DNA from: Antedon bifida | Taxonomy: Eukaryota; Echinodermata; Crinoidea; Comatulida; Antedonidae | Direction of reading: 5' to 3' | DNA: 64,000 bases | Assembly: GCA_963402885.1 (NCBI GenBank) | Contig: OY727102.1 | Span: 19,282,001 to 19,346,000 of the forward strand | In this document: positions 1-64,000 of the stretch, one piece after another | Numbering within the stretch: the first letter of the stretch is position 1 | Layout: every line of letters starts with the position of its first letter | Translations under genes and position numbers: made by a program | Notes under the pieces: model-generated | Seen by the model: only the letters and a program-made list of their open reading frames with translations | What the model was told of the DNA's origin: nothing | Database searches by the model: none

Positions 1-68
1 GTCAATGTTAATTATTCACCATATTGATAAACCAGCGGCCGAGCATGTTTAATGATACATTTTAAAAT

Positions 69-295
69 GTCCTCTAATCCTTGTCTTTTTTATTTTATAT
101 TTCTAGCCATTATCTACGATAGTTTTTCATAAACCCTGACTTTTCAGAAATATCAACAAAATGAAAATGGAGTTTGAACGTGTCCTCCAATCCTTGTCTT
201 TTTTATTTTCATATTTTTAGCTATTATCTCCGATACTTTGTCATAAAACCCTGACTTTTCAGCAATATCAACAAAATGAAAATAGAGTTTGAACG
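69..295. repeat. Two-copy tandem repeat, 112 bp unit
   Basis: Two near-identical units start at 69 and 181 (TGTCCTCYAATCCTTGTC at each start) and end in the same GAGTTTGAACGT string. Differences are scattered substitutions and a one-base indel. No coding potential is seen in it. Confidence 0.8.
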
Positions 296-1445
296 TATCA
301 AAGTATTGTGTTACAAAATACAGAACCAGTCCTCCTTTTGGGACAGCCCTATTTAGGGGACAGTCCTAACAAGGGGACACTTTCCCTATTTTAATGCTAC
401 TTCCAACCCCTATTAAAGTACACTTTGTTTGGTCCCTATAATGTGTTATAGGAGTTCTGCTCTATTTTTTGTAAATTCGCCAATAAGTTATAGTCAAATT
501 TTACAAACCAATTCTATATAGTTTTACCGTTTAACTTCTAACTTTAGATTTGATTAATTTACCCATAAATAAGTATTAATGGTTATAGACATAACAAAGT
601 AAAGTAATAATGGAAATATGACGTAATGAAAATTCATCCGAAAATACTCTGTGTTTATTTACGTGAGTCTCTTTTGCAGCATGTTTAATTAATAGATGAT
701 ATAACTATTTAAGTACCATTTACCTTGACAAGTAGAATAGTATCTAAATATATTACAGTGAAGTATATTATATTTAATATTTTTTTATATTTAATTAAGT
801 ATAAAGACAAGTTATGTGAAAGAAAATATATGCGACATATTGAATAAATTGTACGTGTATAATACATAAATATGTATTTACAATATTATATAGTAATAAT
901 AATAAACAGCTTATTTCATAGAGTATCATATCATTGACCGCTTATACATTAATTTGCTAGTGATTTGATGACGTCATTAGTTTATCATTTGATAAATATT
1001 ATTCAACTATAAATTAGCCTGTTAACTCGATCGATGCTATGTTTGTATATAATTATTGTATAGCGAAGTGTATATAATACGCATGAAGTATATTAATTGA
1101 ATGTATACAAAATATTAGGGTGCATGTGTACGTGCAGGATATGCAAATTATTTAAATTAGCTAATATACATAATAAATAATGCAGGTGCTTAGACAGTTT
1201 TTCATACTTGTTACGTCGTAAAATTAGGTCGACAGGGTCTCTTATGTGGATTACGTTTCTTTGACATATTCCGTTTAGATTAAATAATTATAGAAACCAG
1301 TAACGTTGGTGTTTGAATTTGATTGAGTCATTGATGTGTAGGCCTATACTTTTTATGTGATATACACACATTGGGGTTTCTTTGTGCTGCACCACATCAT
1401 TATGTTTCGAAAAAAAACAATAACGTACATCACCAGTCACTCATC
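296..1445. other. AT-rich noncoding stretch
   Basis: No exon-like open frame with plausible splice sites is visible on either strand. Around 330-440 there is a patch with several GGGGAC/GTCCC strings, which could be a degraded repeat. The rest is AT-rich sequence without recognisable structure. Confidence 0.4.
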
Positions 1446-1600
1446 CATATTTATTTATTTATTCAACTTTATTTTACAAGGGTAGCTATAAACAGCTGTA
1501 CTACAGCAGTACCGCTGACTTAAAGAGGCCCTCTTAAAAACAAACAAATACAGACGACATTCAAAGATAAAAATACAAGAGGATTCATAAGTTAAAATTC
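1446..1600 (-). mobile_element. Possible retroelement 3' end (minus strand)
   Basis: Read on the minus strand the stretch ends in AATAAAGTTGAATAAATAAA, the look of a non-LTR retrotransposon 3' terminus with a simple tail. A similar arrangement (TTTATTTATTCAAC on the plus strand followed by a gene-poor block) recurs near 34750. No protein-coding remnant is recognisable, so the class is a guess. Confidence 0.25.
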
Positions 1601-1830
1601 AACAGATAAAAAATGTTCAAATTCATACATGTATGTATGCGCTCTGTTCCTCTAACAATTGCGTCAGGACTATTCACTAAAGATTGGTTCTCATTGGACG
1701 CAACACAACAACATAGGCGCAATGCAGTGCGTAGGTCAATCACAATCATGCAAGCGATATTTCGGATGATCGTTCACGTCGCGCGACTGGTCAAATTACT
1801 TGCGGTGCTCGTACATCATGGGCTTTGCAT

Positions 1831-1850
1831 CCCCCCCCCCCCCCCCCCCC
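1831..1850. repeat. Poly(C) homopolymer, 20 bases
   Basis: An uninterrupted run of 20 C. The open frame running through it (1613-1960) has no homology that I recognise and its proline run is only the homopolymer. Such runs are unreliable in assemblies. Confidence 0.9.
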
Positions 1851-1859
1851 GCATCCTAG

Positions 1860-2815
1860 TAGGAATCTTAAGCGGTCGTGTATGGACCAATACCTTTAAC
1901 AATGGTATATGCTTGAGGGTAGACAATCATTCGATTGAATCGACGTCCACAAATACGTAATCTTTCATAACCGGCGTGTTCTGTAACTTAAGGGTTATCT
2001 TTGGATACAGTTATTCCCTAAATGTAATAATCGGTATAGTAGGGTTAATCGTCTATAATTAGATGTATGATACCGAAAGTACAGAGCCTGGATGGTTATT
2101 GAGTTTACCTTGATGGGTGTGTTGCATGCAATATATGGGTTCACTAATTCTACTAGAAATCCAGTTTGTCGTGTAAACATCTACATCCCGGTCGACGGAA
2201 ATACACAGATAAATACGTAGGTATTTTATAGCCCTTAAACACCGGCATTACAATTAGAGAACTATTAGCCGCAACACAATTATATCATTGACATAATTAA
2301 GGTTTACTGCATCTATCAGCCGATTGCCATTATACGCTGCAAAGTAAATAGCTAAAGTAGAACCGTGTTTACTCTTTCGTATCAATTACCTAAGATGCTA
2401 AGAAGGCTATTTCTGGAGGAAAACTAAATTCTAAATTACAAGTAAATTCGAGGCCTATAATTATTACATTGATCGCGGATCGTCGACGTATGGTCTCCTT
2501 TCATATGTTGTCTGTGACGTAACTTTGTTTATAAAATCCCCTCAAAGTTGTCCTAATTAATTATACGGAGGCTTCTAAAAGGCCCGGTCCGAGTCGGTTC
2601 CGAACCCATATGGTCCCCCCGCCCCCTCTACTCCCAGGGACGGATTAGGATGTTGAAAGTGGGGGCGCAACTGTAGAGAGTCCACACTCCATGGTCAGGG
2701 CTGAGTTGAGGCGATTTTTAAAATATAACACCTCTAGATGGTCGGAAATGGCACTCTCATGTTATTATAAATGTATTAACAAATTGGTATTTTAAATATG
2801 AAACAAAACGTCACC
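1860..2815. other. Noncoding, nothing recognised
   Basis: Mixed AT-rich DNA with one more GC-rich patch near 2580-2710. Only short random open frames are present, with no splice-supported exon, RNA gene or clear repeat unit. Confidence 0.4.
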
Positions 2816-2819
2816 ACAG

Positions 2820-3960
2820 TCATCTGAATTTTAATTTCAGAAAAAAATATATAATTCTCGTTACGTTTAGAAGAGAATTCATATCTCATCGTAGTTTGGT
2901 ATGCCGTGCGTTGTTATGCAAATGAGTTTGTGCAGGTGTAGTGGGGAAGACGGTCAACACGCCACACTGTTGAATGTTGATGTTGTTGATCTTTACATTA
3001 TAAGATTATTCAAATCATGTAGGTTCCGGGCGGGAACCTACCCAGTCTTTTAGTTTGCAAAGGAAATTTCGAAAAGAACTCAATATGAAAAGAAGCCCAC
3101 CCAAGAGTACTAAAAATGAAGGAGCACATGGGCTTCTTTTCAAGGTTTTATTGCAGTCTATTTAATGGAAAATGCCATGCAACTTTGTTTCTGATTTTAA
3201 AAAAGGTCCACTTGTTTAGACCTGACATTTACAACCCTCAAAATATCTCACTTTCAAAATCAAAGAAAAACAATATTTATTTTCAATTCCAAAAAAAAAA
3301 AAAATATCCGTAGAGGTTCGAACCCAATGCTGAGAGCACTTAAACCTGAGCATTACCCGTTAGGCCACAAAGTAGTACATGACTGAATAGCTGATAATAG
3401 TCTATTTATACGTGTATTACGTAATTCATCATTACGTCATAAATAACATATTAACCTTGTTAAAACCAAATGACCAGTTAGCTCAGGCGATTGAGCGTCG
3501 TGTTTCGATTCCCACGCTGGTCGGTGGAATAGAGTTAAAGGTATGCGACCAACTGTGTTTGGGGTTCACAGAATTTACGTCCCCCTTTCCACCACACATC
3601 TTGAGAAGGCACTAGCAATGCATCTGGTGAAGATGTGGTGGGAACTACCCCAAGGCTGTGGCAGGGCCTTAGTGCTGAGGAGGCAGGGAGAGCACATTTT
3701 TTAAAACTTTTTTTTGGCTTTCGCTACATGGTATTTGATCTCGTAATTTTATGTTTAGCGCCCTCAATTTTAATATAAAAAAGGAATTAATTATCTTCGT
3801 TACGTGTTTAGGAAAGAATGTCTCACCGTAGTTTGGTATGCCGTTTGTTGTTATGCAAATCAGTTTGTGCAGGTGTATTGGGACGGTACTGTTAGTCATT
3901 CGCGGTCAACACGGCACACAGTTAAATTTTGCTGATCTACGTTTTAGACTACCAGTCACC
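2820..3960. mobile_element. Composite repeat, old copy of the module duplicated at 24-27 kb
   Basis: The block carries two copies (about 2850-2960 and 3770-3915) of a module containing GTTTGGTATGCCGT, the octamer ATGCAAAT and GTGCAGGTGTA, flanking a tRNA-headed Pol III-like unit (3285-3712). The same order of parts occurs twice inside the foldback element at 24-27.4 kb. This copy is more diverged, so it is probably older. No protein-coding part is seen. Confidence 0.6.
3285..3712. ncRNA. Bidirectional tRNA-derived Pol III-like unit, degenerate copy
   Basis: On the minus strand a tRNA-like segment with B box GGTTCGAAC precedes a run of T (A-run on the plus strand at 3291-3303). On the plus strand a second tRNA-like head starts near 3470 with D arm GCTC/GAGC and B-box-like TTTCGATTCCC, but its anticodon arm is deleted compared with the copies at 24419 and 26189. 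The plus unit runs through a CCACCACAC / GTGGTGG hairpin region and ends in T-runs near 3700-3715. The tRNA-like parts suggest a SINE; the deletion makes this copy probably inactive. Confidence 0.45.
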
Positions 3961-3996
3961 AAGTAAATTGCATCAGACACTTGGCCTTACAATACA

Positions 3997-5594
3997 TTAA
4001 AGGGGGGTTCCGGGTTTAAAATGAATAGTAAAAAATGTAAAATATATTTGTTTGTCTCTTGAACGGTAAAAGTTTCAATTTGTATAAGCGCCCAGTGAAG
4101 CAGAACGAAGGCTGTGAAATGAGGCCAGATTACAAGTCGATATGACACTGTGTTACAGAATAGGAAATTCGTGAAATGGTCAATCTTCCGACGACTCGTT
4201 ATCATTAACCATATCAATTACTTTTGTAAAATTATACTTATCTGATGTAATTTTAGTCGGTCTTCCCATTTATAAAGTCAATTTTCTATGAAAATTCATC
4301 AAAACAGTGAAAAATTAGATATGTTTGCACTTTACGTTTGCCGATTTTCGCACTGACTTAGGGAAAGTCTTCAAAATCAATGAAGCGTAACGTATACATT
4401 CCTGTAGCTGAGCGAGCGAGGAGAGCGAGACGATGATACACGTGCTCTCTCTCATGCCTGGCATCGTCACGTGATAAGTAGATACAGTATACAATACCAA
4501 ACTGGTCGGGTCGAGTATACCCCGTCTATAATCACAACATGAACGATGTACAGTATTTGATCGAAGGTCGACTCGACCTACCGGAATGGTATCGATAATA
4601 TAGCTCGAATGAGAGAGTTGGAATATTTTGCTAATTTTAACAAGTGTAGCCTATAGTAAAAGGCCTGGTAGTATCAATTCGCAGGGTCTACTACACTAGC
4701 TAGCTCAATTTTAACTGGGCCGGATCGGCTAGGTCTCCTTCCTACTACCTGGTCTACTTGCTTGATGCAGTATCCGCTTTTTTGGAGAGTAAACTGGGCT
4801 TATTCTAGGCCTACTTAGACGATCGGGACACCATACGTGCGGACGGCGATCGGACCTTGTTTTGCCTCAATATTTACAGCCGATTTTGTAGAATGTTTTA
4901 GGTTTAGATTGTTTAGGAGTTTGGTTGATAAGATGGGTTTGGAATCCACTGAGTTTTGTTATTTATGGGCCAATCGTTTAGTAGTAGGCTAGCTAGGCCC
5001 ATGATGGGCCCCAATGTTTTAACGTAGCCATCGTGGCATGGAATCCCTAGTCAGAATGGCTCTCACTCATGAAAAAAAAATGATTTAGGCTAGGCCTAGC
5101 CTAGTACGCGATAATACGATCTGTACAGTACTATTCGAGGTATAAAAATAGTATATAATTTATGACTACGTAATCTGTACTAAATTTTGTATTTCATTAA
5201 ATGTCAAATAAATATATGCTACTACTGTTATTAATACACTTTAGGCCTAGCTTAGAAAATCTACAAAAAAATGTATTTCACAATGATCGGGTGGTCGTCG
5301 TTTGACAGGGGGAGAGAGATGTAAATTAAACACAAACACAACGTACATGACGTCGCGAGTTTGGAATCCACTGATGACGTGACTTTGTGAATATCTTATG
5401 AATATTAATGAGCTTCCCTAAGCTGCTGAAAAACAGACTTTCCATGAATTTACCCTAAAATGTATATGAAATTTAATTTTTTTAATTTCTCGTTATTACT
5501 TCTTTATTCTGACATGTCTATATTGTTATAATATTTTTTATTTAATAAATAAACGATATTTAAAAGCAATTTTAAACCCAGAATCCCCCTTTAA
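3997..5594. mobile_element. TTAA-bounded nonautonomous DNA transposon, copy 1 (1.6 kb)
   Basis: The left end TTAAAGGGGGGTTCCGGG and the right end CCCAGAATCCCCCTTTAA are imperfect inverted repeats of about 25 bp, and TTAA stands at both edges. A second full-length copy in the same orientation lies at 47634-49275 and is nearly identical over most of its length. TTAA target duplication is the signature of piggyBac-type transposases. No transposase open frame is present; the short open frames shared by the two copies look incidental. The right edge is 214 bp before the first hexosaminidase ATG. Confidence 0.7.
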
Positions 5595-5808
5595 TGAAAA
5601 AAAATGTTTTTCTCGTTCTGCTTCACCGCTGTTAAATAAGTGGGATTATTATCAATAATTTTATAAACAACAATATTGAAAGATGGAGCTACCCTTTAAC
5701 ATCGTAAATGAGCTATAGTTTTAGTGTCACATGACCCAGAATCTAGTTCTATCACATGATCAACCTCACGTAAACAAAAGAACGTGCAATTTCGTTCCGC
5801 AAAGTAAA
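5595..5808 (+). promoter_or_regulatory. Presumed upstream region / 5' UTR of the first hexosaminidase gene
   Basis: These bases lie between the TTAA transposon edge and the chosen ATG at 5809. No TATA box stands out. The frame is open upstream to an ATG at 5731, but the downstream ATG at 5809 gives a textbook signal peptide, so 5731-5808 is taken as untranslated. Promoter function is assumed from position only. Confidence 0.3.
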
Positions 5809-7847
5809 ATGTTTCTTAAACTAGCTGCACTTTTTCTGTGTATTTTGTTACACAAAAATGTTTTTTGCAAACCACATAACGATCTCAATAACATCATTAG
5901 AAATGTAGAAGATATTATTCGTCAAAGTCAGGATAATTTACGTTATAAACCTGAAGAATTAGGTCTAGGCCTACCTGCTGCAGGAGGAGGAGCAGCAGCA
6001 GATCTAGGAGAAACCGTAAATCCAACCACCGGCTCACCCTGGCCCCTGCCGCAGCAAATTAAAACCACAAGTACTATGCTATTTCTAAACAAGGTTTTTA
6101 AGTAAGTAAGTCTATTTAAACTAATCACAGGTAAAAGACTCAAATTAATATTTATTAAATATTATGCCGTTTTATTTCTATGTGATTTGAAAAATATTAA
6201 TATTAATAAGAATTTTTAATAAATATTATTACTAGAAATTAATTAGAATATAATTAATATTTGTAATTTGACTATAAATTTGGTAATCTAAAGTAATCTT
6301 CTGTTCAATGCTTTCTCAGTATCTGACATTGTCATAATTATTAACCCATTTTTATTTAAAATTATATAAAAAATAATCTGTTTTTTTTTACATAGTATTT
6401 TGTATAAAATACAGATGCAAATATAAACAAACTCCCTCTGCTATAACATTACTCAAATTGTTCAAAAATGTATACTTATTTATACTTACAAAATAATTTC
6501 ATATTCAGGTTCAACTACGACAGTAAAACTTGCGATTTGCTTCAAATGGCGTTTACACGCTATTACAACCTGATATTCTACGGAACACAACAGGTCTCAT
6601 CAAATGCAGACAACTTGATATTTAGGCTACCAAAGGTCAATGAACCAAGCATTTCAAGCATGGTTGTAACAATGGACAACTGTCCTGACTATCCAACGCT
6701 GGAATCAAATGAAAATTGTACGCATCATTTATTCTGGTTTTAATTGTCTATATGTCGATTCGATTTTCCTAACAGTTCAGACAGGGGCGCTGCATCTGGC
6801 TTGTGTGTACTTAAAAGAACCCCCAGTGCATCCTTTAAGCTCTGTCTACACTATCAAACTAGTTTGACAAAAGAATGTGATGTGCCCAAATATGGTAGTG
6901 ATACACTTAAATATGGTAGTGATATGACATCATCATGTCCATATATGGGCACATCACATTTTTTGTCACATAAAGTTTGATAGTGTAGACAAGGCTTTAG
7001 AAAGAGAAGTGCTTACAACTCTACCAGTTGAATTACTTTGTAATAAGAGTGGCCAAAATGTCCTAATGGGATAAAAATAAACTAACCTGTACTGTAAATA
7101 ATAACTTTATAATATTTTTTAAAATTTCAGATACTTTATCAGTTGCCAGCGATGGTGCTAGAATCAAAGCAGCCACTATATGGGGTGTTCTCAGAGGTAG
7201 TAAATGTAATATGATAATGTAATATCTACTATATAGTGTAGGGTTATACTCAAGTATGGAATTATACATATATATCAGTTAATTTCAATGAATATCATCT
7301 TTACAGGATTGGAGACATTCAGTCAGCTTGTCTATGAATCTTCAGATGGAGGGGTATGCTTTACATTACTTTCCAAAGTTTGTTTTATATATGTCTGAAT
7401 TGAAAGAATGGAATAATGAATGACTGGGTATACTCCCAGGGACCCTGGGTATATTCACAGGGACCCTTGGTATACTCCCAGGGATCTGTGATGATTAATA
7501 TTCTGTTGATTTGATTTCAGTTAGCTGTGAATGCTACCACCATAACAGACTTTCCAAGATTTCTTCATCGTGGCATTCTAGTAGACACATCAAGACACTT
7601 CATTGATGTGCCAACGTTACTTGATAATTTGGTAAGCAAGTTGTATCATCATCATCATCACCATCATACATCATCATCATCACCATCATACATCATCACC
7701 ATCATCATCATCATATATCATCATCACCATCATACATCATCATCATCACCATCATACATCATCATCATATATCATACATCATCATCATCATCATATATCA
7801 TACATCATCATCATCACCATCACCATCATACATCATCATCATCATAC

Positions 7848-7909
<62 letters not shown>

Positions 7910-10462
7910 ATATCATACATCATCATTATCACCATCATACATCATCATCATCACCATCATACATCATCACCATTATACATCATCACCATCATCATATATC
8001 ATACATCATCATCATCACCATCATACATCATCATCATCACCATCATACATCATCATCATCTTAAATTACAACTAACTATTAAATCAAACAAACAATATTG
8101 TAGCCTTACAGTAATTGTCTTAATATCCATTGTGATTTGTACAAAATCATTTCGATCAAATGATTAAGATATAATTTTTGGGGTGTTTTTCAGGATGCTA
8201 TGGTGTACAACAAATTCAATGTTTTTCATTGGCATATTGTAGATGATCAGTCATTTCCTTATGAGAGTTCAAAGTATCCACAACTTAGCAATCAGGTAAG
8301 TAAATGGAATGTAAATGGAGGAATAACCTGCGACTTGTAGCCTACTGGGCTGAATTGTGCACAGCTGTGGACGACACATACCACAACTTTCTTCTCCCCT
8401 AAGGGTCCTTTCATGTCGAGTGCTGTCACAAAACGGCGCCTGTTCGTCTTTCCACAACGACAGGGGCTAAATGGACCAGTACACCGGGGTAATCCTCTAC
8501 TCTTCTGAAAGATGTACTGCTTCAATTGGAGCCCTGCAATTAACATGAATTAACTACTAATATTAATTAGAATGTGAGTGTTGTTTATTCAAAACTCATT
8601 AGGCTGATGCTGGCTGTCTTGCAATTATTGTATGTGATAAATGATCTCAATATTTAATTTCTAATCTAGGGTGCATTTAATCAACGACATACATACACGC
8701 AAGATCAGGTATCCTTAGTGATCAGCTATGCGAGAGAACGAGGAATTCGCGTAGTACCGGAGTATGACACTCCTGGACATTCCCAGTCATGGGGGTCAAT
8801 CAACGACCTTCTGACTCCGTGCTACAAGGACGGTAAAGCAACCGGCTCATTTGGTCCAATCAATCCAATCCTAAATTCTACTTACAATTTCTTGAAAGAT
8901 TTTTTCAGTGAAGTTGTTGCGAAATACCCAGATCATTACATACACATGGGTGGAGATGAAGTCAGTTTTGATTGCTGGTATTGTATTCTTTATGTTTTTT
9001 TTTATTTCTCAATAATAGATAATACATAAAAAAAAATACAAGATGTATAAAAATACTGGGAAGTGTCATTTGATTAGAGATGAATTCTGCATTTAATACA
9101 TTGTTGATATGGTGACAATTTGATGAGAAGTTTGTTTTACCTAAAGCTCTGTCTACACTTAGATCAAACTAATTTGAGATTGTGATGTGCTCAAATATGA
9201 TAGTGATATGCCCATATATGGGCACATCATACTGATATATCATTGTGTTTAAACAGGAAGAGTAACCCAGACATCACTACATTCATGAAAGAACAAAAGT
9301 TTGGTGATGACTATGCCAAACTGGAAGAGTATTACCTGCAGAGGTTATTGGATATCATGAGTGACCTGAAGGCTGACTATATCATTTGGCAGGAGGTCAT
9401 AGACAATGGGGTCAAAGTAAGGAATCAATATATAGTACTTTACTCCTCTATACTACAATATTACATATCTTAAACTCTGTTTACACTATCAAATTTATAA
9501 TGGATCGCTTTATATTGTAGGTCAGAAATGATACAGTTGTAGAAGTCTGGAAAGGCGGCTATGTTCAAGAGATGTCAAAGGTCACAAAACAAGGGTACAG
9601 AACAATTCTGTCATCCCCTTGGTATTTGAATTATGTGTCTAACCCATATAACCAAGACTGGAAGACTTATTATATAATTGAACCACAGGATTTTACAGGT
9701 AAAATTCAAGATCTATTACAAATCGCCATCTCAGCATATATAATCTAATATTAATTTTTAGGTTAATTTTTGTTTTGCCATTCCATTCATTTCCACTCAT
9801 TATGTTTTTTTATGTCTTGTTTCCTGTTTTTTGTTTTCATAAACATATATTTATAATAAAAGTTGTATATTTAAATTGTTTTATCAGGGACTGCCGAACA
9901 GAAAGCTCTTGTAATAGGTGGAGAAGCTTGCATGTGGGGCGAATATGTAGACTCTGTCAACCTTATTCAACGGTTCTGGTAAGTTATAGGATATGTGTAG
10001 GATATTTTGTTCTTCGGTGGAACTCTTTAAAACTTTGGACTGCAAAACATTCATCTAATCCTAGGAACATACTACTGTATGTATCAATAATTAACCAGTA
10101 TGTATGTTTATGCTTTTTTATAGGCCTAGAGCAAGTGCTGTTGGAGAAAGATTGTGGAGCTCAAAAAGTGTCAATGATGTACCTGCAGCAGAAAGTAGAC
10201 TGGCTGAGCACAGATGTAGAATGCTTAGGTAGGAAAGTTTAAAGCCTGTTTATACTATGGTTTATAATGACAGTGTGAAACTAACTTATTTTCCATTGTT
10301 TTTTATGTAATTTATTTTATAGCATATGAAGATAATTTCTCATTTTTGACTTTATATTCTTCAACCTCTTTTTTCTGAGGGAAATGGTAATTTTATTTTT
10401 GTTGTTTTTGTAGGAGAGGAATACAAGCTGAGCCTGTAACAGGTCCTGGGTATTGTCCATAG
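5809..10462 (+). CDS. Beta-N-acetylhexosaminidase (GH20), HEXB-like, 12 exons, 572 aa
   Basis: Exons: 5809-6101, 6509-6717, 7131-7196, 7307-7353, 7521-7631, 8194-8295, 8670-8977, 9257-9416, 9521-9698, 9888-9978, 10124-10228, 10414-10462. All junctions are GT-AG, phases match, and the frame stays open to TAG at 10460. The product should remove terminal beta-linked GlcNAc/GalNAc in lysosomes or a secretory compartment. Residues 1-20 ([20 protein letters not shown]) are a signal peptide; an Ala/Gly-rich linker (about 53-65) precedes the N-terminal domain, which begins near SPWPLP (76). Catalytic-domain motifs: [10 protein letters not shown] (Arg230), [11 protein letters not shown] (254-264), EYDTPGH (307-313), HMGGDE with the catalytic Asp372-Glu373, SSPWYLNY (463-470), WGEYVD (508-513). 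The family is usually about 530-560 aa; the extra length is the N-terminal linker. The end at GPGYCP resembles mammalian beta subunits, but subunit orthology is inferred. Introns carry MITEs and an ATC microsatellite. Confidence 0.93.
6836..6999. mobile_element. Palindromic MITE family A, copy in intron 2
   Basis: The copy begins TAAGCTCTGTCTACACTATC and ends in the inverted form GATAGTGTAGACAAGGCTTTA. The interior repeats AAATATGGTAGTGATATG and contains the self-complementary CCATATATGGGCACATCAC region. TA at both ends suggests a TA target site (Tc1/mariner-type). At least eight copies or fragments occur in the window. Confidence 0.8.
7424..7486. repeat. 20 bp minisatellite, 3 copies, intron 4
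   Basis: Three successive units of the type CTGGGTATACTCCCAGGGAC lie between exons 4 and 5. Each unit is partly self-complementary (CTGGG/CCCAG). Confidence 0.75.
7644..8060. repeat. Interrupted (ATC)n microsatellite filling intron 5
   Basis: About 415 bp of ATC triplets with regular ACC and ATA interruptions, producing a higher-order pattern. It begins 12 bp after the exon 5 splice donor. The frame of exon 5 stays open through it as a His/Ile/Ser-rich string, but the splice sites on both sides are good and exon 6 continues the enzyme, so it is intronic. Confidence 0.95.
8310..8545. other. GC-richer unclassified block in intron 6
   Basis: The base composition is clearly richer in G+C than the flanking intron, and overlapping open frames exist on the minus strand. 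It may be a degraded retroelement piece. Nothing in it matches the GH20 protein and no second copy is seen in this window. Confidence 0.3.
9141..9245. mobile_element. MITE family A fragment, intron 7
   Basis: The left arm (TAAAGCTCTGTCTACACTTA) and the CCATATATGGGCACATCA centre are present, while the right arm is missing. The fragment stops about 12 bp before the exon 8 start at 9257. A shorter left-arm remnant (ACTCTGTTTACACTATCAAA) lies at about 9474-9495, just before exon 9 at 9521. Confidence 0.65.
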
Positions 10463-10719
10463 TAGAGTCATCCATAAATCAACCATTATCAGGATAGTAC
10501 AGATGCAGATTTTATTTGGTCATTTGTTGTTTCATAATATGGACAAAATACTAGAGGCAAAGGCGAACAAATAGAGTAAATAGAATTATCTAGAATTCAG
10601 TTTGTGGTAAATAATTTCTAGAATCAGCAGTAAAAAAAGATTACAACAATGTTTTGCATCAACAGTACAGTCCAGATGTTTGATCGTTCTGGTAACTACT
10701 GTACATGTTTCGCCACTAA

Positions 10720-10815
10720 GTTTTAAGAAAGAAATTCAAAGTTTTAAGAAAGAAATCCAAGTTTTAAGAACAACTTTTAAGAAAAGAAATCCAACTTTTA
10801 AAAAAAGAAATAGAG
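10720..10815. repeat. Degenerate TTTTAAGAAAGAAATCCAA repeats
   Basis: Four to five imperfect units built on TTTTAAGAAAGAAATYCAA lie in the region 3' of the first hexosaminidase gene. This is probably transcribed 3' UTR. No function is inferred. Confidence 0.6.
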
Positions 10816-10919
10816 AATCAAGAGAGTTTTTTGTTGATCTGAGGGTCAATTTCTGAGATTTGGTTGCCCCCTCATGTCAACAAAAAACACTTGATACTGC
10901 TCACTTCATACACATTCCA

Positions 10920-10925
10920 AATAAA
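10920..10925 (+). promoter_or_regulatory. Candidate polyadenylation signal AATAAA, first hexosaminidase
   Basis: An AATAAA hexamer about 460 bp after the stop codon. AT-rich sequence makes chance hexamers common, so this is only the first good candidate downstream. Confidence 0.3.
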
Positions 10926-11439
10926 AAATGTACTGTAGGTGTAATCAAATTATTAAAATAATTTTTATTTCTACTTAAATTTTTTTTTGTAAACATGATT
11001 GTACTTTAGTCTCTCAGAGGCACATAAATTGGGGGCTACTGTACTTTCACATCAAACTTTTTTTGAAACCTACAGATTATAAATCGTTTGTTTAAAAAAG
11101 GTATTAAGGGGACCAGTGACCATTCAAGATCGCTGGGCATAAGTCTTCACAGTCACTCACCATCACCAGGTAATGTTTTTAAAAGTTAGGTGTGAAAGTA
11201 CAGTTAGCAACCAAAATTATTTTGAATTATAAACAAGACAGATTAAATTTAATATAAAAGAGTAAATGTTAAATTGCAAGAAATACTGTAAAAATACTGA
11301 TTCGAATATAAGCCCACCCATTTAAACATGGGCTTATGTTAGAATAAGGTTACATAATTTTGTACATTTTGATTATTAAAAACTATTGTATTAAATACAA
11401 TTATGAAGATGAGAATCTCCATGTTTGGCAGTAAAAGTG

Positions 11440-11577
11440 TAAAATCTCTGTCCACACTATCAAACTAGTTTGACAAAAAAAGTGTGATGTGCCCAAATAT
11501 GGTTGTGATATGACATCATCATGTCCATATATGGGCACATCACATTTTTTTGTCACATAAAGTTTGACCGAGCTTTA
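11440..11577. mobile_element. MITE family A, intergenic copy
   Basis: AAAATCTCTGTCCACACTATC at the left and the inverted arm GTCACATAAAGTTTGACCGAGCTTTA at the right enclose the shared AAATATGGTTGTGATATG and CCATATATGGGCACATCAC core. It lies between the converging 3' ends of the two hexosaminidase genes. The right arm has lost several bases. Confidence 0.75.
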
Positions 11578-11597
11578 GAATGTATATAAAACCAGCT

Positions 11598-11603
11598 TTT
11601 ATT
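11598..11603 (-). promoter_or_regulatory. Candidate polyadenylation signal, second hexosaminidase
   Basis: TTTATT on the plus strand reads AATAAA on the minus strand, about 53 bases after the stop codon at 11656-11658. The distance is typical for a short 3' UTR. Confidence 0.45.
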
Positions 11604-11655
11604 TGGTCCTAACCCAGTAAAAATCAGCCTTGTTAACCAATCCTGAACAAACAAC

Positions 11656-14600
11656 CTATTCATTATGCCATTCTTGTGGACAGAACCCTGGACCAGTGAT
11701 ACTTTGCGCTTGAAGACCACGTCTGAAACAAAAAAAGTTACCTTTAGTTTAAAATTAACAAGCTCATTTGAAATAAAATAAAGGTTATCCTGAAATGAGT
11801 ATATAAATTATGTTTAATAAATACGTGTCTTTATATTCTACAGCATTGTGTTCAATGGGTGCCAATTTGGAACCATAGAACACAATGCTATAAAAATATA
11901 TTTCTCCATGACAAATGAACCAAATAACTATACAAACGTTTCTAATAATATAAGTATCAAGTATCAAACATATAATAATGGATGTCTTATTGTACCTTAT
12001 AAGCCTACATTGATGTTCAGCTAGCCTTGAAGCTGCAGCATTAGGATCCCTTACGTTTTTTGCACTCCAAAGCCTCTCACCAATCACACTTGCCATAGGC
12101 CTAGAAAAATGATCACAGTTCCAATGTTGTAAAGAACAGAATTAACAAAAAAGTGATGCAGCTAAGGTAACTGCACAAAGCTTTAACCATGGAGCTATAA
12201 ATTAGATAGCTCCATGATTTAACCATGTGTACAATTTATGAAACCTCTTACCAAGTTCTAGGTATAACATTTGTGTTATCCACATATTCTCCCCACATGC
12301 AGGCCTCTCCACCTATGACTAAATTCTTTTGATTCTTTGTACCTTTAAAAAAAATTGCATTATATTATAAAAGAAATACAAATTATAAGAAAACAAGTAT
12401 TGTTATAAGAAATGAAATGGAAAATAAAAAGGCATACTAATGAATTCAAACACACTATGGATCACGGAAGAGTGAAGTTCTCTCTTTTTCACTCTAAATT
12501 CACTCTTCTCTGCTATGGATTATATTTTGATGATTATTGTTGAAGAAACATCGGAAACATCATTGTACAAATGTTGTTTGATCATATACCTGAGAAATTT
12601 TGAGGATCTACTTTATAATACTTCTTCCACGGATCAGTATGAGGGTCTTTCACACGATTCAGGTACCATGGCGATGACAGAATTGTCCTATAACCTTTGG
12701 CTGTGACCTTTGCTAACTCATCTACATACCCACCATCAGCGTCTTTCCAAACAATTGCAATAGTCTCTTTTGGAACCTAAAAAAAAGATTTGCAGAAGAG
12801 TTCTTTTAGACTGAGAAACTTACATTTGCCTCTCTCCACCCAAGTGTATAAAATGGGTACTAGTTAGATCAAGACACAACTTTGCGCTAATTACTTATAG
12901 CTGCATTATCATGGGAGTATGTTTCCATACGTATTTGATCCAGAAAATTACAGGATAATAATGTGCAGCGCATTGAGAGCTTGCTTATATGCGCTAAGAA
13001 TGAACTATTGTTATTATCATTGTGTTTGTCCATGAAGTCAAGCTTTCAGCTGGCATACTGTACCTTAGCACCACTGTCAACGACTTCCTGCCACACCAGG
13101 AAGCCTAGGCCTATCTTACTGGCAATGCTTGTCATCCTTTCAGCATAGTATCCTTCAAGTTTGGTAAAATTATTGCCATATCCCTGAGATTCCATAAAGG
13201 ACACTATATTAGGATTGCTTTCCCTGTAATTTGAGTAAAAAAATTAACTTTCATAAATAACAAATACAGTATAAACCAAATAAAAAACAACAAATAGCAG
13301 CAAAGCAGCAGGTATAGGAATATTTTAACAGCCTACGAAACATGTGTTAATATAATTTGGTAAGAAATAATTGCATCAGTGTTCTCATAAAAAATGAATG
13401 TCACTGCATAGTAATCATGTGAACATGCAAAAGTACAATATGGAGTGCATACGTAGAAAGTTAAATTCTCCTCTACAAGTTATTGTCGCTAGATAATAAC
13501 TACAATGATTTGTTTACATATGTAAAAATGTATTGTTGTTGTTTATTGATTTTCCAAAAATAAGACATATATTTCCTTATAAATCAGTAAGTACTGTATA
13601 TATAAATGTGGATGATGGTCAAAATAAGTGTAGAAATAGACTTTAAGCAGAGACCACCATTAACAAATGAAAAAACATTACAATGTCATAATGTTGCAGT
13701 AAAAGAATATTTGTACAGGTTGTAGGTGAAAGGTGAAAGGTGAAACTTACCAGCAGTCATGCTTAACTTCATCACCTCCTAGATGAATATGACCATCTGG
13801 GAACTTACTCTTAATCTCTATATAAAGCTTATTTAAGAACGCATAATTCGATTCAACGCTCGGATCAACTGGGCCAAATAAGCCGTTTGGCTTATCGTCT
13901 GCGTAGCATGGAGTCAGTAGGTCTTTTATGGCAATCCACGATTGAGTGTGGCCGGGGGTGTCGAATTCCGGGATGACCCGTATGCCACGCATTCTGGCGT
14001 ACTCTACAATACGGTCGATGTCGTCCTGAGAATACACATGGTTTTGTGAATATGCTCCCTAAAAATAAAATAAAATAACAATTGTACAATTTGAATACAA
14101 TTAACACACTGATCACAAAAAGCTTACTGTAGTTATAGTGCATGATTGAACAGGTGGAGCAAGGCTTCCAACTGGCATACCTGATTTAAACAGGCTGAGA
14201 TTTCATTTCAGTTCCTACGGTATCTAGCCTTCAGCTTCTGATAAGTTCTTTTTAGTATAGCTTAATTTTGTTACTAACCCTATTGTATGAAGTAAACTCA
14301 ACTCTGGCCTAAAATTACATCTAAATAAAATAATAGTAAATAGAATTATATAACTTGTTTTTTCTCTACTAGATAGTGTGTGCTAGTGTTGCCATGGCTA
14401 TACTGATCTTCTTTATTGTTCTTTATTGTATCAAACAAAAATGTCAATACAAAAGGTAGCCAAGATATAGCTGAAGCTAATCAAGCTTGGTACCTTTTAT
14501 CTTAACTAACTTAAGCTATGAAATTAACAAATAAATAACAGAACTTAAAAGAACATAAACGTCAAAAACAAAACAAAAAATGTTTTGAATAATAAATAAA

Positions 14601-17600
14601 TAAATAACATAACATAACATAAATTACTGTATGTACTGTACTGTAATAAACAAAACCATATCAGTTTGATCCCGCACAAATGGGGTATTTGCACTGTATT
14701 TAACTTACCTGTGAGCTGAGTTCAGGAAACGTATGGCTTTGATATGGAAAAGAAGGGTTGTCTACAAGGTGGAAATGTAACACATTTAACTTGCTATATG
14801 CCATAGCATCCTGAATAAAGAATCAAACAATCTGTGATGGTTAAACCAAGTAAAATTTGTTGTAGTATTTAGTGGTTAGTAAGTAAGTAATGAATATGAA
14901 TCTATACATGGTATTCTTGTATTTTAGTATTTCAATGAGAAAAAGGCGTTCTCAAAGTTTTATTGTGTTGGCCCAATAGTAATAATTCAGTTAGAGCGGG
15001 TGGGGTCAAGGGGTCTTAAGCCGATCTTCCAATAGGCAAATTTGTTTGCATGGATCACAAGGATCAGCTTATACGCATGCATAGAGAAGGATTTGGAAGA
15101 TGGAAACATGAATGAAGGCCTTTGGCACAGAAGCTCATAAGTTTTAAGGAAACTTTTTACATTTGTGGCCCATATAATATGTACTCACTGGTTTTTCCTG
15201 CAGACTGCTTGTTGAGAGCCCCTGATCTACAGGCAATATAAGTCATTGTCTGTTGATAAAGGATTCATACAATACAAATGTCCATCTTCAAGATGTGACT
15301 AGATTTTGTTTTTTTCTTTGTTTAAAAACTGCAATATTCAAATAAATAATTCTCTACTTACAAGGTTCTTTAGTAATGTTGATACTTCAATGAAGTGTCT
15401 CGACGTGTCAAGCAACAAGCCACGGTAAGGAAACCGTGGTCTGTCAACTATATTAGTTTTATTGATAGTTTGCTGCGAAGAAAAAATTATAAAAACTAAT
15501 TAAAAACAAACAATCACCATAACCTGGCACCAAGCTAAACTGTCTGATCTAACCATTCTGTCAAAATTACTGTCAAAATTACTTAATTATACCTGTATTA
15601 AGATTCATTCCATATTATAATTTATATATTAATATATTATTGATGAAGGGCTAGTGTTGCCCGAAAGCTCTGCTAATTTTTCTGGCTGTTTTACTTTTAG
15701 CTTTTTGTTTATTTTATTTTGTATCTCCATTGAGATTCAGCCACTGATACCCACAGCATTGTCATTTTTTCAGTGCTTATTTTATTTTGTATCTCCATTG
15801 AGATCCAGCCACTGATACCCACAGCATTGTCATTATTATTTGCCTTTGGATTAATATATTATATAATAAATATTTTATTAATATATTTATTTTTCTTTTC
15901 TTTTAGATATTGATACATATTACAACGTCATACTTACTCTTTCATCTTCTCCTGTGTAAATCAATTGACTAAACGTTTCTAGACCTAAAATCATTCAAAG
16001 AAATAAAAATTTATAAATTGACATTGACAGTAACATTCATTAAGTTAAATCAGGTTTTGCACACAATAATCTAAAATCATAGTTAAAAGCTGTTGCTAAT
16101 TCACATATAAACAAATGGTTTAATTCAATAAAATATGAATATTTCATATAACATATTACTAAATCAGAATATATAAATTTTAAGTACACATAAATTAATT
16201 TTTGTCTTTAGTCATTGTAAAATTTGTGAATTATATTGCAAACAAATAATTATACAGTAGTTTTTTTTATGTATTTACAACAAATATTTACTGTTTAATT
16301 TAATGTCTTCATCTGGCAAGTTTCCCATTGTTGGGCGTGATTTTGGATTAAAATATCACAAATATAATGTTAATTGTAAGTTTAATGAAAACATAGAATA
16401 TACCTCGTAAAACTCCCCATATAGATTCTGCTTCCAGATGTGAAGTTTCTTCCTGTACTGTTAACATATCTGAAAACAAATTTATATTAATATTATTAGT
16501 TGAATTATTAATATATTATTTGAATGTAAAAAAGGAATCATTAATCAATATATTTGCTTTAAAAAAAGAAATCTCAATTTAGGAATATTTCCAAGGATAT
16601 AAACTGATTCCATTCATCTATCCTTTTCAACATTTTCTTTAGACAAACATATACACAATATATATATACAAGATGCTCTGCTAACTTTTCTGACTGTTTT
16701 TACTTTTTACTTTGTATCTCCATTGAGATCCAGCCACTGATACCCACAGCATTGTCATTTTTTCAGTAATTTGCATTTGGATTTATATACAAGATGCTCT
16801 ACATAAACAAAGCCTTATCACTGTAAAGTCTTTGGGAGTGGAGACATCTGACAGGATTTGAACCCAGTATTCTAGGATTGGTACACAAGCAATTTACCAC
16901 CAAGCTAAACCTCAACTCTAAAGCTCTGTCTACACTATCAAACTAGTTTGACAAAAAAGTGTGATGTGCCCAAACATGGTAGTGATATGCTTAAATATGG
17001 TTGGTAGTTGTATGAAATCATCCATTTTTTGTCACATAAAGTTTGATAGTGAAGACAGAACTTTAGATTTTATTTTATTCAGAGCTTTAGATTTCATTTA
17101 TCAAACTAGTTCTTTTTTTATATCGGACTTTGTCAAGATTCAAGAAAAGTATTTTGAAAACTGACAAAATCAAAGTTTAGATGATATTTTTGCTAAGTTT
17201 GTTTGATAAATCTGACCCTTGACATGAATCAATTAAAAAAGTATTTCACATTAAGTTTTCTTACATTCTTCATTAGAAGTATTACTTGGATAATCAGGGC
17301 AATTCGTCATGGTTACCATCAGCGTATTAATTTGTTGTTTATCCCCTTCTCCTCTCAATTGATAGTTTTGAAGAACTTCTTGTGAGGGCGTTTCAATAGT
17401 TCCGTAAAAAATGATGTTATAGTAGCGCTGAAAAGCCTCTTGTAGTATGTCGCAGTTATTACGATCGTGGTTAAAGCTGTAATGAAAAATAAAATGACTA
17501 AAAATTATCATCATACTTAAAATAACATTTGGATCTTAATAATTGTAGTTCGTTTTTGTTTATTTAATTCCGTAAACAAATATAGTACAGTACATTGTAC

Positions 17601-18012
17601 TTATAGTACTTACTGTACTTTTTAGTATACTGCTGAAAAAATTTAAAAAAATTCAATTCAATTCGTATTCTGCCAAATGCTATGTTGTTTAAATCTCTGT
17701 CTACACTATTAAACTTTATGTGACAAAAAAATGTGATGTGCTCATATATGGACATGATGATGTCATATCTAATCACTACCATATTTGGGCACATCACACT
17801 TTTTTGTCAAACTAGTTATAGTGTAGACAGAGCTTTAGGTACCCGAATGTTTCAGGAGACAAGTTGAACGTGATGCTTGACAGACTGAGTTGCAGCGGCA
17901 TTGGCCATGGTTCCCCAAGCGTTGCGAATATGGTCTTCTTAGCAAAAGACGAGGGCAGATGCTCAAACCATGATAGAACAAAAAGACAAGATAACAAGGT
18001 TTTTTGCATCAT
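11656..18012 (-). CDS. Beta-N-acetylhexosaminidase (GH20), HEXA-like, 12 exons, 541 aa
   Basis: Exons in transcript order: 18012-17843, 17476-17265, 16469-16404, 15984-15938, 15472-15362, 14810-14709, 14058-13751, 13223-13064, 12776-12590, 12342-12252, 12100-11996, 11722-11656. All junctions are GT-AG and in phase, and nine of the twelve exon lengths equal those of the convergent paralogue. Residues 1-24 form a signal peptide ([20 protein letters not shown]...). Catalytic-domain motifs: [10 protein letters not shown] (Arg190), [11 protein letters not shown] (214-224), EFDTPGH, HLGGDE with catalytic Asp332-Glu333, SSPWYLNR (Asn432-Arg433), WGEYVD (471-476). The Asn-Arg pair and the C-terminus [10 protein letters not shown] resemble the mammalian alpha subunit, where that pair (Asn423-Arg424) helps bind anionic substrates. 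Oddity: the usual HWHxVDD is HFHxVDN here, changing an invariant Trp and the second Asp. The frame is intact, so this is unlikely to be a pseudogene; activity or specificity may differ. Confidence 0.92.
12821..13010 (+). mobile_element. 5'-truncated SINE, intron 8 of the second hexosaminidase
   Basis: The sequence from TTTGCCTCTCTCCACCC to GCGCATTGAGAGCTTGCTT matches the bodies of the tRNA-derived SINEs at 33111 and 46971, but the tRNA head is missing. It lies in the short intron between exons at 12776 and 13064, antisense to the gene. Confidence 0.75.
15641..15860 (+). mobile_element. Retroelement 3'-end-like repeat with internal duplication
   Basis: The block opens with GATGAAGGGCTAGTGTTGCC and contains two copies (about 15706-15775 and 15776-15838) of a 66-70 bp segment with TGTATCTCCATTGAGATYCA and CCACTGATACCCACAGCATT. 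Another copy is at about 16676-16790 and a reversed remnant at about 52025-52080. It looks like a LINE or SINE tail, but no coding part is left. Confidence 0.5.
16676..16795 (+). mobile_element. Second copy of the CCACTGATACCCACAGC repeat
   Basis: A shorter copy of the repeat at 15641-15860, starting in GATGCTCTGCTAACTTTTCT and ending in TTTGCATTTGGAT. It lies in the intron between exons 3 and 2 of the minus-strand hexosaminidase. Confidence 0.5.
16918..17065. mobile_element. MITE family A, intron 2 of the second hexosaminidase
   Basis: TAAAGCTCTGTCTACACTATC on the left and GATAGTGAAGACAGAACTTTA on the right, bounded by TA. The centre is shortened compared with the other copies (the CCATATATGG core is lost). 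Confidence 0.8.
17692..17838. mobile_element. MITE family A, abutting the exon 1 splice donor
   Basis: A near-complete copy in reverse orientation relative to the one at 16918; the right end reads TATAGTGTAGACAGAGCTTTA. Its edge is only 3-4 bases beyond the GT (17842-17841) that ends exon 1 of the minus-strand hexosaminidase, so the element itself forms the beginning of intron 1. Confidence 0.8.
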
Positions 18013-18600
18013 CTTCTTTTTGGAGAATCTGTTAATCAGCTAAAAAATAACTGAAAAAAATAATATAAAATTATCACAATAGTTACAATTAATTAAAAAT
18101 ATATAAATCAAATTGCATTTATTTCTCTCAAATGTTGCGTCATCTAAGCCCACAGTGCTTTTTCTGCACAACAATAGAACAAAAACACCTATATACTTAG
18201 GCTAACACTAAAACAGAACCTTGACAAAGAAACTTTCCAGACACGTTGCATGATTTCAGCAGAAGCTAGTCTTCAACAAATCGCACTATCTGCTGTGCTA
18301 GTATAGTAACAACTTCCTGAAGTTTTCTCAAGTCCCTTGTGATACTCTCTAACAAGACTCTGACTGACTGAGCTTATCAATTAAATGTATGCTGTTTCGA
18401 AAATAGCTTGATCTGCTACTTTAATACTAGGCTTAATGTGGAAACTTATACTAAATTAATAAAAATAGTTTAATACTTTACTTTTGTTGAATATTCACAA
18501 TGCGAATAACAATCAAATGAAATCTCCAATTTTTTGTTGTGCTGAAAATTATTGAACCGTTTCATTTTTTACTAATTGAATAACAGGGGGCGCTATATAT
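18013..18600. other. Presumed 5' flank of the second hexosaminidase
   Basis: AT-rich sequence between the ATG at 18012 and the start of the foldback element. Presumably it holds the minus-strand promoter and 5' UTR. No TATA box or other clear element is recognised. Confidence 0.35.
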
Positions 18601-19084
18601 AAATATATCACAATCAGAGAGCTATATATCCAATACCAAATTGGCGAGTAAATCATGTTTTAAATTTATACGCTCTTCCACAAGGTCAATTGTTAGTTAT
18701 ACATACAGACTATATTAAAACAATGATTTTGAACACGTAGGGCATTTCTTTGAATTCCTTCCTATCGTCGTTTTGTGGTAATTTACAGTTTTTTTTATGT
18801 TTAACAAACGTACATAATCAATTGCGTCTGCATCGTGGTAGACTACAACTTCCGGTAGTGACGTAATCAGCACATTTTTGGTAATAAAACTTTTTCACTA
18901 AGCTAGGGAATCCTCTAATATCAATATTCATTAGGCCGTACTTTAGTTAGCCAATCAAAATAAACGTATAAACAATTTTGCGGTGATGTTAAAAAATACT
19001 TTGAGACTATTTGAGGTGTTGGTACAGTTACCCAGTTTTATTCTTAGTTCAGTCAGTCCCAACTAAGACTATGGTACAAATTAA

Positions 19085-20610
19085 ACCATCTGGTTACAGT
19101 TAAACACAATGATAAAGAATAGGAATTTAATATAATATGATAAATGACATTCACATAGCAATTTATCACTGGGTTTTACTATAACCAATTTGGGTAGAGT
19201 AAAACACAATGATAAAGAATAGGAAACATTTAACAATATGATAAATTACATTTACATAGCAATTTATCACTGTGTTTTACTATAACCAATTTGGTTATAG
19301 TAAAACACAATGATAAAGAATAGGAAACATTTAACAATATGATAAATTACATTTACATAGCAATTTATCACTGTGTTTTACTATAACCAATTTGGTTATA
19401 GTAAAACACAATGATAAAAAATAGGAAACATTTAACAATATGATAAATTACATTTACATAGCAATTTATCACTGTGTTTTACTATAACCAATTTGGTTAG
19501 AGTAAAACACAATGATAAAGAATTGGAATTTAATAATATGATATATGACATTTACATAGCAATTTAGCACAGTGTTTCACTATATAACCATATAAATAAT
19601 AGGAAACATTTAATAATATGATAAATGACATTTACATAGCAATTTATCACTGTGTTTTACTATATAACCAATTTGGTTAGAGTAAAACACAATGATAAAG
19701 AATAGGAAACATTTACCGTATTAATATGATAAATGACATTTACATAGCAATTTAGCACTGTGTTTTACTATAACCAATTTGGTTAGAGTGAAACACAATG
19801 ATACAGAATAGGAAACATTTAATATGATAAATGACATTTACATAGCAATTTATCACTGTGTTTTACTATATAACCAATTTGGTTAGAGTAAAACACAATG
19901 ATAAAGAATAGGAAACATTTAATATGATAAATGACATTTACATAGCAATTCATCACTGTGCTTTACTATAACCAATTTGGTTAGAGTGAAACACAATGAT
20001 AAAGAATAGGAAACATTTAATATGATAAATGACATTTACATAGCAATTTATCATTGTGCTTTACTATAACCAATTTGGTTAGAGTAAAACACAATGATAA
20101 CGAATAGGAAACATTTAATATGATAAATGACATTTACATAGCAATTTTAGCAATGTGTTTTACTATAACCTATTTGGTTACGGTTAAACACAATGATAAA
20201 GAATAGGAAACATTTAATAATTTGATAAATGACATTTACATAGCAATTTATCACTGTGTTTTACTATAAGCAATTTAGTTAGAGTAAAACACAATGATAA
20301 AGAATAGGAAACATTTAATAATTTGATAAATGACATTTACATAGCAATTTATCACTGTGTTTTACTATAACCAATTTGGTTAGAGTAAAACACAATGATA
20401 ACGAATAGGAAACATTTATTAATATGATAAATGACATTTACATAGCAATTTATCACTGTGTTTTACTATAACCTATTTGGTTACGGTTAAACACAATGAT
20501 AAAGAATATGAAACATTTAATAATTTGATAAATGACATTTACATGGCAATTTATCACTGTGTTTTACTATAACCAATTTGGTTAGAGTAAAACACAATGA
20601 TGATGAAACA
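19085..20610. repeat. Left satellite array, about 101 bp unit, about 15 copies
   Basis: Each unit contains AACACAATGATAAAGAATAGG, then GACATTTACATAGCAATTTA, then TCACTGTGTTTTACTATAAC. At unit junctions lies a perfect palindrome with 18 bp arms around one T (19272-19308, arm GTGTTTTACTATAACCAA). Some units have the exact palindrome; others have GGTTAGAG in place of GGTTATAG. Confidence 0.95.
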
Positions 20611-20639
20611 TTTATTATATGATGTTATTTACATAGCAA

Positions 20640-21650
20640 AATATTATATTAAGTATATCTTATTATCTAAACGTTATGATAAAGAATAGGATACATATAA
20701 TGTAATATAATAAATACAAGTTACATAGCTTATCATTGTGTTTTACAGAACCAATTTGGTTACACAGTTAAACACAATGATAAAGAATAGATACTGTTTT
20801 AGGTTATATAACCCTAACCCTAGTTTGCAGCGACATAATAAATTCATCGCGAAAAAATACTTATCGTATTCAGAAACTTTTGAAATTTGGTAGATATGTT
20901 CAATAGGTTCTATAAAACATACAAAAAGTACAACTTTCACAAAAATTCGTGATTTTAATAATTTGCATTTCTAAAAATGTACACTTATGAAATACCATAC
21001 ATTCCCAACACATTTTTACTTCATTGGTGATTCCCAGAAATCAAAATAAAACGAATATGATATTTGTTTTTACATTATAGATTTAAGAACCTATATTGAA
21101 CATATCTACCAAATTTCAAACGTTTTTCAAGACGATACATATTTTTAGCGATGAATGTGATGGCTTCAAACTAGGGTTAGGGTTAAATAACCTAACAGTT
21201 CTATTCTTTATCACTGTGTTTAACTTTTAACCAAATTGGTTATAGTAAAACACAATGATAAACTTATCTGTAAATTTTGTTTTTCATATTACATAAAATG
21301 TTTGATATTCTTTATAACATGTTTATAATAGGATGTATTTAATTAGATATTTTAGGCCTACTATTAATGACGTAGAAATGCACACTACATCTGAAGTAAC
21401 TTTCTACTTCATTGGCGATTTTTACAAAAGAAAAAGACTATTTTTGTTATATATATAGAGCAACTGATATAAAATGTCTTGTATGATTTTTATCTCATTT
21501 CAATGACATTTTATACTACAATTCAAATGAAAAAGCATCACAAAAAATACGTCTGGTATTCAAAACGTTTTTAAACTCGGTAAACATGTTCTATGGGTTA
21601 CTCTTTACACAGAAAAAATGATGATATTCTAATCGTTTTATTGTATACTT
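20640..21650. other. Centre of foldback element 1
   Basis: Two inverted segments (about 20801-20960 and 21070-21190) flank a short spacer near 21.0 kb. The inner arms carry AACCCTAACCCTAG (20810-20823) and its complement CTAGGGTTAGGGTT (21171-21184), i.e. two telomere-like repeats per arm. No long open frame or transposase motif was found; a minus-strand frame at 20743-20940 is not recognisable. Confidence 0.7.
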
Positions 21651-21659
21651 TTGGTTCCC

Positions 21660-23530
21660 ATTTGTTATCATTGTGTGTAACTGTAACCAAATTGGTTATA
21701 GAGTAAAACACAGTGATGAATTGCTATGTAAATGTCATTTATCATATTATTAAATGTTTCCTATTCTTTATCATTGTGTTTTACTCTAACCAAATTGGTT
21801 ATAGTAAAACACAGTGATAAATTGCTATGTAAATGTCATTTATCAAATTATCAAATGTTTCCTATTCTTTATCATTTTGTGTAACTGTAACCAAATTGGT
21901 TATATAGTAAAACACAGTGCTAAATTGCTATGTAAATGTCATATATCATATTATTAAATGTTTCCTATTCTTTATCATTGTGTTTCACTCTAACCAAATT
22001 AGTTATAGTAAAACACAGTGATAAATTGCTATGTAAATGTCATTTATCATATTATCAAATGTTTCCTATTCGTTATCATTTTGTTTTACTCTAACCAAAT
22101 TGGTTATAGTAAAACACAGTGATAAATTGCTATGTAAATGTCATTTATCATATTATTAAATGTTTCCTATTCTGTATCATTGTGTTTAACCGTAACCAAA
22201 TTAGTTATAGTAAAACACAGTGATGAATTGCTATGTAAATGTCATTTATCAAATTATTAAATGTTTCCTATTCTTTATTATTGTGTTTAACCGTAACTAA
22301 ATAGGTTATAGTAAAACACAGTGCTAAATTGCTATGTAAATGTCATTTATCAAATTATTAAATGTTTCCTATTCTTTATTATTGTGTTTAACCGTAACCA
22401 AATTGGTTATATAGTAAAACACAGTGATAAATTGCTATGTAAATGTCATTTATCAAATTATTAAATGTTTCCTATTCTTTATCATTGTGTTTCACTCTAA
22501 CCAAATTGGTTATAGTAAAACACAATGATAAATTGCTATGTAAATGTCATTTATCAAATTATCAAATGTTTCTTATTCTTTATCATTGTGTGTAACTGTA
22601 ACCAAATTGGTTATATAGTAAAACACAATGATAAATTGCTATGTAAATGTCATATATCATATTAATAAATGTTTCCTATTCTTTATCATTGTGTTTTACT
22701 CTAACCAAATTGGTTATAGTAAAACACAGTGCTAAATTGCTATGTAAATGTCATTTATCATATTATTAAATGTTTCCTATTCTTTATAATTGTGTTTAAC
22801 TGTAACCAAATTAGTTATAGTAAAACACAGTGCTAAATTGATATGTAAATGTCATTTATCATATTATTAAATGTTTCCTATTCTTTATCATTGTGTTTAA
22901 CCGTAACCAAATTGGTTATAGTAAAACACAGTGATGAATTGCTATGTAAATGTCATTTATCAAATTATCAAATGTTTCCTATTCATTATCATTTTGTTTT
23001 ACTCTAACCAAATTGGTTATATAGTAAAACACAGTGCTAAATTGCTATGTAAATGTCATTTATCATATTATTAAATGTTTCCTATTCTTTATCATTGTGT
23101 TTAACCGTAACCAAATTAGTTATAGTAAAACATAGTGATGAATTGCTATGTAAATGTCATTTATCAAATTATTAAATGTTTCCTATTCGTTATCATTGTG
23201 TTTAACCGTAACCAAATTGGTTATGTAGTAAAACACAGTGCTAAATTGCTATGTAAATGTCATTTATCATATTATTAAATGTTTCCTATTCTTTATCATT
23301 GTGTTTAACCGTAACCAAATAGGTTATAGTAAAACACAGTGATGAATTGCTATGTAAATGTCATTTATCATATTATTAAATGTTTCCTATTCTTTATCAT
23401 TGTGTTTTTTTACTCTAACCAAATTGGTTATAGTAAAACACAGTGCTAAATTGCTATGTAAATGTCATTTATCATATTATTAAATGTTTCCTATTATTTA
23501 TATGGTTATATAGTGAAACACTGTGCTAAA
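21660..23530. repeat. Right satellite array (inverted), about 101 bp unit, about 18 copies
   Basis: The reverse complement of the left array unit: CCTATTCTTTATCATTGTGT, then TAACCAAATTGGTTATAG and AATTGCTATGTAAATGTCA. Units diverge by a few percent, mainly at CTGTAACC/CCGTAACC/CTCTAACC and at one- or two-base insertions (GGTTATATAG). The last unit decays at about 23.5 kb. Confidence 0.95.
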
Positions 23531-23874
23531 TTGCTATTGTATTATGGACGAGTTCTGAGAAGAAGTATTTAAAGCTACAACCAATCAGAACAGTGTTAAT
23601 CAATATAATCCATGGCTACAACCAATCAGAAACGTCCAAATCGCAAAAACCCCTAGGCTAACAGCAATTATTGGCCCGAGTAGCCTTTTAAACCAGACGT
23701 TGCGAGGTTTAAAAAGTAAAACATGATTTACTCGCCAGTTTGGTATAGTTTATATACCTGAATCAGAGAGGTATATTCAGAGCGTCATTTCGACGATCGA
23801 GCATTCTCTACTTCTACGGAGCGCCATTTATGCCTTTATTTACTTCCGAAATAGAAATAGTACTACGGTAACTG

Positions 23875-24140
23875 GTTCAGTGGACCAAATTTAGCACCAG
23901 TGGAGCACAGTGATATAAAATAGAAATAAGTCACTAATTTTAATATCTTTTCGTATGTTAAAACACTGTGCTCAAGTGGACCCAATTTGGAGCCAGTGGA
24001 GCACAGTGATATATAAATAGAAACAAGTCATTGAATGTTAATATCTTTTCGTATGCTAATACACTGTGCTCAAGTGGACCCAACTTGGAGCCAGTGGAGC
24101 ACAGTGATATAAAATAGAAATAAGTCACTGAAATTTAATA
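23875..24140. repeat. Satellite B, left array, about 105 bp unit
   Basis: About 2.5 units: CAAGTGGACCCAATTTGGAG, CCAGTGGAGCACAGTGATAT, AAAATAGAAATAAGTCACTG, TTAATATCTTTTCGTATG, ACACTGTGCTC. The junction GAGCACAGTG / CACTGTGCTC forms a palindrome around CCAATTTGG, the same centre as in foldback element 1. A further partial copy is at about 25780-25920. Confidence 0.85.
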
Positions 24141-24257
24141 TCTTTTCGTATTAAGCATATTTGAATACCTACCGGTATGGTACCATACATGTTCGACAAT
24201 ACAGTGTCACATATCTCTATCTAAAAAAAAAAACAATATTAAAAAAAAAAAAAATAT

Positions 24258-24321
24258 CTGTCGAGGTTCGAACCTCAGCCGATAGCACTCAAAACTGAGC
24301 ATTACCCGTTACGCCACCAAG
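24258..24321 (-). ncRNA. Degenerate tRNA-like Pol III head (minus), copy 1
   Basis: Read on the minus strand: A-box-like TGGCGTAACGGGTAATGC, a shortened anticodon arm (CTCA/TGAG) and B box GGTTCGAACC, followed within a few bases by a run of 14 T (24241-24254 on the plus strand are A). That is the layout of a Pol III gene with its terminator. It is divergent from the plus-strand unit that starts at 24419. Confidence 0.4.
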
Positions 24322-24418
24322 TACATGACTGAAAAGCTGATAATAGTCTATTTATACGTGTATTACGTAATTGATCATTACGTCATAAATATCCTATTAA
24401 ACTTGCTAAAACCAAAAT

Positions 24419-24680
24419 GATCAGTTAGCTCAGTCGTCTGAGCGTCGTGTTAACAACACGTATGTCGTGGGTTCGATTCCCACGCTGGTCGGTGGAATAG
24501 AGTTAAAGGCATGCGGCCACTGTGTTTGGGGTTCACAGATCATACGTCCCCCTTTCCACCACACATCATGAGGCGACAACATCAATGCATCTGGTGATGT
24601 GGTGGAAACGACCCCAAAAGGCTGTGGCAGGGCCTTAGTGCTGAGGCAGGGAGAGCACATTTACCATCTTTTTTTTTTTG
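24419..24680 (+). ncRNA. tRNA-headed Pol III-like RNA (SINE type), copy 1
   Basis: Bases 24419-24491 fold as a full cloverleaf: acceptor GATCAGT/GCTGGTC (7 pairs, two G-T), D arm GCTC/GAGC, anticodon loop TTAACAA (AAC), T arm GTGGG-TTCGATT-CCCAC. It then continues about 180 bases as a SINE body with a hairpin (TTTCCACCACACATCA at 24553-24568 against TGATGTGGTGGAAA ending at 24607) and ends in T11 at about 24670. The head does not look like a genuine animal tRNA-Val, so it is probably a SINE rather than a tRNA gene. Confidence 0.5.
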
Positions 24681-26027
24681 GCTCTCGCAAACTGCTTTGG
24701 TGGTTTAAATTTTATGTTTAGCGCCCTCAATTTATTTTAATGTTAAAAAAAGGGAACTAATTCTCTTCGTTACGTGTTTAGACGAGAATTAATTTTATCT
24801 CATCGTAGTTTGGTATGCCATGCGTTTGTTATGCAAATGAGTGTGCACATGTGCTGTGGGAAAGACGGTATTGTTAGTCATTCGCGATCAACACACAACA
24901 CTGTTCAATTTTAATTTTGTTAATCTTTTACATTAGAATTGTAATTCTACCGTTACACATTATAGTGTACTGTACTTTTAAATATCCGTTTCATGCAAGA
25001 TATTGTATTGTAGGCCTACTAATATGTTGTGAATAAAAGTTTATGGTAGAATAAATAAATAAATATGTTTTAAGCAAATCTTCGAAATTGAAGCATAATT
25101 ATGAAGTCGAGTTTTTTAAAACCCAACCTAAAATTCGCATCTGGATAGTTGAAATTTAACATTTTAATTATCAAAGATGATATGATAATTCTAATTGTTT
25201 TCTAAATTATAGAAATATTAAAATTAGTAAGTAGGTTTCTGTGTGCTAGCTCTGTTTGTATTTCATAATTTTGTTTTGTTGAATTACCGTCACGGCCGCG
25301 TGCATTGCATGTCTTACACTTGGGAAACAATCACCATTGTATGGCTGGTTCTGAAAACTTGTATATTTCGTTTCATAATTTCCGGGGACTAAGCTTTCAT
25401 TCTTAGCTCTGCCCCAACCATGGTGAGCTTAACTGGAGACTTAATATTTAATTTCATATTTCAATAAATATTTTTTCAGCCCCAATCATGGTGGGGAAGT
25501 GAAGACTCTTATATATCATGTTTCAAAATACTATAGGTGTCATTTCTGGGGACCTTGTAGCTATTTTTAAACAGTTTGGTAAGCCCTGCGTTGTTATGCA
25601 AATGAGTTTGTGCAGGTGTAATGGGAAAGATAGTATTGTTAGTCCTACGCGGTGAACACGCCACAAAATAAAATTTAAATATTAAATTTTGATTTTGTTA
25701 AACTTTATTAGAAATTCAAATCATGTAAAGATACAATTTTCCGGGCGGGAATCTAGAAACTCCCCTCCTTTAGTTTAGTGATATAAAATAGAAATAAGTC
25801 ACTGAATTTTAATATCTTTTCGTATGTTAATACACACTGTGCTCAAGTGGATTCAATTTGGAGCCAGGGGAGCACAGTGATATAAAATAGAAATAAGTCA
25901 CTGAATTTTAATATCTTTTCGTATTAAGCATATTTGAATACCTACCGGTATGGTACCATACATGTTCGACAATACAGTGTCACATATCTCTATTAAAAAA
26001 AAAAAACAATATTAAAAAAAAAAATAT

Positions 26028-26091
26028 CTGTCGAGGTTCGAACCTCAGCCGATAGCACTCAAAACTGAGCATTACCCGTTACGCCACCAAG
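26028..26091 (-). ncRNA. Degenerate tRNA-like Pol III head (minus), copy 2
   Basis: Same sequence as at 24258-24321, with the A-box- and B-box-like motifs intact; the T-run after it on the minus strand is shorter here (about 10). Confidence 0.4.
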
Positions 26092-26188
26092 TACATGACT
26101 GAAAAGCTGATAATAGTCTATTTATACGTGTATTACGTAATTGATCATTACGTCATAAATATCCTATTAAACTTGCTAAAACCAAAAT

Positions 26189-26450
26189 GATCAGTTAGCT
26201 CAGTCGTCTGAGCGTCGTGTTAACAACACGTATGTCGTGGGTTCGATTCCCACGCTGGTCGGTGGAATAGAGTTAAAGGCATGCGGCCACTGTGTTTGGG
26301 GTTCACAGATCATACGTCCCCCTTTCCACCACACATCATGAGGCGACAACATCAATGCATCTGGTGATGTGGTGGAAACGACCCCAAAAGGCTGTGGCAG
26401 GGCCTTAGTGCTGAGGCAGGGAGAGCACATTTACCATCTTTTTTTTTTTG
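26189..26450 (+). ncRNA. tRNA-headed Pol III-like RNA (SINE type), copy 2
   Basis: Base-for-base the same cloverleaf (26189-26261), hairpin body and T-run terminator as the copy at 24419-24680. Confidence 0.5.
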
Positions 26451-26797
26451 GCTCTCGCAAACTGCTATGGTGGTTTAAATTTTATGTTTAGCGCCCTCAA
26501 TTTATTTTAATTCTCTTCGTTACGTGTTTAGACGAGAATTAATTTTATCTCATCGTAGTTTGGTATGCCGTGCGTTTGTTATGCAAATGAGTGTGCACAT
26601 GTGCTGTGGGAAAGACGGTATTGTTAGTTATTCGCGATCAACACACAACACTGTTCAATTTTTATTTTGTTAATCTTTTACATTAGAATTGTAATTCTAC
26701 CGTTACACATTATAGTGTTTTTTTAAATATCTGTTTCATGCAAGATAATTGTATTGTAGGCCTACTAATATGTTGTGAATAACAGTTTATGGCAGAA

Positions 26798-26828
<31 letters not shown>

Positions 26829-27554
26829 TAAGCAGATCTTCGAAATTGAAGCATATATGAAGTCGAGTTTTTTTTTAAACCCAACCTAAAATTCGCATCT
26901 GGATAGTTGAAATTTAACATTATAATTATCAAAGGTGATATGATAAATCTAATTGTTTTCTAAATTATAGAAATATTAAAATTAGTAAGTAGGCTTTTGT
27001 GTGCTAGCTCTGTTTGTATTTCATAATTTTGTTTTGTTGAATTACCGTCACGGCCGCGTGCATTGCATGTCTCACACTTCAACAAACACCATTGTATGGC
27101 TGGTCCTGAAGACTTTTATATTTCGTTTCATAATTTGCGGGGAATAAGCTTTCATTCTTAGCTCTGCCCCAACCATGGTGAGCTTAACTGGAGACTTAAT
27201 ATTTAATTTCATATTTCAATAAATATTTTTTTCAAAATTGTCTTTGCTCAGCCCCAATCATGGTGGGGTAGTGAAGACTCTTATTATATCATGTTTCAAA
27301 ATACTATAGGTGTCATTTCTAGGGACCTTGTAGCTATTTTAAACAGTTTGGTAAACCCTGCGTTGTTATGCAAATGAGTTTGTGCAGGTGTAATGGGGAA
27401 GATGGTATTGTTAGTCCTACGCTGTGAACACAACACAAAATTAAAAGATGGTATTGCTAGTCATTCGCGGTCAACACGCCACACTACGGTTAAATTTTGA
27501 TTTTGTTAATCAATGTTGCTACATTGGTAGCGAAATGTCCGATTCATGCAATAT

Positions 27555-28475
27555 ATTGTATTGTAATATCAAGTTTCAAGTTTATTGTTTCACAAAATAC
27601 AATACAATATGATAATACAGAAACATTAATTAATAAATACAATTGTGTGAGGAGGACACATTAAGCCAAGGCTTTAAGTTTGGTCCTCCAGATAAGTAAA
27701 TATAGGCCTATATTTAATTTAAGTGAGAGAAAAAAAACACTTCTTTCTTTCGTCAAATTGACAAATAAAATGAAACAAAAAGGCACAAAAAAGGGAAAAA
27801 AGAACAGTCTTAAGGCAATTGTGAATTACTAATGTTCTAAATAGTTTGAAATAAGTAGCCTATTTGTTTGTATTTTGTTTTAAATGAATTTTTGATGGGT
27901 ATTGCTTTTAGATTGAGCGGTAAGTTGTTCCATATATACGGCCGGTCCATTGTAAATAAAAGATGTTCTTCTAAGTAATATGGTATGCTTTTCGTATATT
28001 AGATTTTTTGCAGTTGAAGATCTGGTGTTGTAAGAATGATTAAAATTTTGAAAATAGGTGTAAAATTATAAAAAAATATCGATAGTATGGTGCTTGTTAT
28101 TCTTTCATATAAGTGGAGAAGTGCGAGATCTGTAGAATGTGATTTTCGAAAGCCATATTGATTGTTATATAGAATATTATGTTTTGTGAAAAAAGAAATT
28201 AGACGAGCATATAGCTTTTCAAATATTTTTGAAAAACATGAAAGTAAAGCAATCGGTCTATAATTTGAAAATTTATGGGGGTCATCTTTTTTAAAAATAG
28301 GCACAAGTTTGGCAACTTTTAGCGCATTAGGAAATATCCCATATTTAAATGAAATGTTAAAGATGTGACATAAGGTTTTAGAAATAAACGGAGAAATTTG
28401 TTTAATAACGTTAGAATGTATTTCATCTACACCAGGACTTTTATTATTTTTTAGCTCTTCGGTTGCATTAATTTA
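27555..28475 (-). pseudogene. Internally deleted non-LTR retrotransposon (CR1/L2-like)
   Basis: On the minus strand, from about 28475 to 28060, a reverse transcriptase fragment is readable: KSPGVDEIHSNVIK, then VAKLVPIFKKDDPHKFSNYR, RPIALLSCFSKIFEK and YGFRKSHSTDLALLHLYE. After a break the C-terminal part reappears (about 27980-27840: DRPYIWNNLPLNLKA), then a 3' UTR ending AATAAACTTGAAACTTGATA near 27560. The palm domain with the catalytic YxDD motif is missing, so the copy is dead. It lies inside foldback element 2. Confidence 0.8.
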
Positions 28476-28960
28476 ATAATAATAAATAATATATGTTATG
28501 AATAAACGTTTATGGTGAGTTGGTGTGGGCCGCACCGTCCCAGAATAAACATCATTTAAACAGATAGTTTGTCTCCGATGGTTTTTGTATGAGGTTAACG
28601 GAGAGTGAAATAACACCAGATGCCGATTTCTAGACCAATTTCGAAACTTAGACTAATTCCGCCGCCGGGCTAGGCCTTAGTCAGATACGAACCCCACCTA
28701 AAAGTTTGAAATTTTACATTATCATAATTATCATAGGTGATTATGTATAGTAATAGTATAAGTATAAGTGCAATTCTGGACTCTATTTTCATTATTAGCT
28801 CTGCCCCAACCATGGTGGGCTAGTACTGGAGAATTAATATTTAATTTCATATTTCAATGAATAGGTGCACTTTCCGGTGACACTAAATAATTATTCATCT
28901 TAGACAAACGCAAGTTATTAAAATCACTGATGGCTTGAAACGAATTTTTATTTTGCATTA
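28470..28960. repeat. Third, diverged partial copy of the duplicated module
   Basis: It shares with the 1.77 kb units the GTTATGAATAAACGTTTATGG-like segment, a segment near 28690-28740 (CACCTAAAAG..TTGAAATTTTACATT) and CTCTGCCCCAACCATGGTG. It is older or more rearranged than the two tandem copies. Confidence 0.6.
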
Positions 28961-28974
28961 CGGATGCAGTAACC

Positions 28975-29185
28975 GATATTGAACATATACCACTGGGGCC
29001 AAATTGGGTCCACTTGAGCCCAGTGTATTAACATACGAAAAGATATTAAAATTCAGTGACTTTATTTCTATTTTATATCATCACTGTGCTCCACTGGCGT
29101 AGTGTATTAACATACAGAACAATATATATATGACTTCTTTCCATTTTATATGCTATCCTGGTGCTAAATTGGGTCCACTTGAGCT
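28975..29185. repeat. Satellite B, right (inverted) array
   Basis: Inverted relative to 23875-24140: CAAATTGGGTCCACTTGAG, CATACGAAAAGATATTAAA, ATCACTGTGCTCCACTGG. About two degraded units are left, and they lead directly into the inverted terminal segment. Confidence 0.8.
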
Positions 29186-29839
29186 TACCGTAGTACTATT
29201 TCTATTATTGAAGTTAATAAAGGCATAAATGGCGCTCCGTAGAGAAGTAGTCGAGAATGCTCCATAAGTTTGTTTTGATTATGCATGACATGTGGTTGAC
29301 CTTTAATTTTTGGTAGTCTCTATCCAGCTACTTTATTTAGAAAAACAAACTTTTAAAACTGTCTTTTTTTTTAAATAAGGTAAACGTAACAAGTTTAAGT
29401 TAAATACTAGATTATAATATACAAAGTAATTCTTGTTTATCAGCAAACAGAACATAATTACAACATTTTAAATACATAATAAGCATTTTGATTTTGTGAT
29501 TGCGTCTGGATTTGCAATTAGGAATCATTGACCTTTTCATATTGGTATGGCGACAACAAGCGAAAAGTTTGCAGAGTTTAAAGAATTGTACTGTAATAGG
29601 TAAATTTGTAGAAATTAGATGTTGATTGCTAGACATTTGAATACGTGATTATAAACATACTGTTGTACTCATAGTTAATATAAGTTATTTGTATAAATGT
29701 TTTTAGAAGTGTTTATGGTGAGATGGTGAGACACTGTTTTTAGAGAGGTCAAGTCACAACATTAACAGTGTGGTTCCCTGCTGGACTTTGATATAGGCTA
29801 GTCTGCACTGTGATTTGTCTGGTATTGTTTCTTGGGAGT

Positions 29840-30685
29840 ATGGTAACCAAAGCGGCCGCCAGTTTAATATCGTCATTTGTATGGAACGCCATGTGCGCTT
29901 AAATCTTTGATTGTCGTTACAGTTACAGATAAAGTAATAAAGGAGTATGGTCAAAAATTAAAAAAAATAAATAAATATAAGCCAAATCATGTATTATCGA
30001 ATCTTTATATTTCTATTAGATAATTAAAGACACTTTCCCTACGTTTTTTAGATCTATTTTAAGATCACAAATTTATTTTAATGTAAAAACAATTACTATA
30101 TTTTATTTCGTTTTCTTTCAGGACAGTAGGGTAGCCCTCTCAGTAATAAAATAAAACTGCTCTTCCGAGGGGCCCTACAACACATTTAAACATAATTTTA
30201 AAACAACTTAAACTAAACTTAAACTAAAACTAAACTTCAAAGCATGTTCTCATTATTAATTATAACTTGTTTATACCATTTTTAATTATTTTTCATCCTA
30301 GACCACCGGCAACAATTCACTTAAATGAATCTTAATAAAAGAGAATAAATTACGTAATAATGTACTGTAGATTGTTATTTACGTCTAAGGTAAAGAAAAC
30401 CTGTCCAAACAATGACAATCAAAGATTACAAAACAATGACAATCAAAGCGCACACGCCGTTCCATACAGATCATGCCTTAAAGTTTGTCTTCAAACTTAT
30501 TTTGGTCTCTATCCACACACACTATACTTGACTTGGTTTATTATAAGACATTTAACTAGTTTGTCTGTTTTTTCTTTTACCTAAATGATGTTTATTACCA
30601 ATACTATGTTATATATTTTGTGTGTGGAAAATAAATAATAAACAATAATAAAGAATTACCGCGGCCGCTTTGGTTGGCGCCGCTT
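29840..30685. repeat. Inverted repeat with GCGGCCGC ends
   Basis: AACCAAAGCGGCCGC at 29848-29862 pairs with GCGGCCGCTTTGGTT at 30661-30675. Further in, GTATGGAACGCC..GTGCGC..TTTGATTG (29879-29914) pairs with CAATCAAAGCGCACACGCCG plus TTCCATAC (30436-30463). The spacing fits a further small foldback or MITE-like element with an insertion on the right side. It contains no gene. Confidence 0.5.
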
Positions 30686-30977
30686 CGACCGTAATTCGTT
30701 TCTTGACCATGTGCATGATGATAAGGCAGAAGTGGGTATTTACCTGTACAGTATTACTATTATAACACACCTGATTGTATTGATTGGTTAATTAGACATC
30801 AGATGTCAATTTGTCCTTATATATATATATATATATCTGACGCAAATGGTGATAATTAAAGGGCAAGTTAATAATGGTCATCACTAATCTAAAAAACTTC
30901 TTTCCTAATTATAACTTAACATAACCCTCTAAATAATCTCTCTGAACATTAAAACATTTTAACTGACCAATCAGTCA

Positions 30978-31060
30978 AGTTGAGTTGCCGAGCGGTTAAG
31001 GCAAGGGCGCCGCAAAACAAAGTACTGTAATAATATTTTCACAGGTTTGAGTCTCGACCA
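30978..31060 (+). ncRNA. Class II tRNA-like remnant (Leu/Ser type)
   Basis: TTGCCGAGCGGTTAAGGC is an excellent A box / D arm for a leucine or serine tRNA, and CACAGGTTTGAGTCTCGACC downstream is a B-box-like T arm. The acceptor and anticodon stems do not pair, so this is a tRNA pseudogene or an old SINE head, not a functional tRNA. Confidence 0.45.
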
Positions 31061-31850
31061 TAGTTCTGGTGTTTTCTCGGATAACAACTGTTGATATTAT
31101 TTACAATGTAAGCAGAAATACAGGAGGACATCAGCTTAGACTTTTCAAACCTAATAATTTCACAAACCACTGAACTGTAGGAGATTCACTTCTTCACAAT
31201 GAGTAAATTTACATATATTAGAATAGTTTGCCAACTGTAGTTGTCATTTCTGAAACTACCAACACATTTAAAAACCGATTAGATTAGTTGTAGACATGGG
31301 GTTAATAAGGCACACACCGCCTAAACTTACCCATTTAAACTAACCTAACAGTTAAGGGGGTCTGCTGTTTATCAGGTTCACCTGCACCCAATCCCAGTAT
31401 AGCTTCATTTGAGCTACAATAGGGATTTACACCAAGATCCAAGAATCAGAACTGGTTGGACATCCCTGATATTTCAAATCTTCTTCTACTCTTTCGCTAA
31501 TATACATTGGGAGGTCTGGATCATTTACAGTGAACACTTTATGATGGAAAAATTTGTTTAAGAGAATGCCATGTGCATATTATATTAATATTCACAACAG
31601 TGTCTAATTGCTATTTTTATTTATTATTATTATTCATACCACAATGACCAGATAATAAACCATCTTATTCAATAACTGAGCTTCAAATGGAAATTATTTT
31701 TCCTCTAAGGAGAGCATGCAACCACAATGGTTTATGGATTTTCTTGAACTTATAACTAAATAACCTAGAAAAGTGTAAGGATATTATCAATTTCCTTGCT
31801 AAATTCTTTTTGTAGAAAAAACCTAATCAATTATCTTGTCTGTACTCCTT

Positions 31851-32147
31851 TTAAAAAATGTATTGTCCCCCAAAAACATGAAAAATAAAGATTAATAAAA
31901 TCATTTCTATAGAAAAAAAAACTAATTATTTTACTTATAAAAAGAAAATAGAAACAGTTAATTTTAACCAAAAACTATTGTCTGACAGACAATTTAGGTA
32001 TTTTTTGCTTAGCAAATTGCATTTTTTTTCTAGGAAAAGAATTTGCTTCCGATCCAGTTTTTGGTCAAAATTGAATATAACTATTATGTGACATTAAAAT
32101 GGCATACCTTCCACAAAAAAATTTTTAGGGGGACAATATATCTTTAA
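31851..32147. mobile_element. TTAA-bounded MITE family B, copy 1
   Basis: The left end TTAAAAAATGTATTGTCCCC and the right end GGGGGACAATATATCTTTAA are inverted, with TTAA at each edge. The interior (CATGAAAAATAAAGATTAAT, GACATTAAAATGGCATA) is shared with the copies at 35093, 42970 and 56269. Confidence 0.8.
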
Positions 32148-33110
32148 CAAAAATATATAATTTCTATGCTAAATATGTAAAACAAAATGTTTATTTGTTA
32201 ACTGGTATTGCTATACTGTAGTGCTATTAAAGATTTTAAACATTATAACCATGCATCAAACAGTTTACATTCACAAATTTGTTCATACTGTATAGGCTTT
32301 GGTTAGCCTTTGGCGTTTTTAGTTTACGTCATAGGAACATTTAATTACCTTAATTTCTATGCTCTATGTGAATCCATATTTATGTAAACTATTAAGGTAC
32401 TTTAATGAAGCTATTTACTGTTTAAAGATTTTTCCATGTAATTATTATATAATAGTGTATTAAAAAGCGAGGCAGCTGGATTTGAGATTGTTTCTAATTC
32501 TTATTTTTTTATCAAATATGAACTTGTTACCTGATTCAGTATGCTCGTTATTGTAGCATACTTTAGTATATTAAGTTTTTTTTTGTTCAGTTCTTCCTCC
32601 TTCGGAAGAAGTTCTGCCTCAGGAAAACATGTTGAATCAATATCACTCAATAATTCTTACTTTCTAATTGTTTACTAAAGCTTTGAGATTATGCAAACAG
32701 TGGTAATCAGAAAACAGAAGATTGTTTTTTCTGACCATCATACGTATGTTTATTTTACATGATTGCTACATACAAACAAGGATTGAATGACTTTAAATAT
32801 TGTATTCTCATGATTTTTCCATTAAGTTTTCCTCAATTTTTTGTTTAGACAAATCTATAGAGCAAAATATATTTTCTCTTTTCTACCTTACTGTTTATCC
32901 TTGTTTGGGGCTATTGTTTTCTTTTTCTGAGTGGAGATATTGTTTTAGTACAGTTGCAATTCTTTAACTTAAAAAAATTAATTACCATTTATTTGTGCAT
33001 TCTGCTTGTTATTTTACATGGTTTAGGGTGTTGCCATACCTCTACCCAGTATGTGATTGGTTTAAATGACTTTAGGGCATTATCATGTTGCAAACCATCC
33101 TTTATGGTAA

Positions 33111-33395
33111 GGGCGTGTGGCGTGGTGTGTTGGACGTTGGACTACTGATCGTGAGACTCTCGCCGCATTGCTTGTATCCGTAGGCAAGATACTTTACTTA
33201 CGTTTGCCTCTCTCCACCCAGGTGTATAAATGGGTACCCGGTTAGATCAAGACACAATTTTGCGCTGATTACTAGCTGCATTATGGGAGTATGTTTCCAT
33301 ACGTGTTTGATCCAAAATGACTGGGGTAATAATGTCAGTAGCGCAGTGAGCGTCTTTCTTAGACGGATACTTGCGCTTTACAAATTTCCATTATT
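33111..33395 (+). mobile_element. tRNA-derived SINE with B box deleted
   Basis: The head GTGTGGCGTGGTGTGTTGGA matches the A-box end of the SINE at 46971, but the stretch containing the B box (GGTTCGAATCC) is missing. The body follows (TTGCCTCTCTCCACCC, GGTTAGATCAAGACACAA, TATGTTTCCATACGTG) and ends in TTGCGCTTTACAAA plus a TTA microsatellite. It cannot drive its own Pol III transcription. Confidence 0.75.
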
Positions 33396-34744
33396 ATTAT
33401 TATTTTTATAGTATAATATCTTCATTTTTCTAGTTTTTTCAACACCTTTGGATGTTTAAAGTCCATAAACTAACTGTAAAGAAAAACAAAAAAATCAAAC
33501 AACAAAAATAAATTATGAACTAACCTTCCCTTGACTTTGAAAAGTCGATATACTATTAAAATGAAATTTAAATTGTAATTAAGTTATTAAATTTGACATA
33601 AATCATCTGCCAAATAGCAGACAAATTAGTTCCATGGATGGAATACCTGACAAGTAATTTGTATGGTAAAATTACTATACAAGTCAACTAAAGCAATCCA
33701 ACTGAGTTACAGTTATCAACTATATTTTATCAGTTACATTATCTTTAATTATTATAGTTAATGATAAGATACTGTACCATTGACATTATTGCCATTGCTA
33801 CTTCACCTGTGTAAATGGTTTTTATATTGTCTACCTCACGTATAGGTAATAAATGCACTTAAGTCATATAGTGTGAAACGAATTGTTGACTCTCTTTCTC
33901 ATTTATAAGCCAGTTTTTAATAATTTTACTTTAGGATATTTAACCTTTTGGGCTGACCTAGAAATAATTTTCTGTTGGCGTTTGTTTCGTGTAACCTGCT
34001 GGCATGCCTAAATATAGCTTCAGACGATATTACTGAGCAAGTAAGTTGTGGGTGTAATGGCGAATATGGGGTTTGTGGTTTTGGGTCCATATAAGCCCCC
34101 TTTCTCTTAAAAGGAGGAGACAGACCGAAGCTCCTTAAATCCAACTATGCATAGTATTTTTGATGATATGCAGACATGTGTCCTACATAATATTCATATT
34201 TTCAACTATTATTGTAACGACCTAAGCTGTTCTTGTCCACTGGTCAATTGATTTCTTTTTTTGAAATAAAGTTGAAATGCAGTTGTTTGTTAAGCAGTAT
34301 CCTGAATCTAGAATCAATTGGCTCTGACTATAACTACTTGACCAAACTCAAACGTATGTGCAAAATAAATAATAATTAACATGACGTGTTCTAGGTCATA
34401 GGTCGTCACAATTAGATATTATTGTATTTACATTTGTCTTTGATTGGTTCATGAACATTATCAAATCCACCTTGGCCTGAAGTCTCAGCAAATGTAAACA
34501 AAGCATACTTAATGTTTGCACAAACATTGTACAGTATTCCAATATTTGTTTATGACACAATAGATGATTATTACTTTGAAATTTCTATAAATAGAAACAA
34601 TCTTACTAGTCATTCACACTGAATAAGCATTAAAGCAAGAGTCTATTGGATTAATAGAGTATATTCACACTTGATTTTAGGACCATTGTATGCTTATGTA
34701 CATTGTATACTATTATTTTATAAATTTAAAGATAACAGAAGCAT

Positions 34745-34890
34745 TCATTTCATTTTTCATTTATTTATTCAACCAATACACAGATACAGAACAGAACAGA
34801 AACAAAGCACAATGGTCAGGGGCAACTAAAGCAAAACAATTACTATAACTCAAAGAGTCAGTTGTCCCTTAAAAAACATCGAAATACAAA
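34745..34890 (-). mobile_element. Possible retroelement 3' end (minus strand)
   Basis: TTTATTTATTCAACCAATAC followed by short AACAGA repeats and TTGTCCCTTAAAAAACATCG. On the minus strand this ends in an AAATAAA-type tail like the one at 1446. No coding remnant is visible. Confidence 0.25.
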
Positions 34891-35092
34891 AAATATTGCA
34901 CCAAGTGAAACATTTGTACAATTTATGTTATACCATTTTTGCATTTCAGATGCATACCCAATACTCCTGTAATATTGGATAACTACATAATTAAACTACC
35001 CACCTACCCCAGTTTTTTTCAAATTTAGTTCAATACCTTCCCAGTACAATTCTGTCCATTTTGATATCCATAATGCGTACAGTTTAAAAAGT

Positions 35093-35446
35093 TTAAAGAT
35101 GTATTTTCCCCCAAAAATATGAAAAATAAAGATAAATAAAATCAGATTTTGAATAGGTCATTTTGCAGTTTTAATTAAGGTAGCCTATTCACTTCTGTAG
35201 AACAAAAAACCAGCAAAAATAATTATTTCACTTATAAAAGAAATGATTAATTTTAACCAAAAACCATTGTCTGACAGATAATTTAGGTATTTTTTGCTCT
35301 AAATTACATTTTTTTTTTCAGGAAAATAATTTTTTTTTCGATCCAATTTTTGATCAAAGTGAAAAACTATTTTGTGACATTAAAATGGCATATTCAACAA
35401 AAAAATGTAAAACAACAATTTTTTTAGGGGGACAATATATCTTTAA
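35093..35446. mobile_element. TTAA-bounded MITE family B, copy 2 (354 bp)
   Basis: TTAAAGATGTATTTTCCCCC at the left and GGGGGACAATATATCTTTAA at the right, with TTAA at both edges. It is the cleanest copy of the family in the window and has no open frame of note. Confidence 0.85.
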
Positions 35447-35449
35447 AAT

Positions 35450-36349
35450 TGTATAACAAACATGCAAATTCTCATCTCCAATAAACATTTAATTGATATT
35501 AGAAATATTCAAATTCTAAATGCAATCCCAATATAAATGTATTATTTGATAATGCAAACAAGCCAAATTCAATTTATTTTTAACAAAAATTGTTTTTCTT
35601 ATTTATATTACATTGCTTATTCTTTATAGAGTGTTATGTTCAAAACTGATGTGATTAAAAAGCAAGTTATAACATGAGGCAATTCTTTATTAATGTTCTT
35701 TTGCTAAGATCCTGATTTAGAGTTTCTTTTTAATATGAAGAACCGGTAAGTGTTTAACAATTTATGAGCAACTGTTTCTGTAGAAGGTAATTTCAATAGC
35801 TATTCTTCAGTGTATATTGATGAATTTAATTGCCGTATTAGTAAGTAATAGTGTCTTATTGATCCAGTAGTTTGGGTTGAGTTATTATCCAATGTTTGCT
35901 AACCATCTCAATGCTTCAATTTCAATCATAAGCAGCTTTAGGATATCTCTTTTTTTTCATAGAAAATTTTCATCAATAAAAGCAGCGAGGTTTTGTCGTT
36001 TTATTGTATTGTAAAATTGAAAACAAGTGCTTAAACTGTATGATCCGTTCCTTCTCTACAGTGTATTTTATTTGGTAAGTGCTTGAATTGATTGTCACGT
36101 CTGACATGGACTTTAGCATTTTTGCAGCAAAAGACAAAATGTTTGATGTTAATCTATAATTAAATTTGTAACATTATTTTATTTTAAGATATCAGAACTA
36201 ATAGCTTTAACAACATTGTTTATTGTTAGTTTGATACTTTAGCTTTACCTCACACATATTACCATTTTTTTCTTTCAGCTTGAACAATCTAGAGAATTCA
36301 TTTTCTTGTGAATTCCGCTGATACATGCAATTTGATGTAATGGATGTAG
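35450..36349. other. Upstream flank of the RCC1 gene
   Basis: AT-rich. At 36278-36279 there is a good acceptor (TTTTTTTCTTTCAG), so the exon that carries the first recognisable coding sequence may begin at 36280 and an earlier exon may exist further upstream. A short frame starting at 36325 (MQFDVMDVEIKKELL) is out of frame with the RCC1 coding sequence and could be a uORF. Confidence 0.3.
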
Positions 36350-36421
36350 AAATTAAGAAAGAGCTACTATAACAGAAGAGCATTTATCCTGAATTCTAAA
36401 GTCAGACATTCTGGTGAGGTT

Positions 36422-39400
36422 GTGGAAGCATTACCAGATAAAGTCAAAGTGTCACCAGATAAAGTCAAAGCGTCACCAGATAAAATGGAAAGTCTTTCAC
36501 ATAAAGTCAATTCTACTCAAGAAAAGTTGGAATCCACTCAAGTTGACATAAAAAGGATCCCAATGGAAAGTAACCATATTTCAACTGAGATTGGTCCTCC
36601 ATTAACAGAAATTAATAAAAGCACTAAAAGAGAAGTAAACCCAAGAACTCGTCAAGACTTGACTACCAGTCCTTTACCACCTAGCAGTAAGCAACCACAT
36701 GGTCGTACTTTGCAAGAAAAGAAGCATGAGTTTCTCTGCTGGGGATGTGGAGAGTTTGGTCAGAATGGCAGGGAAGATGGCAAGGATATAGGCATTGGTG
36801 CTACTCTAGCAAACTTTTCTTATAATGGATGTTATGATAAAGTGAAGACGATGGCTTGTGGATCAAGTCATACAGTTGTGGTAACAGGTAAGGAATTATT
36901 TTTTAAATTTAGGAATGGACTTCAAAAAGAGGTGTTGTAGGTTAAGTGTTGAATTGTAGGTTGAATGTGGAGTTGTAGGTTGAGTATGGAGTTGTAGGTT
37001 GAATGTGGAGTTGTAGGTTGAGTGTGGAGTTGTAGGTTGAATGTGGAGTTGTAGGTTGAATGTGGAGTTGTAGGTTGAGTGTGGAGTTGTAGGTTTAGAG
37101 TTGTGACTTGGAGTAGAGTTGTCATTTTTAGTGGAGTAAACTTGATGGTTATGTTGAGCCTACAATTTGCAAGGTCCTGAGTTGAATATTTTCTCATGAC
37201 AAAACAATTTCCAAGTCTGTTTCATTTCTGGGTTTGCTGTTTTTTTACTTGATTTTCCACATGTGAATATATTTACAATAACAATTAAAGCGTGGTTCCC
37301 ACTAGCGACGCAACGCAAGGACGTAACGCAACGCAAGTGAATTGACCAATCACAAGCGATGGCTTATTCGCTTTTGATTGCTAACTGTCTATAACTTCGC
37401 TTGTCATTGGTTAAAACGCTTGCGTTGCGTTTACGTCCTTGCGTTACGTTCTAGTGGGAACCAAGCTTAAGTAAGCTCATAACTTAAAATGAATGGCAAA
37501 TCATTAAAAAAATAAGAAAAAATAACTAATTAAAAAATACATAAACAAATAATTTGTCAGTTCTTCATTTGTATAGTTTGTAGTAAAACATAACTGCCGT
37601 ATTTATTTATCTTTTTTCTCCAATTATTATAGTGCTTTTAAATTAATGTTACTGGTTTTTCTATTAAATCCTGTTTTGAAAAACAAAATCATGAACTAAA
37701 CTATATGTGAATTGTATATTTTTTTCAGAGTCTAATCAAGTATTTGCCTGGGGTAACGGCAGTAGTGGTCAGTAAGTAGATATTTACAATCAGGAAGTTA
37801 TTTAAAGAAATGTTCTGCAGCAATCTAAAAAAATTCACTTTAAAGTCATTTAGAATTGATCTTCTAAGAATATAAAATTTTATGAAACAAGCTTGTAAAA
37901 ATATATCTGTTCACTCTGCTGAAAATGTCATTATTTATTTTATGTACTGAATTATTGTATTGAATAATTTAGTACATAAAATAATTATTAAATATTTATA
38001 TATTATTATTTTTAAATAATTTAGTACATAAATTATTGTTTTCCAAAGACTATATAAACCAATCTCCTAAAACACAAACAACACTGTACTTTGAAAGTCA
38101 ATAATATAATGCTGTCTATTTTGTGCCTAGCTTACCTGGATAAACCGACAATAGCCCATGCTCTCCAAAGTATTAACTAGTATGGGGTAGATTTTTACTC
38201 ACTAATTACCCCAACCAGATATCTAAAGATTTTGTTTTGCATGGTAATACTTTACTACATATTTTAGTCAGAATTGTGTTAAGTGTAAAAACACATTTCA
38301 TTATGATTTATATACAGTATGTATGTGTGCTAAATTTCAATTCGTTTTAGCATTCGTAATGTAACAAAATCTAAAGAGGTCATTAGTGTAATAATCGTTC
38401 AAGTCATTGAATATTAACGTAAAATTGATTATTGCCGAAAAGTACAAAGGAGATTTCAGAGATTGCGTCAGTAGCATACGTCATTATGTTTGATTTGATT
38501 GACCTCATTTTTCAATAAATAATGTAAATTGATTTTCTGTATTAAACAATTTATTTCTATTATAAAGTTTACAAAGAAAATTTAGTTTTAGCTTCCAATT
38601 TTAGGTTATGCTTTTTTAAATCAATTTAGTAGTACACTATATGTAAGTAAGTAAAGGTATAATTGTGCACAGATGTTCTCCAGGTAACTGTTATGCAAAT
38701 TAGGCTTCTTGCCTATAGCATGCTTGGTTTAGTCAAGAGAACAATAATAGATTTATTAAAGCATATAACATTAAGTTGGAGTTGAGGTGTAGCTCACCTG
38801 ATATGCAAATTAGGCTTCTTGCCTAGCATGCTTGGTTTAGTCAAGAGAACAATAATAGATTTATTGAAGCATATAACATTAAGTTGAAGTTGAGTTGTAG
38901 CTCACCTGGTGCTCCAGGTAAACTGTTATGCAAATTAGGCTTGCCCAGGTTTAGTCAGTATACTGTTGGGCTTGGTAGTGTGAAGTACTACTGTATGTAG
39001 GCTTTGCTAAGCATAGGCTGGTGCTGTTAGTTGCGTTCAATGAGTCTCAAGTTTAAATAAACAGTTTATATGCTTCTTTAATTTCAGACTTGGCTGTGGG
39101 GATAAGGGGTCCTGTGCTAGCCCACAAGAAATCAAACTAGAGGAGGAACATGTGATAACTAGCCTAGCATGTGGCAGTCGACATACTGTGCTCGTCACTC
39201 AAGAAGGAAAATGCTTCGGTTTTGGCAACAACTTTTATGCTCAGCTTGGTTATAATTTCCGAATGAAAAATTACAAAGAAAACCAGGTAAGCCAAATAAT
39301 GAACTGCAAAAAATGGGTATAAAACTCCATCAGCAGGAACTTGGCCTAAATTAATAACATATTGTATGAAATGAATATAGTATTCCTGTCACTATTGCTT

Positions 39401-42400
39401 CTCAGTTTGTTAGGCATACTGATTCCATTCAAAAACAATATTTAATAACTATCTACTTGACAATTGAAAAAAAACCCCCAAAGTTAATAAATAAAATACA
39501 CCATAGCCTGACAACGACTTGTAATAAGACTTTGTAATATATAAAAACAAAACATCTCAATATTCCACTAGATTCCAGATTATATTTTCAATATAAAATC
39601 AAATCTTTATTTGTTCCATATATAACAAAATTGTTTTCCTTGACAGAAATATACTGTAGTAAAACAAACAAAACATTCACAATTTCATCATACATTTGAT
39701 AAAATTACAATTTACAAAAATAAGACAAAGGTAAGAAGATATACTAACTTTGCTGACGAACATCGACCTCAGTGTTTGAAAGTAGCATATAACCATGGAG
39801 TAAAACTCCATGATATAACATAGAGGCATGTATTTGAGCTATAATATACATTACTTCTTTACAGCACCCTTTGAGCATTTTCTATTTATCCAGTTCTGAC
39901 CGTCAACAAGCTGAGGTAGAAATGTGTGAAATTATGCTATGCAAAATGATATAATGCAAATTAATATTAATTATTTGCCTAACTAATAGCTACAGCTTAA
40001 CCTACTAAAATAAGTGTGTTGTGTTGAGTACTGTACCTTTAGATTAAATCCTTATATTAATTTACCAAAGCAAACCAATGTCGGCATTATTTAATATTTT
40101 TCTAAAACTAATCTATATTAATATTATTTGGCACTATTTTTTCAGATTTTTTTTAGCCTTTTTAATACAACTAATTTATTTCAAATTATTAAGCTCTACA
40201 CTATCAAACTTTATGTGGCGAAAAAATGTGATGTGCCCATATATGGATATGATGATGTCATATGACTACCATATTTGGGTATATCACTACCATATTTGGA
40301 CACAACACTTTTTTGTCAAACTAGTTTGATAATGTAGACAGAGCTTGTAAGTTTTGGTTGGTCCTTGACATATTTTTGTTAAGAGGATGCCGCGTTTTTG
40401 TTGCTGCATGTTCTGTGAATGGTTTTTAATTATTAAATTCATACTGCAAAAAACACTTAATTCAAAGCTCGCAGATAAATTTATTATATTATGAATCAAT
40501 GTGATCGTCGGTTTTCACTAACGCTAAATTTACATAGCTGCTGTACTTCAGAAAATTGGTGTGATGTACCTTGTATTAAACCTGTGCATAATTTCATGTT
40601 TGACATCAGACGTAAGGCTTTCTAAATATAACTAGAGAATATAAATTCAGCATACTGTAACCTAGCAACAATAACCATACCGTTATAAACAATTTGATCA
40701 AGATCATAGAGGGATATATTTCTCTTGAATACCAAATTTTTTTATAAATTACAGAAACATAGATGGCAGTATTGTATATTTTATAGTTGTCAGATTACAA
40801 TTGATAACAATATTTGACTAACAATTTTCTTAAAATTTTAATCTTTTTTCCTTTTATTTTATTTGCTACTATAATATCTCAGTGTATTTTACTTGAATTC
40901 ACTTTCACTTGCATATTCAAATTCAGACTAACTTGTGTTTTTCAATTAGAAATAATGAATATTGAATGGAAAAAGAAAAACTTTTGAAGAAAAATGTAAA
41001 ATCTACAAAAATATATGAACTGCCCTCTATAGTTTCTGAATATTGTAGACCTGCTTTACTCATTCATGACTTAAAACATTCATGACTCGTTTAGCGTTCC
41101 TGTACATGCAAGTGAAAAAACCGGGCCTATTTATTCCTTTCATTGTAGGAACACACTTTTTAAAATAGACACATTTTTAGACCACGTAAAATTGAAAGTC
41201 AACCAACACAAATAAAAACTACATTACAAAATCTCAGGAGACCAAAAAGCATACAAATCGACCAGTTTAGCCCCATTCATGACCTCCGATAACAAACTCG
41301 CGTACAAGCTATAATTCGCCAGGTAAGAGGCATAACTGTCGAAGCTCGCTAGTCAATCGGAAGCCGCGTTTAGAAGCCTTAGGGATGTTCATGTTTGCTT
41401 CACTGTCACATCTCAGACACTGTCACATACAAACAATACCCAGTAAAGAAGAAAAAATAAGAGGTAGCCTGTAGTTGGTTTAAAACAGTGACTATCTAAT
41501 GGCGTTAGACATCTTTTTGTGTGACAATCTCTGTTTCTTATTATCTCTCCAGCAGCTCCACCTCCCTAATATTTTACCTCAAGCCACTTTGTCAATCTGT
41601 ATTTTAAATTCCAAAGAGAATTAAAAACTAAAATCAATGAATACAAATACACTTTTGTACAATTTCATTTATATTGAGCAATAAAGGAGAATAATTGTGT
41701 TGATTAAAACCAAGCAAGAAGCAAGTTGATGTAGTGTTTTTGTTATTATATAATGTTAAGATAGAATTTCAATGTCGAAGCTGTTACTTTAAAAACAGAT
41801 GAGTAAAAGCGGCAACTCCATGATGGCCTTGCAGTCCAGACATAGCCTTGGGACGTAATATGTACATTACATTTTGGCATTTTCAACTAAATGAAATACT
41901 TCTAAAATCGCTTTCATCTTCTTATTCTATTACTGATATTCTTTATAGCCTTCTGCAAATGTATTAGAATCATTGCTTATCTGCCTAATAATAATTTATC
42001 AATGTGTCCGCAACGAGAAAATGAGTTGTTCTAAGATCATGTGTGCCGATTGTATCATTGTTTTGCTTCGAGCGAAAACATGTTTTTGCCACTCCACAGA
42101 TGTCAAGCACGTTTTTGAATTTTATATTTGATTGTTGCTTTCGCTGTGAAATAATATTTTCATATTGATACCGTTTCATAAACTTGGATTTCTGTACGAT
42201 GAGAGATAACATAATGAAAACTTGAAATGTCATTCTTTTTTTGTATATGTAACAAATACAAAATTCTTTGATTAAACAAACAGATTATATTTATATCAGT
42301 AAAAACAAGACGATGTAAAAACTCATTTATTACTGCAACCTAAAAAAAAATGATAGCGTAAATATAATATTAACCAAAACACATAAATGTCATTTATATA

Positions 42401-45400
42401 AATATCGCAATCTTTTATTTTTATTTCAATGTAAAAGGTAAAACGAAAGCTTAGATATTGCAGACAGTATAAATAATTCTTTCGTGTCATAGAATCGTGA
42501 TGATAATGTTTATTTAACATGAGTAGGAATCACGGCTAACACATTACTCTTCTGATTGCAGACGTTACGGTCCTTTGGGACCAAACACGTTAGTTCAAGG
42601 CCTATATATAAAATACGTTGCGTTTATTCATGCATTTAACTTAGTGTAGGATTTGTTACCTAAGAAATAATCCGATATTTGAAAATAAATTATATTGTGC
42701 AATTCACGGTATTGAACTACAAAATGGTTGAACTTTTATAGGAGATAAGAAACATAGGGTGAGGGAGGGACATGGGATTAGTTGAGATAAAGGATTAGTT
42801 GAGATAAAGGATTAGTTGAGGTGTGAAGACTATCGACACATTTCTTAATTGACAACAAGTTATGTTTTACAAACCTTAGTACTAACACTACTAGCTCTAA
42901 TTAGCTCTTAAAAAACATGCCAAAAATGTATTTGATGTGCTTTTTTGTAGGCCTACTATGCTATATTAATTAAAGGTATTGTCCCCGTAAAAAAATTTGT
43001 TTGTTCAAATTTTTTGTTGAATATGCCATTTTAATGTCACACAATAGTTGGGAGGTGTGGTGCTGATAGATTAAAATGGTTGGCTCATACCAAGGAACCT
43101 AAACATTGCCATCGGATAAATTTTAGTTGAATATTTTAATATCTTGCTCCCACACAACCTTGCCCATTGAGACGTGACTTATTTTCTTTTCGCCATGCCC
43201 TGTCTGACGCTAAAACTAAGTACTTATTTGAATATTATCTCGTCTTGAATTATGTATGTCTTGACATTTCATACCTTATCCTGTTCAATTTAGAATTTAA
43301 ATTTGTTTCCAGTAGCATTCATTTACGTTTGAACTGTAATGCTTTTATAGATTTTAAATGATTGCTATTTGTAGCTTTCTACTTTTACACTTTATTCAAG
43401 GTTGTCTCGGTTAAAGTCGTTAGTAAAATTGATGTAATGGTTTTGCCTTCATAAATTCTATTTATTCATTAATGCTGTTAAGATTGGCTAGGATTTATCT
43501 TATTAATAAATGACAAATTAACTATCAACAAGGTGTATTTATTAGAATAAATTTATAGAATTTCTGTACTATTACTAGAACATTTATTGAACTTGGCATG
43601 TTAAATTGTTAAGGCATTTTTTAAAAAGTATTTTCCCTTGGCAACATGTACCAGAATATTGAAGCCCTGAGCAGGATTTAAATTGTGTCAAGATATTCAA
43701 AAGTGTTTAAAAATTAAACATTTAAAATCCTTCTTTTTTTGTGACTAGAGATACAGAAAACATTGCTAGTCCTTAGAATGGTTGGTCGCATGAATGGTTT
43801 TTAAACCTTCAATACCATTTTCCAATATTTCACTTTAAACCTTTAATTGTATACATATATATATATGTACTGATTAGTTCAGGAGACTTGGCTTAATATT
43901 CGTAACAAAATATTTTAGCATGCATGGTATATAATATCAATATTTATGTATCATGTTTGAAAACCATCCACCGCGGTTGCTGACAAGTCTTTAACTTAAA
44001 TTCAACATAACCATTAATATGGTTGTGCTCAGCGACGGTGCACCACCTAAATTTCTCCCCACCTTAAGTTTATTTTAAAACATTCCAACTACATTTCTAT
44101 TACTGTATAAAGATCTTTTTACCAACACTATGTTGGAGATCTTTTCATAAGGTTAAAGGCGGAAGTTAAATAAATGGGAGGTGGTGAGCTTTGAGCTTTG
44201 AAAGCAGATTCAAAGCCAAGAGACAAGTCAAAATTACGAAAGTCTTCTAGCCAAAATTATTAAAAGTATACTTTATGATTTTCAAAAGTTCAGCTGTCTA
44301 ATTCGATTAAAACTGCAGTAATGAATTCATTTATTATCCATCAGGTACTAATTTATTCATAGTATATTTTAGATTAAATTGTCTGTCTATACAAACAGAT
44401 AAATAATAATAAGATTGCCTTGTTAATTGGAGATTGAATAATCATTTTAATATTAATCATTCATAATATCAATTACCACCAGACCGATTAATTACAGTTG
44501 GGGAGCCTGATGTACTATCAAAACATAGCTGACTGTATCCTTGCTTGGTTCCCTCTCTAAAGCTCTGTCTACACTATCAAACTAGTTTGACAAAAACAGT
44601 GTGATGTGCCCAAATATGGTAGTGATATGCCTAAATATGGTAGTGATATGTCCATAAAGGGGCACATCACATAAAGTTTGATAGTGTAAACAGTGCTTAA
44701 GATGTAATGGACGTAGACGCAATGTATCAACGCAAAATGCCGTACGAACATAACCTTGCGATGCGTGTCACAAGTGCTTTGTTCAACTTGTATAAGGTGG
44801 ACGCAGAATTGATAGAAGAGTATTTTCTTGTGATGTATCAGCCAATTTCTTTTCTGTGGGGACTTCTGTATTTAAAATAAAAACTAGATCATAATAGATC
44901 ATGTGATGATCAAATGATGATGATCTATCACGTAATAAAGTTCATCTAGCTATAAATGTTCACTAAATTGATCGCACTTTTCAAAGTTCAATGTTATATT
45001 TCCTTAGGCGTAATTTTCTAGTTAATTTAATGAGGAGATGAATTGAGACAGACAGCTACGTTTTCCTACAAAGAAAGTTGACGAATGTGTTTGTGAAAAT
45101 GACATTTAGAATTATCGCTACTTAACCTTGGCCAACAACAGTCATAACATCATGACATTTTGGCGTAACCATACATTCGCTTTTCTATTGAAATGTACTA
45201 GAAGAATGGTTGAATTGTTGAAATAATGAGTTTGCACCGCATTTTCCGCCCTTAGGCTAACATGCCCATGTTTACTGTCATAATTGATATTTATACCGCC
45301 CTCTATAGTTTGATGTATTATTATAGTGCCCTCTATAGTTTGATGTATTATTATAATAATAATATTTATTTCCACAAATAATAGAGCAAAATGTAACATA

Positions 45401-48400
45401 ATAAATATACAACTGATAATGAAAATTAATATAATGCAAGAAAAGAAATATATAGAGTATCACGGTGTGATGTCACAACGATAGAGGGCGCTGCATGGTT
45501 GCTTTTTCCAAAAAATGCGTTCAGCGCTACTATGTTGATAAACAGTAAAGATCTGTATTTCTATCAAATTATGTATCTTAGCTTGATTTTTTTTAACTTA
45601 AACTGTAGTTGAAGACTAAATAGATTATTAAAAACAAATATTTAGTGATCTTTATAAATTTTAGTTTGTTTTTATTGTAAATTATTAAGTTTTAAAATGA
45701 CTACTTCAATAAGCCTATTCCAAACCATTGGTGATCTTGGAGTCACTCAGGCAGGCTGAACGCATTTTTGGTTGCGCTAGCAACCACGCAGCGCCACCTA
45801 CCGTCGTGACGTCAGCACCGTGATACTCTATAAGTGGAAAAGGGACGCCACAGCAAGGAAGCCTTAAACTTGGCACCCTCTATAGTTTGATATATTATAG
45901 TGCCCTCTATAATTTGATAAAACATCCCAATATTTCATTTTTCTAAGCTTGAAGATCTGAGTATATATACGGTATTGATTCATGTTTGTATGCTCCAACT
46001 TCTTTTGCTATTCCTTGCTATTAAATGATGCTGTAATGAATTTAATAACATTTTTTTTGTATCGATTTATTTGTGGCAGGGTTAAAGTACTACATACTTG
46101 AAAAATTAAAGAAATAATAATAATTTTATTTGTTTAGTTACATGTTCTTATGTTCGTCAGAAGCATATATAATGGGAATCGCATAGCATTGTTTTTCAAA
46201 TAGAGAATTATGTTTATTGTAATTGAAGCATTCATTGACGTGCCCTGTGCCCTTGGGTATTACAACCTGTACTTTCAATTGCGCGTACACATTCGCAAAT
46301 CACATTTTTGAATGTTCAAAATCAGACATGGAAAATTTATGTTTTATATTTTAATTTCATCCGTCATAGTTTCTACTTTTAATCAGACGTCGTGCTCGTA
46401 TAATCGCTCACCTAAAAGTACAAGTAACGATTTAATCAATTAGCCGAATACTTAACCTGTTTCATTTTCGCCGATTACTGCGACACCTGTCATTACCTAT
46501 TTCTGTATCTCCCTACAGATTCTAAGACCGATATCTGTAAACTTTAATTATAATGTAATGCTATTTATCCAATGTACTAATTAAAGCATTATCCGATTTA
46601 ACGCAAATAACATACTTAGTTTCTGAAATGTGCTGACATTTACTGAACTATGATAATTTAATTTTTCGGTTGAAGTATGCTGTTTTTAACTTGCCTCTGC
46701 AGGTAAACATTTGATGACTTTCTTTATTAATGTTATCTCTTATTACTTTGTTTACTCGTTTATCTAACACAAGAGCAACAAATTTGAACGCCAAATGTTC
46801 ATCGATAGAAACAACAATAACACCAATATCTGGGTAATGACACCATGGATAATAATAAAAAGTTTTTTTACAATGCGTGAAAATACTGTATTATGACAAC
46901 ATTTAAGAATACTGACTAAGCCTATGCTTATAATACGTACTTGGTACATATTTCTTTACTCATGAATCATGGGCATGTGGCGCAGTATGTTGGACGTTGG
47001 ATTAATGATCGTGAGATCGTGGTTCGAATCCAACTCTCGCGGCATTGTTTGTATCTTTAGGCAAGACACTTGGATTTGCCTCTCTCGACCTAGGTTGTAT
47101 AAAATGGGTACCGGTTAGATCAAGACACAACTTTGCGCTGATTACTAGCTGCATTATGGGAGTATGTTTCCATATGTGTATGATCCAAAAAATGACCCCC
47201 GTATTAATATGCAGCGCATTGAGAGCTTGCTTGCGCTATATAAGAATGTTTTTTTTATCTTTGTAGGTTTTTCCTCATTTGCTCCAGCCTATAGCTCATC
47301 ATGTAGTGAAATCAGTGGCCTGTGGTGAAAAACACACACTATTCTTATTTTCTACCGGGCAGATAGCAGTTTGTGGGTAAGATATACATTTAGAGAAATG
47401 CATGGTCATAGTGATAACATATTTTCCTCTCCCTTGGTGCCTTTGGTGTTCTCTGAATATGGGTATCACTACTAGTATGACATAGCTCTTAAATGCAATT
47501 AAATTGATGATAAAATAAAACTAAATGTATGTATTGTGAATTGCAATATATGCACCGCACACTGTATACAAAGAAAAAGTGGAAAAGTGGAAAAGTGGAA
47601 TTGCAACCGGTATAGCAGTAGCCTTAAAGGGGGGTTCCGGGTATAAAATGAATAGTAAAAAATGTAAAATATATTTGTTTGTCTCTTGAACGGTAAAAGT
47701 TTCAATTTATATAAGCGCCCAGTGAAGCAGAACGAAGGCTGTGAAATGAGGCCAGATTACAAGTGCAGCTACGGCGATATGACACTGTGTTACAGAATAG
47801 GAAATTCGTGAAATGGTCAATCTTCCGACGACTCGTTATCATTAACCATATCAATTACTTTTGTAAAATTATACTTATCTGATGTAATTTTAGTCGGTCT
47901 TCCCATTTATGAAGTCAATTTTCTATGAAAATTTATCAAAACAGTGAAAACTTAGATATGTTTGCACTTTACGTTTGCCGATTTTCGCACTGACTTAGGG
48001 AAAGCCTTCAAAATCAATGAAGCGTAACGTATACATTCCTGATCTGAGCGAGGAGGAGAGCGAGACGACGATACACGTGCTCTCTCTGCCCATGCCTGGC
48101 ATCGTCACGTGATAAGCAGATACAGTATACAATACCAAACTGGTCGGGTCGAGTATACCCCGTCTATAATCACAACATGAACGATGTACAGTATTTGATT
48201 GAAGGTCGACTCGACCTACCGGAATGGTATAGATAATATAGCTCGAATGAGAGAGTTGGAATACAGTATTTGTAAACATAAGTATTGCTAATTTTAACAA
48301 GTGTAGCCTATAGTAAAAGGCCTGGTAGTATCAATTCGCATAGGGTCTACTACACTAGCTAGCTCAATTTTTAACTGGGCCGGATCGGCCAGGTCTCCTT

Positions 48401-51400
48401 CCTACTACCTGGTTTACTTGCTTGATGCAGTACTGCAGTATCCGCTTTTTTGGAGAGTAAACTAGGCCTATTTTAGGCCTACTTAGACGATCGGGACACC
48501 ATAGGCATACGTGCGGACGGGATCCGACCTTGTTTTGCCTCAATATTTACAGCCGATTTTGTAGAACGTTTTAGGTTTAGATTGTTTAGGAGTTTGGTTG
48601 ATAGGATGGGTTTGGATCCACTGAGTTTTGTTATTTATGGGCCAATCGTTTAGTAGTACTAGTAGGCTAGCTAGGCCCATGATGGGCCCCAATGTAAAAC
48701 GTAGGGTAGCCATCGTGGCATGGAATCCCTAGTCAGAATGGCTCTCACCCATGACAAAAAATAATTTAGGCTAGGCCTAGCCTAGTACTTGAAGCCGATA
48801 ATACGATCTGTACTATTCGAGGTATAAAAATAGTATAACTGTATACAATCTATATATAATCTGTACTAAATTTTGTATTTCATTAAATGTCAAATAAATA
48901 TATGCTACTACTGTTATTATTACACTTTAGGCCTAGCTTAGAAAATCTACAAAAAATGTATTTCACAATAATCGGGTGGTTGTCGTTTGGGGGAGAGGGA
49001 TGTAAATTAGTTGACAAAAACACTGTACATGACGTCGCGAGTTGGAATCCACTGATGACGTGATTTTGTGAATATCTCATGAATATTAATGAGCTTCCCT
49101 AAGCTGCTAAAAAACAGACTTTCCATGAATTTACCCTAAAATGTATATAAAATTTAATTTTTTAAATTTCTCGTTATTACTTCTTCATTCTGACATGTCT
49201 ATATTGTTATAATATTTTTTATTTAATAAATAAACGATATTTAAAAGCAATTTTAAACCCAGAATCCCCCTTTAAACTATGAAGTTTGCTCCTAAATGGA
49301 AGAAAAGTAGGGTTTTTTTACCAACACTTTTGTTTATAGAATGGTTGTTATTAAATCCTTTCTTTGATTCATCTATAATGCATCTTGGATTTAGCAAAGG
49401 TGTTTAAATAGCATCTTCTATTATAGATATATTATTTATTAGCAACACTTAGATCTTTATTTGAATAGCTTCTAGCCATGTAATGATTATGTCTGTATGT
49501 GACGTACGAAAAACATTAGAAATAATAATGTTACTATGATTAAATGTGTAGTATGAACAAGTCAACACAACTTCCAACGAGATCTAATTAGTTAGAATTT
49601 GAATATTAATCCCATGATGCCACATGATAATCCAACCTAAGCTGGTATTAATCCTATCAATTATGTTTATTGTAAACATCTATTTCAATATCAATTCTAG
49701 ATGCCTACAGTAGTGTTGCTTGTTGAAAGAATCAAAATTAATTTTTATAATTAAATATATTATTAATTTGTATAAGAAAGATATAATTAAGGGGCACCTT
49801 CAAGACCAAACAGAGTGTCTTTAAAGGGATTAAACTAAAGGAGGGTCTACTGCATTATATTCAATGACTAGTAAACTTTCATGAGTACAGAAGTTTCTTT
49901 ATATCTTTAATGCTCCTTGATGCAAACAACTTCCTAGTTTAACAATTATCATCATGTTAGTGCAGTACCTGATGCTTCCTTAGGCTTGAATTTAACCCTA
50001 GCTATCAGTACAGACTATGTGGCCTATAGCATTTAACCCTAGCCATCAGCACAGACTATGTGGTCTATAGCATTTAACCCTAGCCATCAGCACAGACTAT
50101 GTGGTCTATAGCATTTAACCCTCCATCAGCACAGACTATGTGGTCTATAGCATTTAACCCTCCATCAGCACAGACTATGTGGTCTATTGCATTTAACCCA
50201 AGCCATCAGCACAAGCTATGTTGTCTGGCATTTAACCCTAGCCATCAGCACAGACTATGTGGTCTATAGCATTTAACCCTAGCCATCAGCACAGACTATG
50301 TGGTCTATAGCATTTAACCCTAGCCATCAGCACAGACTATGTAGTCTACCATTTAACCCTAGCCATCAGCACAAGCTATGTTGTCTGGCATTTAACCCTA
50401 GCCATCAGCACAGACTATGTGGCCTATAGCATTTAACCCTATCCATCAGCACAGACTATGTGGTCTATAGCATTTAACCCTAGCCATCAGCACAGACTAT
50501 GTGGTCTATAGCATTTAACCCTAGCCATCAGCACAGACTATGTAGTCTAGCATTTAACCCTAGCCATCAGTACAGACTAGTGTATGTGGTCTATAGCATT
50601 TAACCCTAGCCATCAGCACAGACTATGTGGTCTAGCAGTGAACTTCAGGCTATTGATCTGAAGGTTGTCAGTTCAAGTCCCACCACAGTACAATTATGCC
50701 AGAATAGGACAAAAGAGTATGTCCAATTAAACTCGGCTCCCTGAAACACAGATCTCTGCTGTAGTTTAACATTATGGCGACAATCTCACATGAAAACTGT
50801 TATTAGTTTCAAGGTAAATGCAATTTTCAGAGATCAATTTTAAACTAATAGGCGATATCAAATTATCTGAATCTTCAATAAGACCAGAGGTCCCTAGCCA
50901 CATTCACCCAAAAATGATTATATAGCCCCATTTGAAACAGATATTATTATTTGTAAAGACCTAATTCCATTGGGAGAGCATTCTAAAATGTACAGCCACA
51001 AATCATTAAGCATCCAAGCTAAATTACATTTCAATCGACTTTAGATGTGACATAGATTAAAGTACTATATGCAATCAAATAATGTTCAACTATGTTTATT
51101 CATTTCCCATAGATCTATATTTTCTAGGTGCATGATAAATCATCAATTTCAACACATTTTTACAGTCATTTTGGAATGTTTTTCTCATTGTCTCTTTGAA
51201 TACATTCACCAATTTACTGGGTGCTTCCTCCAAAGTTCACCATATATTACATACCTTTATGTTGATTTATGTTTTTCTTAACATATATGTTACTTTTGGG
51301 AAATGTCGTTGGAATGATAAACATATAATGTGAATAATCGTATAATGTGACCTAGTTTATTATAGTAGTACAGGTATTGTATAATTTCATGTGTAGTAAT

Positions 51401-53037
51401 TGTATTGTGTTTGTGGAGTGTACCTGGATGGGTTCAGACTAGGTTGGCCTGAATAATATCACAGGTGTTATGAGCTTTCAGGTGTCTGATGGGCTAGGTT
51501 GACCTGAATTAACGTGGCATTTGAACCTGGTGGTTAACATGCTTGTTTACTAATCCTTGGGTCCTGGTTCAAATCCTGGAATATGTATGAATATAAGAAA
51601 GTATGAATATACCACTGGAGTCTTGAGTAGGCTCTGGGTTAACACTAGGTTGGTCTAAATAATATCACAGGTGGTGATGGTTAACATGCTTGTTTACTAA
51701 TCCTTGGGTCCTGGTTCAAATCCTGGAATATATATGAATATAAGAAAGTATGAATATACCACTGGAGTCTTGAGTAGTCTCTGGGTTAACACTAGGTTGG
51801 TCTAAATAATATCACAGGTGGTGGTGGTTAACATGCTTGTTTACTAATCCTTGGGTCCTGGTTCAAATCCTGGAATATGTATGAATATACCACTGGAGTC
51901 TTAAGTAGTTTCTGGGTTAAGACTAGTATAGGTTAGCCTGAATATATGTCGCAGGTTTTTTGGTTCTAATTTGGCTTGAATATAGCAAAGTATGGGGAGT
52001 GAACCAATTTTATTCATTTTATTATTAATATAAATCCAAAGGCAAATTACTGAAAAAAATGACAATGCTGTGGGTATCAGTGGCTGATATATTATTAATA
52101 TATATATTTGTATATTATACTATATTTAGACAAAACAGTTATGGACAACTTGGTACAGGGGATACTGAAGAAATACTATCACCAAAAGTAAATGAAAGAC
52201 TTGAAGATGTTGTGCATATAGCATGTGGTGCCGGGCACAGTATAGCCACTACAGGTGACATTACATCCATTTGTCCTAATTGATTCAATTGCTTGAAACT
52301 TGTCCTCTAGATATGGATTGGAATCTTAATATAGTCAGCTTTCCCAATACCAAACTTTGAAAACTGGAAACAGATCCAAAAGATGCTAAATTTTTTTATA
52401 TAGCTTAAAAAAACATTCTGAATATCAGAATTTATGGACAACCAGTATCTTTGGCCAGTACGATGGTCCCCGGTATTGGAGGAGAGGTATTGGAGAGTGC
52501 TAGTTTTAATTAAAAAAATTATCACAACATTGGCATTGTAGAATTATGATTTATCTTTGGTTTGCACCAATATTTTCAATGACCAGAAGCAGTGGCTTAC
52601 GAACCGGACAATAAAACCCCAGTGAGATGAGATGTTTTTTCCATACAAAATTATTCTAGAGAAATTTCACCTTAGAAGGTGAGAGGATGACTTGATATGT
52701 CCAAATTGAATGTGACTTTAATAAATTCCTTTATTTCAACTAAATAACCTTCCAAAGACATTGCAAATTATTAAGCTAGATATTTTTTTTGTAAACACGC
52801 CTTAAGCACTCTTGTGCTTTATACAAATGCATATTATTATTAAAGTAATAATTTCATTAATCAACTATTAGTAAACTATTTTTGTGATTGTAGTGTCTGG
52901 TGAGCTTTATGTTTGGGGCAACGGTAGAGCTTGTGGAATGCGGCGTAAGGACATCCTCTTTCCACTTCGCAAGTTCACGAGTCATGAAAACATCATCATG
53001 GTCGCTGCTGGAAGTGGACACTCCTTGGCACTAACAG
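36422..53037 (+). CDS. RCC1-repeat (beta-propeller) protein, six exons, incomplete at both ends
   Basis: Exons: 36422(or earlier)-36887, 37729-37771, 39088-39286, 47267-47376, 52130-52254, 52894-53037; all GT-AG, in phase, about 362 residues so far. Five RCC1 repeats are visible, each with a W/F/C-G-x-G or GQLG strand and an ACGxxHT-like turn: CWGCGEFGQN..MACGSSHTVVVT, AWGNGSSGQLG..LACGSRHTVLVT, GFGNNFYAQLG..VACGEKHTLFL, VCGQNSYGQLG..IACGAGHSIATT, VWGNGRACGMR..AAGSGHSLALT. A full propeller has seven, so more exons are expected downstream, but none was found before 64000. The N-terminal 100 residues are polar, with an SPDKVKA/SPDKMES repeat. The frame is open from 36350 without an ATG; the first in-frame ATG is 36485, in good context, but the repeat begins before it. 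RCC1 proteins may be exchange factors, HERC or RCBTB ubiquitin-ligase parts or ciliary RPGR; which is not decidable here. Confidence 0.8.
36933..37098. repeat. 19 bp minisatellite, 8-9 copies, in RCC1 intron 1
   Basis: Units of the type GTTGTAGGTTGAATGTGGA alternate between GAATG and GAGTG/GAGTA. The array begins 45 bp after the donor at 36888 and is fully intronic. Confidence 0.9.
37285..37470. mobile_element. TTAA-bounded MITE family D, 186 bp
   Basis: The left arm TTAAAGCGTGGTTCCCACTA and the right-arm complement TTAAGCTTGGTTCCCACTAG each continue for about 50 bp with CGCAACGCAAGGACGT motifs. TTAA stands at both edges. The arms cover most of the element, so it would fold into a hairpin. 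Only one copy is present here. Confidence 0.75.
38670..38950. repeat. Tandem repeat with ATGCAAAT, about 110-125 bp unit
   Basis: Three starts (ATGCAAATTAGGCTT at 38693, 38803 and 38928); the first two full units share AGCATGCTTGGTTTAGTCAA and AACAATAATAGATTTATTRA. It lies in the RCC1 intron just before the exon at 39088. Confidence 0.8.
40190..40348. mobile_element. MITE family A in RCC1 intron 3
   Basis: Arms AAGCTCTACACTATCAAACT and GTTTGATAATGTAGACAGAG enclose the shared CCATATATGG and GACTACCATATTTGGG core. The orientation is that of the copy at 17692. Confidence 0.8.
40350..42965. other. Intronic DNA, nothing definite
   Basis: Part of the 8 kb RCC1 intron (39287-47266). No RCC1-like exon, RNA gene or clear repeat was found. 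Short minus-strand open frames (41985-42233, 42323-42520) have no recognisable features. Confidence 0.4.
42970..43060. mobile_element. MITE family B, one-ended fragment
   Basis: TTAAAGGTATTGTCCCCGTA, then TTTTTTGTTGAATATGCCAT and TTTTAATGTCACACAATAG: the reverse complement of the right end of the copy at 35093. The other end is missing. Confidence 0.7.
44558..44700. mobile_element. MITE family A in RCC1 intron 3, second copy
   Basis: TAAAGCTCTGTCTACACTATC to TTGATAGTGTAAACAGTGCTTA, with AAATATGGTAGTGATATG twice inside. TA at both edges. Confidence 0.8.
45295..45346. repeat. Short tandem GCCCTCTATAGTTTGATGTAT
   Basis: Two units side by side, and another degenerate pair at about 45876-45925, on the other side of the MITE at 45451-45832. 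A single similar string occurs near 41028. Confidence 0.7.
45451..45832. mobile_element. MITE family C with about 75 bp inverted ends (382 bp)
   Basis: The left end TATAGAGTATCACGGTGTGA and the right-end complement TATAGAGTATCACGGTGCTG continue with GATGTCAC/GACGTCAC, GGGCGCTGC/GGCGCTGC, GGTTGCT and AATGCGTTCAGC. TATA at both edges could be the target duplication. The CG-rich ends contrast with an AT-rich centre. No open frame. Confidence 0.75.
46971..47246 (+). mobile_element. tRNA-derived SINE, full length, adjoining an RCC1 exon
   Basis: A-box-like TGTGGCGCAGTATGTTGG and B box GTGGTTCGAATCCAAC are spaced as in a tRNA. The SINE body (TTTGCCTCTCTCGACC, GGTTAGATCAAGACACAA, GGGAGTATGTTTCCATA) and the 3' end GAGAGCTTGCTTGCGCTATATAAGAA follow. 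The tail leads straight into TTTTTTTTATCTTTGTAG, the acceptor of the exon at 47267. Its GCGCTATAT end resembles the 3' end of the LINE at about 59745-60118, the probable source of its retrotransposition machinery. Confidence 0.85.
47634..49275. mobile_element. TTAA-bounded nonautonomous DNA transposon, copy 2
   Basis: Same ends, order and orientation as 3997-5594, with TTAA at both edges; a few small insertions make it 44 bp longer. It lies in the RCC1 intron after the exon at 47267-47376. The closeness of the two copies implies recent movement, presumably by a transposase encoded elsewhere. Confidence 0.7.
49989..50634. repeat. 41 bp minisatellite, 16 copies
   Basis: Unit CATTTAACCCTAGCCATCAG plus CACAGACTATGTGGTCTATAG. 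Variants lack TAGC or TCTATAG or have ACAAGCTATGTTGTCTGG. The array passes without a break into a tRNA-derived sequence at 50622. Confidence 0.95.
50622..50800 (+). mobile_element. tRNA-derived SINE at the end of the 41 bp array
   Basis: A box GACTATGTGGTCTAGCAGTG, B box CAGTTCAAGTCCCACC and the closing match GTGG/CCAC look like a tRNA head. The downstream body (AATAGGACAAAAGAGTATGT) is not repeated elsewhere in the window. The GACTATGTGGTCTA part is also the right half of the 41 bp unit. Confidence 0.45.
51500..51945 (+). repeat. 147 bp tandem repeat containing a tRNA-like promoter, 3 copies
   Basis: TGGTTAACATGCTTGTTTAC starts at 51531, 51678 and 51825, each followed by TTGGGTCCTGGTTCAAATCC and later CCACTGGAGTCTTRAGTAG and GGTTAACACTAGGTTGGTC. 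A-box-like TGGTTAACATG and B-box GGTTCAAATCC are correctly spaced in all three units, so the unit looks like a tandemly multiplied tRNA-derived SINE. The third copy lacks one small internal repeat. Confidence 0.7.
52025..52080 (-). mobile_element. Reversed remnant of the repeat at 15641
   Basis: AATCCAAAGGCAAATTACTG and GACAATGCTGTGGGTATCAG are the reverse complement of the tail of the repeat at 15641-15860. It lies 50 bp before the RCC1 exon at 52130. Confidence 0.6.
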
Positions 53038-53339
53038 GTCAGACATATCTGTTTATTTCATGCAATCTTTTAGTAGTAGTATAAATTGTGTTTCAGCAAT
53101 TCTAGCATTCAAGTTGCAAGATATCATATTTTCAATACAAGTAAGTAATAATGTCTATTATTCATTTGTTGACATGCGTATGCATATTTTCCTAGTATAC
53201 ACCATTCTTATTGGAACTGTATTTATCGATTTAACATTCACCCTTCGCCTACCCTCTCGAAGCAAAAGCTCAATACTAGGTTACTCTCAGCAGTGATGGT
53301 GTATAGTATAAATATAATTCAGTATAAAAGTTATTAAAC

Positions 53340-53976
53340 ATGTAGGGTTCATATGAAGATTACAAAATCAAGATTACAAAAGTTTCATAAAGCGCATGTG
53401 GACAAAGTAAAAATAGTGGTGTTAACAACTCTTGACATTTTGTCTATGTGTGAGATGAGTACAGGCCTTCCTTCTAAAGAAATCTTTATAGGAAACATGT
53501 CCTAATAATAGCTAAGATCAACAAACATACAAATAATAATGATGTGTGTTAATATTGGGGTATGGTTCATTTGAGATCAAGATTACAAAAGTTTCATAAA
53601 GCGCATGTGGACAAAGTAAAAATAGTGGTGTTAACAACTCTTGACATTTTGTCTATGTGTGAAATGAGGATAGGCCTTCTTTCTAAAGAAATCTTTATAG
53701 GAAACATGTCCTAATAATAGCTAAGATCAACAAACATACAAATAAATAATGATGTGTGTTAATATTGGGGTATGGTTCATTTGAGATCAAGATTACAAAA
53801 GTTTGATAAAGCGCATGTGGACAAAGTAAAAATAGTGGTGTAAACAACTTTTTACATTTGGTCTATGTGTGAAATGAGTACAAGCCTTCCTTTTAAAGAA
53901 ATCTTAATAGGAGACATGTTCTATTAATAGTTAAGATCAACAAACAAATAAATAATGATGTGTGTTTATATTGGAG
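53340..53976. repeat. 210 bp tandem repeat, 3 copies
   Basis: ATCAAGATTACAAAAGTTT starts at 53367, 53576 and 53786. Each unit contains AAGCGCATGTGGACAAAGTA, CATTTTGTCTATGTGTGA and AACATGTCCTAATAATAGC; the third is the most diverged. It lies 300 bp after the last RCC1 exon found. Confidence 0.9.
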
Positions 53977-55055
53977 TCACCTGTAGCTCCAAGTTATAAT
54001 TCATTAGTTGTCAACAATTCTGATCTATGAACAATCTGCTGCCACCGCAGGTTAGCAATTGTTCTCTTTCGTCCGTTCAGCTTAATTGCAATTAATGATT
54101 CATCATTGTGTCTGAAAAGGAAAAATAAACTTGTCTTTAATTGACCTCCAAAGGTATTTGCATCCATTTTCCGCTCAAGGCCACGAGACTTCATCGTCTT
54201 GTCGGCACTGAGACAGTGGCCACAAATTACCTAGGTTGCCTAGAGTGTCCAAGATGTCCAATTGACAATAACAATGCATTAGAAGAAATTAGATTGGCGC
54301 CTACTACTACATACAGTTATCAACATTAAAATCTTAATATAGAATTTAGTATTGATGTTTTTCAACCATTCCCAAGGTCATTGTTCGTTGTCTTTGTTTA
54401 TCTGTTGGGCATTATATTTTTCAATGAACATTTTTGTATCAAAACAGATTTGGATGAGAATCAAGAAAGTGTTTTCCATCGATAAAAAGTAGACTCTTGT
54501 ATCAAACAGAGGTTCTTGTTTCAAATGCGTAGTCAGGGTAATTTCCCACCTCTACTATTTGAGTAGAGGCTAGTTAGACCACCACTTCCGCTTCTGGTCT
54601 TTAGTTTGGAAAGAGGGGTTCCAGTACAAACTTGCCTGCCTCCCTACAGGCTTGTGTTTTACACATTTTCCCATTAGATATTGGAAGCATATGGCTTTAA
54701 TATCAGTGGTGATGTAAGCGTTCACTAACTTCTGATGTTGGTTTGGATAACATTTGTTGTAGGTTTTAAGTATGAATTCAATTTGTTTGCTCCTTGTTTG
54801 AGGTGGATTTTTTCATGTTTTTAGAAAATGTAACACATACTAGGTAGGCCTATTTTACTTTAAATGCATTACTCACTATGTGTGACACCCAACTGCGTAT
54901 ATTGCTTGTTAATATTTTCACCCCCAAAAAAGTTACTTTATGTGTTATTATAAAAAATACTTTTTATTTTTGTTGGTGTACTACTGTATATACATTTATT
55001 TAGTTATAAATTTAGTTCTGTGATCTTTTTGTATTTTTCAGGGGGTTCGGGGTTT
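53977..55055. other. Unassigned sequence after the 210 bp array
   Basis: Two overlapping open frames on opposite strands (53994-54194 minus, 54141-54329 plus) have fairly ordinary composition but no splice-supported link to the RCC1 gene and no family I recognise. The remainder is AT-rich. Confidence 0.3.
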
Positions 55056-55059
55056 TTTA

Positions 55060-55925
55060 AAATTGATTTTAGTTGAATATTTTTAGGTGATCATTTAGAA
55101 TAAAATGATCACCTATTGTTATTGTATAAAATCTTTATTATTATTTTTTTTCTTTTTTTTATTCTTTTTATTGTTTCTGTACACTATTTTGTGTAACAAT
55201 TATCTCAAAAAGTTTAATGTCAATGATTACAAAAATTTCAGAATATCTTTCAAATAATATAACTTAATCCTAATAAGCTTTCCAGCGTGATCACTCATCC
55301 GTGACGACATTTATACGCCATTTTGCGAAATCACATTATCAATCATATCTCCATAATTCATTATCACATATTAATGAAATTCACTACACGTAAACTTCAG
55401 ATCAAGGGTAAAAATATTAGCAAATAAAAACGCACGTGCACGTAGGTTCATGCGCGTGATATCGCGCGTTAAAAATTTAAAACGCGCAAAATTAGGTTTT
55501 GATCAATTTAGAGCATGAATTAGGCCATTTGCGTGTTTCAAAAAATTACTTGTACAAATTTTAAAGAGCGCGCACCGCGCTTCTACGTGCCAAATTTTCT
55601 TCCAATTGTTATATTTTATTGCTCAATTCATTATCTTTCGATATTGTTATTCACAAGTTTATTTTGATATTGTCATCAGTGCCAACAAATTAGAACATGA
55701 TGTGTGTCCGTAATTTCACCAATGCTACACTGTATATAGATATACAGTATATACTGTACATAATGTGATATGGCATATAATAGGCACAACTCAGCACTAT
55801 AAGCGTATAATAAGATGGCATACATCAACATTTTCCGATTGTATGTTAACATACGTGCATGTTTAAAAAATATTAATGTCAATAAAATGATAAAAATGAT
55901 CACCTATAATTCGTCAAAGTGACGA
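55060..55925. mobile_element. Probable nonautonomous DNA element with GGTGATCATTT ends
   Basis: Near the left edge lies AGGTGATCATTTAGAATAAAATGATCACCTA and near the right edge AAAATGATCACCTATAATTCGTCAAAGTGACGAATTAAATTC; each edge contains its own palindrome, and the two share GGTGATCATTTT in opposite directions. The middle is unusually rich in CG for this window (CGTGATATCGCGCGTT, GAGCGCGCACCGCGC). No open frame of note. The exact edges are uncertain. Confidence 0.45.
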
Positions 55926-56268
55926 ATTAAATTCTAGTTAAAGTTAAAAATTGTAATGTAAATTATAATAAGTTTGTGGTAAAAAATGTAACTGAAGAAT
56001 TAAAATTCATGTTTGCTGCCCTCTTTAAAATGAGAATCAACTTATATTAGCCTAAACCTTCCAGAAAAATTTCACTTGAAGCAAAATTCACAATATTTCT
56101 ATAACATGACCTGAAAAAAAAATGTTCTGATTTAAAAAAAAATTACAACCTATCACAAAAACCTTTTTAAAAACTTGCTGAATAGGGTGGGCTTGAGTTT
56201 TTACTTGGAACTACGTTTACTATCACACATATTTTGAGAAATAGAGCATTATTTATGTTTAAAGATGT

Positions 56269-56656
56269 ATTATCTCCCAATCAATTAAATCAGACTTTGA
56301 ATAACTTATTTGTAGTTTTAATAAAGTTATTACAACATTAAAAATTAATTAAATCAGACTTTGAATAAGTTATTTGTAGTTTTAATAAAGTTATTTCCTT
56401 CTGTAAAAAAAAAAAAAGGCAACAAAAATGTTTTCTTATATAAAATGACAAAATAAATGGTCAAATTCAACCAAAAATCCATTGGCTGGTAGCCAAATTG
56501 ACTATTTTGTGCTTTAAATTACATTTTTTTTAGGTAAATAATTTTTTTTTTATTCAATTTTTGTTCAAAGTGGATAACTATTATGTGACATTAAAATGAC
56601 ATTCAACAAAAAAATGTAAACAATTATTTTTTCAGGGGGACACAATACATCTTTGA
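56269..56656. mobile_element. TTAA MITE family B, copy 3 with internal duplication
   Basis: Left end TTAAAGATGTATTATCTCCC, right end GGGGGACACAATACATCTTT. A 60 bp internal segment (AAATCAGACTTTGAATAA, TTTAATAAAGTTATT) is doubled at about 56285-56400. Confidence 0.75.
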
Positions 56657-56999
56657 TATTCATTAATTTGATGATAATCTTCAATACGTCACATAGGCCT
56701 AATTCCTCATAATCGGTTAGCAACTCTACACCTTTTTGTCTGAAGATGAGATCTTTGTCAAAACTTTATTTCTTCATTCTGATCTAGTTTCATGTTGTAA
56801 AAATGTTATCATTAGATTTCAGCAGATAAAATGTTCACTACATCCTCATGTGATCTACATTTAGTCACATGACCAGAATATGACATTTGCGTCTTTATTG
56901 CCTTTTATTGGTAAAACATTCACTCTTGGGAGATGCTATGGAGACAGAAAAAAAACCAAACTCAACTGACAATTTTATTTTTGTCATTTTATGTATGTA

Positions 57000-57445
57000 T
57001 ATCTCAAAAACTTTGAAACTGTGCAATGGATTGAAATTAACAATTTTAGGCATATCTATGTTGTGATTAGTCATGACTGCAGTTGGTCTATTGTATTGTA
57101 CTCATAACGATATGTGAATTTCGCCGCCATAACAATTCCAAAAAACTTGTTGTACTAAAGGGTTTGAAAGTGTGCAATGGATTGAAACACTTTAGTTCTA
57201 TATTGTAAACTAATCATAATTGCAGTGAGTCTATTGCATTCTTTGCAAACATTTTGTTTACTTTGTATTACAATTCTCAATAATTTACTGTATTAAAGGC
57301 TTTGATACATTGCAATGGATTAAAAACCCATTTCATAATTATCTAATCATGACATTGAATTACGCAACTGAGGTGAGTCTATGGTATTCTTAGCAACCAG
57401 CAATATTTATCACAATTCTCAAAAACTGTGTACTAAAGGCTTGAA
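57000..57445. repeat. Diverged tandem repeat, about 140 bp unit, 3-4 copies
   Basis: Starts near 57001, 57136, 57273 and 57414 share TCTCAAAAACT, TACTAAAGG, TTTGAAA and GTGCAATGGATTGAAA, then a less conserved part with GCAGTGAGTCTATTG. The strong divergence indicates an old array. Confidence 0.65.
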
Positions 57446-58079
57446 ACCTTGAGCTGCAGTGTAGCACTTTATATAACTTTTTACTTGTACAAAATGTGAA
57501 TATTTAAATAAAAACTTTAATTATACTATGAAAAATACTAATAATATATTTTACTATAAATTTTAAAATGTGCAAATTAATTTTCATTCATGCAAATTTT
57601 GACATCAGATGTTTCAGCTAGTAACTATACGCTTGAGGTCATTCTTATTAGGTCACTTCATTGTTTTAATAAAATATTTATATATATATATTTCATATTT
57701 AATAAAATGATAAAAAATGCAGTTCATAATACTGTATAGAATCTGTAAATATATTAAGTTTAATTATTATTTAAGATGCAGGTTGCTATTTTCTTTTGTA
57801 ATTTACTTTTACACTTACTACTTACAGTGCACTTACAAGGGGTGTATTCAAGAATTCCATATTTACCATAGGCTGCCTTCTACTACAGTCATGGATCTAG
57901 AAGGGGTGCATCATCTATTAGCCCACAATTAAATCTGTTTGTTTTTATCCTACCTATACCATATGCAATGCAATTGTTATCTACTTATATTTGTGTAATC
58001 CCTACAGTACATATTAAATTCTTAATAATACTATATTATTCATAATAATTTATTTTTAATTACATTGCATTATGACCTC

Positions 58080-58320
58080 CATCTTATTATTACCCCTGCC
58101 TAGGATGTTGTCTTGTCATGTGTTTGTGTTGGTGTGTGTGTTTGTCAGCAGCATGATGACAAAACTTTAAAAACGAATCTTTATCAAATTTGAACTACGG
58201 ACAGACAACTTTATTACATTTTACTCCTGACAGGGTTCCAACTCTCTGATTTCTCTTGTTTATACATATTTGCCTCCGTCTAGGAGGTTATAATCAGGCT
58301 TTGTGATGATGCTCTGTCCA
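58080..58320 (+). mobile_element. CCCCTGCCTAGGATGTT-type dispersed repeat
   Basis: ATTACCCCTGCCTAGGATGTTG, then a GTGTTTGTGTTGGTGTGTGTG run, GTCAGCAGCATGATGACAAAAC, and a second piece GCCTCCGTCTAGGAGGTTAT. The CCTAGGAGGTTATG style of start followed by TTTGT runs and a CAGCA-AAAAC string is familiar from dispersed repeats of marine invertebrates. The class is not known to me. Confidence 0.4.
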
Positions 58321-58849
58321 TTCATGTACGGCTGGAGAACTGTAGGAATCCAAATGCCTCCATACAGTACACAAGTACACATCCCCACCTTTCTGGATCT
58401 GATCCCTGCATGTGTATTATAACTACCTTAATATGATACATACACACAGTTGAAAAACAAGTTAGATAATCTTAACTAAAGAAGGCACCAATATATAATT
58501 CATAAGTTGATTTAAAAATTAATGTGTACATACACTGAAAAAATGCTAATGTGTGAAATCATTCATGTCAGTTGGCAGGTGGTATTTGAACCTAATTAAC
58601 TCACCCTAGATGGTATATAATAATCGATATGATTTAAACATACATCATTTTTCAATAATACACGTCATATGTAGGTAATTTTTATACATAAACTCAATTG
58701 TGCATTTGTTTTTCGTTGGAAATATATATCTTAGGTTTAAATTTAAATAGCTTTCATAGTCAACATTGTGTTGTGTGGACTAAGTAATCTGAAATTATCC
58801 TATAATTTTTCGTTTGGTTTGGCTTTGATCACAGTCAAGTAAGAGCCAC

Positions 58850-58940
58850 AGTCCAGTCAGATACAAGCTACTGGCAAATAAAGAGCCACAGTCAAATAAG
58901 CGCCGCAGTTAAATAAGCGCAGCAGTCAAATAAGCAGTAG
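58850..58940. repeat. Degenerate AGCCGCAGTCAAATAAGCGC tandem
   Basis: Five or so imperfect units of about 18-20 bp (AGCCACAGTCAAATAAGCGC and variants). Confidence 0.65.
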
Positions 58941-59744
58941 CAACATCACATTCCTATTTTTTCGCTCGATACTCATTACTATTTTACTATTCCTGGTGGG
59001 AAAAATATGAAAGATTATGAAGTCACAGTTTAATGTGATTCTGGCACAAATTCTAAGTGGGATAATCATTACAAGTGAGTCGAGGGATCGACTACATTAT
59101 GTTTGCGATCACAGCTCCCTTGGGATTATTATTATGTCAAGATTGGCTGAACTGTGGCTTACATTATGAGGGAGAGCATAAGGAGATTTTAGTGTTGATC
59201 CAATGGTGTCATTAATTCTCCTGAATGGATTACAGAATGAATTTAGTTCACATCCCCCCTCATTTGCAAGCATAGTAGGTTTTGTAAAGCATTTATGGCA
59301 TACTGGTCACAGAGCATGCCTTCCTAATCCGGTGTCATGAGTATAATATTCGGATAAAGCCAGAATTTTAAATTTAATGTTTTGTTTGATCATGGATGTA
59401 TAACATTAGACTACAGTCTGCAGGCTTTCAACAAATGAAATTTATCCTTTCACCATTCAACGAATATAAAACATTCAGCCACTTCCATATTAATTAAATC
59501 GATTGCGAAAGTTTTAAAATTTTGTCCAAAAATTTGACTCAAAATCATTCTGGGGAGTTATACCTTGCATAATTTACAGGTGTGTTTCGTCACGCAGTAT
59601 TCAGGCCTGCTGCATTGACAACAATTTTTAAAAACTGACAGTCCAATAGTACCTATTGGATTCATGCAATTCCATCGAATACGGGCTTTCAAAATCTCAA
59701 ATTACAAACTAATTCAGAATACTGTGTATTATCACTAGGACTAG

Positions 59745-60118
59745 AGCATTTGCCAATATAACTCCATTCCTCAAAGATCTCCAGCAGATCATTTTTATCG
59801 TTTCATCTGCTCGTTTTTGGAATGCTCTACCACAAACTCAAGTGGCAACATCAATTGATATATTAAATAAATCTTTTTACTATACATTATTTTGGTAGAA
59901 GGAAAGAATATACAAATGGCCTTTTCACTCGAGCTCCTGTGATTTCTGCTCCGACGTGATCTCATATGGGAGCTTCAAAGTGCTGGAGAATGGAGAGGTG
60001 TAAATGGTTCCTCTGCTTCTTCTTCCTTTTTTGGTTATCTTAGGATATTTTAGGGATCACTTTTTGTTTGTAAAGCGCTGTAGAAACATTGTATTAGGCG
60101 CTATATGAAATATTATTA
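59745..60118 (+). pseudogene. C-terminal end of a non-LTR retrotransposon (L2/CR1-like) plus 3' UTR
   Basis: From 59745 the frame reads TRAFANITPFLKDLQQ, then SSARFWNALPQTQVATSIDI and a stop after YTLFW. S-ARFWNxLP followed by a few aliphatic residues and FK/FY is the normal C-terminus of such reverse transcriptase proteins. The 3' UTR ends TTTGTAAAGCGCTGTAGAAA, GGCGCTATATGAAATATTATT. All upstream domains are missing: a 5'-truncated, dead copy. Confidence 0.7.
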
Positions 60119-60119
60119 C

Positions 60120-61850
60120 TGAAGAAAAGATTATTTTAGGCCTGGCTTAGTAGATGACATTTTGTCTGGGCTAGTAGGATTATAAAGGGGCACTTCATCA
60201 GGGAAAGTGGAGTTTGTTCGAACCCTACGAACCCTCCTAAATAGTGGCAGCAACATATTGTGTTCTAAATAAAAACAGCTTGTTGACTCTGGAGACTCTA
60301 GACCAAGGGAGTGGAGCTCAGCCCCATGATAAAACAGATATTTGGCAGTCAACAGGAAATCCACTCAAATGAATAAACTAATCTAATTTTTTTTAAATGT
60401 GCCAACAACGTTTCTCAACAATTTATCACCGATGGAAAATGTGCACACACCTTCAGACATAAAAAACTTATAACTGGTTCAGAGTTCAAATAATATCTGC
60501 CTTTTTTGCCATCATGAGATATTATTTTCTTTCGTAAAGTAAAGAACAATGAGATTTGTAGTGGAACATCCATCATATATTTTTCGACAGGTGTCCATAA
60601 AGCTATAAGAAAATCACTTTTTTATTCCATAATTTTCCATTATAAGATAATGATTCGGTTGCTAAGCGATTGGAAATGTGCGAAGCAAATGAGTATATCT
60701 TATCTTTAAAATGCTTTTTTTCCTAAAATGATATTTTTTTTCCTGAAAATGATTGTCATCATCAACATTCTCAATATTATCTTCATCTTTATCATCATTT
60801 TTTAATTTATTATTAAATTTAAAAAGAATGAAAATTAGAAAGAAAAAGAACTAATAATATTAGATAATGTTATTGTAAATATTCATCTGGTTTCTGTATT
60901 TACCATCTAATCTCGTAATTCGTACCATTGGTTTGATAAAAAGAATTTTATACACATTAGATAATGTTTATGTATCAAATTTTGCATTAACTAAATATTC
61001 AAAAAAATATTATTTAAAATTCTTAAAAAATTGAATGTGAAAATGACTTGACTATTCATGGTACATTAAAGATAATGAAATATTCATGAGAACCATCTAT
61101 GTCACCATTTTGACAGCATTTAAACTGTATTAAATAATTTATGTAATTACATGCTTTTAAAAAAAATCGTGAGCACAGATACACCTATATAAGTTGCGTT
61201 ATTATTGTTCGAGTTGTATGCATTTATTAACAAATATTATGAATATATTTATTTGCTGTAACAGCTCTCTAAAATGTACATTTTTTCTACGTATATTAGT
61301 ATCATTTAATTGCATGAGTACATGCAGTAGTATAGAGGCCGTGGTGCAGAGACGGTTTACCGCTATCTAAATGCGCAGTCGTAATTTAAACCATGTAAAT
61401 TAGAATGGTTGAATTTAGAGACGCATCTAGTTATGGCGTACATATTTATTTATATTTTTAAAAATGTGTATATGCATATTATTAAGTTATTATTTAATTT
61501 ACTATTTTGTTCTCACGATATCATTTTGTTTTGGTGACGTAACGAAAGCAAAGTTCTGTACGTGATGGATTAAGTCAGAGTATGTTTTAATAATTATATA
61601 AGAGATAATGATATTCAGTAATAGTTTATGTTTGAGTTTACATATGTTAACATACGGTTTACCTTCATTATTATCGAAATCGTTTTCTATAATTCATTAT
61701 GCGCCCTTGTATTCGGTTACGATTCACAACAAATCATATTTTCATAAAATGTGTAATATTCAATTGCGTCGTCATTGAAAACGATAAATTTTATATTATA
61801 AAGGCATTCTTAGGTAGTAATTTTAATAAAGAAATCACATTTTGAGCAGA
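60120..61850. other. AT-rich noncoding stretch
   Basis: No exon, RNA gene or strong repeat was recognised. GGCCGTGGTGCAGAGACGGTTTA at 61337-61359 has a faint A-box look, but no B box follows. Confidence 0.4.
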
Positions 61851-62198
61851 TTCGCAACTATAGCGGCGCATCACTTCCCGGCGTACTTGCAATCATCCGC
61901 CTAATATTAAAACCACAGCAGTTTCGTGTGACTTTAGTGCACCTTGATATCCGACGCTGAAACATTTCTAAGCGTATTCAGAAGTTTCTCGTGAATTATA
62001 CGAACATGAATAACAGATTCTCGTAAAGGAAGTTATAAAAAAGAACAATACGGAATAAAATTTGCGGCCGTGCATACCACTTATAATTCGCGACATTGTG
62101 TTGCCATATTGGAATACTGACCCGAGCTCTTGGAATTATTGTCTAATTAGGCCCCATGGTTGTTAGGATATAGGGTATGTTGTAAGTTTGAAGCCATC

Positions 62199-62315
62199 AT
62201 GTTTGCGGTTGTGAAACGCCACTCTCTGGATTCTTTATACTTTGGGATATATACTATCAGATTTATACCGTCTGCTTTTCGGATGTATAATATGCGAATT
62301 CGTGAAGGACGTCCG
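62199..62315 (+). CDS. Weak candidate first exon (39 codons), unknown protein
   Basis: An ATG at 62199 opens 39 codons (MFAVVKRHSLDSLYFGIYTI...) ending in phase 0 at a good donor, CCG|GTGAGT (62316). An in-frame ATG also exists at 62160. The surroundings (about 61850-62550) have more CG dinucleotides than the rest of the window, as promoters may. However, the opposite strand is equally open, the peptide is not recognised, and no second exon was found before 64000. Confidence 0.15.
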
Positions 62316-62599
62316 GTGAGTATCTTCAATTTGGTTTTGTAAATTGTTTGTGGTTTGTGCCCGACAATGATTATAATTACCCTACGTCTAGTACGAGCGA
62401 GAAATGTTGTTTCTCAAGGCAAGCAGCCTTACCTTTTGATACGGTTGGCTATTGTATCGGCCTCGGCTTAGATCTCAGGTTTTTGTATGTGTCTTACGGC
62501 TTGAGGGTCTACGACATACATGACCAAGGTCGTGAAATGTGCAATGACCAATTATGTTTTGGAGTACATAATTATTTCCAGATGATTGTATAAATCATA

Positions 62600-64000
62600 A
62601 ATTGTGTATAGTCTGCGTTTTAAAACGAGAAAATAATATGTTATTAGTCGACGGCTTTTGATTCTCGTTCATAACATTCATCATCTTTCTCATGGGATTA
62701 AGTATGAATGTGTATTACATAGGTCATTAAAGGTTATTGGTAGCACGACCTTCTATAACCTTCAGGGTAAGATTAAAGGATCTTATTTGCTATTACTCTC
62801 AGAAAAAACGACGCCCACTTTATATGCGTTTAAAGCCTGCAGATCATACGTGCAGATTTAAGCATACAAACTATTCTATCGGTGCTAGGCCTACCCGACA
62901 AAGAAAATCTCTGCACTTATTGCAACGTTTTTTTATCTTTTTCTCTTCATTGTATAAAAGCATGGAATTTAAAATTATTTCAACCTTGACTTTATGTAAC
63001 ATTATGACTTGAATAGTTTTAAAAAATACATGACCTTTGGCGAGCCGTAAATTGATTGCCATGCTAAGCTACTCAGATTCATACTAGTCTCTGTCATCAT
63101 TCATCGCTCTTGGTCAAACTGCCAGAGTAACATTTATCGTAATCTTGGAAAATCGTGAATCAATTCTAGAAATTGGGTAGTATGGAAAAAAAGATAGAAT
63201 GTAATTCTGTAGATAACATGAACATGAATGATAAAAGGTATTTTAGACTGTAAAACATATTTTTTTAAAATTATTTTTAATTTAAATATACCTTCATTTT
63301 CGTTACCAAAATTAAAAAAACTGAACACAATAGGCTTATTGATCTGAGACCAGATTTATTAAATAAAAAATAATAAAAAAGTAATTCAGTTTTCAAAATA
63401 ACCAACTAATTATTTTTATGTTTTTTTTTAAAGTCTATTCTATAAGTTAAAACATTGATTTATTTTTAAAAATTGATTTAAAAGAAAGTTTTTCACTAAG
63501 CACTTAACTAAACATTAATGTTTTGTTATGTTGTACAATTATGTTATGTTAGTTAATAATTACATTTTATAAATTAATATAGTTATATAAGTTATGAAGG
63601 CAAATTTATATAGAAGAAGCCGAGAAAAACATTGACGAGATTTGGCGTCTGCTGAATATCATTATAGTATTAAAATCTATACTAGATGATAGATGTTGCA
63701 CCTGGTATCAGATATCATTGACATTTGAACTAGGTCATTATTGAGTTCTAAAGGATATGTTTTCATACTAATAATTCCGGAAAACATTTTTACTATGGGC
63801 TTAGTTTGTAAATAATATATAACATATTTCTGCTTCAACCGAAATAAATGATTAACTAACGTCTGAACTAGGTAACATTTGAGTGATGCCAACATGGCAG
63901 TGATATCTTAAAATGCAGCTGAAAAGACTTGCATGAATAATAGTTAACATAGGCAGATCCATGGTGTATGTCTCCCTCACTTCTTTCTTCCTCCTTCCCT
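62600..64000. other. AT-rich noncoding end of the window
   Basis: Only short open frames with low-complexity composition; no repeat unit or exon was recognised. Confidence 0.4.

What the first reader, a model, noticed from the sequence alone, without database searches (positions are those of the whole stretch)
24241..24680. Bidirectional, tRNA-headed Pol III-like element with terminators at both ends
From a single 440 bp unit, a minus tRNA-like head runs into T14 and a plus tRNA-like head with a perfect-looking cloverleaf runs through a 14-16 bp hairpin body into T11. The two heads are different tRNA-like sequences. The same layout is kept in three copies (3285-3712, 24241-24680, 26015-26450). 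SINEs normally have one head; a divergent pair is unusual and could make two small RNAs.
Basis: partly seen in the sequence, partly recalled or inferred. Interest (0 to 1): 0.7.

Follow-up and report, generated by a model that had tools for sequence, protein, structure and literature searches.

The report
Jumping DNA carrying paired RNA genes
In what looks like an echinoderm genome, a short stretch that appears able to start two small RNAs in opposite directions turns out to be cargo inside a jumping DNA element that has copied it hundreds of times, which is an unusual combination but has not been shown to be switched on.

Summary
The 440-bp unit is real, but not a free-standing SINE. It is a well-conserved part of a 1.77-kb repeat inside a TIR transposon without long reading frames (about 194-bp TIRs; perfect 7-bp target duplications in 6 of 7 module-bearing copies read at both ends), holding one to seven units.

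The plus head keeps a tRNA cloverleaf and runs through a conserved body to a T-run (71 of 71 distinct copies). The minus head keeps A/B boxes (66 of 71 each) and a T-run, but does not score as a tRNA.

The spacer between them holds minus-strand TATAAATA (69 of 71), TTACGTAA, TTACGTCA and plus-strand ATAAATA (67 of 71), each TATA-like box about 30 nt from its head. The module is 91-93% identical between families whose remaining unit is 71-74% identical.

Of 69 fetched plus bodies, 69 have the spacer and 68 a minus head; 59 of 127 minus heads lack a plus head. I read this as a divergent Pol III gene pair carried by a foldback-like transposon. Transcription is untested, body folding weakly supported, and gene conversion could explain the conservation. 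Mitochondrial COX1 fits the echinoderm/flatworm code.

The parts
23768..29263 (+). The host transposon copy in this window: left TIR at 23768 (GAGGTATATTCAGAGCGTCATT...), two full 1.77-kb units plus a partial one, an inserted reverse-transcriptase fragment, and the inner part of the right TIR ending about 29263 (outer ~33 bp missing)
   Evidence: (TIR match, 0 of 100 shuffles); complete relatives with both TIRs and 7-bp duplications
23768..23955 (+). Left terminal inverted repeat (length taken from complete relatives, about 185-194 bp)
24241..24254 (-). A14 on + strand = T14 terminator of the minus unit
   Evidence: T-run of at least 4 in 71 of 71 distinct copies
24255..24323 (-). Minus head: degenerate tRNA-like promoter; B-box core 24274-24265, A box 24316-24305
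   Evidence: loose box patterns in 66 of 71 copies each, stricter B-box pattern in 0 of 71 and stricter A-box pattern in 56 of 71; not a tRNA by covariance model
24349..24356 (-). TATAAATA on the minus strand, centred 29.5 nt upstream of tRNA position 1 of the minus head (24323)
   Evidence: 69 of 71 copies, 18 of 19 representatives; 19 TATAAATA on both strands of the 64-kb window
24363..24385 (.). TTACGTAA (24363-24370), TGATCA, TTACGTCA (24378-24385): adjacent bZIP (CRE/ATF-type) motifs; motif naming recalled
   Evidence: 60 and 64 of 71 copies, 13 and 14 of 19 representatives; dyad symmetry of 24347-24396 equalled by 24 of 1000 shuffles
24385..24391 (+). ATAAATA, TATA-like, centred about 31 nt upstream of plus tRNA position 1 (24419)
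   Evidence: 67 of 71 copies, 17 of 19 representatives
24418..24492 (+). Plus head: complete tRNA cloverleaf, anticodon AAC (GAC in several sister families); A box 24426-24436, B box 24470-24480
   Evidence: 34 matches of 31.2-54.0 bits in 17 of 20 loci, all on plus heads
24493..24668 (+). Body of the plus unit, GC about 0.54 in a 0.32 GC window, with a hairpin of about 16 bp
   Evidence: 93-98% identical between families whose remaining unit is 71-74% identical
24669..24679 (+). T11 terminator of the plus unit
   Evidence: T-run of at least 4 in 71 of 71 copies; internal TTTT in 3 of 71
26015..26450 (+). Second module copy, one tandem unit (1.77 kb) downstream
3291..3712 (+). Third module copy, diverged subfamily, plus head partly deleted; no TIR matched near it

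Best explanation
The 440-bp segment is a divergent pair of RNA polymerase III transcription units that share one central promoter. It is carried as cargo in the 1.77-kb repeats of a foldback-like TIR transposon that has no long reading frame of its own. Plus unit: TFIIIC reads the A and B boxes of an intact tRNA-like domain, helped by an upstream TATA-like box and bZIP-type sites, and Pol III makes a 250-260 nt RNA (tRNA domain plus conserved body) that ends in the T-run. Minus unit: the mirror-image TATA box with degenerate A and B boxes would give an RNA of about 75-85 nt. Copies multiply by transposition of the whole 3.5-14 kb element (cut-and-paste is inferred from TIRs and duplications) and by tandem duplication inside it, not by reverse transcription. 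Because the body downstream of the promoter is kept as well as the head, the RNA itself is probably what is selected; the tRNA domain could let tRNA-processing enzymes release or protect the body. Shown here: mobile element, module anatomy, linkage, conservation gradient, terminators. Inferred: transcription, processing, benefit to the element.
For: Element: six copies at different sites share exact ends, TIRs of about 194 bp 87-89% alike and perfect 7-bp duplications. There are 378 TIR matches genome-wide, reversed control 0. The longest stop-free frame in those six elements is 85-130 codons. Module: two-box pattern at 319 exact places, control 0; T-runs at both ends in 71 of 71 distinct copies, internal TTTT in the plus unit in 3 of 71; TATA-like boxes about 30 nt from their heads in 69 and 67 of 71. 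Conservation: module 0.91-0.93 identity against 0.71-0.74 for the rest of the unit in three cross-family comparisons; body 0.93-0.98. The plus body has its head and spacer in 69 of 69 fetched places and a minus head in 68. On contigs C1 and C7, 70 of 76 listed plus junctions are two-headed by motif. The minus unit has been tandemly multiplied with its TATA box, both boxes and T-run together.
Against: No RNA data of any kind. The minus head scores as no tRNA and is the least conserved part of the module (0.80-0.83). In 36 of 71 copies (7 of 19 representatives), the focal one included, an internal TTTT could stop the minus RNA early. Lack of internal TTTT in the plus unit is unremarkable for its composition (73% of 1000 shuffles also lack it). 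Body folding is weak (mean z -0.62) and covariation nearly absent (2 of 62 pairs). Other blocks of the 1.77-kb unit without Pol III features are also conserved (0.80-0.88 at 24801-24920, 25401-25520 and 25521-25776). Family A-C identity in the body (0.976) exceeds A-B (0.933) although the rest of the unit goes the other way (0.707 against 0.740), which hints at gene conversion. Two of eight elements read at both ends lack a 7-bp duplication: the seven-unit copy (5 matching letters) and a short module-less one in L048 (none).
Confidence: 0.55

Rival explanations
1. Passive hitchhikers: two tRNA-derived sequences (one a SINE-like head plus body, one a head only) landed side by side in an ancestral transposon long ago and are now inert passengers copied by it.
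For: The heads differ and neither has a clear parent among 18 recalled tRNAs (best 0.73 to tRNA-Ile for the window plus head, 0.66 for a minus head). The minus head is degenerate and also occurs without a plus head (59 of 127). T-runs are what old SINE ends can look like (recalled).
Against: The spacer between the heads is kept at 0.90-0.93 and holds TATA-like boxes at matching distances. The module is better conserved than most of its flanks. No copy with insertion duplications of its own was seen: all 69 fetched plus bodies carry the same upstream spacer and 66 the same downstream sequence.
Confidence: 0.25
2. Gene conversion, not selection, explains the conserved module: the GC-rich segment is a conversion hot spot that homogenises across families while flanks drift.
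For: Identity of families A, B and C is discordant between body and the rest of the unit; units sit in tandem arrays and in hundreds of places, which favours conversion.
Against: Conservation is uneven inside the module in a promoter-like way: the TATA region (24338-24367) averages 0.97-0.99 per ten letters while the minus B-box region averages 0.85. On the plus side the conserved block ends at the T-run.
Confidence: 0.2
3. DNA-level role only: TFIIIC/TFIIIB bound to the module act as a chromatin boundary that keeps the element open in distal and internal heterochromatin; RNA is a by-product.
For: Strong regional bias: 39 of 39 listed C1 junctions and 28 of 37 on C7 lie within 5 Mb of a contig end, zones that make up 30% and 27% of those contigs. 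tRNA genes as insulators are established (recalled).
Against: Would not require the 165-nt body, which is as well kept as the head.
Confidence: 0.15

Closest known systems
Galileo (P-superfamily foldback-like transposon of Drosophila; PMC3573991, abstract and passages seen)
   Same: Long inverted repeats with internal tandem repeats of varying number; 7-bp target duplications in most copies, with non-matching 7-bp flanks in chimeric copies (compare the seven-unit copy here)
   Different: No Pol III cargo was mentioned in the passages seen; here the large repeated unit is internal and carries tRNA-like heads; no P-type transposase was found near this TIR
Tetris foldback element of Drosophila virilis (PMC4079207, passages seen)
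   Same: Foldback element without conserved reading frames whose internal repeats grow into satellite-like arrays
   Different: 8-10 bp target duplications, about 220-bp repeats, no tRNA-like promoters mentioned in the passages seen
tRNA-derived SINEs, including HaSE2 with a mariner-derived 3' region (PMC3272025, passages seen)
   Same: tRNA-like head with A and B boxes, unrelated body
   Different: SINEs move alone by retroposition with their own duplications; here the unit moves inside a TIR element and there is a second, divergent head with a shared TATA-containing spacer
Hybrid (type 4) Pol III genes such as vault RNA, 7SL RNA and EBER genes (recalled, nothing read)
   Same: Internal boxes plus upstream TATA-like and ATF/CRE-type sites, T-run terminator
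   Different: Those are single-direction genes; here two units share one spacer and lie on a transposon
tRNA-headed hairpin RNAs (TMERs) of a murine gammaherpesvirus (recalled; search listing only)
   Same: tRNA-like domain followed by a hairpin and a T-run
   Different: Body hairpin here is weakly supported and there is no evidence of microRNA processing

Membership tests
tRNA-derived SINE | tRNA-like head with A and B boxes | tested here: met
tRNA-derived SINE | Independent retroposed copies with their own target duplications | tested here: not met
   0 of 69 fetched plus bodies lack the upstream spacer, 3 of 69 lack the usual downstream sequence (loci were chosen by similarity to the whole unit, a bias). 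40 of 40 zero-mismatch body matches on C1 lie beside a head, two-box or spacer match (coordinates). Duplications found belong to the TIR element. Diverged old copies could be missed by these patterns
tRNA-derived SINE | 3' tail shared with a partner LINE or poly(A) | not tested
   Unit ends in a T-run; no LINE tail comparison made
TIR DNA transposon (cut-and-paste) | Exact terminal inverted repeats | tested here: met
   About 194 bp, 87-89% alike, in 6 of 6 elements measured
TIR DNA transposon (cut-and-paste) | Constant-length target-site duplication | tested here: met
   7 bp in 6 of 8 elements read at both ends; the seven-unit copy in L041/L042 has 5 matching letters and a short module-less element in L048 none
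P superfamily (Galileo-like) | Moved by a P-type transposase bearing the same TIR | tested here: inconclusive
   58 matches to the P-type RNase H domain. Of the 36 on C1 and C7-C10, none lies within 20 kb of the 91 zero-mismatch TIR matches listed there. 22 P matches and most of the 378 TIR matches were not compared
Hybrid Pol III (type 4-like) gene | Internal A/B boxes plus upstream TATA at about -25 to -30 and T-run | tested here: met
   Sequence level only; minus-head boxes only by loose patterns
Hybrid Pol III (type 4-like) gene | Pol III transcription | not testable with these tools
   No RNA or ChIP data held
Functional tRNA gene | Cloverleaf followed closely by a terminator | tested here: not met
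   Cloverleaf yes, but in the focal copy the first TTTT is 177 nt past the tRNA end and a body follows the head in 68 of 68 fetched places

The most novel reading that the evidence does not exclude
A DNA transposon without long reading frames that carries a dedicated divergent Pol III gene pair with its own hybrid TATA/bZIP promoter, and whose tRNA-headed RNA is under selection and acts in trans for the element or has been taken over by the host, spread to more than 500 copies by transposition and tandem amplification.
Probability: 0.3. Interest if true: 0.75.

Novelty: new variant of a known kind. Interest (0 to 1): 0.57.

Why it matters
Small Pol III RNAs normally spread by retroposition (SINEs) or stay put. 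Here the same kind of gene seems to travel on a TIR DNA transposon and to multiply in tandem inside it. If transcribed, it would be a natural, repeatedly copied divergent Pol III promoter, of practical use and a way to ask whether transposons without proteins live on RNA instead. It also warns annotators that tRNA-headed repeats need not be SINEs, and that tRNA finders may call many false tRNA-Val genes here (two in this window).

Tried and rejected
Tunicate host: I first read the mitochondrial COX1 with the ascidian code (on the wrong strand) and took AGG=Gly as proof. Table 9 fits better: all four AAA codons of the stretch fall on positions that I recall as conserved Asn. The tunicate reading was dropped. 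The GH6 search was empty, but no control genome rang either. Table 9 also serves flatworms; 'echinoderm' rests on recalled COX1 features.

A functional tRNA-Val: rejected, because the terminator lies 177 nt past the tRNA end.

A microRNA-like body hairpin: weak. Mean z is -0.62 for the body and -1.44 for head plus body, with 7 of 17 copies below -2 for head plus body. The focal copy with its T-run had z -3.24 but -2.24 and -2.42 when cut before the T-run.

RNA covariation: 2 of 62 pairs with double changes; uninformative because the copies are too alike. For that alignment and the z-scores I used 17 of the 19 representatives and dropped L059_-_1067 and L037_-_1700 for large deletions.

P-type transposase as partner: matches exist but none was found near the TIR matches compared.

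Parent tRNA: no clear parent among 18 recalled sequences. The 'ancestral-like' plus head typed there had a wrong anticodon loop (sister families read TTGACAA), so that row should be ignored; the minus query there was typed after sister copies, not letter for letter from the window.

Literature on divergent Pol III pairs in DNA transposons: the searches listed no such case in the held library; I saw their listings and, for three papers, passages.

Full report
Observation. The sequence is as described at the coordinates given: A14 at 24241-24254, a minus-strand B-box core and A box, a spacer of about 93 nt, a plus-strand tRNA, a body and T11 at 24669-24679. ARAGORN and Rfam both call the plus head a tRNA (Val, anticodon AAC; 50.4 bits against a cut-off of 29). 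Neither calls the minus head one (Rfam up to E 5), and it folds no better than shuffles, so on that side only the promoter boxes are tRNA-like. The copy at 26015 is the same unit 1.77 kb downstream. The copy at 3285 is a diverged relative that has lost 21 nt of its plus head.

Host. The window lies in a 315.6-Mb genome. Its mitochondrial COX1 reads properly with the echinoderm/flatworm code: all four AAA codons fall at positions that I recall as conserved Asn, and AGR reads as Ser. Eleven large contigs make up 314.7 of 315.6 Mb (hand sum of lengths). Crinoids are recalled to have n = 11, whereas the one review I looked into gives 36-46 diploid chromosomes for most echinoderms (PMC3308324, passages). 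The species is not settled.

What carries it. Comparing the L045 copy with nine other fetched copies gave sharp common ends, and reading the ends gave the answer: GAGGTATATTCAGAGCGTCATT inverted at both ends with identical 7-letter flanks. Six elements of 3,457-5,363 bp, with one or two units each, have inverted repeats of about 194 bp, 87-89% alike, and perfect duplications AAGAAAC, AAAAAAG, GCAATGC, CCTGCTG, ACTTTTT and AATTTGG. Two further elements read at both ends do not: a 14.3-kb one with seven units has 5 matching flank letters, and a 1,043-bp module-less one in L048 has none. The genome holds 378 TIR matches within 2 mismatches, reversed control 0. The longest stop-free frame in the six elements is 85-130 codons, so they look non-autonomous. 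Further in, 98-bp tandem repeats lie in opposite orientation at the two ends, a foldback-like layout. In this window the element starts at 23768. It is interrupted by a reverse-transcriptase fragment (27999-28472, Pfam RVT_1 E 8.1e-6 but below its cut-off) and has lost the outer tip of its right repeat near 29263.

The unit inside. The 1.77-kb repeat has the order 98-bp repeats, minus head, spacer, plus head, body, then further blocks, three of them conserved. I extracted 101 plus-head places. Of these, 93 had full flanks, giving 71 distinct sequences, of which 19 differ from each other by more than 3%. T-runs of at least 4 end the plus unit in 71 of 71 and the minus unit in 71 of 71. An internal TTTT occurs in the plus unit in 3 of 71 and in the minus unit in 36 of 71, the focal copy among them. 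For the plus unit this is no test: 73% of shuffles of the focal copy lack TTTT too. A and B boxes by loose core patterns: plus 67 and 69, minus 66 and 66, all four together 56 of 71. With stricter patterns the minus A box matched 56 and the minus B box 0 of 71, because the last letter of that B-box consensus is not met.

The spacer. Letters 24338-24367 are as well kept as any part of the module (0.97-0.99 per ten letters, equalled by stretches of the body). There and just beyond lie TATAAATA on the minus strand (24356-24349; 69 of 71 copies), TTACGTAA (60), TGATCA, TTACGTCA (64), and ATAAATA on the plus strand (24385-24391; 67). The TATA-like boxes are centred 29.5 and 31 nt from tRNA position 1 of their own heads. 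TATAAATA occurs 19 times on both strands of the 64-kb window, so a hit within 3 letters of a fixed place on a fixed strand is about a one-in-a-thousand event by that rate. The region is roughly its own mirror image, though only moderately beyond chance (24 of 1000 shuffles). This is the layout of a two-way promoter. In the family with internal chromosome clusters, the minus unit with its TATA box, boxes and T-run is repeated on its own as 256-269 bp monomers (L040), which marks it as a self-contained unit.

Linkage. Among fetched loci, with overlaps removed, 69 of 69 plus bodies have a plus head, 69 the spacer, 68 a minus head and 66 the same downstream sequence. Of 127 minus heads, 68 have a plus head within 200 bp and 59 do not. 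These loci were found by similarity to the whole unit, so they are biased. The check without that bias is by pattern. Only about 100 places of each were listed. On C1 and C7, 36 of 39 and 34 of 37 listed junctions are two-headed by motif; the other 6 were not resolved. On C1, 40 of 40 zero-mismatch body matches lie beside a junction, two-box or spacer match.

Conservation. Between the window unit and three units of two other families, the module 24255-24657 is 0.930, 0.913 and 0.913 identical and the rest of the unit 0.707, 0.740 and 0.729, counting aligned letters only. The body is 0.976, 0.933 and 0.939, the plus head 0.959, 0.947 and 0.947, the spacer 0.925, 0.914 and 0.903, and the minus head 0.800, 0.829 and 0.829. 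Three other blocks of the unit are also kept at 0.80-0.88. A fourth comparison, with a close A-family unit, is uninformative (0.985 against 0.959). The plus head still scores as a tRNA in 17 of 20 loci tested (34 matches, 31.2-54.0 bits, none on a minus head).

How it most likely works. The simplest account of a kept tRNA head, kept body, kept T-run and kept TATA spacer is transcription by Pol III with selection on the RNA. Promoter function alone would not need the body. The minus unit looks weaker: it is the least conserved part, it has internal TTTT in half of the copies, and it makes a head-only RNA. Spread is by transposition and tandem growth. Gene conversion is the serious rival for the conservation, because families A and C agree better in the body than the rest of the unit would predict. 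No step of transcription or processing has been shown.

Known relatives. By structure the carrier resembles Galileo of the P superfamily (inverted repeats with internal tandem repeats, 7-bp duplications; PMC3573991 abstract and passages) and Tetris (PMC4079207 passages). Membership in the P superfamily is undecided: 58 P-type RNase H matches, of which the 36 on C1 and C7-C10 have no listed zero-mismatch TIR within 20 kb (91 TIR places compared). As a gene it resembles hybrid Pol III genes (recalled). It fails the SINE test of independent retroposed copies, as far as tested. The literature searches listed no divergent Pol III pair carried by a DNA transposon in the held open-licence library; subscription papers are mostly absent from it.

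Noticed in passing
window 19082-23501: A second foldback-like structure: two inverted arrays of 101-bp repeats (19082-20783 and 21665-23430, 87% over 1780 aligned letters), directly left of the transposon studied, with a repeat unit that resembles the 98-bp repeats in CCAATTTGG and CACAGTGATA motifs.
   Followed up: partly
L040 (C14:7473000-7482990): Tandem arrays of the minus unit alone, 256-269 bp monomers each with TATAAATA, A box, B box and T-run, between full units; similar short arrays in L053-L055.
   Followed up: partly
whole genome: Regional bias: 39 of 39 listed plus junctions on C1 and 28 of 37 on C7 lie within 5 Mb of a contig end; the remaining C7 ones lie at 18.1-22.9 Mb. Closer relatives of the diverged copy lie mostly at internal places such as C7 21.0-21.4, C8 25.9-26.4, C10 18.1-20.5, C14 7.5 and C16 9.9-10.2 Mb, possibly pericentromeric; C13 has at least two such places.
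   Followed up: partly
L048:3404-4446: A 1,043-bp element with both TIRs but no module and no matching flanks, a short relative of the transposon.
   Followed up: partly
window 24801-24920, 25401-25520, 25561-25650: Other conserved blocks of the 1.77-kb unit; the first and third share a segment with TTATGCAAATGAG (an octamer motif, recalled). Role unknown; might be transposase or POU-factor sites.
   Followed up: no
window 27999-28472 (-): Reverse-transcriptase-like open frame (RVT_1, E 8.1e-6, below the curated cut-off), probably a LINE fragment inserted in the transposon.
   Followed up: partly
window 8670-9029 (+): Open frame with a glycosyl hydrolase family 20 (hexosaminidase-type) catalytic domain, E 1.4e-25.
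   Followed up: partly
window 36350-36940 (+): Open frame with an RCC1-like stretch, E 1.5e-4, below the curated cut-off.
   Followed up: no
window 4315-4650 (-) and 47995-48330 (-): Two open frames with nearly the same protein stretch, so another dispersed repeat.
   Followed up: no
window 49990-50637: 41-bp tandem array; ARAGORN's tRNA-Asn(ATT) at 50621 overlaps its edge and is probably spurious.
   Followed up: no
G000 C16:12754035-12756825, C7:28406846-28410819, C1:32272284-32273110: Clusters of host tRNA-Lys genes, mostly about 140-152 bp apart.
   Followed up: no
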